Origin: a virus
Strand: one strand, 5' to 3'
DNA: 64,000 bases
IMG/VR virus record: IMGVR_UViG_3300031772_000002
Coordinates: 62,001-126,000 of that record
Shown here: positions 1 through 64,000 of the stretch, in pieces
How positions within the stretch are numbered: position 1 is the stretch's first letter
How the letters are laid out: every line of letters starts with the position of its first letter
Notes under the pieces: model-generated
The model's input: the letters and a program-made list of their open reading frames with translations, nothing else
Told to the model about the DNA's origin: nothing
Database searches by the model: none
Made by a program: the position numbers and the translations under genes

Positions 1-318
1 TTTTTTAATTTTATATTTTGATTTAATCAACTTAATCATTTTTTCATTTTTTAACACAAATTCTCCCATTCGACAATTAGTATTTTTTCGTTCTATTTGT
101 ACATAATTAAAACACGGAGTTTTTTTATACCAAGGGAATTTATGAATGCCACATAAAAATTCCCCTGGAACATTACCTGTAATATGTCTGCATCTTTGAT
201 TTGTAGGTTTATATTCAATATTTTCTTCTCTCTCAACACTTTTTCGTGGACCCAAATTTTTTAATACTATTACGACATCATATGTTATACAACAATATCC
301 ACAATGCAAGCAGATCAT
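1..318 (-). CDS. Cys-cluster (YkgJ/CxxCxxCC-type) protein, 3' end cut by window edge
   Basis: The frame is open from an ATG at 316-318 to the left edge (106 codons), so the C-terminus is missing. The protein starts MICLHCGYCC, followed by a Cys/His-rich stretch (CRHIT, then CGIHKFPWY, then TPC). This spacing is that of the CxxCxxCC metal-binding cluster family (YkgJ-like), which binds zinc or iron-sulphur and whose function is poorly known. A purine-rich stretch (GAGGTAATAAA) precedes the start. It is the last visible gene of the minus-strand accessory block. The family call rests on the motif alone. Confidence 0.6.
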   Translation of the reverse strand, partial: MICLHCGYCCITYDVVIVLKNLGPRKSVEREENIEYKPTNQRCRHITGNVPGEFLCGIHKFPWYKKTPCFNYVQIERKNTNCRMGEFVLKNEKMIKLIKSKYKIKK

Positions 319-347
319 TTTATTACCTCTTATTAGTGAACAAAATA

Positions 348-602
348 TCAAACAAGCAACGAGGGGCACAACCTTACTTCCTCAGCCTCCCCATTCATTA
401 ATACTAAACTTTTGATATTTATAAATTTACTTTTAGAGGAATTTATATAACTTGCAAACCAAATTTTATAACCCCTCTTTTCATAAGATATTTTTAGTTT
501 CTTTATATATTCACAAGCTTCTTTTACAGATTTTATATCAATTGCATATCCTATGTCTCGCGATCCGTCTTTATCTATTATTCCCCAATATAATTTTCCC
601 AT
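348..602 (-). CDS. small conserved phage protein, paralogue of 1544-1762
   Basis: This 84-residue protein has the ribosome site AGGAGG just upstream of its ATG. It begins MGKLYWGIIDKDGSRD and continues with KEACEYIKKLKISYEKRGYK and IWFASY; these segments match the product of 1544-1762 almost residue for residue, so the two genes are a duplicated pair. The C-terminal 15 or so residues differ. I do not recognise the family. The aromatic WGI/IWFA strands with an intervening helix suggest a small alpha-beta domain. Function unknown. Confidence 0.75.
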   Translation of the reverse strand: MGKLYWGIIDKDGSRDIGYAIDIKSVKEACEYIKKLKISYEKRGYKIWFASYINSSKSKFINIKSLVLMNGEAEEVRLCPSLLV

Positions 603-677
603 ATTTTCCTCCTAAATGTCAATTCTATTATTGCTTTGATTGAGTATAAAAGTATCATCGTGGTTTAATCCTTAGTT

Positions 678-1349
678 TTATTCTATTTTTTCTATTATTG
701 TTCCATAAATAACTCCTAAATAAATATAATGGAGTCTTTTATATTCTTGCATGACAGTTGAGCGATACTCTCCAATATAAGTTTTGTCGCTTACTATTTT
801 GACAGATACTAAAGGTCCCCCAATATATTTTTTTACAGCTATTTCAAGAAGGGAATCAACTTCTTTTAATGTGGTATCGCTTTTGATATTTTCAGAAAAA
901 TATGTGAATCCAATAACTAGATTAATCAATTCATTCCACAGAGTTATGTTCTCCACATATTTAATACCTAATTTACTAGCAATCTCTTTACCGGTTGATT
1001 CAAGAATTTGAGCAATTCCTTTTGCTCCTTTTTCTGATCTTAATCCAACTTCAAAATTGGACTCGATTCTAATTAATGCTGGATAAATTTCCCAAGGAAC
1101 ATTATAAATTGCTGAAAAATCTTCAAAAATATATGAATAATATTTTGCCTCATACGAAGACAGTTTTGGATATGCTATAATTAAAGATTTTTGCATATTC
1201 AATAACTTCTGTTCTTTGTCCTTGTATTGTTCAATTTTCTTTTCATAAATTTGACAATTGCATTGTTTATGTGAAAAATATTTATTATACCATATATAAT
1301 ATGTTGATAAAAAAATAACTATAAAACTTATAATTAAAAAATATTTCAT
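678..1349 (-). CDS. membrane-anchored lytic transglycosylase / endolysin (SLT fold)
   Basis: The 223-residue protein has an N-terminal hydrophobic segment (about residues 3-20), then a charged linker and a transglycosylase domain. The segment ALIRIESNFEVG carries the likely catalytic Glu (E96), followed by SEKGAKGIAQI (about 105-115), the usual SLT/goose-lysozyme motif pair. Such enzymes cleave the MurNAc-GlcNAc bond of peptidoglycan. The uncleaved N-terminal helix suggests a signal-anchor (SAR-type) endolysin exported by the host and released into the periplasm. A tail-associated role is less likely because the gene lies with small accessory genes far from the tail module. AAGGAATTATAATAATG supports the start. 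Confidence 0.8.
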   Translation of the reverse strand: MKYFLIISFIVIFLSTYYIWYNKYFSHKQCNCQIYEKKIEQYKDKEQKLLNMQKSLIIAYPKLSSYEAKYYSYIFEDFSAIYNVPWEIYPALIRIESNFEVGLRSEKGAKGIAQILESTGKEIASKLGIKYVENITLWNELINLVIGFTYFSENIKSDTTLKEVDSLLEIAVKKYIGGPLVSVKIVSDKTYIGEYRSTVMQEYKRLHYIYLGVIYGTIIEKIE

Positions 1350-1373
1350 TATTATAATTCCTTAGTTAAAAAT

Positions 1374-1547
1374 TTATATAAAAATAATTTTATGGCTTAT
1401 TGCCCATTGTGCATTATATAATTCATTAGTACTTTTATTAATTTTTTCCCGAATACATTCATTTAATAATGTTTCAAATTCTTCTATTTCTACTGTATTG
1501 AGAGTTCCGTTATTTATATTAATTCTAATTTTAAATTTAATTATCAT
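1374..1547 (-). CDS. small hypothetical protein, translationally coupled
   Basis: This 57-residue reading frame starts at an ATG that overlaps the TGA stop of the upstream gene (ATGA at 1544-1547), the usual sign of translational coupling. The product begins MIIKFKIRINI and continues with an acidic helix (VEIEEFETLLNECI). Nothing was recognised. Support is the overlap, the lack of any other gene between 1350 and 1543, and codon use like that of its neighbours. Confidence 0.55.
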   Translation of the reverse strand: MIIKFKIRININNGTLNTVEIEEFETLLNECIREKINKSTNELYNAQWAISHKIIFI

Positions 1548-1762
1548 AAGCATTCCTTTCTTTTGATATTTATAAATTTACTTTCAGGAGAATCTTTATA
1601 GTTTGCAAACCAAATTTTATAACCCCTTTTTTCATAAAATATTTTTAGTTTTTTTATACGTTTACAAGCTTCTTTTAAAGATTTTACATAAATTAAATCG
1701 CCTACATCTCGCGATCCGTATGAATTGTCTTTGTCAACTATTCCCCAATGTAATTTCCCCAT
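1544..1762 (-). CDS. small conserved phage protein, paralogue of 348-602
   Basis: This 72-residue product begins MGKLHWGIVDKDNS and contains KEACKRIKKLKIFYEKRGYK and IWFANY, clearly homologous to the 348-602 product along nearly the full length. It has a good ribosome site (AGGAGAAAAATATG) and shares an ATGA overlap with the next gene. The pair, separated by the transglycosylase gene, records a local duplication. Function unknown. Confidence 0.75.
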   Translation of the reverse strand: MGKLHWGIVDKDNSYGSRDVGDLIYVKSLKEACKRIKKLKIFYEKRGYKIWFANYKDSPESKFINIKRKECL

Positions 1763-1778
1763 ATTTTTCTCCTATAAA

Positions 1779-2168
1779 TTATTTTTTTTTAATTTCATTA
1801 ACTATTTTAAATTTCCATTCAAAATTAAGTTTAATATTATCTTTAATTAACTCTTTAATAGAAATATAACCTAATTCAAATGTTTCTTCTAAATTATACA
1901 TTCCAAAAGCTTCTGTTTGATTTTCTTTATTATCTTTTTCTATTATATACCAATTAATTATTGTAAGACTAGAAGGTAAATTTTTAAAATAATGCAGATA
2001 TATTACTGCATTATTTTTATTGCCATATTGTTCATTAACTATTGGCATATCATTAAAAATTTTTTCAAATTTGTTTATTTTATCTTTAATTTCTTTTTCT
2101 TTTTCTCTTTTTTCTAATTCTTCAATTTGTTGTTTACAAACAAATTGATAAAAAATTTTTGGTATCAT
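1779..2168 (-). CDS. DUF2958-like protein
   Basis: The 129-residue protein has a charged N-terminal coiled segment (residues 14-40) and then YLHYFKN, IINWYIIEKD, AFGMYNL and ELGYISIKEL (98-107). The order HYF, W-x-I-x-E, FG, ELGYISxxEL is that of DUF2958, a small domain found on plasmids, integrative elements and phages. Its function is not established. A site AAGGA precedes the start and a sigma70-like promoter (2215-2243) lies just upstream, so this may be the first gene of the 2168-to-348 transcript. Confidence 0.6.
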   Translation of the reverse strand: MIPKIFYQFVCKQQIEELEKREKEKEIKDKINKFEKIFNDMPIVNEQYGNKNNAVIYLHYFKNLPSSLTIINWYIIEKDNKENQTEAFGMYNLEETFELGYISIKELIKDNIKLNFEWKFKIVNEIKKK

Positions 2169-2214
2169 ATAATTTTCCTTATTCTTTTTTATTTTAAGAT
2201 GCGCCGGTTCAGTA

Positions 2215-2243
2215 AGTATATTTTAATATGAATTTTTTGTAAA
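2215..2243 (-). promoter_or_regulatory. putative sigma70-like promoter for 2168-to-1 gene block
   Basis: On the minus strand TTTACA (2238-2243) is followed after 17 nt by TATACT (2215-2220), about 45 bases before the ATG at 2168. The spacing is ideal, but in such AT-rich sequence a match of this quality can occur by chance. Confidence 0.35.
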
Positions 2244-2266
2244 TTATTATTTTTTTTTTACGAGAT

Positions 2267-2416
2267 TTATTTTTTTTTACGATTTTTCTTACTAATTTTA
2301 TTTATTTGGTTTATATCAAATGAATTTGAATTTTGATAATAAGAATCATTTCTAAATATTTCTTTCGACATAGATGTCATTGTCATTGTTAATAAAAATG
2401 CTAAATTTTTTTTCAT
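2267..2416 (-). CDS. small protein with possible signal peptide
   Basis: A 49-codon frame starts at an ATG with a GGGACA-type ribosome site about eight bases upstream. The product begins MKKNLAFLLTMTMTSMSK: a basic start and a hydrophobic stretch resembling a weak signal peptide. A polar Asn/Ser/Tyr part and a very basic tail (KKNRKKK) follow. It lies downstream of another small membrane protein (2461-2613) and before the transglycosylase block, so a part in lysis or envelope modification is conceivable but unsupported. It could be spurious. Confidence 0.45.
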   Translation of the reverse strand: MKKNLAFLLTMTMTSMSKEIFRNDSYYQNSNSFDINQINKISKKNRKKK

Positions 2417-2460
2417 TCACTTTGTCCCTATTCTTATTATAACTAAAAATTTGTTAAAAA

Positions 2461-2613
2461 TTATTTTAATTTTTTTGCCAATATAATAAGCAATATTATT
2501 ATTATAATAATGCCTATTATTCCAATATAGCATGTTATTTCAACAGTTCCCCAAAGTAAGCGTTCCCAAGATATTATTTTAAATGGACTCCAGTCTAATG
2601 TTATTATTATCAT
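2461..2613 (-). CDS. small single-span membrane protein
   Basis: A 50-codon frame begins MIIITLDWSPFKIISWERLL and then has one long hydrophobic helix (roughly residues 26-45, rich in Ile, Leu and Gly) ending in KKLK. The topology suggests a single-pass protein with a short cytoplasmic tail. With a transglycosylase on the same strand about 1.1 kb downstream, a holin or spanin-like role is possible; only size, topology and position support that. GGAC lies 5' of the start. Confidence 0.5.
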   Translation of the reverse strand: MIIITLDWSPFKIISWERLLWGTVEITCYIGIIGIIIIIILLIILAKKLK

Positions 2614-2705
2614 AATTTTTGTCCTTAAAAATTTTAATATTAATTAAAAAAAAAGAAATTAATAATCCGAATTTGCCCTGTAACAATTGGCCTGTTATTA
2701 ATTTC

Positions 2706-2732
2706 AAAAAAAACTACGCAAGAGTTTTTTTT
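2706..2732. terminator. candidate bidirectional terminator
   Basis: Eight A residues plus CT (2706-2715) pair with AG plus eight T residues (2723-2732) around a seven-base loop. On either strand this gives a short hairpin ending in a U-run. It lies downstream of the small gene 2805-2960 (minus strand). The stem is almost all A-T, so strength is uncertain. Confidence 0.45.
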
Positions 2733-2738
2733 AATTCA

Positions 2739-2797
2739 ATATTGTAATAACAATATTTATTGTTATTACAATATAAGGAATGGCAAACGCCATTCCT
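2739..2797. repeat. two adjacent perfect inverted repeats behind gene 2805-2960
   Basis: ATATTGTAATAACAATA (2739-2755) is followed after two bases by its perfect 17-base reverse complement (2758-2774). Immediately beside it AGGAATGGC (2776-2784) pairs with GCCATTCCT (2789-2797) around a four-base loop. Both lie in the 3' untranslated region of the minus-strand gene ending at 2805. They could stabilise that mRNA end, act with the 2706-2732 hairpin in termination, or be a protein-binding palindrome. Confidence 0.6.
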
Positions 2798-2804
2798 AAA
2801 ATCC

Positions 2805-2960
2805 TTAACATAACTCTTCAACAGAGGCCATTTCTTTGGCCTTAAAAGCCAAATAATTTGAAATCATTAAGGCAAATGAGTTGACAGTTTTCTCAAACTC
2901 CTCAACCAGATCTTCCATTTCAGCCACTAACTCTCTTAACAAATCAATTTGATTTTTCAT
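2805..2960 (-). CDS. small acidic helical protein of higher-G+C segment
   Basis: A 51-residue frame begins MKNQIDLLRELVAEMEDLVE with a strong ribosome site (GGGGGA). It is predicted to be almost wholly helical, with an acidic first half and ending MASVEELC. Codons are visibly richer in G and C than in flanking phage genes, like the two prepilin genes upstream on the same strand. It has its own promoter of the shared GTTATT-N13-TGG type (3000-3027) and a strong set of 3' hairpins, so it looks like a separately expressed unit. No family recognised. Confidence 0.65.
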   Translation of the reverse strand: MKNQIDLLRELVAEMEDLVEEFEKTVNSFALMISNYLAFKAKEMASVEELC

Positions 2961-2999
2961 AAATCCCCCAAGTTTAGAGTTAATTTAGCATACACTGTA

Positions 3000-3027
3000 G
3001 TTATACCATGTTTTTGACAATAATAAC
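3000..3027 (-). promoter_or_regulatory. phage promoter, GTTATT-N13-TGGTATAAC type
   Basis: Minus strand: GTTATT (3022-3027), exactly 13 nt, then TGGTATAAC (3000-3008), about 40 bases upstream of the ATG at 2960. The same arrangement precedes 4966 and 12351 with an identical TGGTATAACTA core, and 6661 and 9112 with variants. Read as an extended -10 (TGnTATAAC) with a -35-like GTTATT at 16 nt. Confidence 0.7.
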
Positions 3028-3084
3028 ATACAATGTTAACATTCTTAATATTATGAAAATCAAAATTTTAATTATAGTGATAGC

Positions 3085-3110
3085 AAAAAAAATGGGTATT
3101 AAACCCATTC
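3085..3110 (-). terminator. Rho-independent terminator of the prepilin operon
   Basis: On the minus strand GAATGGGT pairs with ACCCATT around a TTAAT loop and is followed by a run of eight T. It begins about 14 bases after the stop codon of the 3124-4551 gene, so it ends the transcript that starts at 5024-5051. Confidence 0.8.
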
Positions 3111-3123
3111 TAAAACGATGTAC

Positions 3124-4551
3124 TTACATCATTTTATTGCTCCACGAACTCGCTCTGAACGAGTTCATGAATCTATCCGCTCCCGCACGAGCGGACATTT
3201 CCTTGTCCAGAACTCTCGCCACAGGGATTCCAGGGGCCGAGATGGTACCGTTAACCAACCTTGGATCGGCGTTGTATATTGGAATAAGGCCGCCATCTCC
3301 GGTGGCACTTCCATAAGTGCTCGCAGGAGCTCTCATGGAAGTACCACCGTACAAGGAGATGTTCCTTGTATAAGACCCAGAAACATTCCTATAATGACCC
3401 TGAAACATAACCCTGAGAGTGTCCTGTGCAAATAAATAGCCATACACACGATTGTCAGCACTATTATCTTTGAAGTCATAGTTGCTGACAAGAGACGAAT
3501 CGAGAATGGAAATGTCACCCCCTGACACTAATGCTAAGGCATCTCTTGATTTTGTAAGATCTAATTCTTTATATAAGATCTTCCCTATAATGACGATGTC
3601 CTTTCTTGTTGTCACTATAGTGAGTCTCCCCTCAAGAATTCCATACACCAATACTATTTGGTTAGTTTTTACAATGGGATTTTGTAAAATCGAAACATTA
3701 GAGACCCATGTCTGCCATGTTTTCCCAAGAATTGACTTTCTCCTTAGATCGAAAACCTTATTCTTTAATACTATCATGACGGAATCAAATCCGTCAGCGA
3801 TACTATAATTGTAAGTAGTACCGGAAAAAGACGCAGGAGTCACATTTTGTACATCGATTTTATTGACGAATTCATAGTTTGGAAACCTCTCTTCGAACCA
3901 ATTGGCTGGTGGCTTGTCTGAAGCAGACTTATCAAAACGTGTAATTCCGTTTTGATAAATGACAGGGTAATTAACCCTATCAACTTGAGTTAGTGAGGCT
4001 GGAGGTTTTAGGAACCTCCTTGCAGAAGTAAGAAGCCCAGTTACATGGGCGCCACCACCCATAAAACTAGCGACTCTTACATTGCCGTTTGTATGGTAAT
4101 CGCCATTAATTATTTTTGATACCCACAACGACGCTGCGGTTCCAGTATCGTTCTCAAACAAAGTCCAGTACTGCATGCTTTTAAAATTGGTTATAATTTC
4201 AGAAGAATTTATAATAGTAGAATTTGGAAGTAAACAAGTAGACAAAATGCTCTCTGAATAGAGAGGATCAGATATTTCTGTCCCCACTATACTCACAGAC
4301 GGAGTAAGTCCATTAACATCTCCTAAGCTTAGGATTGTACAGTCAATTGATCCACCCGTTTGAACCAATGATAAATAGCGGAATCCAACATTAACACCTG
4401 CTTCATTTGCCCAGAAACTTTTAATGGAATCTGCCGTTCTTTTATTTCTATCGCTATCGATAGAAATAAATTTCACGAACCCTGTGCAAAGTATCAAAAT
4501 CATTGCAGAAAAGACAGTAAAGAAAATTAAAGTACTTCCTTTATTATTCAT
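3124..4551 (-). CDS. PilX-like / DUF4900-like prepilin-type surface protein
   Basis: The 475-residue protein begins MNNKG then STLIFFTVFSAMILIL. That is a class III (prepilin) leader with cleavage expected after Gly5, a hydrophobic helix (about 6-29) and no Glu at mature position 5. The helix is followed by FWANEAG, as in PilX-type minor pilins (A-x-EAG). The body has NGDYHTNGNVRV and a beta-rich region (DIVIIGKILY, ALALVSGGDIS) resembling DUF4900 proteins, which usually accompany pilus genes in bacterial genomes. Processing would need a host PilD-type peptidase. The gene lies 10 bases after prepilin 4562-4966 and uses the ribosome site AGGAGT. G+C is far higher than around it (roughly 60% over 3181-3240). 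The coding sequence is unusually rich in inverted repeats. Family assignment moderate; prepilin N-terminus firm. Confidence 0.65.
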   Translation of the reverse strand: MNNKGSTLIFFTVFSAMILILCTGFVKFISIDSDRNKRTADSIKSFWANEAGVNVGFRYLSLVQTGGSIDCTILSLGDVNGLTPSVSIVGTEISDPLYSESILSTCLLPNSTIINSSEIITNFKSMQYWTLFENDTGTAASLWVSKIINGDYHTNGNVRVASFMGGGAHVTGLLTSARRFLKPPASLTQVDRVNYPVIYQNGITRFDKSASDKPPANWFEERFPNYEFVNKIDVQNVTPASFSGTTYNYSIADGFDSVMIVLKNKVFDLRRKSILGKTWQTWVSNVSILQNPIVKTNQIVLVYGILEGRLTIVTTRKDIVIIGKILYKELDLTKSRDALALVSGGDISILDSSLVSNYDFKDNSADNRVYGYLFAQDTLRVMFQGHYRNVSGSYTRNISLYGGTSMRAPASTYGSATGDGGLIPIYNADPRLVNGTISAPGIPVARVLDKEMSARAGADRFMNSFRASSWSNKMM

Positions 4552-4561
4552 AAATACTCCT

Positions 4562-4966
4562 TTAAATTTTGTATGTTATCACAGTTGTCAGATCAATCGA
4601 AGTCAACTGTGGTTGATTGTAGTCAATAGTCACTTTTATTTTCTTGCTAGGAACTATTATAGATCCCTCGACATAATCTATTGAAGTTACCTCTACTCTA
4701 ATAGAAGAACTCTTCAGATTTCTCCATATCTGTTTGTTTGGAATTATAACAACCCCTACGTTCAAATTAAGATATGCCGGTCCCGGAGCATACTTAGGCT
4801 GTTCCAAAATAGACTGGGCAAGTTTGTAGGCTTTCGCCTCAAACATCATCCTCTTGTTTACAAGAGACCCACCACCTACAATTGTAATTATTGCCATGCA
4901 TGTAATCATGGCAATGGTCAGAGAAACCATTAATTCAATTAAAGTAAAACCTTTATTGTTTTTCAT
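4562..4966 (-). CDS. type IV prepilin-like protein (PilV/GspI-like minor pilin)
   Basis: The 134-residue product begins MKNNKG, FTLIELMVSLTIAM: a textbook type IV prepilin N-terminus. Cleavage is expected between Gly6 and Phe7, with Glu at mature +5, followed by a hydrophobic helix to about residue 32. The remaining 100 residues are strand-rich and lack a C-terminal Cys pair, as in minor pilins or type II secretion pseudopilins. Such proteins are processed by prepilin peptidase and assembled into a pilus at the inner membrane. No assembly ATPase, platform or secretin gene is in the window, so host machinery would be needed. It is first in an operon with 3124-4551 and has a ribosome site AAGGAG and a phage-type promoter at 5024-5051. 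Confidence 0.85.
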   Translation of the reverse strand: MKNNKGFTLIELMVSLTIAMITCMAIITIVGGGSLVNKRMMFEAKAYKLAQSILEQPKYAPGPAYLNLNVGVVIIPNKQIWRNLKSSSIRVEVTSIDYVEGSIIVPSKKIKVTIDYNQPQLTSIDLTTVITYKI

Positions 4967-4997
4967 AAAAACTCCTTAAATCTGTGAGGAAAATATT

Positions 4998-5017
4998 GAA
5001 CAATCATTCAATTGTTC
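4998..5017. promoter_or_regulatory. palindrome in leader of prepilin operon
   Basis: GAACAAT (4998-5004) and its exact complement ATTGTTC (5011-5017), separated by six bases, lie a few bases downstream of the -10 element at 5024-5032. The site would be at the very 5' end of the transcript. It could be an operator for a repressor or a 5' hairpin that protects the mRNA; the sequence does not decide. Confidence 0.45.
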
Positions 5018-5023
5018 ATTATA

Positions 5024-5051
5024 GTTATACCAGATAATAACGGTTAATAAC
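5024..5051 (-). promoter_or_regulatory. phage promoter, GTTATT-N13-TGGTATAAC type (prepilin operon)
   Basis: Minus strand GTTATT (5046-5051), 13 nt, TGGTATAACTATAATG starting at 5032. The core is identical to the promoter of 12351. It abuts a terminator (5053-5083), so the prepilin operon is insulated from upstream transcription and driven from here. Confidence 0.75.
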
Positions 5052-5052
5052 T

Positions 5053-5083
5053 AAAAAAAAGCGTATTTGTTAATACGCTTTTA
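5053..5083 (-). terminator. Rho-independent terminator (copy 1 of a duplicated cassette)
   Basis: AAGCGTATT (5059-5067) and AATACGCTT (5072-5080) pair around TGTT, with a run of eight A on the plus strand giving a U-run on minus-strand RNA. It ends transcription from 5339-5112. The same hairpin plus flank recurs at 6897-6928. Confidence 0.85.
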
Positions 5084-5111
5084 AACATAATTATTCGTTG
5101 TCAATAAAATT

Positions 5112-5339
5112 TTAATAAATTATAAATTTATACTTCTTTTTTTTCAATATTTTTGCTTTAACAATACATACAGAAAATTTACTAAATTTTTTTTTACTAC
5201 CTGTATATATAGGATCAGAAAAGATGCAATCTTCATAAGTTAAATTTAAAACATTAATACAAAAATATTCTACAACAGATTGTATTTCAGTAGTAAATCT
5301 AAAAATATTTTTATTTTTAGGTATTATTAAATCGATCAT
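5112..5339 (-). CDS. hypothetical protein, 75 residues
   Basis: The product begins MIDLIIPKNKNIFRF and ends in a very basic, aromatic tail (KILKKKKYKFIIY). Two Cys lie mid-protein (YFCIN, YEDCIF). Nothing recognised. It is the last gene before a strong terminator, and its codon use is typical of the AT-rich phage background. AAGGGGATGCT upstream provides the ribosome site. Confidence 0.55.
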   Translation of the reverse strand: MIDLIIPKNKNIFRFTTEIQSVVEYFCINVLNLTYEDCIFSDPIYTGSKKKFSKFSVCIVKAKILKKKKYKFIIY

Positions 5340-5366
5340 AGCATCCCCTTAATTTAACTATTTTTA

Positions 5367-5582
5367 TTATACAACTTCAAACCAATGATATTTAGTTTTC
5401 ATTGGTATATAATTTTTAGGTGATTTTTTTCCACATGATTTACAAATCTTATTTGGAATAACATTGATATGAAAATTATCATCATCGTATCCATAACTTT
5501 CTTCTTTTTCACCACAATGTTCACATATATAAATTGCATTAAAATCTCTTCTCAGTATATTTATAATTTTTTCTATCTTCAT
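5367..5582 (-). CDS. small zinc-ribbon protein
   Basis: The 71-residue protein has two CxxC knuckles, ICEHCGEK (about 19-26) and CKSCGKK (about 47-53), separated by a polar segment (DDDNFHINVIPNK). This gives a four-Cys zinc ribbon. Similar small proteins with an E-x-CG...FH...VIP...C-x-x-CG pattern are common in phage genomes, with unknown function. It is followed closely by 5112-5339 on the same strand. Confidence 0.6.
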   Translation of the reverse strand: MKIEKIINILRRDFNAIYICEHCGEKEESYGYDDDNFHINVIPNKICKSCGKKSPKNYIPMKTKYHWFEVV

Positions 5583-5623
5583 TTAAAACATATTCCTTTG
5601 TTATAAATTAGTATATTAATAAT

Positions 5624-5899
5624 ATGATAATTATGATACTTGTTGTTATATTTTTATCTATTTTAATAATATTATTATTATTTAGTTATAATAATAGATC
5701 AATTAAAAAGGTAGAGAAATTTCTTATTTTATATAATATAAAATATAAAAAATGGTATGATATGAATAAAAAAGAACTTGTAATCACACCACTTGTAGAT
5801 CATTTTATTTTTGATTATTATGGAGAATTTAAACATGTTGAATTTAATGAAATTGATTTAGATGAAGAGTCTTTTAATAAAATTAAATTGATTAATTAA
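5624..5899 (+). CDS. single-pass membrane protein, lone plus-strand gene
   Basis: The 91-residue product begins MIIMILVVIFLSILIILLLF: a hydrophobic N-terminal helix followed by a charged domain with many Lys, Tyr, Asp and Glu. It is the only plus-strand gene in the first 9.2 kb and converges on 5892-6374, overlapping its 3' end by eight bases. The long helix without low-complexity codons and the acidic C-terminal domain support a real gene, but no strong ribosome site is visible. Function unknown. Confidence 0.5.
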   Translation: MIIMILVVIFLSILIILLLFSYNNRSIKKVEKFLILYNIKYKKWYDMNKKELVITPLVDHFIFDYYGEFKHVEFNEIDLDEESFNKIKLIN

Positions 5900-6374
5900 T
5901 ATTTCTAATTATTTCTTCAATTTTATATAATGTATTTTTTTCAATTATCATATTTTTTCTATTTTGATAATACCATGGTTTGATATCAAGTTTACCATTT
6001 ATTGAAAGGCCAGCCCCAATCCAATCTGCAATCATTTCCTTTATATATAATTTAGGAATTGGAATTGAATTTAATCCTCCACTGTCTTTTACTATTACCC
6101 AATAATTCCAATGATGTTTGTTATTTTTTTGATGATGCCACCATGCTTTATCAAACAGTAATATTTGTTTTTCCGAAAGACTTTGTGAATTTTTTCTTTG
6201 TAATCCGTTTGGATAATAAAATCTATTAGCATAAGGAAAAAATTCTGATGGAAGAAATTTACTCCAATCATGAATAATTCCTAGCCATAATGGGCATTTT
6301 GTAATTTTACACGCTTTAAGTACAAATAATTTATGTTTTATTAAATATATAAAATAGTTAATATATTGTTTCAT
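5892..6374 (-). CDS. DUF5662-like protein
   Basis: I place the start at the ATG at 6374 (MKQYINYF), which has AAGGA upstream; an in-frame ATG at 6419 lacks a comparable site. The 160-residue protein contains IHDWSKFLPSEF, PYANRFYYP, FDKAWWHHQKNN, HHWNYW and IKEMIADWIGAG. These follow the DUF5662 order: H-D-x-S-K-F, AW..H...N..HHW, EM.aDw. The repeated His and Asp suggest a metal-dependent helical fold related to HD proteins; activity is not known. DUF5662 proteins are common in phages. Confidence 0.7.
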   Translation of the reverse strand: MKQYINYFIYLIKHKLFVLKACKITKCPLWLGIIHDWSKFLPSEFFPYANRFYYPNGLQRKNSQSLSEKQILLFDKAWWHHQKNNKHHWNYWVIVKDSGGLNSIPIPKLYIKEMIADWIGAGLSINGKLDIKPWYYQNRKNMIIEKNTLYKIEEIIRNIN

Positions 6375-6403
6375 TTTTTTTCCTTTGTTAATAGTTTTTA
6401 ATG

Positions 6404-6661
6404 TTATATATTGGTACAATATGGCCCTTTATTGAATGTACTAAAATTAATATTTATAACATTTACATTCTTTATTACTTGTTCTAAACTTCCATTTGCT
6501 TGAAAATACTCTAATTCATTATCAATATAATCTTTAACATTTTTAGGATTAGTTTCAACATCACCATCTAATATCAATAATTCTAATTTAGAATCATTAA
6601 CATTTGAAATTGCACTTTGAATAATTCCATCCTTAATAAATAAAATCAATTTAATTTTCAT
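6404..6661 (-). CDS. hypothetical protein behind a structured leader
   Basis: The 85-residue product begins MKIKLILFIKDGIIQSAISN and has an acidic middle (LDGDVETNPKNVKDYIDNEL). AAGGAG precedes the ATG. Nothing recognised. It is notable for its ~200-base leader between the promoter at 6867-6896 and the start codon, which can fold into several hairpins with complementary loops (6691-6815). If that RNA is regulatory, this gene and those downstream are its likely targets. Confidence 0.6.
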   Translation of the reverse strand: MKIKLILFIKDGIIQSAISNVNDSKLELLILDGDVETNPKNVKDYIDNELEYFQANGSLEQVIKNVNVININFSTFNKGPYCTNI

Positions 6662-6690
6662 AAATCTCCTTTTATAAATAAAAAATAGAT

Positions 6691-6815
6691 TAGTGGAAGA
6701 GGTTTAATTTATCTGGCGGTCATTCACCCAGATATGCAATAGTTTAAATAATGACCACTATTGTTTTGCTATATACTTTCACTAACCATTGATGGATATT
6801 AAGTAAACTATCCAT
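6691..6815 (-). ncRNA. candidate structured leader RNA with kissing hairpins
   Basis: Hairpin A pairs ATCTGG (6711-6716) with CCAGAT (6728-6733). Hairpin C pairs CAATAGT (6737-6743) with ACTATTG (6757-6763). The loop of A contains GGTCATT (6718-6724), the exact complement of AATGACC (6750-6756) in the loop of C. Both are enclosed by TTAGTGGAAG (from 6691) pairing with CTTTCACTAA (ending near 6786) with one G-U. A further hairpin joins 6792-6798 and 6809-6815. The element lies in the transcribed leader of 6404-6661, but could also be a separate RNA on either strand. The layout, a closing helix with two hairpins whose loops kiss, recalls riboswitch folds; no known class was recognised. Confidence 0.45.
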
Positions 6816-6866
6816 AATTATTATTTCAGTTATTTATTAATAATAACAAATTAATTTAAAAAATCT

Positions 6867-6896
6867 TTATATAACCAAATAATAACTGTTAATAAC
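6867..6896 (-). promoter_or_regulatory. phage promoter, variant GTTATT-N13-TGGTTATATAA
   Basis: Minus strand GTTATT (6891-6896), 13 nt, then TGGTTATATAA starting at 6877. Spacing is identical to the other members, with a variant -10. It directly follows a terminator, as at 5024-5083, and drives the structured leader and 6404-6661. Confidence 0.6.
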
Positions 6897-6928
6897 TAAA
6901 AAAAAGCGTATTTGTTAATACGCTTTTA
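6897..6928 (-). terminator. Rho-independent terminator (copy 2 of duplicated cassette)
   Basis: AAGCGTATT (6904-6912), loop TGTT, AATACGCTT (6917-6925), with a long A-run on the plus strand (U-run in minus RNA). It is identical in stem and loop to 5053-5083 and ends transcription from 7434-6955. Confidence 0.85.
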
Positions 6929-6954
6929 AATTTATTATTAATAAATAAACAATT

Positions 6955-7434
6955 TTATTTTATTTTAAATGGCGGTAAAATAAAATCATTCTTATTAAAT
7001 AATATTTTATCTAGTCTACTTTTTAATAATATAGAAGAATGGTCCTTATCATATTTATCTACAATTTTTTTAATTTGATAATTAAATATTAATACTTCTG
7101 TATTAACAGAACATATATAAGTAACTGGTTTTTTAATTTTAGGATTCCAAAATGAACTATAATTATCATATATTCCACCACCATCTTGATAATGCTGATA
7201 ACTCATTTTATTTTTTATACAAAATAAGCATAAATTATCACACATTGCATAGTTACTAACTCCACACCAATTTATTGGTTTATTATTTTTAATTAAATCA
7301 TAAAGTTCTTTTGAATTAACAGGTCCTGATTCAATATTTATAATATCAGATTTTAATGTATTAAGAAAATCATTAACTTTTATAGCTGATAATATTCCAC
7401 CAATTTTAATCGATAAATTTAAATGTTCACTCAT
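6955..7434 (-). CDS. hypothetical Cys-containing protein
   Basis: The 159-residue protein starts at an ATG overlapping the TGA of the upstream gene (ATGA at 7431-7434). It has a central Cys group (NWCGVSNYAMCDNLCLFCIK) that could bind a metal, then YQHYQDGGGIYDNYSSFW and a C-terminal Lys/Ile-rich part. I do not recognise the family. It is coupled to 7431-7847 and followed directly by a terminator. Confidence 0.6.
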   Translation of the reverse strand: MSEHLNLSIKIGGILSAIKVNDFLNTLKSDIINIESGPVNSKELYDLIKNNKPINWCGVSNYAMCDNLCLFCIKNKMSYQHYQDGGGIYDNYSSFWNPKIKKPVTYICSVNTEVLIFNYQIKKIVDKYDKDHSSILLKSRLDKILFNKNDFILPPFKIK

Positions 7435-7847
7435 ATAACTATGCCATCATTTTGATTTTCTTCTTCGCATTCTTTTTTTTCTTCTATTTCTTTTGGTAAG
7501 CCCAATTTATCCCATACCTCATCTTCAACAAAAGCTGCTCTTTTATCTTTAATAGAATCACCAAATATTTTTTCTGCAGCATCGACCTTTATAACTACTA
7601 TTTTTCCTGTTCTATATGGATTTTCTTGATCTGTTTTATTTTCTACTGAAATAAGCATAACGCCCATATTCATATATTCTTTACATTTATCACATGGCTC
7701 TTTATTCCAAACAGCTTTACGTGGAGCTTCAATATCTCCTTTTAACATTCCAGGAATAATGATTTCATTTTTATCACCCCCACATAGGAAACACACTGAC
7801 ATTGAAGGATTCAATCCATATTTTTTACTTATTCTAATTTTTTTCAT
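7431..7847 (-). CDS. conserved zinc-binding hypothetical protein
   Basis: The 138-residue product begins MKKIRISKKYGLNPSMSVCF, then LCGGDKNEI and CDKCKEYMNMGVMLISVE. The order K-YGLNPS-x-x-x-CF-x-CG-x-x-KNE...EPCDxCK...G(I/V)xLI is a conserved protein of unknown function seen in bacteria, plasmids and phages. Two CxxC pairs probably form a zinc site. The C-terminal 20 residues are acidic (EEKKECEEENQNDG). The start is supported by a GGAGG-type site. Confidence 0.65.
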   Translation of the reverse strand: MKKIRISKKYGLNPSMSVCFLCGGDKNEIIIPGMLKGDIEAPRKAVWNKEPCDKCKEYMNMGVMLISVENKTDQENPYRTGKIVVIKVDAAEKIFGDSIKDKRAAFVEDEVWDKLGLPKEIEEKKECEEENQNDGIVI

Positions 7848-7883
7848 TAAACCTCCGTTTAAATTAAAAAAAACTAATGATTT

Positions 7884-8066
7884 TTATTTTTGATTTGAAA
7901 TTATTAAGTCTAACTTTTTGTTTATTACTTGTAATAATTCAAGATTTAGTTTTGAAATTTCAATAACAATTTCATTTTGTTTACCAATAAGTTTATTTTG
8001 TTTACTAAGCATTTCTATTATAAAATTTAAGTTTTTATTAATAAGATTTTCTATTTCTATCGACAT
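7884..8066 (-). CDS. small coiled-coil protein
   Basis: I place the start at the ATG at 8066 (MSIEIENLINKNLNF), with AAGGA upstream, rather than at the in-frame ATG at 8132, which would overlap the neighbouring gene. The 60 residues form heptad-like repeats of Ile, Leu and Asn with charged positions (KQNKLIGKQNEIVIEISKL), suggesting a short coiled coil. Function unknown. Confidence 0.5.
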   Translation of the reverse strand: MSIEIENLINKNLNFIIEMLSKQNKLIGKQNEIVIEISKLNLELLQVINKKLDLIISNQK

Positions 8067-8098
8067 AATTGTTTTATTATCCTTGGTTAAATTTTTAA

Positions 8099-8353
8099 TT
8101 AAATTCCTGTACCTTGGCATGAAGGACAGCATACATCCGCTCCTTGATTTGATAATATCCCAGATCCTTTACATCTAGGGCATACACTGTTAGGAAGTGG
8201 GCACTCTTTAGGTATTGATTTTGAAATTTTTAATTCTTTATTTTCTTTAAATAGTTTTCTCATTTTAACATGTCTACATAATTTTTGATCATTTGAAACA
8301 TGTCCACAATCAAAACAACTAGTAATTTTTTTTCCTTCATAAATTTTTACCAT
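8099..8353 (-). CDS. small multi-zinc-finger protein with DnaJ-like CxxCxGxG motifs
   Basis: Start placed at the ATG at 8353 (MVKIYEGKKITSCFDCGH). The 84-residue protein has an N-terminal CFDCG...C..H site and a C-terminal pair CPRCKGSG and CPSCQGTG, the two halves of a DnaJ-type (CxxCxGxG) zinc centre. Such isolated motifs occur in phage proteins of unknown function. It lies between other Cys-rich genes in the same direction. Confidence 0.6.
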   Translation of the reverse strand: MVKIYEGKKITSCFDCGHVSNDQKLCRHVKMRKLFKENKELKISKSIPKECPLPNSVCPRCKGSGILSNQGADVCCPSCQGTGI

Positions 8354-8385
8354 ATTATTAAAATCCTTTCTTAAAAAAAATAAAT

Positions 8386-8595
8386 TTAAATAGGAAGGCG
8401 CCATTTAATATCATGAAAAACTATTTTTAAATAATTTTTTTTAGATAAAAATGGAATTTTGTATATATAACCTATTTCAATATCCCACCAATAATGCCAA
8501 GCTAATAGTTCTCCGCAATCGGAGCATTTTAACCATTTGCGTTGATTAAATAACAATTTTTTTATTTTTTGTTTAAATTGTACATATTTTATCAT
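8386..8595 (-). CDS. small zinc-knuckle protein
   Basis: The start is set at the ATG at 8595 (MIKYVQFKQKIKKLLF), which has AAGG at good distance; it overlaps the 3' end of 8573-8752. The 69-residue product has CSDCGELLAWHYWW, a CxxCG knuckle followed by aromatic residues, and a basic N-terminus. Nothing else recognised. Overlap with the upstream gene suggests coupled translation. Confidence 0.5.
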   Translation of the reverse strand: MIKYVQFKQKIKKLLFNQRKWLKCSDCGELLAWHYWWDIEIGYIYKIPFLSKKNYLKIVFHDIKWRLPI

Positions 8596-8752
8596 TCTTG
8601 CTACACCTTCCATTTATCGTTTTTGATAAACAATCTTTTTGTTTATCACATGTAGGCATATTAATAGTTTCATTAATTAAAGAACAGTATTCGGCAGTGT
8701 CTTTATGGCGACATTTGTTGTATTGAATACATTTAACGTCAGTGCATTTCAT
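8573..8752 (-). CDS. small Cys-rich protein
   Basis: Start chosen at the ATG at 8752, seven bases after a GGAGG site; an earlier in-frame ATG (8767) has none. The 59-residue protein has eight Cys (MKCTDVKCIQYNKC, EYCSL, TCDKQKDC, RCSKNDKIC). The spacing could hold two zinc ions or a metal cluster. Family not recognised. Confidence 0.55.
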   Translation of the reverse strand: MKCTDVKCIQYNKCRHKDTAEYCSLINETINMPTCDKQKDCLSKTINGRCSKNDKICTI

Positions 8753-8776
8753 AAAAACCTCCAACATTAATTTTAT

Positions 8777-9112
8777 TTAAAAAGAATAATCATAATATTC
8801 ATTTCTATATCCTATTGAAAGATAGGAGCCACCTTTTGATTTCCAACCATTTTTAGTTAGTCTAAATATTTTTTTTTCATTATTTGTATTTACAAAATAT
8901 TTATATTCTTGAACTTCAGATATTCCGTTATTATCGGTACGAACAGAGTCATCGTATTGAAAAACAATTTTATTTTTTAAAACTTCAACTATAGTTCCGG
9001 CTCTTCTGTCCGTATAAAGACATTCGGTTGCCCCTGTATTGATTTCAATTTTTTTAGGAAATTTTTCAGTTAATATAACATTAACTAAAGATCCGGCATT
9101 TTTTAAATTCAT
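8777..9112 (-). CDS. conserved phage hypothetical protein
   Basis: The 111-residue product contains GATECLYTDRRAGTIVEV, VFQYDDSVRTDNNGISEVQ and YRNEYYDYSF at the C-terminus. The pattern GAT...TDR-x-AGT-x-V...D.-x-R.D-x-NG-x-SE-x-Q...(Y)YDYSF is a small beta-rich protein I associate with many tailed phages; its role is unknown. It has its own promoter at 9149-9176 and AGGAG before the start, and is the first gene of the leftward block. Confidence 0.65.
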   Translation of the reverse strand: MNLKNAGSLVNVILTEKFPKKIEINTGATECLYTDRRAGTIVEVLKNKIVFQYDDSVRTDNNGISEVQEYKYFVNTNNEKKIFRLTKNGWKSKGGSYLSIGYRNEYYDYSF

Positions 9113-9148
9113 TACATCTCCTTTAAAAAGTAAATAATGTATATATTA

Positions 9149-9176
9149 ATTATGTCATATTTTTTAAAAGAATAAC
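9149..9176 (-). promoter_or_regulatory. phage promoter, variant GTTATT-N13-TGACATAAT
   Basis: Minus strand GTTATT (9171-9176), 13 nt, then TGACATAAT (9149-9157), 37 bases before the ATG at 9112. Spacing is identical to the other four minus-strand sites of this type. A divergent plus-strand promoter for 9251 (TTGCAT, 17 nt, TATATT at about 9193-9221) is possible but weakly supported. Confidence 0.6.
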
Positions 9177-9250
9177 ATTATTATTAATATAATTGCATTT
9201 TTAATAGAAATCAATTATATTTCTATATAAAATCTATAAAAGGAGGAAGT

Positions 9251-10042
9251 GTGATTGAACAAAAACCAAAACCATCAGGTGTATTTTCAAAACCAAATAT
9301 TCAATTATCTAATTCTGAACAACCAAGTAATTTAAAATCAGAATCAGAAATAAAAAAAGTTGATTTTAAAGAACCGTCACTTAATAACGAAACAAGTAAA
9401 TCAATAATTAATAAAACCGATACGACATCTGAAGATAATAAAACTTATGACGATATCGAAAAAATAAATAAAAATTTCGATAAAGGTTTGGATGATTCGT
9501 TGTATGATGATATTGATGTTAATTCCGATGATCTTAAAATAGCGGAAAAAATTTTATTTGATGGATATGCCGAAACTGATGTTTCTATTGCTAATTTTCC
9601 TGATAATAAATTTACAATATGTTCTACAAGTGCAGAAGAGATAGATTTGATACAAGAAATAATATTTGATATTTGTAAAGAACATGAAACTAATGATGAT
9701 AGGATAGACATGCCTCAAACAAATATACGAGCTATGAATAATGCTTTATTTATAGCGATATCATATAGAGGAATGAATAAAAAAGAGTTATGTGAAAATC
9801 CTATAGAACATTTAAATACTATTAAAAAAGCTATTATTAAAGTTGATTCATTTATTAATGATGGCAATATAAAAGCTGCCAAAGAATTAAAAGATAGTTT
9901 AAAAAAATCATTACGAAATAGAGTTTCTAAAGTAAGAAGACTTTCTACCCCTGTCATTGATTTTATTTCTAATGAAAAAAATAAATTTGATAAAAAAATA
10001 TCTAAAATATTTTCAATGAAGAATATTATCCCAAAATCATAG
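9251..10042 (+). CDS. tail assembly chaperone, short form (zero-frame product)
   Basis: Starts with GTG after AGGAGG; no ATG alternative exists. The 263-residue protein has a polar, low-complexity N-terminus (about 1-85). A core follows with ILFDGYAETDVSI and FTICSTSAEEIDLIQEI, then helices ending RRLSTPVIDFISNEKNKFDK. The order (strand G-Y-x-x-x-V, F-T-I-x-T/S-x-S-A-E-E, then a long helical tail) and the place upstream of a tape-measure-like gene fit phage tail assembly chaperones. These bind the tape measure during tail building and are not in the virion. The stop TAG directly follows a perfect -1 slippery heptamer, which strongly favours this role. Sequence similarity alone would be weak evidence. 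Confidence 0.6.
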   Translation: MIEQKPKPSGVFSKPNIQLSNSEQPSNLKSESEIKKVDFKEPSLNNETSKSIINKTDTTSEDNKTYDDIEKINKNFDKGLDDSLYDDIDVNSDDLKIAEKILFDGYAETDVSIANFPDNKFTICSTSAEEIDLIQEIIFDICKEHETNDDRIDMPQTNIRAMNNALFIAISYRGMNKKELCENPIEHLNTIKKAIIKVDSFINDGNIKAAKELKDSLKKSLRNRVSKVRRLSTPVIDFISNEKNKFDKKISKIFSMKNIIPKS

Positions 10043-10332
10043 GGACCGGAACAGGCGCAGCTCGTGCATATTTTTTATTTAAAGGTTTAAAATTTGAATA
10101 TGATTCGATATTAGAAAGTATAGCTATATCAGTTTACTCAAGAGAAAAACAAATTCAATATATGGCTCCTTTATTTTCTATAGCCGGTCCAGATGATAAA
10201 ATGCGCCTAATGAATTCATATCATAGTTGTGTATTTCCTGAAGATAAATTTAACGATGAGTTGTATTTAAAGAAAGTCAAAAGCACAATGGAAAGATTGC
10301 GCAATATAGAATTTGTAGTTAAACCAATTTAA
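9251..10332 (+). CDS. tail assembly chaperone, long -1 frameshift product
   Basis: After codon 262 (AAA of CCCAAAA) a shift to -1 continues without stop for 98 codons, beginning IIGTGTGAARAYFLFKGL and ending RNIEFVVKPI at a TAA (10330-10332). The -1 frame has no ATG with a ribosome site, its codon use is normal, and no other gene occupies 10043-10332, so the extension is best explained as a frameshift product of about 360 residues. It would be the counterpart of lambda gpGT. The ratio of the two forms cannot be read from the sequence. Confidence 0.65.
10030..10036 (+). promoter_or_regulatory. programmed -1 ribosomal frameshift site CCCAAAA
   Basis: The heptamer is in the correct phase (C CCA AAA in the zero frame, codons 261-262), with the zero-frame stop TAG only one codon further (10040-10042). 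Downstream sequence from 10042 to 10070 is locally G+C-rich in an AT-rich region, consistent with a stimulatory structure, though I see only a short hairpin there. Confidence 0.75.
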
Positions 10333-10341
10333 AGGAGGCAT

Positions 10342-10971
10342 ATGAAAGAAAAAATAGCGGCTTTTATGCATTACTTATGGATTGCACGGATGGAATATTT
10401 ATTATCAATGATTGAAGAAATTGATAAAATTTCAATACTTGATGAAAATGAAACTTCTTATACAATTATTAAACAAAATATAATTAATAATTGGAAAAAA
10501 TTAATGGAGACCGATTATAACGACCTTGATGAAGAACAAAAAGAATATAATCGTAATCAAGCCGATACATTATTTAAATATATTATTGAAATAGAAAAAG
10601 ATAGAGAAAATTCTGATGATAATATTGAAAGTGAAAATGGTAATCAAGAAAAAAACCAACTTCTTGAAAAAATTACATTTGGAGAAAAAATTAAAAGTTT
10701 AAGAATTAAAAATAATATAGACCAATCATCACTTGCTGAAATTATTGGCGTTACTCAAAGCGCCATATCACAATTTGAAAATAATATAAGAATACCATCA
10801 GAAGAAAATATTATGAAGTTATCTGAAATATTTAATAATGAATTAGAACTTGATGATATTCCTGAATCAAATTTTATTAAATGTATGAGATTTTTTAAAA
10901 CATTAAATCAAAAACAAATTTCATTATTATATGATGTTGCATGTCAATTTAAAATTTCTAATGGAAATTAG
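10342..10971 (+). CDS. XRE-family helix-turn-helix protein with N-terminal helical domain
   Basis: The 209-residue protein begins at an ATG after AGGAGG, nine bases beyond the chaperone frameshift stop. Residues about 113-167 are a Cro/CI-type HTH: FGEKIKSLRIKNNIDQSS, LAEIIGVTQSAISQFEN and IPSEENIMKLSEIF. The first 100 residues are helical and acidic and not recognised. It could repress or time transcription of the tail module. Its place between the chaperone and tape-measure genes is unusual, since such regulators normally lie in early regions. No cognate operator could be identified. Confidence 0.8.
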   Translation: MKEKIAAFMHYLWIARMEYLLSMIEEIDKISILDENETSYTIIKQNIINNWKKLMETDYNDLDEEQKEYNRNQADTLFKYIIEIEKDRENSDDNIESENGNQEKNQLLEKITFGEKIKSLRIKNNIDQSSLAEIIGVTQSAISQFENNIRIPSEENIMKLSEIFNNELELDDIPESNFIKCMRFFKTLNQKQISLLYDVACQFKISNGN

Positions 10972-10974
10972 TTT

Positions 10975-11184
10975 ATGGATAAATGCGATAAGTGTGGAGT
11001 TATTCTTATAGATAAAAGAAAAAGAAAATTAAGAAGCTGCGCTCATTATCCTATAATTATTGAACAAGATAATAGAAAATGTATAATTTCATTTGGTTCA
11101 GATAAAAATAGGATAAATATTAAAACATCTAATAATTTTAATACATGTTTTAATAGTTTAATTTTAAATAAGGAGGAATTGTGA
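10975..11184 (+). CDS. small zinc-knuckle protein
   Basis: The 69-residue product begins MDKCDKCGVILIDKRKRKLR, with one CxxCG knuckle, a basic stretch and two further Cys (SCAH, KCII). It begins three bases after the preceding stop and overlaps the next gene by four bases (GTGA), so these genes are probably cotranslated. Not recognised. Confidence 0.5.
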   Translation: MDKCDKCGVILIDKRKRKLRSCAHYPIIIEQDNRKCIISFGSDKNRINIKTSNNFNTCFNSLILNKEEL

Positions 11185-11435
11185 TTGATATAATAATAAA
11201 TATTGATGAAACTAAAATTAAAAGATGGGGAGCTATTTATATTGATTCTTTTGTTGTAAATAAAGGAACGATGAATTTTGGAAATGTATTAACTCCTGGA
11301 TATGAATTTATAAATATTGAAAAATTTCCCGCTTTATCATTTAAAATTCAATCTAGTAACAAAAATAAGCAACCTAATCTTATTTTAAATTCAAATGCTA
11401 CTAAATTAAATAATAAAAAAAATAAAAAAAAATAA
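11181..11435 (+). CDS. hypothetical protein, 84 residues
   Basis: GTG start with AGGAGG four bases upstream, overlapping the stop of the previous gene. The product begins MIDIIINIDETKIKRWGAIY, is strand-rich for about 55 residues and ends in a Lys/Asn-rich low-complexity tail (NNKKNKKK). No family recognised. Tight coupling to 10975-11184 suggests a shared function. Confidence 0.5.
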   Translation: MIDIIINIDETKIKRWGAIYIDSFVVNKGTMNFGNVLTPGYEFINIEKFPALSFKIQSSNKNKQPNLILNSNATKLNNKKNKKK

Positions 11436-11484
11436 AAAGACAATAACTTAAATTGTTTATAATTAAATAATTTATATTTATACA

Positions 11485-11763
11485 ATGTATAACAATTCAT
11501 TTAATGAATATTCAAATTTAAAAATTGTTCCATTCCCTGTATTTCAAGCCCATTGCGGGGAAAGGAAATTTATTTATTCCGGTAAGCCTGGAAATTTTCA
11601 TGTAAATTGTAGTATTGATGGTAGTCCTAATAAATGCAATGGATTGGTATGTCCTGTATGGAATTCCAATCGTGTTAGAGATATTATTGAAAGTCAATCT
11701 TTACGTGATATTAATATTGCCCTTAAATTAAAAGGTGAAAATGGTAATGAACTAAAAATATAA
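11485..11763 (+). CDS. hypothetical Cys-containing protein
   Basis: The 92-residue product contains QAHCGERKFIYSGKPGNFHV, NCSIDGS, NKCNGLVCPVWN, with Cys and His placed as in a small metal-binding fold. No clear ribosome site precedes the ATG, so the exact start is uncertain. It is the last gene before a strong bidirectional terminator, closing the chaperone operon. Confidence 0.5.
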   Translation: MYNNSFNEYSNLKIVPFPVFQAHCGERKFIYSGKPGNFHVNCSIDGSPNKCNGLVCPVWNSNRVRDIIESQSLRDINIALKLKGENGNELKI

Positions 11764-11782
11764 TTAAAATATTTAATAGCTA

Positions 11783-11830
11783 AAAAAAATAATGCCATAT
11801 CAATAATATTAATTGAATATGGCATTTTTT
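11783..11830. terminator. bidirectional Rho-independent terminator
   Basis: AATGCCATAT (11791-11800) pairs with ATATGGCATT (about 11817-11826) with extra pairing inside. It is flanked by an A-run on the left and a T-run on the right, so it can end transcripts from both the plus-strand chaperone operon and the minus strand. Confidence 0.8.
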
Positions 11831-11968
11831 CTTGAGCCAAGCCCTGAGACTCAAGAATTAAAAAAAAGATATATATGAGAGTAGCCATAGGAGTATGGAT
11901 GGCTTACTCTCACAATATATCAATATTAGGTACTCCTCACAAGTACCTAAAATGAATTTTGCTATATA
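11829..11968. ncRNA. tandem hairpin array, candidate structured RNA
   Basis: Three hairpins follow the terminator. CTTGAG pairs with CTCAAG (within 11829-11859). A long hairpin at 11868-11921 has GATATAT/ATATATC and TGAGAGTA/TACTCTCA stems and an inner CCAT/ATGG helix closing loop AGGAGT. TTAGGTAC (11926-11933) pairs with GTACCTAA (11943-11950). The AGGAGT loop is complementary to ACTCCT spanning the loop edge of the third hairpin. Then comes TTTTGCTATATA (11957-11968), the same 12-mer that follows the kissing hairpins at 6764-6775. No reading frame occupies the region. It may be an RNA gene, a processed 3' region of the 12022 mRNA, or a set of terminators; the transcribed strand is not clear. 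Confidence 0.4.
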
Positions 11969-11971
11969 AAA

Positions 11972-12017
11972 TGTAGGATATAATTTTTGGACCATGCCAA
12001 TAAAATTATACCCTACA
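11972..12017 (-). terminator. hairpin terminator candidate behind 12022-12351
   Basis: TGTAGG plus ATAATTTT (from 11972) pairs with AAAATTAT plus CCTACA (to 12017), a long stem beginning five bases after the stop codon of the minus-strand gene. On the minus strand it is followed by TTTTAT, a weak U-run. Confidence 0.55.
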
Positions 12018-12021
12018 ACTG

Positions 12022-12351
12022 TTACGCAGCCTTTTCCTTCTTTTCCCTCAGCAAAGGAGCCACATGTTTCGCCAGTTCAGCGTACTGATCATTTAGCAGC
12101 TTATGCGAGTCGTCTACTGCTTTTTTTTCCAAATTTCTTTCTGCAATGTCCTCTTTTTCTACTGCGATTTTAAACTTCGCGATGGCTTTTGGGACATCGC
12201 TTCCTGCCTTATCAACAATATCTTTCAAGAATTTTTGTAAATTCTCTTCGTCAATAAGTGGTTTTGCAAAATTTTTACCAACTGCAACCCCTGCCATAAA
12301 TCCAACCGTTCCTGCTCCGACACCAACTGCAACATGCGTTAAGATACTCAT
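12022..12351 (-). CDS. membrane-anchored helical protein with glycine-rich N-terminus
   Basis: The 109-residue protein begins MSILTHVAVGVGAGTVGFMA, a Gly/Ala/Val-rich membrane helix of the glycine-zipper kind (about 7-27), then a charged helical domain rich in Lys, Glu and Ala. It is the only minus-strand gene inside the tail module. G+C and codon use are higher than in its neighbours and resemble 2805-4966, with which it shares an identical promoter core and the ribosome site AGGAGT. It may be a strongly expressed membrane protein acting on the host envelope; no family recognised. Confidence 0.65.
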   Translation of the reverse strand: MSILTHVAVGVGAGTVGFMAGVAVGKNFAKPLIDEENLQKFLKDIVDKAGSDVPKAIAKFKIAVEKEDIAERNLEKKAVDDSHKLLNDQYAELAKHVAPLLREKKEKAA

Positions 12352-12427
12352 AACTACTCCTTTTAAAAAAAATTAAATAACTATCCTCCATTTAGAGGTT
12401 GGTTAACATTTTAAACTGTACATTATA

Positions 12428-12455
12428 GTTATACCAGTTTTTTTTCAAAAATAAC
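12428..12455 (-). promoter_or_regulatory. phage promoter, GTTATT-N13-TGGTATAAC type (gene 12022-12351)
   Basis: Minus strand GTTATT (12450-12455), 13 nt, TGGTATAACTATAATG from 12436. The transcript leader contains a small CCTC/GAGG hairpin near 12375-12388. The -35 element lies two bases from the -35-like element of a divergent plus-strand promoter. Confidence 0.75.
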
Positions 12456-12457
12456 AT

Positions 12458-12489
12458 GTTTAATGATTGTTTCGACTGTATACTATAAT
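12458..12489 (+). promoter_or_regulatory. divergent promoter for the tape-measure/tail operon
   Basis: Plus strand GTTTAA (12458-12463), 13 nt, then TGTATACTATAAT (12477-12489), about 75 bases upstream of the ATG at 12564. It is the same layout as the minus-strand promoters with a less exact core, back to back with 12428-12455. A later TATTAT/TATAAT-rich stretch (12516-12535) is an alternative. Confidence 0.5.
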
Positions 12490-12563
12490 TGTTGAGGAAG
12501 ATGTGTTTTTGTTGTATATTATCTATATATAATCATTTTAATAATTTACCAAGGTGAACATAA

Positions 12564-15500
12564 ATGCCAATACCTGAAGAAGGAATAGGTCCGGTAAATT
12601 ACGCCCGTCCTGAGATGAATCCCTTTGCAGCTCTTGATAACACTATTAGATATAACGATATGATTAAAAATCAAATCATATCTCAATATCAACAAAATGC
12701 TATTAGTCCTGCTTCATTATCTATGCAGCAACAAAGAATGGTTGCTACTGATCCTAAATATCAATATGGAGTTGAAGGTGGTCAAGATACCAGAACATAC
12801 CAAAGAAATGCAGAACTTGCTAAGATGTCATATAGCTCAATGGCTGCAAATGCTACTTTAGGAATGGCAACATATGGTATTGCATCTCCTTTTGGAGCCG
12901 TAGCGTCAACATTTTTAAAAACAACTGCTTTAAGATATGTTCCTTTTGCTCCAACCATTTTAGGCGGGATGGCGCTTCCAATGGCCGCTGCTGCAGCCCT
13001 TGCATATATTCCTGGAAAAGCTATTAACCAAGCGGTAGAGCGTCAAAGGTTTATTCATTCAACAGCTTCTGATATTGAACAATACAGAGAGGGTCTTGGA
13101 TTTAATTCTCCATTAGGGATTGGTTCAGCAACTAATCTTGCTGAAAGTTTACAAAGAACAATGTATCAAGGCGGTTTTTTTAATACTGAACAACAATCAA
13201 GAATTCATAAAATTGGTTTATCAAATAATATGATTTCATCCCGTGGAGGAAAGGCGGGAGGAACTATTCAACAGTATGAAAAGAATTTTATTGAATTGAG
13301 AGATACTACTGCTGAAGTTGTTAAATTGTTAAAAACTACTATAGAGGGCGGAATGTCTGTAATGAAAGAACTGCAACAGTCAGGCTTCTCTGTAGGGGCT
13401 ATTAAAGGCCAAATAAGACAGGCTAAAGCTTTTGGCAATCTAACAGGTCTTGGTTCACAAAACATGCTACAAATAGGCGCCGCCGGAGCCGCATCAGTAC
13501 AGGGAACTCCATGGTCAGCTTCAGTTGGAGCATCAATGTATCAATCAGGAGCAGCTCAAGCTGCCACTATTGCAAATGCCAATAGATCTGGAGCTTATGC
13601 AGTACAGAGAGTTGGAGGAACTGCCGCTGCAGGAGCAATGATAGCTACAGCACAAATGAATGTATTATCATCAGGTCTTGGAACTCGTGGGGTCGCGTAT
13701 GCGATGAATACAAATGGGACTATTGATAATTCTCGAATGGCTAGATTATTATCAGGAAAAGCAAGTGCTTATGAAATAGAATCAGGAGCAAGTCAACGAG
13801 GGTATGGAATGGGGATATCCGGTAGAGCATTGTTTGAACGTAATAAAGAAGATTTTTTAAATAATCTATCAGACGAAGGCCGGGTTGCAATGACCCAGCA
13901 ATTATTTCAAAAATGGGGAACCCAAAGATATGGTACTGAAGAAGCTAAAGCATGGGTTTTTGCAGGAAAATATACGAATGATATTCGGGAACAAAGGCTT
14001 TTATCAGAATCTTTATTAAGACCTAAAGGTTTTGATAGAATGATGGCTGAAAATGAAGCTGTTACGGCTGGATTGCAATTAAAAGGATCAAGAAGGGATT
14101 TTCTTCCAACCCCTTCAATAATGACAAGATTTGGAGAAAGAACATTATATGAATCTCAAAGAATTACTGCAGGTATTGGAAGTGTGTTTGCATTGCCTGA
14201 ACAGGCTTTTAATTATGTAAGAGATTTAACTCCATTTGCAAAAACTCCTTATGTAAATTTAGAAACTATTACCAGAAATAAATATGGACTTAATGTTAAT
14301 TTACAAGCAGGTATGGCAGAACGTTTATCAGGATTAACCACTAAGGATATCTCAGAAATACCAACCATTCCTCGTATAAAAAATCTTAAAGCTGAAACTG
14401 GAATGGATTTAGAAAAAATGTTATCTGTAGGGGTCATAAAAACTAAAGTAAACATTTATGGAAGGCAATCACAACAATATGGAGGAACAGGAGGGGCGTT
14501 ACCTATAATTGGACAAAAAGATGTTTATACAAATAAAGGATCAACCTCTGAAGAAATGCAAATTGTATTTGATGCTATAAATAATCAATTATATGGAGAT
14601 GGAACTAATTGGACAAAAAATCGTAAAGTTCGTAAAATAAGTGGAGTTAAAGAACTTTCTGATGAAGAGGCTCGTAAGGCTGGAGAAACTGCTTTATCTA
14701 CAGCAGGAGCAAGTCAACAAGCGACAAGTTATAAATTTAATAATGCTCAATCAATATTATCTACTGCTCTTGAAAAAGCCCCAGGATTAACTTTAAAAGC
14801 AGTTTCAGATTATGAAAGACAATTACGTTCAGCTTACAGAGAAGGCAAGCCGTTAGATAAAGGAATTATTGCGGAAGGATTAACTACAGATTTACAAAGA
14901 AAAGTTCTTACTAAATTTGAAGCAGAAATTGCAAATGTAAAAACTAAAGATCTTTCTACACTTCAAGGAAAAGTATTTGATGTAAAACGTATTAAAAAAG
15001 AAGCTACTGAACAAATATATAGTGAAGGTTTAGGGTTTAAAATGGAATTTGTAACATCACAAAGTCAGTTTGGTGGTGGTTCTATGCAAGAAACTAAAGA
15101 AACTACTAAATCTAAAAAATTGATGGAAAGAATTGTTGGTTCTAATTTAGATACTCCTCAAAAGCAAGAAGAGGGTTTAAAAAAATTATTAGCCATAACA
15201 GATATGGCCGAACAAAAACTTGATGGTGGAGTTGCATTTAGAAATCTTGCAAAAAAATTAGAAATGACTACTACAGAATTAGAAAAGAAACGTAATCAGT
15301 GGCAAAAAACAGTATCTACTGTTATTGATGCAAAAGATGTAAAACTTGCATATGCTGAAGTACAAGTACCTGGGGCTTTTCGTATTCAGGAACATATAAG
15401 AAAAAATCAACCTGAAGTTTCCAGGGCTTCAATTAATACGGCTGGTGCATTTGTTAGAGGAGCATTGTCATTTGCTGAATTAAAAAAATCACCTGATGCT

Positions 15501-15884
15501 CTTGAAGCTTTACTTTCTTCATCAATAATGGGAAGAGAAACCTTTATGGCTGCAGGAGTTGCTGGAACTTTACCTGTAGCTTTAGTGACAGGAGATACTG
15601 AAGTTGCTAAAAAAGTTACCAGAGATATGGAAAGAAGAAGATATATTGAAGAAACTCTTAAATGGACAGAGGCAGTAAAAACAGGAGGAAAAAGTCTTAA
15701 ATTAGAAAAGGGTGAAACAAAATTAACTACTCAAGAAATATTAATGAATAAAGAAATGGCAATATCACAACAACATGAATTTGAATCTAATCCTTCATAT
15801 TCTGAATCTAGTCGTGATAAAACTAATTATGCAAATGTACAACCTCCAATATTAAATTATTGGAATAATAAGTGGGTTTTATAA
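12564..15884 (+). CDS. tape-measure-like tail protein
   Basis: The 1106-residue protein is the largest of the early tail module and lies downstream of the chaperone locus, as expected for a tape measure, which sets tail length and is threaded through the tube. Residues about 90-155 contain hydrophobic Ala/Gly/Pro-rich segments (FAPTILGGMALPMAAAAALA). Helical stretches follow (IELRDTTAEVVKLLKTTI) and a Gly/Ala/Ser-rich middle (QIGAAGAASVQGTPWSASVG). The C-terminal half is charged and helical. No peptidase or lysozyme domain is visible. By the rule of thumb of about 0.15 nm per residue it would give a tail near 165 nm (inference). An internal virion protein is the main alternative. Confidence 0.6.
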   Translation: MPIPEEGIGPVNYARPEMNPFAALDNTIRYNDMIKNQIISQYQQNAISPASLSMQQQRMVATDPKYQYGVEGGQDTRTYQRNAELAKMSYSSMAANATLGMATYGIASPFGAVASTFLKTTALRYVPFAPTILGGMALPMAAAAALAYIPGKAINQAVERQRFIHSTASDIEQYREGLGFNSPLGIGSATNLAESLQRTMYQGGFFNTEQQSRIHKIGLSNNMISSRGGKAGGTIQQYEKNFIELRDTTAEVVKLLKTTIEGGMSVMKELQQSGFSVGAIKGQIRQAKAFGNLTGLGSQNMLQIGAAGAASVQGTPWSASVGASMYQSGAAQAATIANANRSGAYAVQRVGGTAAAGAMIATAQMNVLSSGLGTRGVAYAMNTNGTIDNSRMARLLSGKASAYEIESGASQRGYGMGISGRALFERNKEDFLNNLSDEGRVAMTQQLFQKWGTQRYGTEEAKAWVFAGKYTNDIREQRLLSESLLRPKGFDRMMAENEAVTAGLQLKGSRRDFLPTPSIMTRFGERTLYESQRITAGIGSVFALPEQAFNYVRDLTPFAKTPYVNLETITRNKYGLNVNLQAGMAERLSGLTTKDISEIPTIPRIKNLKAETGMDLEKMLSVGVIKTKVNIYGRQSQQYGGTGGALPIIGQKDVYTNKGSTSEEMQIVFDAINNQLYGDGTNWTKNRKVRKISGVKELSDEEARKAGETALSTAGASQQATSYKFNNAQSILSTALEKAPGLTLKAVSDYERQLRSAYREGKPLDKGIIAEGLTTDLQRKVLTKFEAEIANVKTKDLSTLQGKVFDVKRIKKEATEQIYSEGLGFKMEFVTSQSQFGGGSMQETKETTKSKKLMERIVGSNLDTPQKQEEGLKKLLAITDMAEQKLDGGVAFRNLAKKLEMTTTELEKKRNQWQKTVSTVIDAKDVKLAYAEVQVPGAFRIQEHIRKNQPEVSRASINTAGAFVRGALSFAELKKSPDALEALLSSSIMGRETFMAAGVAGTLPVALVTGDTEVAKKVTRDMERRRYIEETLKWTEAVKTGGKSLKLEKGETKLTTQEILMNKEMAISQQHEFESNPSYSESSRDKTNYANVQPPILNYWNNKWVL

Positions 15885-16771
15885 TGAGTTTAAAATCAAT
15901 TCAATACGCATCTAATTTAGAAGAATTGTTACGTCCATATAATACAGGATTGGTTCCTCATAATCATAATCTTGCTTCAATTGTTTTATATACTAATGAA
16001 GAACAGGATTATGATCTTTTTAGAGATCACACTAAAGAATATGATTATTTTGATAATTTAAATGAATATGTTTCACAACTTGAAACTGCTGCTATTACAC
16101 AAGGAGGGAATATACAGCCTGATAATATTTCATCAGGTAAAGTTCCAATTATAAATCTTGATAATAATCCTAGTCATGTTAAAAATTCTCCTTCCCGTCC
16201 TTATTATGGAGTGTTTAATAATTTTTCTTTAATTAAAGTTACTGAGCAATTTGGAGAAATTGTTAAAGTGCAACAAAATTTTACAGAAGGATGGAATGCT
16301 TTTTTCTTTGGAGAAAAACCGATAATATTTAGTTTTAACGGAATATTTATTGATAGTAAAGACTATCCGTATTATCAGGAATTTATGATTGCATATGGAA
16401 AATATTTAGCAGGAAGAAAATGTGTTGAAAATAAAATGCAGATGAAAATTATATTTGATGGTAAAATAGTTGATGGATATATGATTAGTATAATGACCAG
16501 TTCTGATGCTCAAAATGAATTAATAAAATCTTTTGAATTTAGTGTTCTTGTTAGAAATGTAAAATGGGTAAGAATGAATTTAATTAAAGTAAAAAGTGGA
16601 AATGGAGATGATATTAGGTATCAGGAAGAGCTTAATGGATTGACAAATCAATATAGATATATAGATCCTTCATTTGTTGATAAACTTAATATGGTCGATC
16701 CTGTAGGAAATAAAAATATACAATATCCAGGTAATGTCAATACCATCAATGATACAGGATCAATAGCATAA
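15884..16771 (+). CDS. tail or baseplate structural protein
   Basis: I take the ATG at 15884, which overlaps the previous stop (TAATG); an in-frame GTG at 15872 is the alternative. The ~295-residue protein has a variable N-terminus and a core with TEGWNAFFFGEKPIIFSFNG, YQEFMIAYGKYLAGRKC, IIFDGKIVDGYMIS and FEFSVLVRNVKW. The pattern 'FFGEKP-x-F-x-F-x-G...Y..YLxGxxC(V)...D-G-x-x-x-GY(M/L)' is one I associate with virion structural proteins of large myoviruses next to the baseplate hub. Its role is inferred from position. Confidence 0.5.
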   Translation: MSLKSIQYASNLEELLRPYNTGLVPHNHNLASIVLYTNEEQDYDLFRDHTKEYDYFDNLNEYVSQLETAAITQGGNIQPDNISSGKVPIINLDNNPSHVKNSPSRPYYGVFNNFSLIKVTEQFGEIVKVQQNFTEGWNAFFFGEKPIIFSFNGIFIDSKDYPYYQEFMIAYGKYLAGRKCVENKMQMKIIFDGKIVDGYMISIMTSSDAQNELIKSFEFSVLVRNVKWVRMNLIKVKSGNGDDIRYQEELNGLTNQYRYIDPSFVDKLNMVDPVGNKNIQYPGNVNTINDTGSIA

Positions 16772-16774
16772 ACT

Positions 16775-19528
16775 ATGGCTAGTAAAAAAGGTTATAATTA
16801 TCAATTTAGATTATACATGGAAGGTGTTCATATTCCTTTTCATGGAGCAGTTATTTCATGCACTCCAAATGGGGTAGAAGCTAATATTAATTTGTGGGCA
16901 AATAAAGAATTGTTAGATCTTAAGCCCAAAACAGCAGTTCAAATTATTTATCGTGAATGGCACAAAAAACCTTCAGAAGCAAAGTGGCTTATAGCTTTTG
17001 ATGGATTTTTATCAAGTTTTTATAAAGTAGATCAGGCGGGTGAAGGTAATAATATATCATTAGTATGTCGTGATTTCAGAATGGATATACGTAGAGCTCC
17101 TGCAGCAATAGCATGGGAAGCTGACGATCCACTTACCCCTAAAACTTTTTATAATGAGATGGGATTGTTTCAAACATTTGTTATTAAGGGGGTTACAAAA
17201 TCAGGACAACCAGGAACGGATATACGTATTTATGATAGTGGAGATCTGGCGCCATTAAGTTACACTCTTAGTTTAATTGCAGGAAGCGCTTTTGGAGGAT
17301 CGTATGCAACTAAACATAATACCCATGTAAAAGGAGAATCGACATATCAAAAACAATTTACCGATGTTACCCCAACAATTCAACAACCGGCAACTAAAAC
17401 GGAAACTAAAAAAGATACTTCTGATGGTGTTGCTAATTGTGGATTTTTTTTAGATGCTATTGTTCGTGGATTATGGGTTGAAGCTGTCGGAGGAACATCT
17501 GTTGGTTCGTTTTTAAATAAACGAATCCGTCTTGATAAAAGATTTTTAATACCTGTCAATGTATCTGGTTATAACTTCTGGAAACGTCAATCTGCGGCAG
17601 TTAATATAGGATCCCATCTAATGGGCAATGCAAGATTTACAAGTCTTGAAGCGGCTATAATGAATCTTGCAGGCGTATTTTCAACGCGGGTTTATTCGTG
17701 CAATACGCCTTCATTAATTTCAATTGATAATGATAGTCCTGCTGTTGATTATATAATGGATAGAAGAGTAAGAAATTTTATTTTAGGTAAAGGATCAAAA
17801 GAGTTTGGTGGTAAATATATTCTTAATGAATCTATGTTATTGCCTCCTCTTGAATTTACCGCTCCTCCTAACTGTAATTTTATATTTCCTCCAATGTGTA
17901 ATCGTGTTGAATGGCAATATGATACTGATGTTGATATTACACGAGGGGTATATGAACAGATTAGTTTATTATCAACTCCTGGAAGTGACGGTCTTGCTGC
18001 GGCTAGAATTCAAGTTCCTAATGCTTTATTTAATATTATGAATAAAAATCCTAAAGATGAATTTAAAAGAAGAAAACCTCCTCTTACATTAGAAGAAAGG
18101 TATAAAGGTATTAATGTAGAATTTGGAAGTGTTTCAGTAGAGCTTGCATGTAATGATGCTTCTTCTATAATTCAAAAAAGATATGTAAGTGATAAGGATG
18201 GAAAAAAAATTGATTTAAAAATAGATGAATTGAAAAAATTAAAAGATAAAGTGGAAAGTGGAACATGGATTCCTAAAGATAAATCAGCAGTTGATTATAG
18301 TAAAGAAATAGAACAAAAACAAAAAGAAAAAAAAGAAATTAAATTATTAAAAAGTAAAGGTTTTGAGCCTTTAATGACCAATGCTCTTAAACATCATGCC
18401 GTATTAAAATTTCTTAATTCTAAATATGCAGGTAGAGTTGTTGTTGTTGATATGGCTTTTAATCCTTTTATTATGAGTGGGTTTCCTGGAGTTATTGTGT
18501 CGGATAATAATGAGTATGGAAAAAATTCATCAAAAACTATTCTTGGTATGGTACAAGTAGTTCGGCATACCATATCTATATCGAGCGCGGGAGGAGACGC
18601 TAATACGTCGGTAACAATGAATAACGCTCGTTTTGAAGACGAGCCTACAGATGTCGATTTATATGGATACCCATTGTATATTAAAGAAACAAATCCTGAA
18701 GACGCTATGATTGACATTAAAACATTCAAACACATAAATAGTAAAGGAGAATATGTAAAGCATTATGTTACAGAACCTAAAACCCCTGTGGAAGATGTAA
18801 AGTTTGAAACTAAAGATATTCCTAAAAGTAAAGCTTATGATCTTATTGATAAGTCAATTAATTCTGAAGGTTATAAGTATGCTAAAGACTTACTAAGCCT
18901 TACGTTACAAGATTATTTAAGTGGAAAAGTAAATCAAATTTATATAGATGAAACATATGAACCTACTCGTATATGTAAATTTTATCAGGATGTATTTCAA
19001 CACACTGAATTGCATTTTATGATAGGGCGTACTACTATTAAAGATGACTCTGGAAAAGATAAGGAAATTTACTTTACTTATGATTCTATTCATGAAGGAT
19101 TGGAAAAATTACGAATAAACAGACCTGATTTACTTTCAGACTATTCTGCATGCATGAGTTTTACCGAAAGAAATATTTGTTCAGCAGATGCATTTTTTCA
19201 AGGAATTATCGGCCTTTCAATAGAATCTTCAAAAGATTACAAAGGTAATATTTTTAAAGATGCTAATGATAATATTATAACTAAATATTTTTGTAATCAA
19301 TCTGATTTTATTCATCAGGATGTATACGAAAGATATTATGGAGTGTCAACTGATGATTATAATAATAAGAATTTTAATTTAAAAAAAGAAAATGGAGGAG
19401 ATATGACTGGTCCAGGCCAATTTAGCAGTATTCGTGAAAATTCTCCTGTTACTGCTTATATTAAAGAAAGAAGAGACGCTGTTGAAATATATCTTACTGA
19501 AGTATTAAAACGAGTGAGTTCAATATGA
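16775..19528 (+). CDS. baseplate hub-like structural protein
   Basis: The 917-residue protein begins MASKKGYNYQFRLYMEGVHI, followed by strand-rich sequence with FDGFLSSFYKV and ISLVCRDFRMDI. This is the kind of beta-barrel start seen in phage hub proteins (T4 gp27 / gpD-like), where an FxG strand is followed by an SL-x-x-R/D-F element. A charged linker (LKIDELKKLKDKVESG) and a large unknown C-terminal region follow. It lies between the tape measure and the wedge genes, where hubs are usually found. No lysozyme motif was seen. It overlaps the next gene by ATGA. Confidence 0.5.
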   Translation: MASKKGYNYQFRLYMEGVHIPFHGAVISCTPNGVEANINLWANKELLDLKPKTAVQIIYREWHKKPSEAKWLIAFDGFLSSFYKVDQAGEGNNISLVCRDFRMDIRRAPAAIAWEADDPLTPKTFYNEMGLFQTFVIKGVTKSGQPGTDIRIYDSGDLAPLSYTLSLIAGSAFGGSYATKHNTHVKGESTYQKQFTDVTPTIQQPATKTETKKDTSDGVANCGFFLDAIVRGLWVEAVGGTSVGSFLNKRIRLDKRFLIPVNVSGYNFWKRQSAAVNIGSHLMGNARFTSLEAAIMNLAGVFSTRVYSCNTPSLISIDNDSPAVDYIMDRRVRNFILGKGSKEFGGKYILNESMLLPPLEFTAPPNCNFIFPPMCNRVEWQYDTDVDITRGVYEQISLLSTPGSDGLAAARIQVPNALFNIMNKNPKDEFKRRKPPLTLEERYKGINVEFGSVSVELACNDASSIIQKRYVSDKDGKKIDLKIDELKKLKDKVESGTWIPKDKSAVDYSKEIEQKQKEKKEIKLLKSKGFEPLMTNALKHHAVLKFLNSKYAGRVVVVDMAFNPFIMSGFPGVIVSDNNEYGKNSSKTILGMVQVVRHTISISSAGGDANTSVTMNNARFEDEPTDVDLYGYPLYIKETNPEDAMIDIKTFKHINSKGEYVKHYVTEPKTPVEDVKFETKDIPKSKAYDLIDKSINSEGYKYAKDLLSLTLQDYLSGKVNQIYIDETYEPTRICKFYQDVFQHTELHFMIGRTTIKDDSGKDKEIYFTYDSIHEGLEKLRINRPDLLSDYSACMSFTERNICSADAFFQGIIGLSIESSKDYKGNIFKDANDNIITKYFCNQSDFIHQDVYERYYGVSTDDYNNKNFNLKKENGGDMTGPGQFSSIRENSPVTAYIKERRDAVEIYLTEVLKRVSSI

Positions 19529-20247
19529 AAACAAACACTACTATTGATAAAATTTATTTTAATTCTTTTTATGATGAACTTCAAAATATTGAAAAGAATG
19601 CTGGATTTGCAAAAGCATTAGGCACTGGGGCATTAATATGGGGAGGTATAGTAGGACCAGTGGCAACTCCTCAAATTATTGCTATGAAACAAAATGCACC
19701 AATTGTACGTAGTTTTGTAAATACAATGCAATCTGGTACTGTAAATGCTAGAAATATTATTAATAAATATGATCCTGGAACTATTCCATTAACATCTAAA
19801 AGCCAACTTGATACTGCTCAAATTGATAAGGCATCGAAAGCTATTGCAGGTTCTCAAATTAATAAATCAAATAAATTTACTAATACATTTTTTGTACCAG
19901 GAATAAAAGGAAACAGATATATTGTTTCACCAGAATTAACAGACTCAGCTATTATTGGTCACGAATTAGGTCATAGCAAGCATTATCAACAACTTTCTAA
20001 AAATAAAGATTTAAAAACAGGTTTAAAATTATTTAAAAAATATCCTACAGTTAATAGAGAAATAATGGCTAATCAAATGGCTCCAATTAAATCAAGTAAT
20101 TATAATAAGATAATGAATCCAGCATTTAAAACATATAAAAATATTAATACTGCAAACAAATTTACAAAAGGTATAGCTGGATCAGAATTTAGTTTAGGTT
20201 TAATTGCTTTAGGAAAAATGTTAATTAAGCGTAGAAAATTTAAATAA
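19525..20247 (+). CDS. zinc metallopeptidase-like protein with N-terminal SFxxEL tag
   Basis: The 240-residue protein contains IIGHELGHSKHYQ, with HExxH at residues 146-150, and a possible third ligand in NREIMANQMA (E179), as in gluzincin-type peptidases. Residues 10-27 (IYFNSFYDELQNIEKNAG) are a variant of the tag shared by several neighbours. Hydrophobic segments at about 31-50 and near the C-terminus (FSLGLIALGKMLI) suggest membrane contact. It may be a virion or ejected enzyme acting on host envelope proteins (inference). It overlaps the hub-like gene by ATGA and is two bases from the sigma-factor gene. Confidence 0.6.
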   Translation: MKTNTTIDKIYFNSFYDELQNIEKNAGFAKALGTGALIWGGIVGPVATPQIIAMKQNAPIVRSFVNTMQSGTVNARNIINKYDPGTIPLTSKSQLDTAQIDKASKAIAGSQINKSNKFTNTFFVPGIKGNRYIVSPELTDSAIIGHELGHSKHYQQLSKNKDLKTGLKLFKKYPTVNREIMANQMAPIKSSNYNKIMNPAFKTYKNINTANKFTKGIAGSEFSLGLIALGKMLIKRRKFK

Positions 20248-20249
20248 AT

Positions 20250-20942
20250 ATGACTATTGAACAAGATCAAATAATGGAATGGCAAAAAACTAAAGATCCA
20301 AAGATCTTTACTGAATTAATTATTAAATACAGACCGGTTGTTAATAAAGTTGTAAATCAATACAGAACAGTTGGTGTATCTTCTGAAACATTAAGAACCG
20401 AAGCCACTGCGCAACTTATTAAATCATTTAAAACATATAAACCATCATATGAAACGCAACCAATAACACATATATGGAATAATTTAAAAAAAGTTCAAAG
20501 AGTTGCTTCTGTTAGTTTAATGTCAGGGCATATACCTGAAAATAGAGCGTTAAAAAAATCAACGTTTACTATTGTTAAAGATAATTTAATTGATAAACTT
20601 GGATACGAACCAAGTACTATAGAAATGGCTGACGAACTTGGATGGAGTAAAAAAGAAGTTGCTCGAATGACAAGTGAACTTGGAGGAGAGGCTTCTTATT
20701 CAAAAATGAAATATGATTACTATGGGTCTGTGGTAAATCCTGAAAATCCAGACAAAGCCCTTGCCGATTATTTATATCAAGAACTTACCGGTAAAGATAG
20801 AGTTATATTTGAACATACATTTGGATATGCCGGAAAACCTATATTAAATAATAAAGAAATTGCTGATAAATTAAATGTAAATGAAATGTGGATTCATCGT
20901 GCAAAAACAAGATTGGCAGAAAAAATAAAATCATATCGTTGA
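20250..20942 (+). CDS. RNA polymerase sigma factor (sigma70 family)
   Basis: The 230-residue protein shows the sigma70 modular order. Region 2-like helices (about 15-85) include KYRPVVNKVVNQYRTVGVSS and THIWNNLKKV. A region 3-like helix pair (about 112-140) includes GYEPSTIEMADELGWSKKEV. Region 4 (about 175-228) has DRVIFEHTFGY and NNKEIADKLNVNEMWIHRAK, a helix-turn-helix for the -35 element. Phage sigma factors direct host polymerase to middle or late promoters. The recurring GTTATT/TGGTATAAC promoters in this window are natural candidate targets (inference). Position among virion genes rather than early genes is unusual. No ribosome site is visible, so translation may depend on the upstream gene. 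Confidence 0.8.
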   Translation: MTIEQDQIMEWQKTKDPKIFTELIIKYRPVVNKVVNQYRTVGVSSETLRTEATAQLIKSFKTYKPSYETQPITHIWNNLKKVQRVASVSLMSGHIPENRALKKSTFTIVKDNLIDKLGYEPSTIEMADELGWSKKEVARMTSELGGEASYSKMKYDYYGSVVNPENPDKALADYLYQELTGKDRVIFEHTFGYAGKPILNNKEIADKLNVNEMWIHRAKTRLAEKIKSYR

Positions 20943-20953
20943 AAGAATAAAAT

Positions 20954-21163
20954 ATGTTACAAGAAATTTATAATACTTCATTTATTAATGAACTTGAAAA
21001 AATTGCTGTATCACATGACATGAAGAGAATTATTTTACAAAGAAAATTAAATAGATATGTTGATGAACAGAAAAAAAATGTAAATGAACGTTTCTATAAA
21101 AAAGCAATTAGAAGATTTGTTATAAAAAGAATATTATCAGCATTGTCAAAAGTTAATTATTAG
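20954..21163 (+). CDS. small basic protein with SFxxELEKIA tag
   Basis: The 69-residue product begins MLQEIYNTSFINELEKIAVS, a clear copy of the N-terminal tag. The rest is a strongly basic helix (KRIILQRKLNRYVDEQKKN, ending IKRILSALSKVNY). Size, charge and tag resemble the DNA-associated internal proteins of T4-like virions, which are packaged through an N-terminal targeting sequence. That comparison is conceptual, not a homology claim. It lies between the sigma factor and the LigD-like gene. Confidence 0.6.
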   Translation: MLQEIYNTSFINELEKIAVSHDMKRIILQRKLNRYVDEQKKNVNERFYKKAIRRFVIKRILSALSKVNY

Positions 21164-21174
21164 GATAATTTATA

Positions 21175-22719
21175 ATGGCTAAAGAATTTGCATTAGGTCT
21201 TCCGTCAAAAACACGTTTTGATCCAATCGATCAGAAAGGTAAAACTCGTCTTGTTATTCAAGAACATGATGCAACTACCAAACATTACGATATGAGATTA
21301 AAAGATAAAGGGGTGGCTCATAGTTGGGTTATACGTTATCTTCCTGGAGAAAAGCAGAAAATTCTTGCAATACAACAACCAACACATTTGTCAAGATATA
21401 TGAATTTTGAAGGAACAATTCCTGAAGGATATGGAGCCGGAACTGTTAAAAAAATATACGATCAAAAAGTTAAAGTTCTTTCTGCTACAGATGATAAAAT
21501 TAAAATGACATTGCCTGAAGGCAATTTTACCATGATACGACCAAAAGGATTTAGTGGAAAACAATGGTTAATGATTAAAAATTCTAGTATAAAAAATCCT
21601 ATTACATCAAAACCTAAATATAAAGTTATTGCTGAACCTATTGATTATTCTGATGAAAATAAAATACTTCAGCCAAAGGTAGATGGGGCGCATAGTATTT
21701 TTGAATTAAAATCTAACGATGTAAATAATATTTACTCATATCGAATAAGTAAAAAAACTGGAAAGCCTATAGATCATACCGATCAACTTCCTCATTTAAG
21801 AGATTTAAAAATTCCTAAATCACTTGATGGAACTATATTGAGAGGTGATCTATACGGGAAAACAACAATCGGTCCATTGCCTGCCGAACAAATAAGTGGA
21901 ATTCTTAATTCAAGTGTTAATAAAAGTATTGAAAGGCAAAAACAACTCACTCGTCTTAAACCTTATATTTTTGATATTGTTAAATTTAAAGGCAAAGATG
22001 TTTCAAAAGAAGATTATTCAAATAAACTTAAAATGATGAAAGAAGTAGAATCTAAAATACCTGAAATGCGAGTTGCTGAAACTGCAACAACTCCACATGA
22101 AAAAAGAAGACTTTTTAATATGATAAAAACTCAAAGACATCCTGACACATCTGAAGGTGTAGTTGAATGGGATTTAAACGCTCCAGGAGGCTCACCAATG
22201 AAACAAAAATTCAGAGATACCCATGATGTCTATATTAAAAGTATATACCCTGCAATAGAACAGAAAAGCGGTAAAGAGAAAAAAGAAGCTGGTGGATTTG
22301 AATATAGTTTAACTCCTCGCGGTGAAATAGTTGGAAGTGTAGGAACAGGATTTACTCAAAAAAAAAGAAAAGATATGCTTGCACATCCTGAAAGTTATAT
22401 TGGAATGGTAGCACGAGTTAAATCTCCACATCAATATGAATCTGGTGCATTAAGAGCTCCGGCATTTTATACTATGGATATAGAAAAAAATTTAAATAAA
22501 GTTGCTAATATTAATAAAGGAGTTTTCATGAACAATTTATTTAATGAAAGTTTAGTTAAAGAATTTCAAAAAATAGCTATGTCTTCAAGATTCTATCAAG
22601 GCGTTTTAAAAAAAGTTAAATGGAATGATCCAAGAAGATCAACATTTGTTGGTGGATTATATAAATCTTTAGTTAAAGAAACTGGCGGATTGCCTAAAAA
22701 AGTTATTTTAAATAAATAA
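21175..22719 (+). CDS. LigD-like 3'-phosphoesterase / ATP-dependent DNA ligase fusion with C-terminal tag
   Basis: Residues 1-100 are a LigD-type phosphoesterase: QEHDATTKHYDMRLKDKG with H31, H37, D39 and R41, then THLSRYMNFEGTIPEGYGAG with H71, matching the metal and catalytic residues of that domain. Residues about 150-375 are an ATP-dependent ligase core: PKVDGAHS (motif I, Lys168), LRGDLYG (222-228), EGVVEWD (327-333) and MKQKFRD (motif V). An OB-type domain follows (about 375-445). There is no primase-polymerase domain. The activities would clean 3' ends and seal nicks. From Met452 the sequence NLFNESLVKEFQKIAMSS copies the shared tag. Context among virion genes suggests packaging and action on the entering genome (inference). 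Confidence 0.85.
   Translation: MAKEFALGLPSKTRFDPIDQKGKTRLVIQEHDATTKHYDMRLKDKGVAHSWVIRYLPGEKQKILAIQQPTHLSRYMNFEGTIPEGYGAGTVKKIYDQKVKVLSATDDKIKMTLPEGNFTMIRPKGFSGKQWLMIKNSSIKNPITSKPKYKVIAEPIDYSDENKILQPKVDGAHSIFELKSNDVNNIYSYRISKKTGKPIDHTDQLPHLRDLKIPKSLDGTILRGDLYGKTTIGPLPAEQISGILNSSVNKSIERQKQLTRLKPYIFDIVKFKGKDVSKEDYSNKLKMMKEVESKIPEMRVAETATTPHEKRRLFNMIKTQRHPDTSEGVVEWDLNAPGGSPMKQKFRDTHDVYIKSIYPAIEQKSGKEKKEAGGFEYSLTPRGEIVGSVGTGFTQKKRKDMLAHPESYIGMVARVKSPHQYESGALRAPAFYTMDIEKNLNKVANINKGVFMNNLFNESLVKEFQKIAMSSRFYQGVLKKVKWNDPRRSTFVGGLYKSLVKETGGLPKKVILNK
22528..22719 (+). other. possible internal start / fused small tagged protein
   Basis: Inside the ligase frame an ATG at 22528 has AAGGAG five bases upstream, a better site than that of the ligase itself. 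From it a 63-residue product MNNLFNESLVKEFQKIAMSS...KKVILNK would look like the other small tagged proteins nearby. Either the ligase fused to such a gene by loss of its stop, or both a full and a short form are made. Confidence 0.5.
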
Positions 22720-22725
22720 TTTATC

Positions 22726-22759
22726 ATATTATTAATTATATTTAATTAATAAACATTAG
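22726..22759 (+). repeat. duplicated leader sequence (copy 1; copy 2 at 23286-23319)
   Basis: A 34-base AT-rich stretch ending TAATAAACATTAG is repeated exactly at 23286-23319; the last part recurs at 23578-23590. Each copy lies just upstream of the ribosome site of a tagged small gene, so gene and leader were duplicated together. Confidence 0.75.
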
Positions 22760-22771
22760 GAAGGAGGTTGT

Positions 22772-23269
22772 ATGATGAAGATTGGCCAGGCATTAAAATT
22801 AGCAATGAGTAATACACAATATCTTGAAAAAATAGCTATGATTATGATTCCATTGACACAAGGACAGATTCGGGCTCCCTGGTTTAAAATAGATGATGAA
22901 ACCAGACAGAAGCTTGTAGATAGGGCAAAACCAATGCCGGTTAGACACAGTTTGATTGGTGGGGCTGTTGGTGTGGCTACCGGAGCTACGATTGGATCTC
23001 GGCTTGGTTGGCGTGGAGCCTTAATTGGTGGTACTAGTCTTGGATTGTTAGGCGGGGCTTTAGGATATGCAGGCGGCAAGCATCAGCAGGGTTTTGCATC
23101 AAAGTCGAAATATTATTCTCCATATCAAAGAACGCCCATAGGCGTTGGATTTGCGTCAAGCAAAGAATCTGTAAACAGGGCCGCTGCCAAATTGATTGAA
23201 AATATCAAAAGAAACGATTTAAAAGGATTTTCAGGAATTAGTTTTTCCAAGCAGATTAGCGACGAATAA
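22772..23269 (+). CDS. glycine-zipper membrane protein with LEKIA tag
   Basis: Two in-frame ATGs (22772, 22775) follow AGGAGG; the second has better spacing. The ~165-residue protein begins MKIGQALKLAMSNTQYLEKI, containing a shortened tag (QYLEKIA). It then has a central Gly/Ala-rich membrane region (about 55-100: LIGGAVGVATGATIGSRLGW, ALIGGTSLGLLGGALGYAGG) typical of glycine-zipper helices. The C-terminus is basic and polar. G+C is higher than in the neighbours. It may be ejected and inserted into the host membrane (inference). Confidence 0.6.
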   Translation: MMKIGQALKLAMSNTQYLEKIAMIMIPLTQGQIRAPWFKIDDETRQKLVDRAKPMPVRHSLIGGAVGVATGATIGSRLGWRGALIGGTSLGLLGGALGYAGGKHQQGFASKSKYYSPYQRTPIGVGFASSKESVNRAAAKLIENIKRNDLKGFSGISFSKQISDE

Positions 23270-23332
23270 TTTTTAGTGATTAATTATATTATTAATTATA
23301 TTTAATTAATAAACATTAGAAAGGATCTTATT

Positions 23333-23568
23333 ATGTTTCAAAAAATTTATAAAGATTCATTTAAAAATGAACTTGAAAAAATTGCTTTATCAACAGAAGG
23401 GGTTGAGGATAACCTTAGTACTGTATTAACCCCAGAACAACTAAATCAAACTGAAAAATTGGGGGTTAATACAGTACTGCTGCTGAAAAAAATCCATTTG
23501 GACCTTGTACGGCGGCATCCCTTGGATCTACAGCTTTATTAGCAGCTTCTATATTAGGTAGAAAATAA
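23333..23568 (+). pseudogene. decayed copy of the 23603-24016 gene
   Basis: The first 40 codons (MFQKIYKDSFKNELEKIALS, then TEGVEDNLSTVLTPEQL) match the start of the 23603 product. Sequence from about 23479 encodes AAEKNPFGPCTAASLGSTAL up to LGRK, matching its C-terminus but in another frame. About 75 middle codons are missing and the actual frame stops after 69 codons. At the junction a 17-base segment (23462-23478) is the exact reverse complement of 23417-23433, a template-switch scar. The 69-residue tagged peptide could still be made. Confidence 0.75.
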
Positions 23569-23602
23569 AATTTAAATAATAAACATTAGAAAGGATATCA
23601 TT

Positions 23603-24016
23603 ATGTTTCAAAAAATTTATGAAGATGCATTTAAAGATGAACTTGAAAAAATTGCTTTATCAACAGAAGGAGTTGAAGATAGACTTGGTGCTATATTAAC
23701 TCCAGAACAATTAATTCAAGCTGAAGAATTGATTGCAAGGGCTAAAGAAAAAAGTTTTATTTTAAGACATCCATGGCTTACTGGATTTGGAACTTTAGGC
23801 ATTGCTCCTGCAATTGCTAATGAAAACGCATATAATAAAATTAGTAGAACAATGATTAGAACAAATCCCGATATCAAAGAAATACAAAAAAACATAGTAG
23901 CCAAAGAGCATGAATTAGATCTTGCTGCTGAAAAAAATCCATTTGGACCTCGCACTGCGGCATCCCTTGGATCTACAGCTTTATTAGCAGCTTCTATTCT
24001 AGGCAATAGAAGATAA
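23603..24016 (+). CDS. tagged membrane-associated protein, intact paralogue
   Basis: The 137-residue protein begins MFQKIYEDAFKDELEKIALS, the most typical form of the shared tag. It continues with TEGVEDRLGAILTPEQLIQA, a hydrophobic segment (WLTGFGTLGIAPAIANENAY), a charged helix (KEIQKNIVAKEHELDLAAEK) and a second Ala/Leu hydrophobic end (AASLGSTALLAASILGNRR). An AGAAAGGAT ribosome site precedes it. The pseudogene at 23333-23568 is its partial duplicate. Function unknown; the tag and membrane-like segments fit an ejected protein. Confidence 0.65.
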   Translation: MFQKIYEDAFKDELEKIALSTEGVEDRLGAILTPEQLIQAEELIARAKEKSFILRHPWLTGFGTLGIAPAIANENAYNKISRTMIRTNPDIKEIQKNIVAKEHELDLAAEKNPFGPRTAASLGSTALLAASILGNRR

Positions 24017-24046
24017 AATTTAAATAAGGTAAGCAATAGGTATGTT

Positions 24047-24934
24047 ATGAATAAAAAAGCTTATAATATTGATCTTAAAGTAGGAGATGTGGTTCTTGGA
24101 GGTAAATTTAAGAATCAACGAATGATTGTTGAAAAATTTGGAACTAACGATATAGGACAGCCAACAATAAATGATAAAAGTTTGTTGGCTGTTCGTATTG
24201 AAAAAACTTTACCTAATAGTAAAAAAAGTTCTGAAACTTTAGCACAAGAATTAAATAATATAGCAGGAAATGAATCTGAAGTAAATAAAACTGCTTTTAT
24301 GAAATTTCCTAACTTTAAAAAATCTTTTCAAACTTTATATGGTTTAGGTCCTGAAGGATTTTCACGAAAAGCAATTGAATATGGAAAAACATTAGGAGAT
24401 ACACTAAATCAAAAAATTATTAAAAAAATAAAACCTGAAGCACATGCAAATTTAATAGAAGCTTTAAAAGGAATGAAAAATCCTGAGCTTGTTAAAATGT
24501 ATAAAGAGAATAAAATTTCACCTGATTTATTACGTAACTATTTAAATAAAAAAAGCATTGAATCTTCTGTATCAACATTTAAAGAATCAATTCCTGCATT
24601 GGCTATATCATTACCTGTTGGAGTTGGATCAATTTATGGTGGGAAAAAATTATTGGATAAATATCGTAAACAAAATCCTAAAATGGAAAAAATTTCATCA
24701 AATATTTTGTTTAAACCAAGTTTATGGAATGAATCTATTAAAAAAATACTTAAATCTACAGCAACAAATACTACATTAAATACTGAATCAACTTTAGATT
24801 TAGATAAATACTATAATAAAAATAAAAAACAAAATTTTAAAATTACAAAAACTTCGTCATTAAATTTAAATAATATTTATCGTAATTCATTATATGATGA
24901 ATTGACAAAAATGTCAAAATTAGGTAGAAAATAA
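24047..24934 (+). CDS. tagged protein with N-terminal KOW/SH3-like region and membrane segment
   Basis: The 295-residue protein begins MNKKAYNIDLKVGDVVLGGK, with F-KNQRMIVEKFG and GQPTINDKS. A 'VGD-V-x-x-GG-x-F-K-N-x-x-(V)-V...G-x-PT-(I/V)-N' pattern suggests a small beta-barrel also seen in other phage proteins. The middle is helical, with a hydrophobic stretch at about 185-205 (PALAISLPVGVGSIYGG). Near the C-terminus LNNIYRNSLYDELTKMSKLG is a clear tag copy, here C-terminal rather than N-terminal, ending LGRK like the pseudogene. Role unknown. Confidence 0.6.
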   Translation: MNKKAYNIDLKVGDVVLGGKFKNQRMIVEKFGTNDIGQPTINDKSLLAVRIEKTLPNSKKSSETLAQELNNIAGNESEVNKTAFMKFPNFKKSFQTLYGLGPEGFSRKAIEYGKTLGDTLNQKIIKKIKPEAHANLIEALKGMKNPELVKMYKENKISPDLLRNYLNKKSIESSVSTFKESIPALAISLPVGVGSIYGGKKLLDKYRKQNPKMEKISSNILFKPSLWNESIKKILKSTATNTTLNTESTLDLDKYYNKNKKQNFKITKTSSLNLNNIYRNSLYDELTKMSKLGRK

Positions 24935-24956
24935 AATTTAAAGAAAGGATGTTATT

Positions 24957-25372
24957 ATGTTTCAAAAAATTTATAAAGATGCATTTAAAGATGAGCTTGA
25001 AAAAATTGCTTTGTCAACTATTGGAGATATTAGTAGATCAATATTTGGTTATCATAATCTTAATGAAATATCTAAAAAAATTAATATTCCTAAAAAAATG
25101 TAGAATCTTATTATCATGGTTTACGCACTCCTAATAAATTATTATATTCCAATGAAGATGTAGAAAAAGATATTAAAGATATATGGCAAAAAAAAGAAAA
25201 ATATGATAAAATACGCAATGAGTCAGGATTATTTAATACTCAGCCTGGAAGCGATGAAGAATATAAAGTTATGAAAATGTATGGAAAGCAAATGGATAAT
25301 GATTTATCAGATTATGAGAATACTAAACAAAATTTATTAAAAAAATATGTAAATATTAAAAGTAAAAAGTAA
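24957..25372 (+). pseudogene. tagged gene interrupted by a frameshift in an A7 run
   Basis: The frame starts MFQKIYKDAFKDELEKIALS, with a good GAAAGGAT site, and ends at TAG (25101-25103) after 48 codons. One base added to the seven-A run at 25092-25098 would continue into KNVESYYHGLRTPNKLLYSN and a clean 90-codon stretch ending YVNIKSKK at 25370-25372. The downstream frame has phage-like codon use and no competing gene. Possible causes are a real frameshift mutation, slippage on the A-run giving some full product, or an assembly error. Confidence 0.6.
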
Positions 25373-25406
25373 AAAATAAAAAATAAAAATTATTATTGGA
25401 TATCAA

Positions 25407-27431
25407 ATGGCTCCTCCAAGAAAAGCTTGCGAAATTGTTTTAAACATAGAACTTGCGTATGCTAAATTATTAGATACTATACAAGATATTTTAAAAAAAA
25501 TACAAACCATTATTGATTTAAAATCAAAAATAAAATACGGATTTATAGATATTGCCGATGCAGTAGGAGCAGATATAGTAGCGGCTATTGGAAGCATAGC
25601 CGCATCTGTATCAAAATCTATATTAGGTTCTATTTCAGGAATGGCTGCTGCCATTCTTGAATCTATATTATCAAGTTTATTATCAATACTTTTATCTGCT
25701 CCAACCGCTATTTTCTCGTTTATTGCAATACCGCACAGCCAGGCAAGGCAGGCTGCTCATATTGAAAGAGAATGTATATTAAGAGCATTAGAGAATGTAC
25801 GGTTAATATTATCTATAATTTCAAAATGGACCGACGGATTTAGTGGTGGAAAATTTTATGAACAAATGAAAAATGCATTGCCTTACATATCTAAAGCTAT
25901 ACAAATTTCTGTTGAATTATTAATAGATCTTGATAAAGACGAAGCAATATTAAATGAATCCAAGTATAATGCTATGCTTGACAATATACAAATGGCTGAA
26001 GATATTACAAAACCAATGTCTATAATAGATTCAAAGTTCGGATTAACACGGGCAATGGAACAAAGAAGGGATGAAATTTATAATAAACTTACTATAGAGA
26101 TAAATAATACTTACAATAAAAAACGCAATAAACTTACTGAAGAATTTCAAAAACAGATGTTAGAGATTGGATCAGGTCCTGATTTAAATTACGCAATTAA
26201 AACAGAAAGCATTCGCAATAAATATTCATTTAATCGTTCTGTTATTGAAACGGAAAGAAAAGAAAAATTACAACTTGCTTCTTTACAAGCCACTACTCAG
26301 GCAAGTATAGATGGAAGCGCTTATGTTAAAGCAATTAAAGGATTAGGGGCTGAATTTGTATATGATATGGAAATATTACTTAAAACAATTAAAAGTTTAG
26401 CATCTAATATTTCTAAAGCATATGTTGAAAACAAAAGATGCCAACGTATGTGTCATGCGATATATACAATTAGAGAATTAATTTCTAATCTTATTAATGA
26501 ACTTATTTATTTAATAAGAAAAACAACTATTGGTTCGGTTAAAGTGGCTTCAAAATCAATAGACTCAGCTCAAACATTACTTGAGGTTGTTTATGATAAA
26601 TTTACTTCATGCATTGATAGATATGAAGATGTTACATCAAAAATAAGTGATATTGAAATGTCTTTAACTGTAGTGGCTGGAAATGAATTATTATTATCTT
26701 CAGAAGCAGTTCTTAACAGCACCATTACCAGGAGTTTAATAGATCATATTAATTCGGATGATGTATTAAAAGAGGCTAATAAAGATTTTGAAGAATTTTA
26801 TAAAAAACTTGAAGATATACCTGATTGGGATGGAAAGAAAAATGTATGGGCTGTACAAACTATTGGACTGGCAGCAAGCCCTTATGTTAAATTAACAACA
26901 GATTCGGCAACGTTAGTAATAAGAGTTCCGTCATTATCATTTTCTAATAGTCGTACTGATCGTCAGGAATTAATTCAATTCATGATGGATCTTCAAAGAA
27001 CATTCAATACTATTCTTGTTCATAATTTATATGTTACTGAAGTTCTTAATTCATATACTCCTTATATGTCCTCAGAAATTGGAAATTTAATGAGAATACT
27101 TTCTAACGCAGGACTACTTGAAACTTTTGCTAATGGATTAAGTATTGTGGCGACTATAAGTGATATAACTAAAAACATTATTAAAAGTGGTATAGATTCT
27201 TTTGCAGTTACATCTGAAAATTGTATGTCATCATATCCAGATTTATATAAAAGTCCTGATGCAGCAAGGGCTTCAGCTTTATTTAAATATAATATGCCTG
27301 CCAGAACAGCTGATTTAAGTTTTCTTAAAAAATGTGAAGATAGAGATTATGATCGAATTGGAGTTCAAACATATATTAAAAATATTAATTTTAATAATAT
27401 GATTAATGAAGAAGATTTGGTTGAAAGTTAA
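25407..27431 (+). CDS. large helical tail/baseplate structural protein
   Basis: The 674-residue protein begins MAPPRKACEIVLNIELAYAK and is mainly helical. It has a hydrophobic Ala/Ile/Ser-rich region at about 50-110 (AIGSIAASVSKSILGSISGM), a charged coiled segment (about 215-260) and further helices. No family was recognised. Position directly before the gp25-like and gp6/J-like genes, and lack of any tag, favour a structural role in the baseplate or tail tip. Confidence 0.5.
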   Translation: MAPPRKACEIVLNIELAYAKLLDTIQDILKKIQTIIDLKSKIKYGFIDIADAVGADIVAAIGSIAASVSKSILGSISGMAAAILESILSSLLSILLSAPTAIFSFIAIPHSQARQAAHIERECILRALENVRLILSIISKWTDGFSGGKFYEQMKNALPYISKAIQISVELLIDLDKDEAILNESKYNAMLDNIQMAEDITKPMSIIDSKFGLTRAMEQRRDEIYNKLTIEINNTYNKKRNKLTEEFQKQMLEIGSGPDLNYAIKTESIRNKYSFNRSVIETERKEKLQLASLQATTQASIDGSAYVKAIKGLGAEFVYDMEILLKTIKSLASNISKAYVENKRCQRMCHAIYTIRELISNLINELIYLIRKTTIGSVKVASKSIDSAQTLLEVVYDKFTSCIDRYEDVTSKISDIEMSLTVVAGNELLLSSEAVLNSTITRSLIDHINSDDVLKEANKDFEEFYKKLEDIPDWDGKKNVWAVQTIGLAASPYVKLTTDSATLVIRVPSLSFSNSRTDRQELIQFMMDLQRTFNTILVHNLYVTEVLNSYTPYMSSEIGNLMRILSNAGLLETFANGLSIVATISDITKNIIKSGIDSFAVTSENCMSSYPDLYKSPDAARASALFKYNMPARTADLSFLKKCEDRDYDRIGVQTYIKNINFNNMINEEDLVES

Positions 27432-27473
27432 AATAGAATGGATTTATTCATATTTTAGAACTATTTTATAATT

Positions 27474-27947
27474 ATGGATATTGACTTCTCTACTATTATA
27501 AATTCAAGTTCTTCTACAACACCATCTTCTGGTTTTGAAATTTCTATATTAGACAATCCTAAAGGTGTAGAAGGAAACAGGGCATTATTAAATAGATTTG
27601 AAATAACATTTTTAACTCAATTGAAAAGTTTTTTAATTAATGATAAAATTGTATTAGATACTTTTGGAGGAGATGCTGATAAATTTATTAATCGCCCCTC
27701 TGTTTTAAACAATATTCAAAGTATTGCTGCGGCTATATCAGTATCAATAGATCAAACTATTAAATCAATGAAAAGCGATGAGCCTGAAAAAATACCAGAT
27801 ACTGAAAAAATACTTAACGCAAATTTATTAAGTATTGATGTTGTAGAAGGAGTAGTAGTGGCACAAATTGAAGTCATTCCAGTTAATGTTGAACCGTATA
27901 GTAATTTAATATTTAATCTTCCGATTATTAATAGAACGGAATTTTAA
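27474..27947 (+). CDS. putative baseplate wedge protein (gp25/W-like position)
   Basis: The 157-residue protein has a Ser/Thr-rich start. It then has RALLNRFEITFLTQLKSFL and LDTFGGDADKFINRPSVLNN, with helices and closing strands LSIDVVEGVVVAQIEVIPVN. Size, a long-helix/FGG core and place three bases before the gp6/J-like gene agree with gp25/gpW wedge proteins, which nucleate the sheath end. The family's usual EPR-like motif is not evident, so this remains a position-based call. Confidence 0.45.
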   Translation: MDIDFSTIINSSSSTTPSSGFEISILDNPKGVEGNRALLNRFEITFLTQLKSFLINDKIVLDTFGGDADKFINRPSVLNNIQSIAAAISVSIDQTIKSMKSDEPEKIPDTEKILNANLLSIDVVEGVVVAQIEVIPVNVEPYSNLIFNLPIINRTEF

Positions 27948-27949
27948 TC

Positions 27950-30949
27950 ATGTTTAATTTTTGGTATTTCTTAAGAAAAAAATGGTCGGAATATTCAGAG
28001 GCTCGTGGTCAAAAGGGAACATTGATTGACGATCTTGCTATTAAACCAACCGGATTGGTAATGTCTGATTTTTATAATTTACTAGTTAATCAAAGAAAAA
28101 TAAATAATATAAGTCAATGGAAAGGAATGTCAGATTCGGATCTTGACGCTTTTGGTGGTAAGTTTTTTATTCCAAGAATTAATGGTGGGTTTGCGTTTGG
28201 TATAGCAAGAATATGGTTTAATTCAAAAATTGATATTATCATTACTGAAAATGCCAGGTTTGTATCCACCAATGGACTTCAATATGTTATTACTCAACCT
28301 GGGTATATTAGTAAAAATTCTTTCAAAATATCTACCGATAGAATAGCTTTATTTTATATAGATGTTCCTATTACCGCAGCCGCTAAAGGGGTTGGATATA
28401 ATATTAATTCTGGAGAAATTTCTCAACTTATCAATATTGATTTCGAATATCATTCAGTTACAAATTTAAATCCTTTAATTGATGGTTCTAAATATGAATC
28501 AAATCAAGAATATTATAATAGATTGTATTATTCAATTAATGATCGTGGAATGATGAATCAAAAAAGTTTAAATGTATTCCTTCCTCAATTTTTTCCAAAT
28601 ATAAAAGCTATGTATATATCCGGTTCCGGTGATAGATATATGAATAGAGATTTAATAGCAGGATTTGATAGCTCGGAACAATTTAATAAAGTTGATTATC
28701 TTGGAAAAACAAATGGTGACAATATTGTAAAACATATAGCTTTTTATGGTATATTTCCACCAAATGCAGGAAGTGTAATGCATGATAGATATTGGGGTCC
28801 CCACTCTGATATATCTGCCTATGAATATCCTTTAACTATAGACCAGGCGGTTAGTGATTTTAATCCTTCAGATAACAATGTTTTTAAAAGTGATCCTGCA
28901 TTTTTAGGTTTTCCATTAGATCAAGAGTTTACAGATGAAATGTATCGAGGGATTTATTTTAATGATTATAAACGTTTCTTTGAACATAAAACAGGATATC
29001 TTTTTAATATTGATGATGAAGAAATAAGTTATGATAAAATATTACCAGGTGACAATTGGATATATGGAGCCTGTGGACGAAGCAATAGATATGTTGGAAA
29101 TCTTCAAGAAGGTTTAGGGGCTATTGATGTTATAAATATGTCAACTAATATTATAAATTTATGTGGAGGGTCATCTGAATCATTATCAATAAGTAAAGAC
29201 ATTTTAAAAAGAACTGGAATTAAATTAACTGGCTTATTTACATTTCCAGAACCTGATGAAGAAGGAGTTCTTAATAGCAATCTGCAAATGATGGTTGGGG
29301 GTGTAAATGAAACAAGTATTGTTGACGGATACACTGGAATAGGCTTTGGAATCAGAATGATTGACGCTTATCAACCTGATGATATTAATGCTTTAAATGC
29401 AGTTATTTATTTTGCTCATTCTGAAAAGTACGGAACAACCCAAATATACGCCACTGATGATGATATTAATGATCATATATCAATATCTAATATGGGGGCA
29501 TTAGCTGAAAAACAATTTAAAATACAACCAGGAGTCGAATATAGTTTTGAATTTATTATATATGATGATCTTCATTTAACATTATTAATAAATAAAACCT
29601 CACAACTTGTTGGTTTAGATCCAGATGAGCATGAAAATATTTTACATTTTGAACTTCCTAAAAAGATTTTAAATATATTCTCTGATTCAAGTAAAGGTGG
29701 TATACTTAGTATTGACTCTACCCGTTATGGAACTATGATGAAAATTACTTTAGATACAAAATCTTTATTAGCTTCAAAAATGTGGTCAGTAATTAGTTTA
29801 AAAGCGTTTGATATTAATCCTGAACGAGCAATGGCATTATTTGCTATAAATGTTTTAAATATTGAATCTCCCATTACAATATATACGCGAGCGTATGGAA
29901 ATAGTGCTGTTGGGAATTCTCAATCAGATGGATATCGTGCATTAATATGGGATAAAGAATCACAAACTGTAACTTCAATCAATTCTGAATTAAATCGTGG
30001 AGGATGGATAGAGGCTAATGGAATTTCAGACGTTAGCAGTTCAAAAAAAACATTAACTGGATTATTAAGCCATACTATAAATAATATTGATAGATACGTT
30101 GTTGAAAATAGATTTGGTAAAAATATTTTCTTATTATTTATTACGTCAGGAGCATCGAAGCCTACTATTCGATATAATGGTGATTTACGAGATAATATTC
30201 AATCTTTATTAAGAGTTGATTATATAAAGATTGAAAGTGAAAATTTATCTATGTATCATGCAAACAATAAAGCGGATATATATGTAGCAACTTTAAGTAA
30301 TTTAGAAGAATACAAATCAGTAATTACTACATTAAGAAAAAATTCAAGTGATACATATTTTGAAATGAATTCAGAAAATTGTTCAATGCCTATATTAGAA
30401 ATAATATCAATAACTACAGGAGAAACTTTTGATTTAAATAATATTATTTCTGAAAGTGAATATACAATAGTCGATGCTGATTTAAATTTTATGGGGTCTT
30501 CATTGGAAGTAAAAAGAATATCATTAAATGAATCCAATTCCAATACAATTACTGTTGAATATAAATCTTATCCTGAAATTGAAAATATACAGAATTATTT
30601 TGATGATTCAATATATAAAAAAATATATGGTAATATTTTAGTTAAACATAAATATCCATGCGATTTAAATATATCATTATTTTTTACAGGAATAGGAACG
30701 GAAGATAATATTATTAGTGAAGTAAAAAGTTATGTTGATAACAATATTGATGGAATATTTATTATTAAAAATTTAATAAGTAATTTATATAATAAAGGTC
30801 TTGTTAATAATATTAAAGAACCTGTTACTATTTTATATAGTAAATTTGATGATGAATTAAATATTGAAACTGGTTCATTTACTGATCAATTAGAAATACG
30901 TTCTATTGATTTTTTTCGTATTATTAATATTTCAGCTCAAAGGTTGTAA
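27950..30949 (+). CDS. baseplate wedge protein, gp6 / J-like
   Basis: The 999-residue protein has the J-like order in its first 260 residues. FAFGIARIWFN and ITENARFVSTNGLQYVI come first, then IDVPITAAAKGVGYNINSGE with a VTNL strand. ESNQEYYNRLYYSINDRGMM and YISGSGDRYMNRDLI follow. This matches baseplate J/gp6 proteins, which form the iris-like inner wedge ring. The long C-terminal half carries additional beta-rich domains not recognised. It follows the gp25-like gene as in many myoviruses and precedes the fibre genes. Confidence 0.75.
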   Translation: MFNFWYFLRKKWSEYSEARGQKGTLIDDLAIKPTGLVMSDFYNLLVNQRKINNISQWKGMSDSDLDAFGGKFFIPRINGGFAFGIARIWFNSKIDIIITENARFVSTNGLQYVITQPGYISKNSFKISTDRIALFYIDVPITAAAKGVGYNINSGEISQLINIDFEYHSVTNLNPLIDGSKYESNQEYYNRLYYSINDRGMMNQKSLNVFLPQFFPNIKAMYISGSGDRYMNRDLIAGFDSSEQFNKVDYLGKTNGDNIVKHIAFYGIFPPNAGSVMHDRYWGPHSDISAYEYPLTIDQAVSDFNPSDNNVFKSDPAFLGFPLDQEFTDEMYRGIYFNDYKRFFEHKTGYLFNIDDEEISYDKILPGDNWIYGACGRSNRYVGNLQEGLGAIDVINMSTNIINLCGGSSESLSISKDILKRTGIKLTGLFTFPEPDEEGVLNSNLQMMVGGVNETSIVDGYTGIGFGIRMIDAYQPDDINALNAVIYFAHSEKYGTTQIYATDDDINDHISISNMGALAEKQFKIQPGVEYSFEFIIYDDLHLTLLINKTSQLVGLDPDEHENILHFELPKKILNIFSDSSKGGILSIDSTRYGTMMKITLDTKSLLASKMWSVISLKAFDINPERAMALFAINVLNIESPITIYTRAYGNSAVGNSQSDGYRALIWDKESQTVTSINSELNRGGWIEANGISDVSSSKKTLTGLLSHTINNIDRYVVENRFGKNIFLLFITSGASKPTIRYNGDLRDNIQSLLRVDYIKIESENLSMYHANNKADIYVATLSNLEEYKSVITTLRKNSSDTYFEMNSENCSMPILEIISITTGETFDLNNIISESEYTIVDADLNFMGSSLEVKRISLNESNSNTITVEYKSYPEIENIQNYFDDSIYKKIYGNILVKHKYPCDLNISLFFTGIGTEDNIISEVKSYVDNNIDGIFIIKNLISNLYNKGLVNNIKEPVTILYSKFDDELNIETGSFTDQLEIRSIDFFRIINISAQRL

Positions 30950-30960
30950 CATTAAAGAAG

Positions 30961-33861
30961 GTGAAAATGGCTTGGAATAAAAGTACATGGCAAGACGTTA
31001 TAGGAACTGAAATTTCAAAATCTACTGTTACTTTTGGAAATTCTGTTACTGGAGTTATTAATACAAATTTAGCGTCTCCATTAAAATTTTTAAATTTATC
31101 AATACGATGTGAAGTTTTGTTTGGGGGATCTCCTGATGGGAATGCTGAAATAAAAGTATATGGACGAGACGTTCTTGGCGGAGATGAAAGTGATACAATA
31201 CCAATTTATAGACAAGACATTGAATTTGTTACATCAGATTCTCAAATAATTACCCTACCTAACATTGACACTTCAAGTATTGATAGTTTACAAATAGAAG
31301 TTTTAAATAAAGATACCACTGATAGTATTGATGTGTGGGTATCATTTATGTATGGATATATTGATGCAGTTGCCGGATCAAGTCCTGACGAAACTGTTAA
31401 AATATCATACAATGATACAACAAAAGATTATTTAGAAAATAAAATTGTAGGAGATACTGGAGTTATAGAAATTTCAGTTCTTGGTGAGTCTTTATATGAA
31501 ACTCTTAAAGTTTCATTAAACTCAACGAAATTATCTAATTGGGATAGTGCTTATGGATGGGGCGATCATTCTGTTGAGGGGTATTTGAAGTCATTTATAG
31601 AAACTGATCCTATTTTTTCTGCATGGCTTGCATACCCTCCTGCGCTGTCAGAATTTATTAATGATGTAGGGTATTTAACTGCCGAAACAGATCCTGATTT
31701 TAATTCATGGTTAAGTGGTGTAACTCCTGCTAATTGGGATTCTGCTTATGGATGGGGAGATCATTCAATTCAAGGATATTTAAAATCATTTATAGAGGTT
31801 GATCCTGTTTTCATGGCATGGTTAAGTTATCCTCCTGCAATATCAGAATTTATAAATGATTTAGGATATTTAACTGCAGAAACTGATCCTGATTTTAATT
31901 CATGGCTGTCAGGAGTAACTCCAGCTAATTGGGATTCCGCATATGGATGGGGAGATCATTCTATTCAAGGATATCTTAAATCCTTTACTGAAACTGATCC
32001 TATTTTTTCTGCATGGTTAAGTTACCCTCCTGCACTATCTGAATTTACAAATGATTTAGGATATTTAATTGCGGAAACAGATCCTGATTTTAATTCATGG
32101 TTAGGTACTGTTACTCCTGCTAATTGGGATTCTGCATATGGATGGGGCGATCATTCTATTCAAGGATATTTAAAATCTTTTATAGAATCAGATCCAGTAT
32201 TTATTGATTGGTTAAGTTACCCACCATCATTATCTGAATTTACAAATGATTTAGGATATTTAACTGCCGAAACAGACCCTGACTTTAATTCATGGTTAGG
32301 AGGAGTAACTCCAGCCAATTGGGACTCTGCTTATGGATGGGGAGATCACTCTATTCAAGGATATCTTAAATCATATATTGAAACAGATCCAGTTTTTACA
32401 GATTGGTTAAGTTATCCACCATCTTTATCTGAATTTACAAATGATTTAGGATATTTAACTGCAGAAACTGATCCAGATTTTAATTCATGGTTATCTGGAG
32501 TTACTCCTGCAAATTGGGATTCTGCATATGGATGGGGTGATCATTCTATTCAAGGATATCTTAAATCTTTTATAGAATCGGATCCAGTATTTATTGATTG
32601 GTTAAGTTACCCTCCTGCACTATCTGAATTTACAAATGATTTAGGATATTTAATTGCGGAAACAGATCCTGATTTTAATTCATGGTTAGGTACTGTTACT
32701 CCTGCTAATTGGGATTCTGCATATGGATGGGGAGATCACTCCGTTGAAGGATATCTTAAATCATATATTGAAACAGATCCAGTTTTTACAGATTGGTTAA
32801 ATTATCCTCCTGCACTATCAGAATTTACAAATGATGTAGGGTATCTTACTGCAGAAACCGATCCTGATTTTAATTCATGGCTAGGAGGGGTAACTCCTAC
32901 TAATTGGGATTCTGCTTACGGATGGGGAGATCATTCCATCCAAGGTTATCTTAAATCATATGTAGAGACTGATCCTATCTTTTCCGCATGGTTAAGCTAT
33001 CCTCCTGCATTATCTGAATTTACTAATGATATGTCATTCATTACTGCAGAAACCGATCCTGATTTTAATTCTTGGTTAGGAGGAGTAACTCCTGCTAATT
33101 GGGATTCTGCATATGGATGGGGAGATCATTCAATTCAAGGATATTTAAAATCTTTTACTGAAACAGATCCTATCTTTTCTGCATGGCTAAGCTACCCTCC
33201 GTCTTTGTCTGAATTTACTAACGATATGTCATTTATTACTGCAGAAACAGATCCTGATTTTAATTCTTGGTTAGGAGGAGTAACTCCTGCTAATTGGGAT
33301 TCCGCTTATGGATGGGGAGATCATTCTATTCAGGGATATATTAAATCATTTGATGATTATTATCAGGAGAGATTAATTTTAGCAGAAGAATTTCAAAATC
33401 CTAACAATGCAGATTGGGTAGTTAATGTTTTAGCTCCACTCTCTGCTGATGATAATAATAATGGACTTAATGTAAGATTATTTGATGATACTGCAAACGA
33501 AGGAATAGGATTTGATATTTTTATTCCTTCATTTGCAACTAATATTGTTTTAAAGTTTAAATCACGAGCAATAACTGCCCCTGCAGGAACTAAAAAAGTT
33601 GATTTAGGATTATATTTTAGATCAATTCCAGATAATGCAGCAGTTGATGCGTGGAGCGCTAAAAAAAATATTACTGGAATAATATCAATTCCAACAAATG
33701 AATATTTTCAATATGATACTACAACAATATCACTAGCAACATTAGGAATAACAAGTAATAGATATACTCAATTTGAAATAATTAGAGACGCAGCTGACGA
33801 AGCAAATGATGATTTAGTAGGAGACTGGGCTTTATTATCTATGATAGTTTCATTTACATAA
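30961..33861 (+). CDS. tail fibre with nine 65-residue WGDHSxxGY repeats
   Basis: The 966-residue protein has an N-terminal beta domain (about 1-135) that is paralogous to the whole product of 40943-41332 and may anchor the fibre. A repeat region (about 193-797) then carries NWDSAYGWGDHS ten times at exactly 65-residue spacing, each unit with two ETDPxFxxW elements and YPPxLSEF. A C-terminal beta domain follows, possibly the receptor-binding tip. W-G-(D/N)-H repeats of this sort are known from phage fibres. AAGGTG precedes the start. Repeat number can change by recombination and so alter fibre length. Confidence 0.8.
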   Translation: MKMAWNKSTWQDVIGTEISKSTVTFGNSVTGVINTNLASPLKFLNLSIRCEVLFGGSPDGNAEIKVYGRDVLGGDESDTIPIYRQDIEFVTSDSQIITLPNIDTSSIDSLQIEVLNKDTTDSIDVWVSFMYGYIDAVAGSSPDETVKISYNDTTKDYLENKIVGDTGVIEISVLGESLYETLKVSLNSTKLSNWDSAYGWGDHSVEGYLKSFIETDPIFSAWLAYPPALSEFINDVGYLTAETDPDFNSWLSGVTPANWDSAYGWGDHSIQGYLKSFIEVDPVFMAWLSYPPAISEFINDLGYLTAETDPDFNSWLSGVTPANWDSAYGWGDHSIQGYLKSFTETDPIFSAWLSYPPALSEFTNDLGYLIAETDPDFNSWLGTVTPANWDSAYGWGDHSIQGYLKSFIESDPVFIDWLSYPPSLSEFTNDLGYLTAETDPDFNSWLGGVTPANWDSAYGWGDHSIQGYLKSYIETDPVFTDWLSYPPSLSEFTNDLGYLTAETDPDFNSWLSGVTPANWDSAYGWGDHSIQGYLKSFIESDPVFIDWLSYPPALSEFTNDLGYLIAETDPDFNSWLGTVTPANWDSAYGWGDHSVEGYLKSYIETDPVFTDWLNYPPALSEFTNDVGYLTAETDPDFNSWLGGVTPTNWDSAYGWGDHSIQGYLKSYVETDPIFSAWLSYPPALSEFTNDMSFITAETDPDFNSWLGGVTPANWDSAYGWGDHSIQGYLKSFTETDPIFSAWLSYPPSLSEFTNDMSFITAETDPDFNSWLGGVTPANWDSAYGWGDHSIQGYIKSFDDYYQERLILAEEFQNPNNADWVVNVLAPLSADDNNNGLNVRLFDDTANEGIGFDIFIPSFATNIVLKFKSRAITAPAGTKKVDLGLYFRSIPDNAAVDAWSAKKNITGIISIPTNEYFQYDTTTISLATLGITSNRYTQFEIIRDAADEANDDLVGDWALLSMIVSFT
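31537..33350 (+). repeat. 195-bp tandem repeat array inside the fibre gene
   Basis: The codons for NWDSAYGWGDHS begin at 31537 and recur every 195 bases to 33292, nine exact periods with no length variation. DNA copies differ at many third positions but preserve frame and protein, so the array is under selection as protein repeats. Some neighbouring units are near-identical (for example 32100-32290 and 32685-32735), suggesting ongoing conversion. Confidence 0.9.
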
Positions 33862-33877
33862 TTCTATAGTATTTTTT

Positions 33878-34480
33878 ATGAATATCGATGAATTAAAAGA
33901 ATATTGTGATCATTTTGATGAAATTAATTTTCTTTATGATAAAACGCTTGAAGTTATTAATTTGCTTCCTGAACAATATCCAATTTTAGAAATTGGAACA
34001 AGATGTGGAGGAACATCTCTCTTATTTTTAAAAGCAATACTTGATAGTAATAAAAAAGAAAGATTTTTAATTACAGTTGATCCATTTGGAGAGATGCCTT
34101 ATGAAAAAAGGCCAAATAATTATGGAGAAGATCTTTATAGAACATCAATGTATAAAATATCTGAATATTGTTTTAATAATAAATTAAATCACGCTCATTT
34201 CAGATTAACTAGTATTCAATTTTTTCATACCTGGAAATTATCTAAATTTTGGCATAATGGAAAATTAATGGAAAAGGAATTTAGTTTTATTTATTTTGAT
34301 GGTGATCATTCAGATAATGTAGTAAATAAAGAATTATATTTATATTATCAGTTTATAATAGAACAAGGGATATTTTGTATTGATGATCAACATGATATTG
34401 AAAAATACTCAAATATTATAATTGAGAAACCTATAATGAATTCAAATCGTTTATATTATTGCAAAAGTAGTGTTGAATGA
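33878..34480 (+). CDS. class I SAM-dependent methyltransferase
   Basis: The 200-residue protein has ILEIGTRCGGTSLLFLKAI (motif I, about 36-54), LITVDPFG (acidic residue of motif II) and FIYFDGDHSDNVVNKEL (about 137-153). This is the typical order of the Methyltransf_24 family, whose members usually methylate sugars or small molecules. It overlaps the next gene by ATGA, tying it to a glycosyltransferase. Together they may decorate fibre proteins or host glycans (inference). The gene sits between two fibre genes. Confidence 0.75.
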   Translation: MNIDELKEYCDHFDEINFLYDKTLEVINLLPEQYPILEIGTRCGGTSLLFLKAILDSNKKERFLITVDPFGEMPYEKRPNNYGEDLYRTSMYKISEYCFNNKLNHAHFRLTSIQFFHTWKLSKFWHNGKLMEKEFSFIYFDGDHSDNVVNKELYLYYQFIIEQGIFCIDDQHDIEKYSNIIIEKPIMNSNRLYYCKSSVE

Positions 34481-36093
34481 GAAAATTAATTCTTACTATT
34501 TCTTCAGGTGAATTTTATCAGAAAATGGCATTATTAACCCATCCGTTAATAAAATCATATGCTAATAAAATTGGCGCAGAATTTATATGCATTAATGAGA
34601 AAATAATTTCGGAAACTACTATACATTGGGAAAAGTTTCAAATTTATAATTTGTTAGATAAATATAACAGAATTATTTATCTTGATACAGATTTAATAAT
34701 TAGAAACGATTGTCCAGATTTATTTACAGAAGTTCCAGAAGATAAATTAGGCATGTTCGATGAAGCTAAATTTACAGATCGATCTAAAGAATTAATGATT
34801 GATATCTGTAATAAATATAAAGAAAAATTACCAGTATGGAATGGAAAATATTTTAATTCTGGAGTTATGGTAGTATCTGAAACTCATAAAAAACTATTTA
34901 AAAAACCAGATAAGGAAGAATTTAGTTTTTATGAGCAAAGCTATCTTAATATGATGATAGCTAAATTAAATATTGAAATGTATGAATTACATTATAAATT
35001 TAATAGGATGCCATGTTTAGATTCATTTACAGGAGAAGAAAGACATAATTCATATATAATACATTATGCCGGGTTCCCAGATCCAAATCTGGTTTTAAAT
35101 TTAATTGAAAAAGATATTGAAAAATGGCATATGGATAAAGAGTATATTTATAGAAAACATATTTATATTAGTGTGTCTGGTGGGCTGGGAGATCAAATTT
35201 GCGCAGAACCTGCTATTAGATATATGAAGGAAAAGCAGTATCCAAATGATGAGGTTGTTGTTGCTACACACTATCCAAGAATCTTTGAACATATAAGAGA
35301 TATAGATATTTGTATACATGGAAAAGCAAACTTACCATTTGATACACCTTATTATATAGCCCAAAGTTTACCAGGGCCTGATACAATTCAATGGATGATA
35401 GTTTCTCATCTGCTATGTCATACTGTGGATTATGCTTCGATAGCATTGATGAAGAGAATGCTACCGGTTACTGATAAAAGATTACATTTTGAGATTAAAG
35501 AAAAAGATTATTTTAATCTCAATCAATTAATTGATTGGGATACTATTAAAAATTACATAGTTGTCCATCCAGGAAAACACTGGCGCACAAAAACTTTACC
35601 CAAAGAATATTGGCAAAAAATAATTGATGGATTGATTATTAATAATCAAAAAGTATGCATTATTGGAAAGGATCAAGAAGGGGATCCTCCAGATTATAAT
35701 TCAGGGGCAAGGGGAACAGTTGATATAAATCCACAAAGAACAGTTGATTTAAGGAATAAGCTAAATCTAGGAGAATTAGGAGCGTTATTATCCAGAGCAC
35801 AAATATTAATAAGTAATGACTCGGCGCCAGTTCATTTGGCAGGTGCATTTGACAACTGGATAGTTTTGCTCCCTACTTGTAAACATCCAGATCACGTTCT
35901 ACCTTATCGTAATGGCAGTGTTAACTATAAAACATTGGCTATTTATAAAAAATTAATTATAGATGATGTTGAGTCCAGACCAACCCAGGTATATCCAACA
36001 ACAGTTGATATAGCAGTTGATGATTGGAATAAATATTTAGAAAGTCCAGATATTGTAATTGAAAATGTTTTAAAATTACAGGGTAAGGATTAA
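34477..36093 (+). CDS. two-domain glycosyltransferase: GT-A (GT8-like) fused to GT9-like heptosyltransferase domain
   Basis: The 538-residue protein has an N-terminal GT-A domain with RIIYLDTDLIIR (the DxD motif at D70-T-D72), YFNSGVMVV and IIHYAGFP, as in GT8 enzymes. From about residue 228 a GT-B domain resembles ADP-heptose:LPS heptosyltransferases (GT9): SGGLGDQICAEPAIRYM, VVHPGKHWRTKTLPKEYW and ISNDSAPVHLAGAF. One chain may add two successive sugars. Its position in the fibre cluster with a methyltransferase points to glycosylation of virion fibres or alteration of host LPS. Confidence 0.8.
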   Translation: MRKLILTISSGEFYQKMALLTHPLIKSYANKIGAEFICINEKIISETTIHWEKFQIYNLLDKYNRIIYLDTDLIIRNDCPDLFTEVPEDKLGMFDEAKFTDRSKELMIDICNKYKEKLPVWNGKYFNSGVMVVSETHKKLFKKPDKEEFSFYEQSYLNMMIAKLNIEMYELHYKFNRMPCLDSFTGEERHNSYIIHYAGFPDPNLVLNLIEKDIEKWHMDKEYIYRKHIYISVSGGLGDQICAEPAIRYMKEKQYPNDEVVVATHYPRIFEHIRDIDICIHGKANLPFDTPYYIAQSLPGPDTIQWMIVSHLLCHTVDYASIALMKRMLPVTDKRLHFEIKEKDYFNLNQLIDWDTIKNYIVVHPGKHWRTKTLPKEYWQKIIDGLIINNQKVCIIGKDQEGDPPDYNSGARGTVDINPQRTVDLRNKLNLGELGALLSRAQILISNDSAPVHLAGAFDNWIVLLPTCKHPDHVLPYRNGSVNYKTLAIYKKLIIDDVESRPTQVYPTTVDIAVDDWNKYLESPDIVIENVLKLQGKD

Positions 36094-36095
36094 TC

Positions 36096-38642
36096 ATGTA
36101 TTTTGCGCATGCACTTAAACCAAATGGTGAATCCTGGGCTTGGGGAGTAAATGAAACTGGACAATTAGGACGTAATAACACTACAGTGTATTCATCTCCT
36201 GTTGCTGTAGTTGGAAACCATGCATTTACTGATATTGCTGCAAACAACTTTTCAAATCTTAACTATGGGTCTTGTCTGGGTTTAAAAATAGACGGATCTG
36301 TATGGGCATGGGGGTATAATCCTTATGGTCAATTAGGAACTAATAATAGAACTAATTATAGCTCACCTGTTTCCGTTGTAGGCTCACATGTTTTCATAAG
36401 AGTAAGATCAGGCTGCAATCATTCATTGTTTAACAAGCAAGATGGATCAATTTGGGCTTGTGGATACAATGCTACTGGACAATTAGGTGATAACAGTACA
36501 ACAAGTAGATCATCCCCTGTTTTAGTAGTTGGCAGCCATTCATTTATAAGAATGGCCGGATCAATTGGTGGATGGCATAGTTTAGCTTTAAAAGCGAATG
36601 GCCAGGCATGGGCTTGGGGATATAATTCCGATGGGCAGTTAGGCGATGGATCTCAAACTGATAGATCATCCCCTGTCTTGGTGGTAGGATCGCATTCATT
36701 TATTAAAATTGCTGCAGGATATCTTCATACTCTAGGATTAAAAGCTGATGGTACATTATGGGCATGGGGCGACAATAGTTATGGCGGATTAGGAGATGGA
36801 TCAAGAACTGACAGATCATCACCGGTATTAGTAGTAGGGTCGCATTCATTTATTGATATAAAAGCATCAAATAGATTTTCCTTAGCCCTAAAAGCAAATG
36901 GTCAAATATGGTCTTGGGGAAACAATGCAAATGCCGCATTAGGAACTAACAATTTAACATCATACTCATCACCTGTTCTTGTTGTTGGAGGCCATTCATT
37001 CATATTAATGTCAACAGGGAGAGAGCATTGTCAGGCTTTAAAAGCAAATGGGGAAGTATGGTCATGGGGTATAGGATCTTGGGGTGATATTGGAAACAAT
37101 ACTACATTTTCATATTCATCCCCTGTTTTAGTAGTTGGAAGTCATGTTTTTACAAATTTAATGAATAATAATATATATGATCTTGGAATACCTATAATTA
37201 CAGATATAGAAGATGAAAAATTTCTAACAACAGAAACTGATATTACTATATCAGGAATGCTATTTTTAGCATCTCAAGAAATTGGAAAAGTAGAAATAGG
37301 TGACAATATTGTATATGCAAGTGCAGTAAAAAATCAGTTAACAATAAATTCATGGTCTGATACATCAATTAATGTAGATATGAGTTTAGGTATTGTTCCT
37401 GAGGGAAGTTTATGGATATTTGTTACTAATAGCGATTCTGCCACTTCTATAGGATTTCCAGTTTTTGTATCAAATGTATTAACATGGGGTAAAGAAACAA
37501 TTGGTGCAACTAATACTGCATTCACTGATTCAGTGCGTGTTATGGGCGGAACATCTCCTGATCTTGATAATATGATATTAAGAGGTGTAGCTTATCATTT
37601 TGGAACGAATCATGTAACACAATTAAGACTGGCAGTTTATTCAGGCGGTGATCTTGCTGCTGGTCCTGCTGGAGCAAATTTATTAAATGATTTTGGTCTA
37701 ACCACAGGAAGTGCTACGAACGCATGGTTTATAAAAGAATATTTGGGCCCAGATATAGTTATACCTAAAAATACATCTTTATGGATTTCAATGAAAGCTA
37801 ATGAAGCCACTTCAAATATAACTCTTTCATCTACAGCAGGTGTAGAATTTCAATCTGCCAGAGGTAGATGGAATTCTGTTTCAGTTAGCACAGATGAAAC
37901 AGTTGCTTATCCAGCCACTTGGCCTGATGATGCCGGATCTTTCCAAAATTATTGGTATGATGTTTATTTACTTTATAGTATAAAACAAACATTTTTTGGA
38001 ATAAGATTAAAGGCTGATTCAAGTCAATCATTAGCATCAGTTAGTAACTTTACACCATCAGCAAATTGTTCTGTATCATTTTGGATTAATAATTTTGATG
38101 CAAGAGCGGTTGGAGGGTATATATTAGGACATAGCGCTAATTGGAAAATATATATGACTACTGGTAGAAAAATAGTAAATTTATTAAATGGAGGAACTGC
38201 TTTTTTATCAGTCAGATCAATGAATGTCGGAACATTATATCATGTAGTTATGACAAGAGCTTCAAATAATAGTAGAAAAATTTATATAAACTCAGTTTTA
38301 GACAATAGTGATAGCGCAGGAAATGGAGCAACCGGCGCAGCTGTACTCTATATTGGAATGAAAGAAGATTCAACACTTTATTTTGATGGATTTCTTGAAG
38401 ATATTAGAATTTACAACAGAGTATTAACATTGTCTGAAATACAAACTATGTATGCATGCCCAGGAATGGATAACATAGTTTATGGTTTACTTAATAGATA
38501 TTTATTAAATGAATCTCATCAAGGAGCAACTGCAAGTGGAGCAAGTTTCATAAAAGATTGTGGACCTTCACAAATTAATATGACACCGGCAAATTCTCCT
38601 GAATATACAGGTAGTCGAATAAGAACAAGAAAATTTTTATAA
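36096..38642 (+). CDS. adhesin: RCC1 beta-propeller, IPT-like and LamG domains
   Basis: Residues 1-355 are seven RCC1 repeats of about 50 residues (SLALKANGQAWAWGYNSDGQ, LGD, SSPVLVVGSHSFI), which should form a propeller. An IPT/TIG-like strand domain follows (about 365-455), then a beta domain (about 470-630). A LamG/concanavalin-like domain (about 645-790) has CSVSFWINN, KIYINSVLDNS and YFDGFLEDIRIYNRVLTLSE. This is a receptor-binding protein layout. RCC1 repeats are better known from eukaryotic and bacterial proteins than from phage fibres. It starts two bases after the glycosyltransferase stop. Confidence 0.75.
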   Translation: MYFAHALKPNGESWAWGVNETGQLGRNNTTVYSSPVAVVGNHAFTDIAANNFSNLNYGSCLGLKIDGSVWAWGYNPYGQLGTNNRTNYSSPVSVVGSHVFIRVRSGCNHSLFNKQDGSIWACGYNATGQLGDNSTTSRSSPVLVVGSHSFIRMAGSIGGWHSLALKANGQAWAWGYNSDGQLGDGSQTDRSSPVLVVGSHSFIKIAAGYLHTLGLKADGTLWAWGDNSYGGLGDGSRTDRSSPVLVVGSHSFIDIKASNRFSLALKANGQIWSWGNNANAALGTNNLTSYSSPVLVVGGHSFILMSTGREHCQALKANGEVWSWGIGSWGDIGNNTTFSYSSPVLVVGSHVFTNLMNNNIYDLGIPIITDIEDEKFLTTETDITISGMLFLASQEIGKVEIGDNIVYASAVKNQLTINSWSDTSINVDMSLGIVPEGSLWIFVTNSDSATSIGFPVFVSNVLTWGKETIGATNTAFTDSVRVMGGTSPDLDNMILRGVAYHFGTNHVTQLRLAVYSGGDLAAGPAGANLLNDFGLTTGSATNAWFIKEYLGPDIVIPKNTSLWISMKANEATSNITLSSTAGVEFQSARGRWNSVSVSTDETVAYPATWPDDAGSFQNYWYDVYLLYSIKQTFFGIRLKADSSQSLASVSNFTPSANCSVSFWINNFDARAVGGYILGHSANWKIYMTTGRKIVNLLNGGTAFLSVRSMNVGTLYHVVMTRASNNSRKIYINSVLDNSDSAGNGATGAAVLYIGMKEDSTLYFDGFLEDIRIYNRVLTLSEIQTMYACPGMDNIVYGLLNRYLLNESHQGATASGASFIKDCGPSQINMTPANSPEYTGSRIRTRKFL

Positions 38643-38657
38643 GAAAAGGAATTAAAA

Positions 38658-40490
38658 ATGGCGACAGTATTGCATCGAACTAATAAAGAAGTTTTGTATA
38701 GTGTAAACACTCCTGATTATTCAGACGTTGATTGGATAATTAATCCTGATTTAGTATATGTTTTAGGTGTTCCAAAAAAATATTGGAAAATCACAGGAGA
38801 CGTTGTATCAGAAATGAACCAATCTGAAAAAGATATTGTCGATGCAGCGTTGCTTCCACAAACAAAAATTGACAGGAAAAACTTTTTACGAACTTCAGCT
38901 GATAATTTAATTATTAATCAAGGTTATACAATTGAAAAACAATTAACATTAAATACTCTATATGCAAATAGTACTCAAATTAAAAGTAATAGATATAAGT
39001 ATATTAATGATTGGGCACTCTGGATTGAACTAATTAATCAGGAAGTTAAAACTAAACAGGATCTTGTTGATGCTCAAACAACAATTGATGATGTAAATTC
39101 AATAATACTTGATTCTTCAACATTAATAGCAGCAGATCCAGGGGTTACCTTAAAAGAAACTATTGAAACTACAGATGATATGGATTTAGCTTCATTCTTG
39201 GATTCCAATGCAATAGTTGAAGATACACCAACAGGTATTATTGGGCCTTTTTATTTAATGCAAATTTTAATGAATAGAAGAGAATTATTCAATGATACAG
39301 AAAATCCCTTATATCACTCAAGTGTAACTCCTATACTTGGAGACGATGGTTACTTAGTAGACCATGCCAATAGAATAAATAATGTTGAAATAATACATGG
39401 AAAATTAGGTTGGCATAATCAACAACTGCAACAAGCATTATACAAACAACCTAAAGATTTACTTATTTATTATGGATGGTTGAATTCATTTAATTCAGCC
39501 ACAAATGGTTGGAATAACGAATTAGTTGCTCAGGAAATGGCTAAATATCAAATTATTGTTATGGGTGATGGTATAGAAAATCCTACTCACGGAGATTATG
39601 CAAATTCACAAATAATAATCGCAAGAATAAAAGTCCTAAATCCATCCACGCTAATTTTTGGTTATGTTGCTGCAGCTCAAACATTCGTGAGTTTTGAAGC
39701 AAAGGTAGATCAATGGAACACTCTTGCAGTTCATGGAATTTTTATTGATGAAGCAGGGTATGATTATGGTAAAACAAGAGCAGAATTTAATACAATGGTA
39801 GATTATGTTCATAGTAAAACAAATTCAAAAATATGTTTTGCCAATTCTTGGAATACTGATCACATACTAGGAATAGCTAATGATGTTAGTTTTCCAAACT
39901 CAACATTTAATAATCCTATAGTTGAATCAAAACTTAATAATACCGATTGGATATTATTGGAAAGTTTTCCAATAAATACCACAGCTTATTCAGGAAATAA
40001 TGGATATGAATCTAAAGGTGATTGGATTATTAGAGGAAATAAAGCTGTAGCTTTAAGATATACTTATGGCGTGAACTTCGCAGCCTGTGGAATTATTAAT
40101 GATGGCAATGCCTCTGAAGTTAATCTTTTTAAATTTGGATTTATATCATTGTTAATGTTTTCTTTGGAGTCGTTTGGAACATCAGATGTAGGGTATGGTG
40201 CAGGATCAGCTAAAACTAAATTAATAACCAGACCTGATGTTTCTAATATTGGTATTGTATGGTATATATATCCATCAGTAGTTAATAATACAGCGGATAC
40301 AGATAAATATTATAGGTATCTTGAAAGTGCAAGATTGGAATTGGATTTTTCAACAGGAGCACAAACAAGTTTAATAAGAACAACAAGTAAATTAAGCACT
40401 ATAGTGGATGCAGATGGAACATTGGCAGATGCTACTATTAAAATAAATATTATTATAGATAAATTACAGGAATTAGGATTAATTGAATAA
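38658..40490 (+). CDS. fibre/adhesin with TIM-barrel glycosidase-like domain (spherulin-4/GH114-like)
   Basis: The 610-residue protein has a virion-attachment-like N-terminal part (about 1-260, helical, with LVDAQTTIDDVNSIILDSS). From about 268 a TIM-barrel-like domain has LLIYYGWLNS, IVMGDGIENP, IFGYVAAAQTF, HGIFIDEAGYDYGKTR and KICFANSW. The pattern Y-Y...W, G-Y-V, G-I-F-x-D-E-A is typical of spherulin-4/GH135 and GH114 glycosidases, with Asp/Glu of FIDEAG as likely active-site residues. It may degrade an exopolysaccharide during adsorption. The enzymatic call is moderate. Confidence 0.5.
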   Translation: MATVLHRTNKEVLYSVNTPDYSDVDWIINPDLVYVLGVPKKYWKITGDVVSEMNQSEKDIVDAALLPQTKIDRKNFLRTSADNLIINQGYTIEKQLTLNTLYANSTQIKSNRYKYINDWALWIELINQEVKTKQDLVDAQTTIDDVNSIILDSSTLIAADPGVTLKETIETTDDMDLASFLDSNAIVEDTPTGIIGPFYLMQILMNRRELFNDTENPLYHSSVTPILGDDGYLVDHANRINNVEIIHGKLGWHNQQLQQALYKQPKDLLIYYGWLNSFNSATNGWNNELVAQEMAKYQIIVMGDGIENPTHGDYANSQIIIARIKVLNPSTLIFGYVAAAQTFVSFEAKVDQWNTLAVHGIFIDEAGYDYGKTRAEFNTMVDYVHSKTNSKICFANSWNTDHILGIANDVSFPNSTFNNPIVESKLNNTDWILLESFPINTTAYSGNNGYESKGDWIIRGNKAVALRYTYGVNFAACGIINDGNASEVNLFKFGFISLLMFSLESFGTSDVGYGAGSAKTKLITRPDVSNIGIVWYIYPSVVNNTADTDKYYRYLESARLELDFSTGAQTSLIRTTSKLSTIVDADGTLADATIKINIIIDKLQELGLIE

Positions 40491-40499
40491 AGAATAATT

Positions 40500-40919
40500 A
40501 TGTCAACATTATATTCAAATTTTGTTTGGGAAGGATTATCAGCTGAAACAAAACCAACCTATGTACAAGGCGCAAGAGATGGTCATTTATTTAAAGAATT
40601 AGATAAAGGATTAACTTATATAAGACGATTGGGTATATGGGAATCAATGGGTGTAGGTTTGTCTTTTATTATGGCTACTAAATCTGGAAAAATAACAACA
40701 AATTCAAGCGGATACTTTGATGTAATATTCAATACTCCATTTTCTGATAATCAATATATAGTTAATCTTACTTGTGAATATTCTACAACTAAAACATCAA
40801 TTACTACATTTGGTAGTATCACTGCAAATGGTTTTAGAATTTGGACTAAAAAAACTAATGGAAGTATAGAATCAGGTGTAGTAGTTTCATGGCTTGTAAC
40901 TAGAAATTATAATCCTTAA
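40500..40919 (+). CDS. short fibre / receptor-binding protein
   Basis: The 139-residue protein has an N-terminal segment (FVWEGLSAETKPTYVQGARD) and a beta-sandwich with YFDVIFNTPFSDNQYIVNLT and GFRIWTKKTNGS. The 'F-x-T-P-F-x-D-x-x-Y-x-V' strand pair resembles H-type lectin-like tips of phage fibres. It lies among other fibre genes, and its small size suggests an accessory tip protein. Confidence 0.5.
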   Translation: MSTLYSNFVWEGLSAETKPTYVQGARDGHLFKELDKGLTYIRRLGIWESMGVGLSFIMATKSGKITTNSSGYFDVIFNTPFSDNQYIVNLTCEYSTTKTSITTFGSITANGFRIWTKKTNGSIESGVVVSWLVTRNYNP

Positions 40920-40942
40920 TTAATTTACAGAATGGAGTATGA

Positions 40943-41332
40943 ATGGGTTGGATTAAAACTGGATGGATTGATGTAATAGGAACTGAACTTTTAAAAGTTA
41001 TAGTAGGACCATCAAGTTCAGATTCAGAAGATGTATCAACATATAACGAAATTACTATTAGAGCAAGCATTACTTTTGGTGGAAGTTCACCTAAAGGAAA
41101 TGCTATAATTAATGTATACAATATAAATACATCAAGCGGTGGGTCGGATACTCCTGATACAGAGCCAATATTAAGTAGAATTATTAAAAAAGAATTATCA
41201 TCAGAAGTAATAATTACTATTCCAAATATTAAAACAACAACATTAGATAGTTTAAAAATTGAAATTGTTAATGAAGATGTTAATGACAATATATCCGTAT
41301 GGATATCAATTATGCATTCTTATGCTGAATAA
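40943..41332 (+). CDS. paralogue of the N-terminal domain of the 30961 fibre
   Basis: The 129-residue product (MGWIKTGWIDVIGTEL, ITFGGSSPKGNAIINVYN, LDSLKIEIVNEDVND, ISVWISIM) matches residues 1-135 of the repeat fibre motif for motif (W-x-DVIGTE, FGGSPxGNA, DSLxIEVxN, VWVSxM). It is a single-domain protein lacking repeats and tip, possibly an adaptor or decoration protein, or a fibre base left after recombination. Confidence 0.65.
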   Translation: MGWIKTGWIDVIGTELLKVIVGPSSSDSEDVSTYNEITIRASITFGGSSPKGNAIINVYNINTSSGGSDTPDTEPILSRIIKKELSSEVIITIPNIKTTTLDSLKIEIVNEDVNDNISVWISIMHSYAE

Positions 41333-41334
41333 TT

Positions 41335-42129
41335 ATGAAAATTAATAGATCAAATGAAATTAATTTTGCTAAGTCAATTACACAATTTATAATTGGCGCC
41401 TGGGTATGTATTGAAAACTCTGGTAAAATTTTATTTGATTATTCTAAAAATTCAGTTGATGGAATTCTTGATGGAAATACATTATTTGATTCAGATATAT
41501 TCGGTTCTGTTTTAAAATTTTCGGGAAACTCAAGTGTTATTATTGATAGTTCTAAATTTGTATTTCCTCAAGAAGTTTTTTCATTATTAACAAGAGTTAA
41601 ATTTAATAATATTGGAAATATAGAAACAATTTGGTCTGCTTATGATGGCGCCGCTGATATTCATAGCCATTTATATAAAGACGATTTTGAAATTATTCAC
41701 ATATCTTTAGGAGACGGCGCATCGGTTGTTGATAAAACATTTTCTACAATTGTTAATGCAAATGAATGGATTGATATAGGAATTGCATGGAATTCTGAAT
41801 CTAATATAATTAAAGGTTATATTAATGGTATTGAAGATTTTTCAGATACTATAAATTTAACATTAAAAAGTTCATTAATAGAAAATATATTAATTGGAAA
41901 AAAACCTGGATTAGTAGATAATCAATTTGATGGAAATATTACTTTTTTTTATGTATGGAATAGATGTGTTAATAATACTGAATTTAAAATATTAAATATT
42001 GATCCGTATTTTATATTTAAAAATGATCAATTAATTAATATTTTACTTTCAGATTTAAAAGAAGAAATATTATTATCTCGTGCTATTTGTAGAGGCGTTG
42101 GAGAAGGTGTTATGGTTGGAATCGGATAA
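41335..42129 (+). CDS. LamG/concanavalin-like fibre protein
   Basis: The 264-residue protein has LKFSGNSSVIIDSSKFVFPQ, FSLLTRVKFNN, WIDIGIAWNSESNIIKGYIN and FDGNITFFYVWNRC, the strand order of a LamG-type sandwich that binds sugars. It starts two bases after the previous gene. The C-terminus ends GVGEGVMVGIG, a Gly-rich tail. Confidence 0.55.
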   Translation: MKINRSNEINFAKSITQFIIGAWVCIENSGKILFDYSKNSVDGILDGNTLFDSDIFGSVLKFSGNSSVIIDSSKFVFPQEVFSLLTRVKFNNIGNIETIWSAYDGAADIHSHLYKDDFEIIHISLGDGASVVDKTFSTIVNANEWIDIGIAWNSESNIIKGYINGIEDFSDTINLTLKSSLIENILIGKKPGLVDNQFDGNITFFYVWNRCVNNTEFKILNIDPYFIFKNDQLINILLSDLKEEILLSRAICRGVGEGVMVGIG

Positions 42130-42143
42130 TTTAAGGAGAAAAT

Positions 42144-43976
42144 ATGGAAATTTTTAGAGAATCTGAAGTTGCATCAATATTTACTGTTCCATTAATTGAT
42201 GCATCAAAAAGACCTAGTTATAAAGCAAATCCAACTCTTGAAGCTGGTGATGTAAAAGTAATAAGACATACCGGTGGGGCATGGGATGTTTCAAATATTG
42301 CATCATTGCCATCAGCAATTGTTGGCGCGACATCAAATGTTTTAGTGTCTTTAACTGATACTGAATTAACATCTGATGATTTAAAATATCCAATTATTGT
42401 ACAGTTTATAGATCAAACCGCCATAAACGAATGGGACAATCAAACTGTTATAATATGGACTCAAGTTTTAAATGTTGATCTTCTTAAAATTAATCATGAA
42501 TCTATTAGTGGAAATGATGCAATATTAAATTTAAAACAATTAAATATTGTATGCGATTCAGGAAAAGCGGTTAATATTGAATCTTTAGATAATATAGGAA
42601 TTGATATTAAGGGCGGAGAAACGTATGAAGGAGTAAAAATAGAAGGTGGCGATGATGGGAATGGTTTAACAATATCAGCAGGTGAATCAGCTCATGGTAT
42701 AGAAATAAATGCAGGTACTAACGGGGGCTATGCAGTTAAAATTCGTAATGATTATAGTGGGCCTGCTGTTTCAATACAAGCTATTGATGGGGCAGGGTTA
42801 GATTGTTCTGGTAAAACTGCTGGAATAAAAACAATAGCAACTGAAGGGGCTGGAATATTAATAGAAGGTGGTGGCGGACCTGGTATTGAAGTTATTGGTG
42901 ATGATGGATTTTCTGGAATCTTAGCAAAAACTGTTGATAATGGATGCGGGATTGAAGTTATAGGCTCTTCTGACCAGCCAGGAATTAAAGTAACTGGTGG
43001 TCTTACTGGAGATGGTATGCGCATAGAAGCTGGTCCTAATGGCAATGGAAACGGTTTAGCCGTACAAGGACAATCTGATGGAATATATGCGTATAGTCAG
43101 GACGGAGCTAATGGCATGTATTTACAAGGTGACGGGGAAGGGTCAGGTTTGTATATAGCAGGAGGAATTGAAGGAAATGGTATAGATGTTGATTCCGGTC
43201 CTACTACAGGAAATGGTATAAATATTTTAAGCGATGTTGGAATTGGAATAAATGTACAAGGTGGATTGGATAAGCCTGGAATTAAAGTGTCAGGAGGAAT
43301 TACAGGAAATGCCATAGAAATTGTTGGTGGGGCTACATCTGGAAATGGAATTGATATATCTACCATTGAAGGTTTAGGGATTAAAATTATTGCTGGTGGT
43401 ACTGAAAAAGATGGAATATCAATTCAAGGATCTCCTGATGGCAATGGTATTAAAATTGATGGATTCGGAATAGGGCATGGTATTAAAATTGCTGCAGGAA
43501 TTGAAGGGAGTGGTATTGTAGTGTATGGAGGATCTGATCTTGAACTTGGAGGACCTGCTATAGATTTAATTGGATCAAATACAAATACATATGCTGTTCA
43601 AATTCATGGAGGCATGTCAATGGTATCAAATACTGCTCTTCCTGGATTGTTAATTACAGGAGATAGTGAATCTCCTGGAGTGTCTATTGCGGGTGGTTCA
43701 TCTGGAAATGGCATTGATATTGTTGGGGCAGTTGGGCCTTCATTCTATGATATTAACGCTAAAGAAGTAATAGGGCTTACACATTTAGATAGTGAAATTG
43801 ATACTGTTCCTATATCTGAAGTTCTTGAACTTGTTATGGCTATGGTGAATGGTCGATTTGTAAAAGACGATCCTGAACCTGGACAAATTACATTTTATAA
43901 ACGCGACGATGTGACTCCATTATTTACTGTAGCAGTAACTGAAACAGAACGTGAGCGTACTGATATTCCTGAGTAA
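42144..43976 (+). CDS. glycine-rich beta-helix fibre
   Basis: After an N-terminal domain (about 1-115), residues 130-540 consist of short repeats of the type GNGIDI-x-GG or PGIKVSGG at about 14-17 residue spacing, with Gly at turns and alternating Ile/Val. This suggests a long, thin beta-helix or trimeric beta-prism shaft. The C-terminus (about 545-610) is a separate charged domain. AAGGAG precedes the start. Repeats at the DNA level are degenerate. Confidence 0.6.
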   Translation: MEIFRESEVASIFTVPLIDASKRPSYKANPTLEAGDVKVIRHTGGAWDVSNIASLPSAIVGATSNVLVSLTDTELTSDDLKYPIIVQFIDQTAINEWDNQTVIIWTQVLNVDLLKINHESISGNDAILNLKQLNIVCDSGKAVNIESLDNIGIDIKGGETYEGVKIEGGDDGNGLTISAGESAHGIEINAGTNGGYAVKIRNDYSGPAVSIQAIDGAGLDCSGKTAGIKTIATEGAGILIEGGGGPGIEVIGDDGFSGILAKTVDNGCGIEVIGSSDQPGIKVTGGLTGDGMRIEAGPNGNGNGLAVQGQSDGIYAYSQDGANGMYLQGDGEGSGLYIAGGIEGNGIDVDSGPTTGNGINILSDVGIGINVQGGLDKPGIKVSGGITGNAIEIVGGATSGNGIDISTIEGLGIKIIAGGTEKDGISIQGSPDGNGIKIDGFGIGHGIKIAAGIEGSGIVVYGGSDLELGGPAIDLIGSNTNTYAVQIHGGMSMVSNTALPGLLITGDSESPGVSIAGGSSGNGIDIVGAVGPSFYDINAKEVIGLTHLDSEIDTVPISEVLELVMAMVNGRFVKDDPEPGQITFYKRDDVTPLFTVAVTETERERTDIPE

Positions 43977-43990
43977 TACGAAAGATTGAA

Positions 43991-46042
43991 ATGGAAACAA
44001 TTTTAACAACTGTAGATAATATATCCGTATATGGATTCAAATATCAAGGATCTAATATATTATTAGCAACATATGGATATCTTGATATTGATGATGCAAG
44101 ACCTATTCCAAGTTTACCAGCAAGAATTGATGAATCTCCTTCTGAATATGTTAATATTGAAGAAATGACAGGTCTTGTTTTTTGGAATTATATTTCTACT
44201 TTTTGGAATTATTTAACAGAAAAAGATCGTGATATTTTTGAAAATTTTTGGGATGGATTAACAAAAGCTAGTTATAGTTTATATGATAAATCTAAACGTT
44301 TTTTTAATTTAACAAATCCTGAAAATACAAATATTAACATTAGTGAATATTATTATGATGTTTTAATCGGACCACTTAATTCTATACCTACTAATCTCGA
44401 TCCAACTTCAAAAAATCCTAATTATATAATTCGTCCTATTAATAAAATACTTATTGAACCTGAATATGATTCAAATGAAAATCCAATATATAATGATTTA
44501 ATAGAAATAGAACGTAACGATTATTATAAAATAAGAGATATTGGAATAGGGCAATATATTATTATTAAATTAAATGATGAAAATATTAATAATAAATATT
44601 TTAAAATTATAGACTTACTTTCATCAGAAGAAATTGACAATCGTTACTATCCAGCATCAAGTAAAATTATAGTTAATGATGAATTGGTTGATGCCAAACC
44701 ATCATTTAAATATATAATTAAAATAGATGGAGATTTATCATATATTAAAGACAACACATTTACTATATATTTAACTACTGGATTGTCTTATCAAATTGAC
44801 AATTATATAACAGATCTTCCTGTATTGAAAAGTTTTATAAGTCAACAATATGGAACTTCATTTTATGAAAATGTAGATTATTTATTTTATAATCATACTG
44901 TTGAATTTATTAATAATATTTTTAGTAATGGAAATCTTGAATTCGATACTTATTTATATTGTCCTAATTCAAAATCAATTGAATACATGTTATATGAAAC
45001 ATATGGAACTCTTGTTGATTTGAGTGATTGGGAGTCTTATGGACATGATGTTATTTCCGGCAAGGCGTCAATAAATTCACTATTATTATCTATCCAAAAT
45101 TCTAACACTCTTTCATATTATAATAGGGCTTTAAATATCTATTATGGAATGCCTGTTGCTCCTGAAGATGCTACAGTAATAGGATTGTATGAATCGTATG
45201 CGTATGAAGTTTTATCAAAATCAGAATCTTATATTACTATTAAACTTAAATCAGGATCTTCAATGCATCCATTTATCCAGAATGGAACAGTTTTACTTGT
45301 TGAAGGAAAATCTGAAATAATGGTATATTCTGTTATTAACAGATTAACTGGAGAATTAAGATTGTACGAAAGTAATAATGTAGCTGTTGGGGATTTTGTA
45401 TATGTAAAACTTAATAATAAATATGGTATTAATGGTTTTAGAAAAGAAGTTGGTGAATTGCCAGGATCAATAGATATTCAAACTGAGTATGATGCAGATA
45501 AAATACAACATATTATTGATATTATTCAATATTTAACAGATAATAAACAATATCCTGAAATTTTAGTATATGGAACAGAATTATTAGAGTATAATTATAA
45601 TGGTATCTACCATATAACTAAATCTGAAAAAGTATTTTATGATACTAGATTAAAAATTTATCTTAAATCAAATAATGATAGTACTATATATAATGATTTT
45701 ATTGTAAAAGGAGACTCTCGATTACATGGAGGATTTGTTCATATTCCATGGCCAACTCATAAATTTTTATATTTATATCTTAAATCAAAAAGATACTATA
45801 AGGTGTATATAGATACATCCCTTGATACTATATATGATACCGGAGATGAAGTTAAAAAATATGACGTTATCACTCGAAACGTTTCTGCTGTTGATAATGA
45901 AATGTTTAAAGGTTGGGTTGAATTTGATCAATTTAGAAGATATAATGGATTAAATATAGAATCTAATCATATTGAGTTAACAAGTACAATGCCAATGGCA
46001 AAATTTGGAGAATATTTTCCTGGAAGCGTTTTGTTAAAATAA
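43991..46042 (+). CDS. baseplate/tail structural protein
   Basis: The 683-residue protein begins METILTTVDNISVYGFKYQG, with aromatic segments (VFWNYISTFWNYLTEKDRDI). A central stretch NTLSYYNRALNIYYGMPVAP followed by GLYESYAYEV resembles a pattern in virion proteins of large phages. The rest is strand-rich. No enzymatic motif seen. It may connect fibres to the baseplate, since it separates two sets of fibre genes. Confidence 0.5.
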   Translation: METILTTVDNISVYGFKYQGSNILLATYGYLDIDDARPIPSLPARIDESPSEYVNIEEMTGLVFWNYISTFWNYLTEKDRDIFENFWDGLTKASYSLYDKSKRFFNLTNPENTNINISEYYYDVLIGPLNSIPTNLDPTSKNPNYIIRPINKILIEPEYDSNENPIYNDLIEIERNDYYKIRDIGIGQYIIIKLNDENINNKYFKIIDLLSSEEIDNRYYPASSKIIVNDELVDAKPSFKYIIKIDGDLSYIKDNTFTIYLTTGLSYQIDNYITDLPVLKSFISQQYGTSFYENVDYLFYNHTVEFINNIFSNGNLEFDTYLYCPNSKSIEYMLYETYGTLVDLSDWESYGHDVISGKASINSLLLSIQNSNTLSYYNRALNIYYGMPVAPEDATVIGLYESYAYEVLSKSESYITIKLKSGSSMHPFIQNGTVLLVEGKSEIMVYSVINRLTGELRLYESNNVAVGDFVYVKLNNKYGINGFRKEVGELPGSIDIQTEYDADKIQHIIDIIQYLTDNKQYPEILVYGTELLEYNYNGIYHITKSEKVFYDTRLKIYLKSNNDSTIYNDFIVKGDSRLHGGFVHIPWPTHKFLYLYLKSKRYYKVYIDTSLDTIYDTGDEVKKYDVITRNVSAVDNEMFKGWVEFDQFRRYNGLNIESNHIELTSTMPMAKFGEYFPGSVLLK

Positions 46043-46058
46043 TTTAAAAGGATTTTCA

Positions 46059-46463
46059 ATGAATATTATTCCATTAGTTAGAAATAAAATGCTTACTATT
46101 GCTAAAGATGCAATTCTTCATGAAGATATAATAATTAAACAAATTACATTTTTAGATAATTCATCGCTTGTTTTAGCTAATATGCCATTTTATGATTTAG
46201 TATATCTTGGAAGTCAAACTCAATTAAAATTTTATTCTATAGGAGGAGGAACTGTACTGCGAACATCAATTATATTATCAGGAACTCCTGTAAGATTTGA
46301 AATTTTAGGAAAACCGGAAGGTGAAGACGATCCATTAATAGTATTATCAGGAACTGTTGGATCTATTAATACTAAATCAGATATAAAGTTTAATAGAATA
46401 AATTGGATTAGTGGAGGAATATTAACTTTAAATAATCTTGTATTGATTTTACCTAATTCTTAA
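46059..46463 (+). CDS. small beta-rich structural protein
   Basis: The 134-residue product begins MNIIPLVRNKMLTIAKDAIL, with alternating hydrophobic strands (IIIKQITFLDN, LILPNS) and Gly turns. AAAAGGAT precedes the ATG. It lies between the 683-residue structural protein and a fibre-like protein. Not recognised; probably a baseplate or fibre component by context. Confidence 0.5.
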   Translation: MNIIPLVRNKMLTIAKDAILHEDIIIKQITFLDNSSLVLANMPFYDLVYLGSQTQLKFYSIGGGTVLRTSIILSGTPVRFEILGKPEGEDDPLIVLSGTVGSINTKSDIKFNRINWISGGILTLNNLVLILPNS

Positions 46464-46482
46464 TTTACAAAAGGTAATATTT

Positions 46483-47811
46483 ATGAATACGTATGTATAT
46501 CGTGAAATTTTAGATAAGTCAATTGTCGGTGAAAAAATTTATCTTGGAACAATAGATTATATTTTAGGTTTATATACCGATAAATTAATTGTTCCTCACA
46601 ATCCATTTGGTGACGATCCTCATGGGACAGGATCAATTGATGGATCAACATTTAAAATTGGACAAGTTGAAGCTATAGAATTAGTTAAATCTGAAGAAAT
46701 TATTGCTAAAAAGAAATTCAGATTATTAGGAGATTCATTAAGTGAAACAGTAATATTAACAGGAACTTCAACATTAAATGATGCTGGACAATTGGAATTA
46801 TATAATAAAGTTAATTTAGAAAATAAATTAGTTATAAAATTAACTGCTCATGATAATGTTGCTCAATATAGTTATATTAATAAAAAACTAGTTATTGGTA
46901 GTGGTTATGAAAAAGCATCTAAATACATTTTTGAAATAGACTCTCCAAATTTATCGTATATTGATAACTGTTCAGGAGATAGTTTAAATTATGTTGATGC
47001 ATTTATACAAAATATTTCTTTTTTAGATGGTTTAGGAGATACAAGAAGATTAATAGATATAACAGATACCGTTGATAATTTAACAGATTTATTTTTTGAC
47101 CATCCAATAATGACTAAACATATGGCTGCTGAATTAATGAATATTGGAAGTTCTCATGTATCATCTTCAGCGTGGGGTTATCTTAATTCAATAAATCAAT
47201 CTCTTGGAAAAACAAGTAATGTTGAATTTAATAATGTTACAATAGTAAATGATTTAATTGTTAATGGAAGTTTATCATTAGATAGTATATCAATAGCTAA
47301 TGAATGTTTATCTGGATATTATAAAGAAAATCAATATAGTGTTTACATGGGATATCCAGAAGATGTTAAATTAAAATTTACAATTAAATTATGGAAAAGT
47401 TTAATATCTTCCAGAACATTGGTATACACCACAGATTATTCATTATATTGTAGAGCTGAATATAGTGGTATTAGAACAACTTTATTTGGACATTTAGATA
47501 TAATACTTAAAGCTGGAGATACTCCTACTTTAAAAGTAACAATGGAAGTTACAGATCCTGGAAATGATAAAAGATTATGTCCTGATGGAAACGTTGCTGG
47601 AGAAATTGGATGTGGAACTGTATTTTTTGAAGGTTCAGGAAATAAATATACAGGAATAGCATTATTAGCTTATAATACTGAAACTATTGAGTTTTATGCA
47701 AATGGTATAAATTCTCTTCCAGCATGGCCAAATACAAATATAAAATTATATTTTAATGTAAGTTATTTTAATAATATTGAATTTTCAGCTCCGGCCCCAG
47801 GAGAGTCTTAA
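46483..47811 (+). CDS. fibre-like structural protein
   Basis: The 442-residue protein has a segment SNVEFNNVTIVNDLIVNGSL (about 245-265), the 'V-x-F-N-x-V-T-(I/V)...V-N-G' strand pattern typical of trimeric fibre shafts, and a beta-rich C-terminal domain (about 290-442) that may be a tip. Ser/Asn-rich linkers lie between. No enzyme motif. The ribosome site is AAAGGT. Confidence 0.5.
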   Translation: MNTYVYREILDKSIVGEKIYLGTIDYILGLYTDKLIVPHNPFGDDPHGTGSIDGSTFKIGQVEAIELVKSEEIIAKKKFRLLGDSLSETVILTGTSTLNDAGQLELYNKVNLENKLVIKLTAHDNVAQYSYINKKLVIGSGYEKASKYIFEIDSPNLSYIDNCSGDSLNYVDAFIQNISFLDGLGDTRRLIDITDTVDNLTDLFFDHPIMTKHMAAELMNIGSSHVSSSAWGYLNSINQSLGKTSNVEFNNVTIVNDLIVNGSLSLDSISIANECLSGYYKENQYSVYMGYPEDVKLKFTIKLWKSLISSRTLVYTTDYSLYCRAEYSGIRTTLFGHLDIILKAGDTPTLKVTMEVTDPGNDKRLCPDGNVAGEIGCGTVFFEGSGNKYTGIALLAYNTETIEFYANGINSLPAWPNTNIKLYFNVSYFNNIEFSAPAPGES

Positions 47812-47837
47812 TTAAAAATTTAACCTAAAGGTGTTTT

Positions 47838-48386
47838 ATGATTAGTCCTCAAGTAATAAATATGAATAGAGATAGCGTTATGGCTTTCATTGGATATGAT
47901 GTTATTAATAATACTACACAAATTCCTATTAGTGAAGAGTCTGTAATATCTTTATTTGTTGATATAAGATTGTATAACTTAATAACTGGTTCAAATGATG
48001 TTATAGAAAAAATTACTATGTCGTTTCAAGATGTGGGCTTTTGGACTATTAATATTAACGATATTATTAGCATATTAAGTGATCGTAATAAATATGTTGG
48101 AAAAATTTCTAAAAATTCTGATGAAACCGTAGATCTAAGAACATTTTATATTCCAGAATTTGCCGTTGATAATGATTCGTTTGAAAATGTCCTTATGAGA
48201 ATGCCTTATGAAATAATTATTGCAGAAGGAAGTGCATATTTTTATTGGTATGATATTGGACATCAAGGGGAGCCATCATATATAAGATATGTAGCTTCTG
48301 CATATGAAGGAGGATCAGGAACTAATTATGCTACGGATCCAAGTAGAGTAACTCACCGTGGTGAAATAACTGAATACTTAGTTTAA
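47838..48386 (+). CDS. beta-rich structural protein, 182 residues
   Basis: The product begins MISPQVINMNRDSVMAFIGY and shows strands with conserved-looking turns (SFQDVGFWTININDI, YFYWYDIGHQGEPSYIRYVA). AAAGGTG precedes the start. Not recognised; context suggests a fibre adaptor or chaperone preceding the giant repeat protein. Confidence 0.5.
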   Translation: MISPQVINMNRDSVMAFIGYDVINNTTQIPISEESVISLFVDIRLYNLITGSNDVIEKITMSFQDVGFWTININDIISILSDRNKYVGKISKNSDETVDLRTFYIPEFAVDNDSFENVLMRMPYEIIIAEGSAYFYWYDIGHQGEPSYIRYVASAYEGGSGTNYATDPSRVTHRGEITEYLV

Positions 48387-48407
48387 CTATAAGGATTGTG
48401 TTAAGCA

Positions 48408-49343
48408 ATGCATCCATTTACTTCAAGTCTTTTTGCGAATCCTAATCTTAATTCTGCATTTTCAAGTTATGGATCCAAACCATATATTTCAAAAATTGTA
48501 TTTTCTGTAGGAACTAAAGCTTTATCAGACGATCAATATGTTATTAAAAATAAAGATGGATCAATGCCATCCGCTTCAATTAATAATGGATTATTAACAT
48601 TTTCTACACAACAATATCATCCTTATGTTGGAATTGGAGATGAGGTGTCTTTAAGTAATGACATAACAGTATATTTAAATGAAAAAATATCTTTATATCA
48701 ATGGAGAGTACTTGATGCGTATGGAAATCTTCCTCTTAGTTTTACAAATGCTACTGTTGTAAAAATAGATAAAACATTTAATAGTTTATATGATGCAATA
48801 TCAGGAAATACTCCTGAAATATATTCAAAACTTGGAAACAATTTCGATCTTATATCAAAAAGAGCTCAGTTATGTATAGCATGTTATAAAATGACTGAGG
48901 ATATGGCGGGAAATAGCATTACATTTAGTGAAAGTTGGATTCTTGATGAAGAATGTAATATTAAAATATTTTCTCCTATAGATATAAGTCATGAATGCAA
49001 TTCAATACAAAGAAGTAAAATAAGAGGATCATCAACAGATGGATTTGTATTATATTCATCAGATGGATCAGGCTCTGTTCCTACAATACATATGTCCCCT
49101 TATATTTCAGTAAGCGGATTAATAATAGGAGATGACGATGGTATTGTTGGAAATATGGCTAGATATGGCTTTTTATATGATTCAATTTATACAGAGGCAG
49201 AACTTACTATGGAAATATTTGATAATGTTATAGTAAACGTATACAATGCAATAGATTTAAGAACACAACCTATAAATAGCAATATCTATAATAATATTAT
49301 AAAAAGATGCGTTTTTGGAATAGTTGTTGAAAACCTTACTTAA
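48408..49343 (+). CDS. N-terminal part of giant beta-helix repeat protein, ends at in-frame TAA
   Basis: The 311-residue product contains the first half of a repeat unit found four more times in the next frame. It has IVFSVGT, then INNGLLTFS, YVGIGDEV, YQWRVLDAYGN and the start of a parallel beta-helix (IYNNIIKRCVFGIV). The stop TAA (49341-49343) falls inside the beta-helix, and the same frame continues after two codons into MNNIFNNLIINC, which completes the unit. It is probably one gene of about 2450 codons interrupted by a stop, or a separate short chain. Confidence 0.65.
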   Translation: MHPFTSSLFANPNLNSAFSSYGSKPYISKIVFSVGTKALSDDQYVIKNKDGSMPSASINNGLLTFSTQQYHPYVGIGDEVSLSNDITVYLNEKISLYQWRVLDAYGNLPLSFTNATVVKIDKTFNSLYDAISGNTPEIYSKLGNNFDLISKRAQLCIACYKMTEDMAGNSITFSESWILDEECNIKIFSPIDISHECNSIQRSKIRGSSTDGFVLYSSDGSGSVPTIHMSPYISVSGLIIGDDDGIVGNMARYGFLYDSIYTEAELTMEIFDNVIVNVYNAIDLRTQPINSNIYNNIIKRCVFGIVVENLT

Positions 49344-49349
49344 AAAATT

Positions 49350-52300
49350 ATGAATAACATTTTTAATAATCTAATAATTAACTGCTCAACTGTCGGAATT
49401 TATTACGGAAGTCCGATTGGTTTTGAGTATGATAATAATATTATTCAGGATTGTGGGTCAGGATGTGTAAATAGTAGTAGTTCAGAAACTAATTGTTTTC
49501 ATAATTGTATTACTGATGATGCAACGATTCCTGGTGGAATAAATTGTCATCAAAATACAGAATTAATTTTTGAAGATAAAGTTAATGAAGATTATCGTTT
49601 GCATATAAGTGATATAGTTGCATATAGAAATAATGCAGGTATTGACAAATCAGAATTATATAATTATGATATAAATGGAGATATCATTGATAACTCATGG
49701 TGCATAGGTCCATTTCATAAAACTCCTGAAATTACATTTAGTGTTGGAGACGATGTTAGTACAGATTTAAAAACAGGAAGTCCTACATATTCAATTACTA
49801 ATTCAATTTTAACATTTAGTGTGCCACAAACTAATGAATTTTTATGTGCTGGATGCATTATAAACAGAGTTGGTCCTGATCCATATGTTTTACTTAAAAG
49901 AAAGATTGACAATAGTAATTGGGAAGTTGTCAATTCAGATGGAACAATAGTTGCAAATAATTCAGGTCCTGTTACTATTAATACAATAAACTTTTTTACT
50001 AATGATGTAAATAATTTAGTATATAATGTTGCACATTCAGATCATATCACTCAATATTTAGATTCAGACAATTTAACTTCCATGGATATTAAAATTAAAA
50101 TAGCTTGTGCGAATGGAAGTTCTCCTGATGGATTTTATATAAGAGATTTTACATGTGATAGATATAGAAATATTGAAATATTTGTTCCTGATATGTCTGA
50201 TGATGATTATATTGAATCAAATTCAAATAGAAAGCATAATGGTGTTTGGGATTTACTTGATCATGTTCCAGATAAAGACAATTATCCAAATCAAACAGTT
50301 GGAGGAAATGTTAATTATACACCATATGTAGTATATGGAGGAGAATTTGATGAGTCTAATTGTATTAATATAGCAGTTGATTGGTGTGTAATTAATGGAT
50401 TACAAATAAGCGGTGGACAGTATGGAATATATGTTATAAATTCAAATAATCCAGTTATTAAAAATAATATTATTAAAGATTGTATTGTTGATGCTGTTCA
50501 TTTTGTCGATAAATGTTTAGATGGAATAGATTATTACGAATCCATAATTACTAAAAATTTAATTTATAATTGTGGAGAAAATGGAATTAGATTAAATTAT
50601 GGAAGATTTATTTCATATGATATAACAGCAGATTTTATTACTTTTTCTATTAACAATATAGAAAATTTTGATATTGACATTCATGAATTATTTAATAAAT
50701 ATACAGTTGAACTTAAACAATCAAGTTATGACACTATAATATGGTCTCCAGGAAAATTAACAATTAATTTTCAAGATGGAAATACAATGAGTGATGTATT
50801 ATTATCTGATAAAATTTATGGAGAACCATGGGGAGTTATAACTGCAGGATCTGGAGTTTTAAGTGAACTAGAAACAACTAAAATGGATGAAGCTGATTCT
50901 TATGTAACAAATACTTCTGGAGATTTTAGAAAAAATCAAATTAAAATTTATCATAACACAATTATTAAATGCAATCATGGAATTTATATAGAAACAGTTG
51001 ACGATAGCAATACTAATGTTATAGCTTTGCTAAAAAATAATTTAATAACTCAATGTATTAAAGAATGTTACTACACTTCTTTTGTAAATCCATCTTCAGT
51101 TTTAATAAATCATTGCGCGTCCGACGATTCATCTCTTGATAATTTTGTCGGAATGAATAATATTAACGATATAAATATTCAATTTGTAAATATATCAAAT
51201 CATGATTATCGATTAACTTTAAATGATACTATTGATATGTATGGATACCATACATTATCAGACGAATGTTATCAAGTTGAATATGATAATGTATTTACTG
51301 AATATGAATCTATAAACAATTTAGTATTTGGATCAAATACATGGAAATCAAGAAATAAAGAAATAAATTTTTCAATTGGAGCTAATACTGAAAATCTTGA
51401 TGAAAATCCTGATGATAGAAAATTAACTATTACTAATGGAATTCTTACTTTTACCGGAGATGGGATTAGTGATAATATAGGAATTGGAGATAAGATAACT
51501 TACGAAAACGGAGGAACAAAATATTGTTACCTAGCTGAACGAGGAAATAATTATAATTGGCATGTTTTAGATGTTGATGGAAATGAAATATCCGATACAT
51601 TAGAATCTGAAGTAACAAGTATTAAAAGAGTGTTTAACTCGTTAGCCTTTGCAATTTCAGATAGTGGTATAATAGTAGAATTTCCATATATAAGTGATAA
51701 AGATATTAATTCTAAAGAATTAAATCTATATGGTTGGTGTTATAATGATAACGATACAGTAGATACTGGGGATATTATTATAAATGGATGGCTAACCCAT
51801 CCTTTGTATAAATTTTATATTCAATCACCCGATAATATCAAAACCCAGTGCTCTACAATTCAATCTCATTCAGGAGTATGGGGAGGATATCGAATATCCT
51901 CATCTGATGCTGGAGGGTCTCCCAAGTGTCTTACAATTGATAACAACTTCATTGTCATTAAAAGATTATCTTTAGAACGATACGATAATACCGGAGACGT
52001 TATTAATGCAGTTGGGAATGGTATTATTTTAGAAAATAATATTATTAGAAACGGAGATCGTGGAATTCTTTTAAATGGAAGTGATGTTGATAATTTAAAT
52101 ATTGCTTTTGGAAATATAGTGTATGATTCCGAATCTGTTGGCATTGATTTAATATATACAAAATCTATTAATAATACAATAGTTAACTGTGGTATTGGAG
52201 TAAGATTAAATGATGTTGCCTGCAAAGCTATAAATAATATATCACATGAAGATGACGGGGTTTGTTATAGCGGAAAACTTGATGGTGTAGAATCATGCTT

Positions 52301-55300
52301 AAGTAATGATGATACTGCAGGAACTTCTAATAATAATATGTCCAATGTAACTATTGAGTTTAATGATAAAAATTTAAAAGATTTTCATATTAAAAGAAAA
52401 GATTGGTACGCAATAAACAATGGAGTTAATTTTGGATCTCTATGTTCACTTATTGTAAAAGATGGATACTTATATGAACAACCATTTTATTATAATATTG
52501 ATGGTGAATTAATTAGTGATAATACGTGGTGCAGAGGGGCCGATACAATTGAAGACATAGAAACTATTAATTTATATTTTTCTGCAAATAACGATACTTC
52601 TAATTTTATAACATTGGATCATGGAACAAATGGATATGTATCAATAGATCAAAGCATAGCAACATTTTCAACATCACAAATTGATGATCGTATTGGAGTT
52701 GGAGATAAATTAATATATACTGACGATGACGGTGAGCATATTTGCTATTTATATGAAAAAATTTCAGATTTACAATGGATAGTAAAAGATTTATTTGGAT
52801 TAGAAGTTACAAATTCCAGTAATGCAAATCTTAATAGTATAACAAGAGCATTTGTATCATCATGGTCAAATTTATTTTTAGCGTCATCAAATGAAAGTGT
52901 GCAGCAATTACTTGGAACAAGTGATAATCCTTTTATTTATTTAACAAAAGCAATGTATTGTATAAATATAGCTTTATATAAATATGACATAATTAATAGT
53001 TCAATTGTAATTTCTGGATTTATAACTGATATTAATCATTATATAAAATTATTTACTCCAGTTGATTTAAGAAAGCATTGTAATGCAAGTCAATCCCATC
53101 GAGGGTCAATAAAATACGAAAATCCTGCCAGAATACATTCAGAAGATTCTAATGGAATATCCATTGAATGCAATTATACTATTATTGATGGAATAATTTG
53201 TTCAGCTATAGGATATGATGCGATATCTTTAATAGGTGTAACCGGATGTGTTATTATAAATAATATATTATTCAATAGTAATAATGGCATAACATCTGAT
53301 GAAAGTTGTATTCAAAATATTATTATTAATAACACTATATATAATATTGTTTTTGATGGAATTAAAAGTGGAGTAAATGATATTATATTTAATAACACAG
53401 TAGATTCATGTGGATCTAAATGTTTTAATAATTATCCAAGAGATTTATTAATTAATAATATAGGACAAAGGGCGGGAGATGTATGTTTTAATTATGGATA
53501 TACTGAAAATTGTATAGCTTCAGATTTATCTTTAGTTAATTTTAACAATAACATAAATGAACTTGAAGTATTATTTATTGGACGATATGGAGAAAGTGAT
53601 CCTAATGAAGAAGATTATCATTTAACTCAAGATAATTATTTAGTAAAATGTGCCGGAAAAAGACTTGATGGCAATTCTTATTATAAATTTAATATAGATG
53701 GATCTTATAATTCAAGATCAACATGGTGGGACATAGGATCTCTTGAATTTCAATCTAAACGTATTGTTTATTCGATTGGAATATCAACAGAAGATTTACA
53801 AACTAAATATTTAGGAAATAATACCCATTACACTATTACAGTAAAAAATGAAATAAGTTTTATAGAGTTTTCTAATCCACAAATAAATATTCATTTAGGT
53901 ATAGGAGATAGAGTTTTTGACGATCATGGAACTTTTGAAAATGGATGTTTCCTGATAGAAAAAATAACTGAATCAAAATGGATAGTGTATGATATTTTTG
54001 GAAATTCATTATCAGAATCATCAGGGATAATTGAAAAAATCAATAGAGTCTTTCCAACAATACGTGATGCATGTAATAATGAAACTGGATTTCCTTCAAA
54101 CGAATTTTTAAATTCGTTAAGTTTATATGATTTGAATGTTAACGTTACTCTCGCATGTTACAATGATGAAGGTGATTTCTTTTCATACCCTGGTGCATAT
54201 ATATACGATATAATTACTGAAGCGCACAATAACCTTAGAATAATTGTTCCTAATAATATAATAACTCAATGTAATAAAACACAAAGACATGATGGGGTAT
54301 ACGGGTATGGCAACAAAGGATTTAAAACTGAATTAACTATAATTGATGGATCGTCAGATTCTGTTATACAAGCGTTCGGAATTAAATATTTAGAAATTGA
54401 AGGTTTACAAATAAAAGGACTTCATCAACTTTCTCATGGAATACATATTACTCAATGTAAACCATTTTATATTGGATACAATATAATACAAGGAATTTAT
54501 GGAAATGGAATATTATGCCAAGATAGCGATAAAAAAAATATTATCGTCAACAATTTAATATATGATTGTAATGATGATGGAATAGGAATAGAATTTCTTA
54601 ATACAGGTAATGGCTTAGACATTGATATTAATAACAATACAATAGTTAATTGCAGGCGAGGAGTTTACTTAAATAAAATAAATGATCCTTATATTACCGG
54701 ATTGTCAGTTCGTCTAAAAAATAACTTATGTCAAGATTCAGAATATAAAGATTATGTCGCTGAATATGAAAATCATTTTGGACATTTCTCTCTTAGTAAA
54801 TGCATAAGCGGAGATGAAACAGCTTCAAATTTTGCCGGAACAATGAATATAAGAAATAGATTTATTAATTTTATTGATCGAGATGGAAAAAATTTTAATC
54901 TTAATAATTTACTTGATGGTATAGCTGTTAATAATGCTCTGGATTTAAGCGGCGATAATGTTTTTCCATTCACAGACGATATTACCGGAACTATTAGAGA
55001 TGTTGGAGAATATGATATAGGCGCGTTTGAAGTGGTTTTAATTTTTGGTTATGGAGAACTAATAGTAGGTCCAACTATTATTAGTGGAATAGGAATCATT
55101 GGAGAAGGATTTCCTGTTATTGATTTATACTTAAGAGGATTAGATGAATTTGATGAACCAGATTATATACCTTATATTGATCCAAAATATCAATTTATAA
55201 ACATTGAAGGGTCAGACCCTGTATACGATTTAAATGCTTTTATTGATAGGCTTGAATCGATTTATAGTTTAGTTATTCATGCCCAAGGCGGTGAAAAATT

Positions 55301-55766
55301 TCCAGGAATGTTTTCGTTTAATGTAAGGCCGGAAAATACTATTGTTGTTAAAACATATGAACCAGAATTAATACCACACGGACCAGCATCATTTGTTTAT
55401 ATTAATAATATAATTGATGATGAAAGTTCTCATTCTTTATTAACATTTAAAAATTTAAAAATATACAGCAATGATAGTGGTGATACTTATAGTTTATTTA
55501 GTCCGTTTTGTCCAGTCACAGGAATTAGATTTGAAAACTGTATAATTCAGGTAAATAATGATTGTATATCTCAGGCGCCTCATTCAACAATACAATCAAT
55601 AAATAGTATTTTAATATTTAGAAATGATTCACAAGAAAATATATTTTGTTTAGTAAAAGATGGACCTGTAATACCAGTCGATGTTGAAAATTTAATAGCA
55701 AATTCAATTATATTAACAGGTTGTACTGATTTCGATGTAACGTTTGTAATAAACAAACTATCTTAA
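49350..55766 (+). CDS. giant beta-helix repeat protein (main part)
   Basis: The 2138-residue frame carries the rest of the first repeat and four further units of about 400-450 residues. Each has FSVG/SIG...T-D-L, a strand block ending IGIGDKxxY, W-x-V-x-D-x-x-G, a Cys/His segment, and a right-handed beta-helix with NNII-x-NC-x-x-GI coils. Each then has a C-terminal block (DYHLT, then W-x-x-GS/GA-FE). The likely role is a very long host-binding fibre or depolymerase-like spike; no catalytic site was identified. The ATG at 49350 has no ribosome site and lies two codons after the in-frame TAA of 48408-49343. Independent translation is therefore doubtful unless it is coupled. Confidence 0.65.
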   Translation: MNNIFNNLIINCSTVGIYYGSPIGFEYDNNIIQDCGSGCVNSSSSETNCFHNCITDDATIPGGINCHQNTELIFEDKVNEDYRLHISDIVAYRNNAGIDKSELYNYDINGDIIDNSWCIGPFHKTPEITFSVGDDVSTDLKTGSPTYSITNSILTFSVPQTNEFLCAGCIINRVGPDPYVLLKRKIDNSNWEVVNSDGTIVANNSGPVTINTINFFTNDVNNLVYNVAHSDHITQYLDSDNLTSMDIKIKIACANGSSPDGFYIRDFTCDRYRNIEIFVPDMSDDDYIESNSNRKHNGVWDLLDHVPDKDNYPNQTVGGNVNYTPYVVYGGEFDESNCINIAVDWCVINGLQISGGQYGIYVINSNNPVIKNNIIKDCIVDAVHFVDKCLDGIDYYESIITKNLIYNCGENGIRLNYGRFISYDITADFITFSINNIENFDIDIHELFNKYTVELKQSSYDTIIWSPGKLTINFQDGNTMSDVLLSDKIYGEPWGVITAGSGVLSELETTKMDEADSYVTNTSGDFRKNQIKIYHNTIIKCNHGIYIETVDDSNTNVIALLKNNLITQCIKECYYTSFVNPSSVLINHCASDDSSLDNFVGMNNINDINIQFVNISNHDYRLTLNDTIDMYGYHTLSDECYQVEYDNVFTEYESINNLVFGSNTWKSRNKEINFSIGANTENLDENPDDRKLTITNGILTFTGDGISDNIGIGDKITYENGGTKYCYLAERGNNYNWHVLDVDGNEISDTLESEVTSIKRVFNSLAFAISDSGIIVEFPYISDKDINSKELNLYGWCYNDNDTVDTGDIIINGWLTHPLYKFYIQSPDNIKTQCSTIQSHSGVWGGYRISSSDAGGSPKCLTIDNNFIVIKRLSLERYDNTGDVINAVGNGIILENNIIRNGDRGILLNGSDVDNLNIAFGNIVYDSESVGIDLIYTKSINNTIVNCGIGVRLNDVACKAINNISHEDDGVCYSGKLDGVESCLSNDDTAGTSNNNMSNVTIEFNDKNLKDFHIKRKDWYAINNGVNFGSLCSLIVKDGYLYEQPFYYNIDGELISDNTWCRGADTIEDIETINLYFSANNDTSNFITLDHGTNGYVSIDQSIATFSTSQIDDRIGVGDKLIYTDDDGEHICYLYEKISDLQWIVKDLFGLEVTNSSNANLNSITRAFVSSWSNLFLASSNESVQQLLGTSDNPFIYLTKAMYCINIALYKYDIINSSIVISGFITDINHYIKLFTPVDLRKHCNASQSHRGSIKYENPARIHSEDSNGISIECNYTIIDGIICSAIGYDAISLIGVTGCVIINNILFNSNNGITSDESCIQNIIINNTIYNIVFDGIKSGVNDIIFNNTVDSCGSKCFNNYPRDLLINNIGQRAGDVCFNYGYTENCIASDLSLVNFNNNINELEVLFIGRYGESDPNEEDYHLTQDNYLVKCAGKRLDGNSYYKFNIDGSYNSRSTWWDIGSLEFQSKRIVYSIGISTEDLQTKYLGNNTHYTITVKNEISFIEFSNPQINIHLGIGDRVFDDHGTFENGCFLIEKITESKWIVYDIFGNSLSESSGIIEKINRVFPTIRDACNNETGFPSNEFLNSLSLYDLNVNVTLACYNDEGDFFSYPGAYIYDIITEAHNNLRIIVPNNIITQCNKTQRHDGVYGYGNKGFKTELTIIDGSSDSVIQAFGIKYLEIEGLQIKGLHQLSHGIHITQCKPFYIGYNIIQGIYGNGILCQDSDKKNIIVNNLIYDCNDDGIGIEFLNTGNGLDIDINNNTIVNCRRGVYLNKINDPYITGLSVRLKNNLCQDSEYKDYVAEYENHFGHFSLSKCISGDETASNFAGTMNIRNRFINFIDRDGKNFNLNNLLDGIAVNNALDLSGDNVFPFTDDITGTIRDVGEYDIGAFEVVLIFGYGELIVGPTIISGIGIIGEGFPVIDLYLRGLDEFDEPDYIPYIDPKYQFINIEGSDPVYDLNAFIDRLESIYSLVIHAQGGEKFPGMFSFNVRPENTIVVKTYEPELIPHGPASFVYINNIIDDESSHSLLTFKNLKIYSNDSGDTYSLFSPFCPVTGIRFENCIIQVNNDCISQAPHSTIQSINSILIFRNDSQENIFCLVKDGPVIPVDVENLIANSIILTGCTDFDVTFVINKLS

Positions 55767-55782
55767 AATTAGGATACTTTAA

Positions 55783-58700
55783 ATGACTGCACGATGGGAT
55801 TTATTAAATTCTGTTCCATACGCTTCAGATATATCAAATTTTTATTTTACATGTTATTGTGAATTTGAAGGTGAAATTTATTTTGGATCATATTTTTGGA
55901 ATAATAATTTTGCTACTGGAGATTATGGAACATTATATAAATTTAATATTGGTACAGAAATTATATCTGCAGTTTGTACTTTACCAATTGTAGAATTAAG
56001 TCCAGGAGATGGGGTTGGTCAATATTTAATAACATCATTAGTGGTTTTTAATAACAGATTATATTTAATGTCTGGAAGTGCAATTTATGGTAACGATCCT
56101 CAAGAATCAAAAATTCTTGGCACAAGATTATATATACTAAATTCAACTAAAGATGGAATAACAGAAGTTACAGATACTCCTCATGAAGTAGGAGAAAGAA
56201 AATTAATAGTTTTTGATGGAAATCTTTATTCAATTGATGTTTGGAGAAATTTGCCTGGAATGATTCCAGCCCCAGGAAGATTATATAAACTTGATGGATT
56301 TATATGGAATGTTGTAGCAACTTGGCCAGATTCTATTTGCTGGCCTGAAGATATAATTGTATTTGAAGATGAATTATATGTAATTGATAGCGCTAATTTA
56401 TATAAATGGAATGGAGTTGATGCTTTTATTTTTGTAGCAAACGCACCGTCATTTACTCCATTTGACGACTCAACTATATCTTATTTTAATATCTTACATT
56501 ATCCTAGAACAACTTTATCAATTAATAATTCAAGATTGTATGCCGGAGGAAATATACAAGATGAAGAAAATCCATTATATTTTTGGGGATCAATTGTAAA
56601 ATTAAATCTTGCTAAAGATTCTTTTGATATTGTTGGAATATATCCACTAACAAGTTCTTATAAAGAAGGATTTATATCAAGTGTTTTATATAGAAATGAA
56701 TTATTATTAGCAGGAACAGGGCAAGTAGGAACATATCCAGTTCCTGGTATTATTTATAAAGTTAATAATTTAGAAACTGGAATAGATTTTTCTTGTGATT
56801 TTAATAAATATAAATATGGAAATGTATTTGATCCTAATGATGAATGTAGAGATTGTTTTCCATTTATAAGAATAAACAAACTTGAATTTTTATATAAAAT
56901 AATATCTTCTCCAAGTGATGCAATTAAAAATATTCAATGTCTTAATAATACTATTTACATTGTTAATTTATATTCAGGACTAATGGCATATAGTTTTACT
57001 GAAGGTGCTGTAACTCCATTTACATTATTATACAATTCAACTAAACCAACCTATACTATAACTTATGATGGTAATGGCAATACTGGAGGAACTGTTCCAG
57101 TTGATTCAACCATTTATAAAGAAAAAGATATAGAAACTGTAACTGTTTTAGGAAATACAGGAAGTCTTGTTAAAGTTGGATATACTTTTATAGGTTGGAA
57201 CACAGCAGCGAATGGAAGTGGTACAAGTTATACTGGAGGAACTTTTTTTATAATTAGTTCAGCAAGTATAATACTTTATGCTCAATGGACTCTCAATGCT
57301 ACATATACTATAACTTACAACGGAAATCTTAATACAGGTGGATCTATACCAGTAGATTCAAATAATTATATATCAGGGGCCACGGCAACTGTTTTAGATA
57401 ATGTTAATGATTTAATCAGAACCGGTAGAAGTTTTGTTGGATGGAATACTGCGGCAAATGGAAGTGGAACAAATTATGCTCCCAGATCAACGTTTACTAT
57501 TTCAGCAAATTTATTACTTTACGCTAAATGGACATCCAGTACAACTTATACAGTAACCTATGTAGCTTATGTTCCAACCGGACCTATTACAGGATCAGTA
57601 CCAGTTGACAAAGTAAAATACACTTCTGGATCTACTGTAACGGTAATGAAAAATGTTGGAAATTTAGTTATATCAAATTCATCAATATTTATTGGATGGA
57701 GTAAAACTCCCACAGCATCTACTATTTATGCACCTGGAACAACTTTTGCTATAAGTTCCTCTAATGTTACACTTTATTCCCGTTTTATTACTAATGAAAA
57801 TTGGAATTCCTGGAGTGATGGAACTTATGTTTATGTAGCTGCTGGTTATCAAGGGTTGTATGCATTTGATGCCATTACAGGTGTAATGGTTGGATACGTA
57901 AATGCTGGTTATCCTAAAATTTATACAGTTTTTCATACTAATAGATGCACAGGAGTATGGAGTGATGGTGTAAATGTATTTACAGCAGATACTATATCAG
58001 GTGGATTTTCTGGAATAAGAGCTTGGTCAATAAATCCTCTTAACCCACCTTCTACATTTTTCAGTGTAGCTGGAAGTATCAATATATTAACAGGAGGCGG
58101 TGCAAATAATATAAGACCTTATGGATCTTATATTATCGCTTGTTGCTATACCGGATTATATGCTTATTCGTACAGTGCTGGAGTCTTTACTCCATTAGGA
58201 AGTATTGATCCTGGTGGAGAATCTTTAGATATATTTATATCACATCCTTATATTTTTGTTGCTAACGGTGCTGATGGAACAAGAGTGTATACTTTTAATG
58301 GAACTACTTTTATTCAAGTTGGATATCAGGCAAATGAAATTGGAGGCAATGCTTATAAAATATATTCAGATGGAACTAATGTTTTTGTTGCTGAAGGAAA
58401 TTCTTTAAGAGTATTTGAATTGGATTTTGTAGGCCCCAACTTAATCACTCCTATTGAAAGAATTTCAAATCCAGTAACTTATTATTCAGTAGCAGGTGAT
58501 GGAAATTGTATTTTTACAGGCAATGGAACTTTTTATATACCAGATCTATTAACTTATAAATTTATACCTGAAGAAAGAGTAATATTTCCTAATGTTGAAT
58601 CAGATCCTGAAAATGCAATGGTTGGAAGTCCAACATTTTCAATTTTATATAATCATCCATATTATTCTATTTTAACATTTAGTATACCTCAACCAATTTT

Positions 58701-59835
58701 AGAACCAAATTCATTAGTATTTGTACCTGAAGGAATTAATCCTGAAATTTATGAAGATGGTATTATATTACTTATGAAAATAGATGATTCAAATTGGTAT
58801 GTTAAGACTGAAAATATTACTTTTTTACCAACTGATATTGGGCCTGTTGAAATATATTCAATATGGCAATTTCCTACAAATCCTAAAAATAGAGCAGTAA
58901 TTTCTGAATTATTTTTATCTTTAGGTATTGATTATATAGAAAATTATTCTGGAAGAATTTTTAATGTTTATGGTACAGAATTTAGTACTATAGATTTAAC
59001 TGCAACATATTTAGATTCTGATACTATTTTACATTCCTGTTCAATTGAAACAGGATATTCAAATGTTCTAGCAACAATAACAATTCCTCCTGAAGCTTCA
59101 TTTGGAATTGGAACTTTAACATTAACAAATAGATTTAGTTCAAGTGATAACATTGAATTAACACTTTCCCCACTTATTATTGATTTCGTATTTTTATATT
59201 ATGATAGAATTTATGACATTTATGGATCTAAATTTGGAACTTCAGGATTAGTAGCAACTTATTTAGATTCAAATTCAATTTTACATTCATGTCAAATAAC
59301 TCCAGATTATTATGATTCTTATGCTCAAATAACTATTCCTCCTGAAGCATATATTGGAATTGGAACTTTAACATTAACAAATTCAGAAAACTCAAGCGAT
59401 AGTGAACCATTAGAACTTCCTAAATTTTTACATATAGAATCTGCAGATGTTGTTTCCGGTAGAACTTATGATATTGAAGGTGAATGGTTTGGAACTCACG
59501 ATCTGGTAGCACTATTTACAGATTCAAACAATGATGAATATCCATGTAGTATAAAGTCTGGATATATTGAAACTTATGCACAAATTACCATTCCATTAGA
59601 AGCTAAACATGGAGTTGGTTCTCTTAAATTAATAAACTCAGATTTAAGTGAAGATTCAATAGAAATTGAAATTATACCAATAATTTCTGGTAAAACTGTT
59701 TATAATACATTAACATATAATTATGGAACTGGTAATTTAAATTTTCATGAAACAGAAATTACTCAAGTTAATTGTAAAGAAAATACTAATCCAGAATTTA
59801 AAGATGAATCAATTGGAAGAAATCTTTTAGAATAG
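55783..59835 (+). CDS. multi-domain adhesin: beta-propellers, three Listeria-Bacteroides repeats, three TIG-like repeats
   Basis: The 1350-residue protein has a propeller-like N-terminus (about 1-420; GKLIVFDGNLYSID-type blades). Three Listeria-Bacteroides (InlB B / Flg_new) repeats follow at about 421-670, each with YTITYDGNGNTGG and FIGWNTAANGSG and closing L-Y-A-x-W. A second propeller-like part spans about 675-930. A segment related to the 49350 repeats (TFSILYNHPYYSILTFSIPQ) comes next. Near the C-terminus are three 85-residue TIG-like repeats (TYLDSDTILHSCSIETG, ATITIPPEASFGIGTLTLTN). Such mosaics are typical of adhesins. AGGA precedes the start. Confidence 0.7.
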   Translation: MTARWDLLNSVPYASDISNFYFTCYCEFEGEIYFGSYFWNNNFATGDYGTLYKFNIGTEIISAVCTLPIVELSPGDGVGQYLITSLVVFNNRLYLMSGSAIYGNDPQESKILGTRLYILNSTKDGITEVTDTPHEVGERKLIVFDGNLYSIDVWRNLPGMIPAPGRLYKLDGFIWNVVATWPDSICWPEDIIVFEDELYVIDSANLYKWNGVDAFIFVANAPSFTPFDDSTISYFNILHYPRTTLSINNSRLYAGGNIQDEENPLYFWGSIVKLNLAKDSFDIVGIYPLTSSYKEGFISSVLYRNELLLAGTGQVGTYPVPGIIYKVNNLETGIDFSCDFNKYKYGNVFDPNDECRDCFPFIRINKLEFLYKIISSPSDAIKNIQCLNNTIYIVNLYSGLMAYSFTEGAVTPFTLLYNSTKPTYTITYDGNGNTGGTVPVDSTIYKEKDIETVTVLGNTGSLVKVGYTFIGWNTAANGSGTSYTGGTFFIISSASIILYAQWTLNATYTITYNGNLNTGGSIPVDSNNYISGATATVLDNVNDLIRTGRSFVGWNTAANGSGTNYAPRSTFTISANLLLYAKWTSSTTYTVTYVAYVPTGPITGSVPVDKVKYTSGSTVTVMKNVGNLVISNSSIFIGWSKTPTASTIYAPGTTFAISSSNVTLYSRFITNENWNSWSDGTYVYVAAGYQGLYAFDAITGVMVGYVNAGYPKIYTVFHTNRCTGVWSDGVNVFTADTISGGFSGIRAWSINPLNPPSTFFSVAGSINILTGGGANNIRPYGSYIIACCYTGLYAYSYSAGVFTPLGSIDPGGESLDIFISHPYIFVANGADGTRVYTFNGTTFIQVGYQANEIGGNAYKIYSDGTNVFVAEGNSLRVFELDFVGPNLITPIERISNPVTYYSVAGDGNCIFTGNGTFYIPDLLTYKFIPEERVIFPNVESDPENAMVGSPTFSILYNHPYYSILTFSIPQPILEPNSLVFVPEGINPEIYEDGIILLMKIDDSNWYVKTENITFLPTDIGPVEIYSIWQFPTNPKNRAVISELFLSLGIDYIENYSGRIFNVYGTEFSTIDLTATYLDSDTILHSCSIETGYSNVLATITIPPEASFGIGTLTLTNRFSSSDNIELTLSPLIIDFVFLYYDRIYDIYGSKFGTSGLVATYLDSNSILHSCQITPDYYDSYAQITIPPEAYIGIGTLTLTNSENSSDSEPLELPKFLHIESADVVSGRTYDIEGEWFGTHDLVALFTDSNNDEYPCSIKSGYIETYAQITIPLEAKHGVGSLKLINSDLSEDSIEIEIIPIISGKTVYNTLTYNYGTGNLNFHETEITQVNCKENTNPEFKDESIGRNLLE

Positions 59836-59846
59836 TAAACTAAATT

Positions 59847-60284
59847 ATGGCAAAATTAACAAAATTATATACAACAAAAGATCATCTTACTTTAGGTGTA
59901 TGGGATGGTGCTGCTGAGTCATGCATGTGGTGTAATAATGATTTTTTAGTAATAGGTTGTGGTTGGAATATTGCTACTGAAAATTATGATTTAGGTATAT
60001 CAGTTTTTGCTATAAATTCAAATGGCTCATTAACTCTTAAATATCAAGACACTTCTTTACTTAAGGTAACAGCTTTATGCCATGATGGAAGATTTCTTTA
60101 TGTAGGTATTATAGATCCAAATTATTCTACATTCAATGAAGTTAAAATTTATAAATTAGAAGTAGATGGCTCATTAACTCTTAAAGATACTATTTTAATA
60201 ACTGATGGTTATGTTACAGGAATTAAAAGCGATGGAAGGTTTATTTATATAAGTACTACTTATGGAACTCCATGGGAAACTTAA
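59847..60284 (+). CDS. beta-propeller fragment 1
   Basis: The 145-residue product has blade-like repeats of about 45 residues (NGSLTLKYQDTSLLKVTALC, DGSLTLKDTILITDGYVTGI, DGRFIYIS). Its stop TAA (60282-60284) is followed in the same frame, four codons later, by the ATG of 60297-60749, whose first residues continue the blade pattern. No ribosome site is evident before 59847. It is either part of a larger propeller gene broken by a stop, or one chain of a multi-chain propeller. Confidence 0.55.
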   Translation: MAKLTKLYTTKDHLTLGVWDGAAESCMWCNNDFLVIGCGWNIATENYDLGISVFAINSNGSLTLKYQDTSLLKVTALCHDGRFLYVGIIDPNYSTFNEVKIYKLEVDGSLTLKDTILITDGYVTGIKSDGRFIYISTTYGTPWET

Positions 60285-60296
60285 TATAGGATTTTT

Positions 60297-60749
60297 ATGT
60301 CATTATTTTCATATGAAGTAGACGTCAATGGTACTCCAACTTATAAAGATAGTTTTACAATTGGAGGGAATGAGATAGGAACACAAAGTAATATAGCTTG
60401 TGATGAAAATTTTGTATATTTCATAGACGATCCTGATTTTTATCATAATGAAGGAACTCTTCGCGTTTTATCTGTAGATGAAAATGGATTGCCGACTCAA
60501 GTATATGAATTGTCAAGTATGTGGAATATTTGTTATAAAGTTTTTCGATTGGGAGATTTTCTTTATACATCTAACTATCTACAACATCCTACTTATAGAG
60601 AAGGTAGATTGTATAGATATAGTATATCAGTAGAAGGAGTATTAACATTACTTGACTATGTTGAAACTGGATTCGTTGTTAACGATATGTCTATTGATGA
60701 TGAAGGTGTAATTTATACAGCTCTTGATGGCGCTGCATCTTTTACTTAA
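60297..60749 (+). CDS. beta-propeller fragment 2
   Basis: The 150-residue product continues the repeats of fragment 1 (MSLFSYEVDVNGTPTYKDSF, DENGLPTQVYELSSM, YSISVEGVLTLLDYVETG). It is in the same frame as 59847-60284, separated by one TAA and four codons; a weak AGGA lies upstream. It ends at TAA within what looks like a blade (DDEGVIYTALDGAASFT). Confidence 0.55.
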   Translation: MSLFSYEVDVNGTPTYKDSFTIGGNEIGTQSNIACDENFVYFIDDPDFYHNEGTLRVLSVDENGLPTQVYELSSMWNICYKVFRLGDFLYTSNYLQHPTYREGRLYRYSISVEGVLTLLDYVETGFVVNDMSIDDEGVIYTALDGAASFT

Positions 60750-60765
60750 TTATTGGTAATAAATT

Positions 60766-61620
60766 ATGTCAGCTGGAATGAACTCTTTTCATATAGTTGA
60801 TGGTGTACTAACACTTCTTGATGAATATACAGAAGCCACTTCTCAATGGGGAACTTCTATTTGCGGGAATTCTAATTATGTATTTTTATCAGAATACGGT
60901 TATCCAGCTTATGACCCTGCTTATTATACTCAAGGATTGATTACTTATGGAGAATATAATATTTCATGCCTATGTTTTAATGAAGTTACTATGGAAAAAT
61001 CATTTCTTCCTAAACTAACTTCACCATTAGTAAATAATGGAGATAATAGTTTTGTTGAAAATATTGATTTGGATATAGTTGGTAATCCACGTATATTTAT
61101 GGGAGAAACTGTAGATATAGGTCCTTATGAAGTTCCATTACATATTTTTACATTAACTTCAGATAAATTACAATCAGTACATCAAAATATTTTAACTTTA
61201 GATGAAACTAATGAATTATTTATTTCACAAAATCCTATTATTATTTATAAAGATTTATGGAATCAATTCGACAATTTAACAGATAGAAAAGAATTTATTC
61301 GTGGAGCTAAAATAATATTAAAATTCAAAATTATAGATCCTCCTATAAAATTATTTAATGATAAAGAAGATATTTATTTAACTGAATTTGAAGCATATTT
61401 AGATGCAAAGAATTTATCTATTATATTTACTAAAACACAACAAAATTTAGGTTATTTTCTTAGTACAATATTTGATGACGGTCGTTATATTTTTAAGTTT
61501 GATGAATCAATACATAAATTGTATGTTTATATAAATTATACATATAACAAAGGTAAGTCAGGAAAAAACAATATTGTAAATGAAGTAAGAATTGGTGGAT
61601 CTTCAATTATTAATTGGTGA
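60766..61620 (+). CDS. beta-propeller fragment 3 plus C-terminal domain
   Basis: The 284-residue product begins MSAGMNSFHIVDGVLTLLDE, which completes a propeller blade, but in a different frame from fragment 2 with a stop codon between. From about residue 75 it has a different domain: LTSPLVNNGDNSFV and VDIGPYEVP, like the C-terminal blocks of the giant repeat protein, then a beta domain to residue 284. The three fragments therefore look like one ancestral gene. It may still form a functional fibre part. Confidence 0.55.
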   Translation: MSAGMNSFHIVDGVLTLLDEYTEATSQWGTSICGNSNYVFLSEYGYPAYDPAYYTQGLITYGEYNISCLCFNEVTMEKSFLPKLTSPLVNNGDNSFVENIDLDIVGNPRIFMGETVDIGPYEVPLHIFTLTSDKLQSVHQNILTLDETNELFISQNPIIIYKDLWNQFDNLTDRKEFIRGAKIILKFKIIDPPIKLFNDKEDIYLTEFEAYLDAKNLSIIFTKTQQNLGYFLSTIFDDGRYIFKFDESIHKLYVYINYTYNKGKSGKNNIVNEVRIGGSSIINW

Positions 61621-61624
61621 AAAA

Positions 61625-64000
61625 ATGAAAAGATTTATTAATCCAAAGCGTCAAACTATACATAATAAAGCAATTACTGACTTTACTAAAAATACTCATG
61701 TAATTACTTCTGGATTTGTCAAAGGATACTCATCAAATAAATTTTCATGGATTGCCGATTATTTGTTCAAACATAAAGGCAATGTTTCTATAAAACCTCA
61801 TACCTGTTATACGGGATTTTTTAGTGAACGTGATATCTTACAAAACGAATATGGAAATGTATTTGATTTATATAATCGATATCCTTTTTTAAGTGATTAT
61901 AATTATTCCATTTTTCCTAAAAATTATTTTGAATTATCTACAAAACAATATTTTAAAATAGGTCAAAAACTATCAGAATATGATACTATTGAATTTATAA
62001 ATTTTTCAAATATAGATGATCCAATTCCTGATGATTTAATTGTTGACTATTTACCAACTTATAACATATCGCATAACTATTACAGAGTTCCGGCTTTTTA
62101 TGCTCAAGGATATAAATTAGATCTCGATCAAGCTATTGAAGGAAATGATTTTAAAGATTGGACTTACTATTATCGTTATGTATTTACAAATAAATCTTTT
62201 ATAACTAATTACACCGTAAACGTTAATAATTTCATTATTACATTACTTGAATCTGAAGAAGATATTTATAAAATTTATAATGGTATGATTAATGAAACAA
62301 TGCAAGCAATATTTGAAGATCAAGATCCTGAAAGAATATTTAACTATAATGGATCACTTGATTCTGAATTTTTTTATTTTAACGAATCTTTAATGCATTG
62401 GTCAATTAACAATAATAATATAATGGCTGGAACGGAAAAATATTATCCATATTTTGGATTTGTACAAAAGTTTAATGAAAATATGGAATATATAATTGAT
62501 CCTTATGAATCACCATCTTTAGATTTATTCTTTCCAGAAGTTTGTAAAAATGGAGCCATTGAACCTTCTAAAATTATAATAAATTGGAATAACGAACAAA
62601 AAGGATCTCTGGCATATAATCCATGCATACATATGGGATTATTTAATGATCAATCTCGTATGGTATATAATGTATGTAAACATATGTTAAGAAGGATTGG
62701 CCCAGAAGATCCTGTAACATTAAAATCATTATTTGAACTTAAAAAGAATGGAGAATATACAACCGATATAATACTTTATGGCATTGACACTGAAACTGAA
62801 AGAAATAGAAGAAATTCTGCAGTTGTTACTACCGAACCTTATATGATAGCAAAGCCAATAGCAGATGGGCAATTTGTAAATATATCATTTATAAATTATA
62901 ACGGAACTCCTATTTGTAGAACTGAGGATATGGAATTTTTAAGAGATCCAGCTATTTACTTAAAAATAAAAGCATCTTCATCATTTTTTAAAGATTTAAA
63001 TTATTATTTATCTCTCAATGATTATAATACAGATATTATAAATACTATTTTTATAAAAAATCCACGAGCACATAGTTCAAATTTTAACTCTGCAGATGAA
63101 CATCATTCTTATGAAGACTTCGGATCTGATCCTTATTCACTCCTTATGCGTCAAGAATATTGTCTTGATGATTTTGTTTATGGATATATAGGAACAGAAT
63201 CTGAAGATAATGATAAAGGAATACATATTGAATTTTGGATTGATCCCGTTGGAAATCAAATATATAATTATAGCAATTCTAAAATAAAAGTAAATGGAGC
63301 AGGATTCTATTGCAATACAATTATTGATGGTGATAAAAAAATATTGCCTGAACATAACGAATATCTTGTTTTGTATTGTTCCAATTATTCTCCAACAAGT
63401 TCTCCTCATAAAAATGATAATACTCAAACTCCTATTCCAAATACATTAATTAAATTATTTACAGATTCTGAAACATCAATAATTTCAAAAATTTCTGAAA
63501 ATGAAAAATTTAAACCAATGATTAAACTTCCTGGAATCAACGGTTATATTAAAATATTAGAACAAAATAATCATTTTAAAATATCAAGAGCGTCGGACGG
63601 GGACTATGAAATAATTTATAATGTAGAATTTCCATTTTGTCCAGGATCGTATATTGAACGCCTTACTATGCGTTTCAATGATGATCATCCATATATACCA
63701 TTACAAGTATTATATAAAGCAAATTATATTAATGCAGGATCATGCAAATCAACGGTAGAAGAGGGAAGCACATACGATTCAACAAATGAACGATATGCTC
63801 CAATTGCTGATGATTGTTTTGTTCCTCATCAAATTTTTAGAAACCATCAATTTTCAATATACGGAAAAGATATTGATTTGGATAGTAATATAATAAGCAA
63901 TTCTTATTTCCCAGATTTAAGCGATATTGAAACATTCATACATCATGACGAAGATGCTTCTTATGTATTTCCATATGGAAAGCCCGAACCATCATATACA
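61625..64000 (+). CDS. large structural/fibre protein, cut by right window edge
   Basis: The frame starts at an ATG five bases after the preceding stop, within GGTGAAAAAATG, and stays open for 792 codons to the window end. It begins MKRFINPKRQTIHNKAITDF and is rich in Tyr, Asn, Phe and Ser, with alternating strand patterns (YYYRYVFTNKSFI) and few charged helices. No family was recognised. By position it belongs to the fibre/baseplate cluster; its full length is unknown. Confidence 0.6.
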   Translation, partial: MKRFINPKRQTIHNKAITDFTKNTHVITSGFVKGYSSNKFSWIADYLFKHKGNVSIKPHTCYTGFFSERDILQNEYGNVFDLYNRYPFLSDYNYSIFPKNYFELSTKQYFKIGQKLSEYDTIEFINFSNIDDPIPDDLIVDYLPTYNISHNYYRVPAFYAQGYKLDLDQAIEGNDFKDWTYYYRYVFTNKSFITNYTVNVNNFIITLLESEEDIYKIYNGMINETMQAIFEDQDPERIFNYNGSLDSEFFYFNESLMHWSINNNNIMAGTEKYYPYFGFVQKFNENMEYIIDPYESPSLDLFFPEVCKNGAIEPSKIIINWNNEQKGSLAYNPCIHMGLFNDQSRMVYNVCKHMLRRIGPEDPVTLKSLFELKKNGEYTTDIILYGIDTETERNRRNSAVVTTEPYMIAKPIADGQFVNISFINYNGTPICRTEDMEFLRDPAIYLKIKASSSFFKDLNYYLSLNDYNTDIINTIFIKNPRAHSSNFNSADEHHSYEDFGSDPYSLLMRQEYCLDDFVYGYIGTESEDNDKGIHIEFWIDPVGNQIYNYSNSKIKVNGAGFYCNTIIDGDKKILPEHNEYLVLYCSNYSPTSSPHKNDNTQTPIPNTLIKLFTDSETSIISKISENEKFKPMIKLPGINGYIKILEQNNHFKISRASDGDYEIIYNVEFPFCPGSYIERLTMRFNDDHPYIPLQVLYKANYINAGSCKSTVEEGSTYDSTNERYAPIADDCFVPHQIFRNHQFSIYGKDIDLDSNIISNSYFPDLSDIETFIHHDEDASYVFPYGKPEPSYT

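Follow-up and report, generated by a model that had tools for sequence, protein, structure and literature searches.

A cassette of neighbouring genes at 19525-25372 of the window (the whole stretch of 64,000 nucleotides analysed here) raises the question of why a peptidase-like protein, a ligase, a membrane protein and several small proteins should all carry the same short peptide. The reading favoured here, to which we give a probability of roughly 0.8, is that this peptide serves as a portable tag for capsid targeting and processing, i.e., a copy of a scaffold helix that ends in a cut site of the head protease. It draws on what can be read in the sequences, namely the tag itself, the unrelated bodies that bear it, a co-occurring protease, a common K-x-A code and an internal copy in the scaffold. 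The genes and tag copies of the cassette are as follows.

19525-20247, plus strand: tagged protein of 240 residues with a metallopeptidase-like HELGH motif and without a family match (tag score 14.5)
19552-19602, plus strand: tag of the 19525 gene, IYFNSFYDELQNIEKNA, with EKNA as its final residues
20250-20942, plus strand: sigma factor without tag, within the cassette, homologue of gp10 of Salmonella phage Arash
20954-21163, plus strand: small basic tagged protein of 69 residues (score 27.7)
20954-21007, plus strand: tag of the 20954 gene, MLQEIYNTSFINELEKIA
21175-22719, plus strand: protein of 514 residues with a LigD-type 3'-phosphoesterase and an ATP-dependent ligase (LigD_N, 1.2e-14)
22549-22578, plus strand: SLVKEFQKIA, internal tag toward the C-terminal side of the 21175 ligase (residue 459 of 514)
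22772-23269, plus strand: glycine-zipper-like membrane protein of 165 residues, with the core motif only
22817-22837, plus strand: core motif QYLEKIA of the 22772 gene
23333-23542, plus strand: tagged protein, a tandem copy of 23603-24016 with an internal deletion
23333-23386, plus strand: tag of the 23333 gene, MFQKIYKDSFKNELEKIA (score 23.5)
23603-24016, plus strand: tagged protein of 137 residues
23603-23656, plus strand: tag of the 23603 gene, MFQKIYEDAFKDELEKIA (score 32.7)
24047-24934, plus strand: protein of 295 residues that has several K-x-[AS] sites and, at its C-terminal end, a weak tag
24887-24919, plus strand: SLYDELTKMSK, the weak C-terminal tag of the 24047 protein
24957-25103, plus strand: tagged ORF of 48 residues, with coding going on in another frame to about 25370
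24957-25010, plus strand: tag of the 24957 ORF, MFQKIYKDAFKDELEKIA

The original prediction placed the peptide on at least eight products, and copies were indeed found at all eight places. Scores come from a position matrix built only from tags of other contigs, the null being 1,206 proteins of the source genome (G000, 164 kb, IMG/VR) in reversed or shuffled form; the copies of 19525, 20954, 23333 and 23603 are significant, each exceeding the null maximum of 12.4. The tag of the 24957 ORF, which differs from that of 23603 by one residue, has no matrix score because an overlapping ORF displaced it. Each taken alone, the copies in the 21175, 22772 and 24047 products are weak as sequence matches. 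The ligase copy nevertheless gains support because the ligase of a relative, G004, carries GFVDELEKIA at the matching position (score 29.8). The 24047 protein has five [EDQN]K.[AS] sites where 1.3 are expected. Eight tags do not amount to eight independent cases, since 23333 copies 23603, and in the 24957 gene the reading frame shifts some 48 codons in. Nor need a neighbour within the cassette carry the tag, as the untagged sigma factor at 20250 indicates; its homologue, Arash gp10, was detected in Arash virions by MS.

In the proposed mechanism, the tag, a short and probably amphipathic helix, would imitate a helix in the internal head scaffold of the phage itself, and tagged proteins would therefore co-assemble with the scaffold core within the prohead. 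The tag would end in hydrophobic-x-K-x-[A/S], which the head maturation protease would recognise and cut, probably after A/S. Besides trimming its own N-terminus and digesting the scaffold, this protease would also cut off the tag, leaving the cargo loose in the head beside the DNA. As it copies a scaffold helix and ends in an apparent protease cut site, the tag is probably an address label for loading the virus head. Scaffold binding, the exact bond cleaved, presence in the virion and delivery into the host cell are the parts that we infer.

One prohead-protease family is encoded in 39 of the 46 large tag contigs, all of which hold F..EL..KIA sites (1-11 per contig, nearly always on the same strand), while the same motif read backward gave none in 50 records. 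At 79 loci chosen by the protease alone, 93 tags were found, and the reversed motif not once. The protease can occur without the tag: two of four control records have the family but no F..EL..KIA site. The G000 protease gene, which lies outside the window (30323-32167; this and the coordinates given below for G000 genes beyond the cassette are those of the full genome), matches a head maturation family (1.5e-9). In Foldseek, T4 gp21 (5jbl_A) has the best probability (0.89, TMt 0.43) at a weak E of 0.075, the lowest E belonging to an unrelated MlaD chain; when the protease profile was searched against PDB sequences, only chance matches resulted. The enzyme is probably a head protease of the gp21 type, and H109 and S160, invariant in 46 protease sequences, would be catalytic. 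K28-x-A30, kept in at least 90% of these sequences, sits between a low-confidence N-terminus and the folded domain.

The same code recurs in the presumed scaffold. Relative to shuffles, [ED]-K-x-A, with which the tag ends, is 6.2 times as frequent in the scaffold region (z 20.9), 5.4 times in the protease (z 13.3) and 2.0 times after the capsid gene. A scaffold-like protein adjoining the protease contains an internal tag copy; with the matrix of cargo tags, internal copies fall mainly in genes +1/+2 after the protease (21 mid-protein matches in 105 proteins), and a regular expression finds them in 25 of the 105 vs 0.14 expected. It could be that the tag is a docking helix only, which binds scaffold or shell, packages the cargo and stays uncut, with K-I-A as part of the binding face. 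Such a role would agree with the F-x-D-E-L found upstream of K-x-A in the scaffold's internal copy, and a short protease motif has no need of the conserved F, D/E and L. However, K-x-A without F..EL recurs throughout the scaffold and, in 50 of 57 proteases, ahead of the protease domain, a pattern that cut sites would show, and it is still enriched in scaffold-like genes of distant isolate relatives without the F..EL part (D69 156012, 10 vs 2.9 expected; Arash gp220 and gp223), so that docking without cleavage appears unlikely.

These closest isolates, Salmonella phage Arash and Vibrio phages D69, D148 and D181, have a homologous protease, capsid protein and tail proteins; K-x-A occurs in their scaffold-like genes and also at the N-terminus of the protease. 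They differ in that F-x-D-E-L-x-K-I-A is absent in the regions read, a loose form at most being present in Arash gp221 and D69 154028. Arash gp217, a homologue of the tagged SF2 helicase, is abundant in Arash particles, although the Arash virion list also includes likely contaminants, e.g., ribonucleotide reductase.

The cassette was said to sit between tape-measure and baseplate genes, and it does belong to a tail hub/baseplate region, where the 27950 product matches a baseplate wedge family and neighbouring products match structural proteins of Arash. Tags also lie outside the cassette: a motif search of the remaining genome and of related phages found the same tag in G000 at 29383-30320, immediately before the head protease gene, and an internal copy in the gene at 19622-20659. 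The idea that the tag sends proteins into the tail tube or baseplate, like the leader peptides of contractile injection systems, would suit the place of the cassette, which in G000 (16775-27950 of the window) is flanked by tail hub and baseplate genes and in G004 occupies the matching position. It is very improbable in view of the tagged genes adjoining the head protease in G000, G028 and G049, the internal copies in the scaffold-like gene and the distribution of N-terminal tags, which are most frequent (11 of 76) in the gene immediately preceding that of the protease. The ligase gene speaks against it as well: part of the tail cassette in G000 and G004, it neighbours the terminase in L008-L010.

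Across IMG/VR, 110 stretches match F-x-DELEKIA and 74 match F-x-DELQKIA, whereas two scrambled controls match 10 and 4. Sorted by their bodies, 131 tagged proteins make up 103 families, with SF2 helicase, NUDIX, GNAT, peptidase and DarB-like domains among the cargoes. The expectation that the tag should be missing from early genes and from cellular homologues was borne out in part: by matrix score there is no significant tag in the minus-strand genes of G000 at 49-74 and 136-164 kb, taken as early genes, and where tagged enzymes have homologues in databases, the tag precedes the homologous domain. A relaxed motif in one terminase (L208:3218-4900) was taken as a chance match. Tags are usually N-terminal, and in most cases a Met lies within some 15 residues; where the tag is C-terminal or internal, it is at odds with plain removal of an N-terminal propeptide. 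The cargo-loading peptides of encapsulins, which are short and direct unrelated enzymes into an HK97-fold shell, are classically C-terminal and not proteolysed, and no phage scaffold is involved; the location here is different, with only 1 of 85 tags in the last 40 residues.

The tag is a 15-residue peptide of consensus I-x-x-x-[AS]-F-x-[DN]-E-[LM]-x-K-[IL]-[AS], in which the residue before F is A, S or G in 69 of 74 tagged proteins. Among 10 tags compared in G004, 330 of 526 differences fall at third codon positions, which argues that the peptide is under selection. That the tag has no function, being a duplicated 5' end common to related genes or a coiled-coil composition effect, is hardly credible, for although the tag DNA of 23333, 23603 and 24957 is 94-96% identical, the 103 body families, the scrambled and reversed controls and a divergence that is mostly synonymous within the tag, while flanks are merely 27-29% identical, speak against it. 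Chance or composition was ruled out as the origin by the reversed and permuted motif controls. Recent duplication does account for 23333/23603, but as the sole cause it was rejected because the bodies are unrelated and the tags differ mostly by synonymous changes.

The 50,697 GenBank phage records yielded no tag-bearing phage, either by the protease or by tblastn with 23 residues, a short-query search that is insensitive. A search of genome contigs with the head protease for a host returned only three MAG contigs, none tagged, and no published description of the tag was found in the searched literature on capsid targeting, prohead proteases and the tag peptide. The tag-bearing large environmental phages are a widespread, undescribed group.

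The targeting and processing tag is best read as a functional analogue of the T4 capsid-targeting sequence, of unrelated sequence and with a different cleavage code. To our knowledge, the two have no sequence likeness. In T4, the sequence is carried by IPI, IPII, IPIII and Alt and removed by gp21 (PMC9026906). Common to both are a short N-terminal peptide (10-19 residues) on unrelated proteins (here 131, with 103 body families), which ends in a protease cut motif repeated in core or scaffold proteins (PMC9026906), and a cognate prohead protease in the same genome (here in 39 of 46 large tag contigs). In contrast to T4, with its L/I-x-E cut code, the predicted code here is hydrophobic-x-K-x-A; the tag ends in K-[IL]-[AS], its conserved E lying within the helix and not at an L/I-x-E end. 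Also different are the full internal tag copy in a scaffold-like protein, the internal position of some tags and the far more numerous and varied cargoes, enzymes included. The T4-like packaging or processing signal foreseen in the original prediction finds support in protease co-occurrence, in K-x-A shared by tag, scaffold and protease and in the internal scaffold copy, while cleavage and virion location would follow from these. By analogy, the cassette may encode a set of ejected proteins.

Other large phages with many processed head and ejection proteins, such as SPN3US and phiKZ (head propeptides, gp245/gp175), have several cut sites per propeptide; unlike in the present phages, the code is AXE in SPN3US, and the propeptides are mostly of 111-254 residues, without a common short tag (PMC10052503). 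The Dar proteins of P1 are likewise internal head proteins that are co-ejected, the N-terminus of DarA being cut by the prohead protease Pro, and one tagged protein here matches a DarB-like family, but a common short tag is not described there (PMC12810830).

With somewhat better than even odds, this uncultivated lineage of large phages would run a general protein delivery, in which any gene gaining the 15-residue scaffold-mimic helix, also by gene fusion or insertion, would be packed in the head and its product freed by the protease, so that the tag spreads as a portable domain; in G004, tagged mini-ORFs split the ligase gene. The tag would then provide a sequence rule by which head-packaged proteins can be recognised in phage genomes from metagenomes, whose genes are almost all unknown. 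Some hundred protein families are predicted by it to be virion cargo, and many of them may have a role during the first minutes of an infection. The tag would also be a compact means to load foreign enzymes into large phage heads. The solution of T4, a short tag ending in the protease's own cut site, would have a second, very different sequence form and could arise by copying the scaffold. If this is true, each new host receives dozens of exchangeable effectors from the phage head.

The tag, a peptide of about 15 residues (I-x-x-x-[AS]-F-x-[DN]-E-[LM]-x-K-[IL]-[AS]), was located at all eight cassette positions claimed in the original prediction (genes starting at window 19525, 20954, 21175, 22772, 23333, 23603, 24047, and 24957). 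With a 16-column tag matrix trained on 69 tags, all from other contigs, the tags of 19525, 20954, 23333, and 23603 outscore the whole null set, 1,206 proteins of the genome under study (G000) after reversal or shuffling, and the copies in 21175, 22772, and 24047 are weaker. The tag of 24957, which was displaced by an overlapping ORF and left out of this scoring, differs by one residue from that of 23603, of which 23333 is a copy with an internal deletion. The 24957 gene (window 24957-25370) changes frame after 48 codons, past an A-run near 25095, owing either to a sequencing error or to a real frameshift. Elsewhere in the window, two adjacent minus-strand genes (3124-4966) have prepilin-like starts (MKNNKGFTLIELMVSLTIAM, MNNKGSTLIFFTVFSAM), unusual for a phage, and an RCC1-type repeat protein (regulator of chromosome condensation families) is encoded in the tail region (36096-38642).

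The cassette copies stand, but the tag is not confined to the tail cassette, since head-side and minus-strand copies exist in G000, a 164,446-base IMG/VR virus record whose positions 62001-126000 make up the window (whole-record numbering, here and below unless marked as window):

19622-20659, minus strand: gene with an internal tag
29383-30320: three consecutive tagged genes, abutting the head protease gene upstream
30323-32167: head protease gene

The protease and a 2138-aa protein each have a marginal internal match (12.7 and 13.2 versus a null maximum of 12.4); the whole-genome matrix scan gave no further tag above the null in the rest of G000. In the minus-strand blocks of 49-74 kb and 136-164 kb, taken here to be early genes, the matrix detected no tag.

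Searched in IMG/VR as exact DNA patterns, F-x-DELEKIA is found in 110 stretches and F-x-DELQKIA in 74, versus 10 for the reversed and 4 for a permuted peptide. Sites of the form F..EL..KIA can be found in all 46 large contigs checked (up to 11 per contig), and the motif read backward has 0 sites in 50 records. The tag lies no more than 30 residues from the start of its predicted ORF in 64 of 85 copies, many of the others being preceded by an internal Met at the usual spacing. The 131 tagged proteins comprise 103 body families, the recognisable ones being SF2 helicases, NUDIX, acetyltransferase, glyoxalase, peptidases, glycine zipper, and a DarB-like antirestriction match; the tag precedes the start of the domain in the helicases, the Zn peptidase, and the glyoxalase/GNAT protein. 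A few matches to relaxed motifs, e.g., one terminase, are probably due to chance.

In G004, a 174,649-base relative, the cassette at the corresponding tail-side place harbors 13 significant tags, mostly on genes unrelated to those of G000, and further tags occur in the head region. Ten G004 tags show a mean DNA identity of 67%, and 330 of their 526 differences fall on third codon positions, whereas their flanking DNA is 27-29% identical, near chance level, which argues that the peptide itself is under selection. The G004 ligase gene is in pieces, with tagged mini-ORFs between them. The location and structure of this LigD-like gene (window 21175-22719; L008:10001-11878; L018-L019, i.e., G004 21389-23668) vary among relatives, and at loci L008/L009 its two parts are separated by an inserted P-loop-like domain that has EKTS and AKHA sites on its flanks.

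The product of 30323-32167 matches the head maturation protease phrog_18299 (1.5e-9), with homologues in the isolate relatives Arash (a Salmonella phage) and Vibrio phage D69; a more distant homologue is the protein annotated as prohead protease in Rhodococcus phage E3. For its predicted structure (mean pLDDT 80.5), T4 gp21 is the best match by probability (0.89), with a weak E-value. The family is encoded by 39 of the 46 tag contigs and also by two of four control records, and is therefore wider than the tag. Among 79 loci picked by the protease alone, some of them redundant, 93 tags are spread over 45 loci, versus 0 reversed motifs; in the tag contigs, 36 tags lie less than 12 kb from the protease gene, where 20.6 are expected for random positions. 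In four records (G008, G016, G021, and G026), the protease reading frame reaches 1341-1679 aa through large in-frame inserts, possibly inteins.

An internal tag, e.g., GRIMARGFFDEFQKLA or ARSFVDELQKIA, is also found in the acidic gene immediately downstream of the protease, whose position, charge, and K-x-A sites lead us to infer that this gene is the scaffold. A regular expression gave 25 matches, including a few short second-place proteins with an N-terminal tag, in the 105 proteins encoded first and second after the protease gene, versus 0.14 expected from shuffles, and an independently trained matrix gave 21 mid-protein matches at these two places and few at others. The scaffold-like gene of G004 has the internal copy GQLIARSFQATLEKDA; at the aligned place, judged by eye, G000 has GEKIAYAFQNTLAKQA. 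This suggests that the tag imitates a scaffold helix, by which, through a presumed binding to scaffold, it would package proteins. A run of apparent methyltransferase and glycosyltransferase genes, judged from sequence alone, separates the scaffold genes of G000 from its capsid gene (34298-39754, outside the window).

Relative to shuffles, the motif [ED]KxA is enriched 6.2-fold between the protease and capsid protein genes and 5.4-fold in the protease itself; upstream the enrichment is 3.3-fold and, past the capsid gene, 2.0-fold. Near the N-terminus, 50 of 57 distinct proteases display hydrophobic-x-K-x-[AS] (LNKTAAS, FEKTAAP, MEKAAAF); K28 and A30, which at least 90% of 46 sequences share, sit in the predicted structure at the junction of the low-confidence N-terminus and the folded domain. 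We interpret K-x-[AS] as the place where the protease cuts, with the precise bond presumed. Isolates lacking the full tag keep K-x-A, with 10 in D69 gene 156012 versus 2.9 expected, and enrichment also in Arash gp220 and gp223. A 225-aa protein of G000 (130882-131559, outside the window), with a G004 homologue, has six [EDQN]K.[AS] sites versus 0.9 expected and is possibly another protease-cut core protein.

Virion data, from mass spectrometry of Arash particles, cover proteins of that phage, the tagged proteins being known from their genes. Substantial amounts of sigma factor gp10, helicase gp217, and the RNA polymerase subunits gp206 and gp216 were found there, in a list that includes likely contaminants according to its authors. 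The G000 homologues are the cassette sigma factor for gp10, a 2641-aa polymerase gene (2332-10257) for gp216, and a helicase gene (23502-25415) for gp217; versions of this helicase type are tagged in other phages. Because the 2641-aa protein matches both gp216 and a large D69 protein, G000 probably carries a virion RNA polymerase, to which the cassette sigma factor may belong.

In the proposed mechanism, tagged cargo would join the scaffold core, the protease would release itself, digest the scaffold, and trim the tags, and the trimmed cargo would remain with the DNA. The CTS (capsid-targeting sequence) peptides and gp21 of T4 operate by such a scheme (PMC9026906), and the predicted protease-processed packaging signal would work in a like manner; the tag differs, however, in sequence and in cut code, which places it outside the T4 family by sequence. 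The internal tags of the ligases fit less simply: they may represent fused tagged genes, with an internal Met ahead of the tag in G000 and in one of the G004 pieces, or cut sites splitting a packaged polyprotein. By analogy with T4 and P1, it is plausible that the cargo is ejected into the host.
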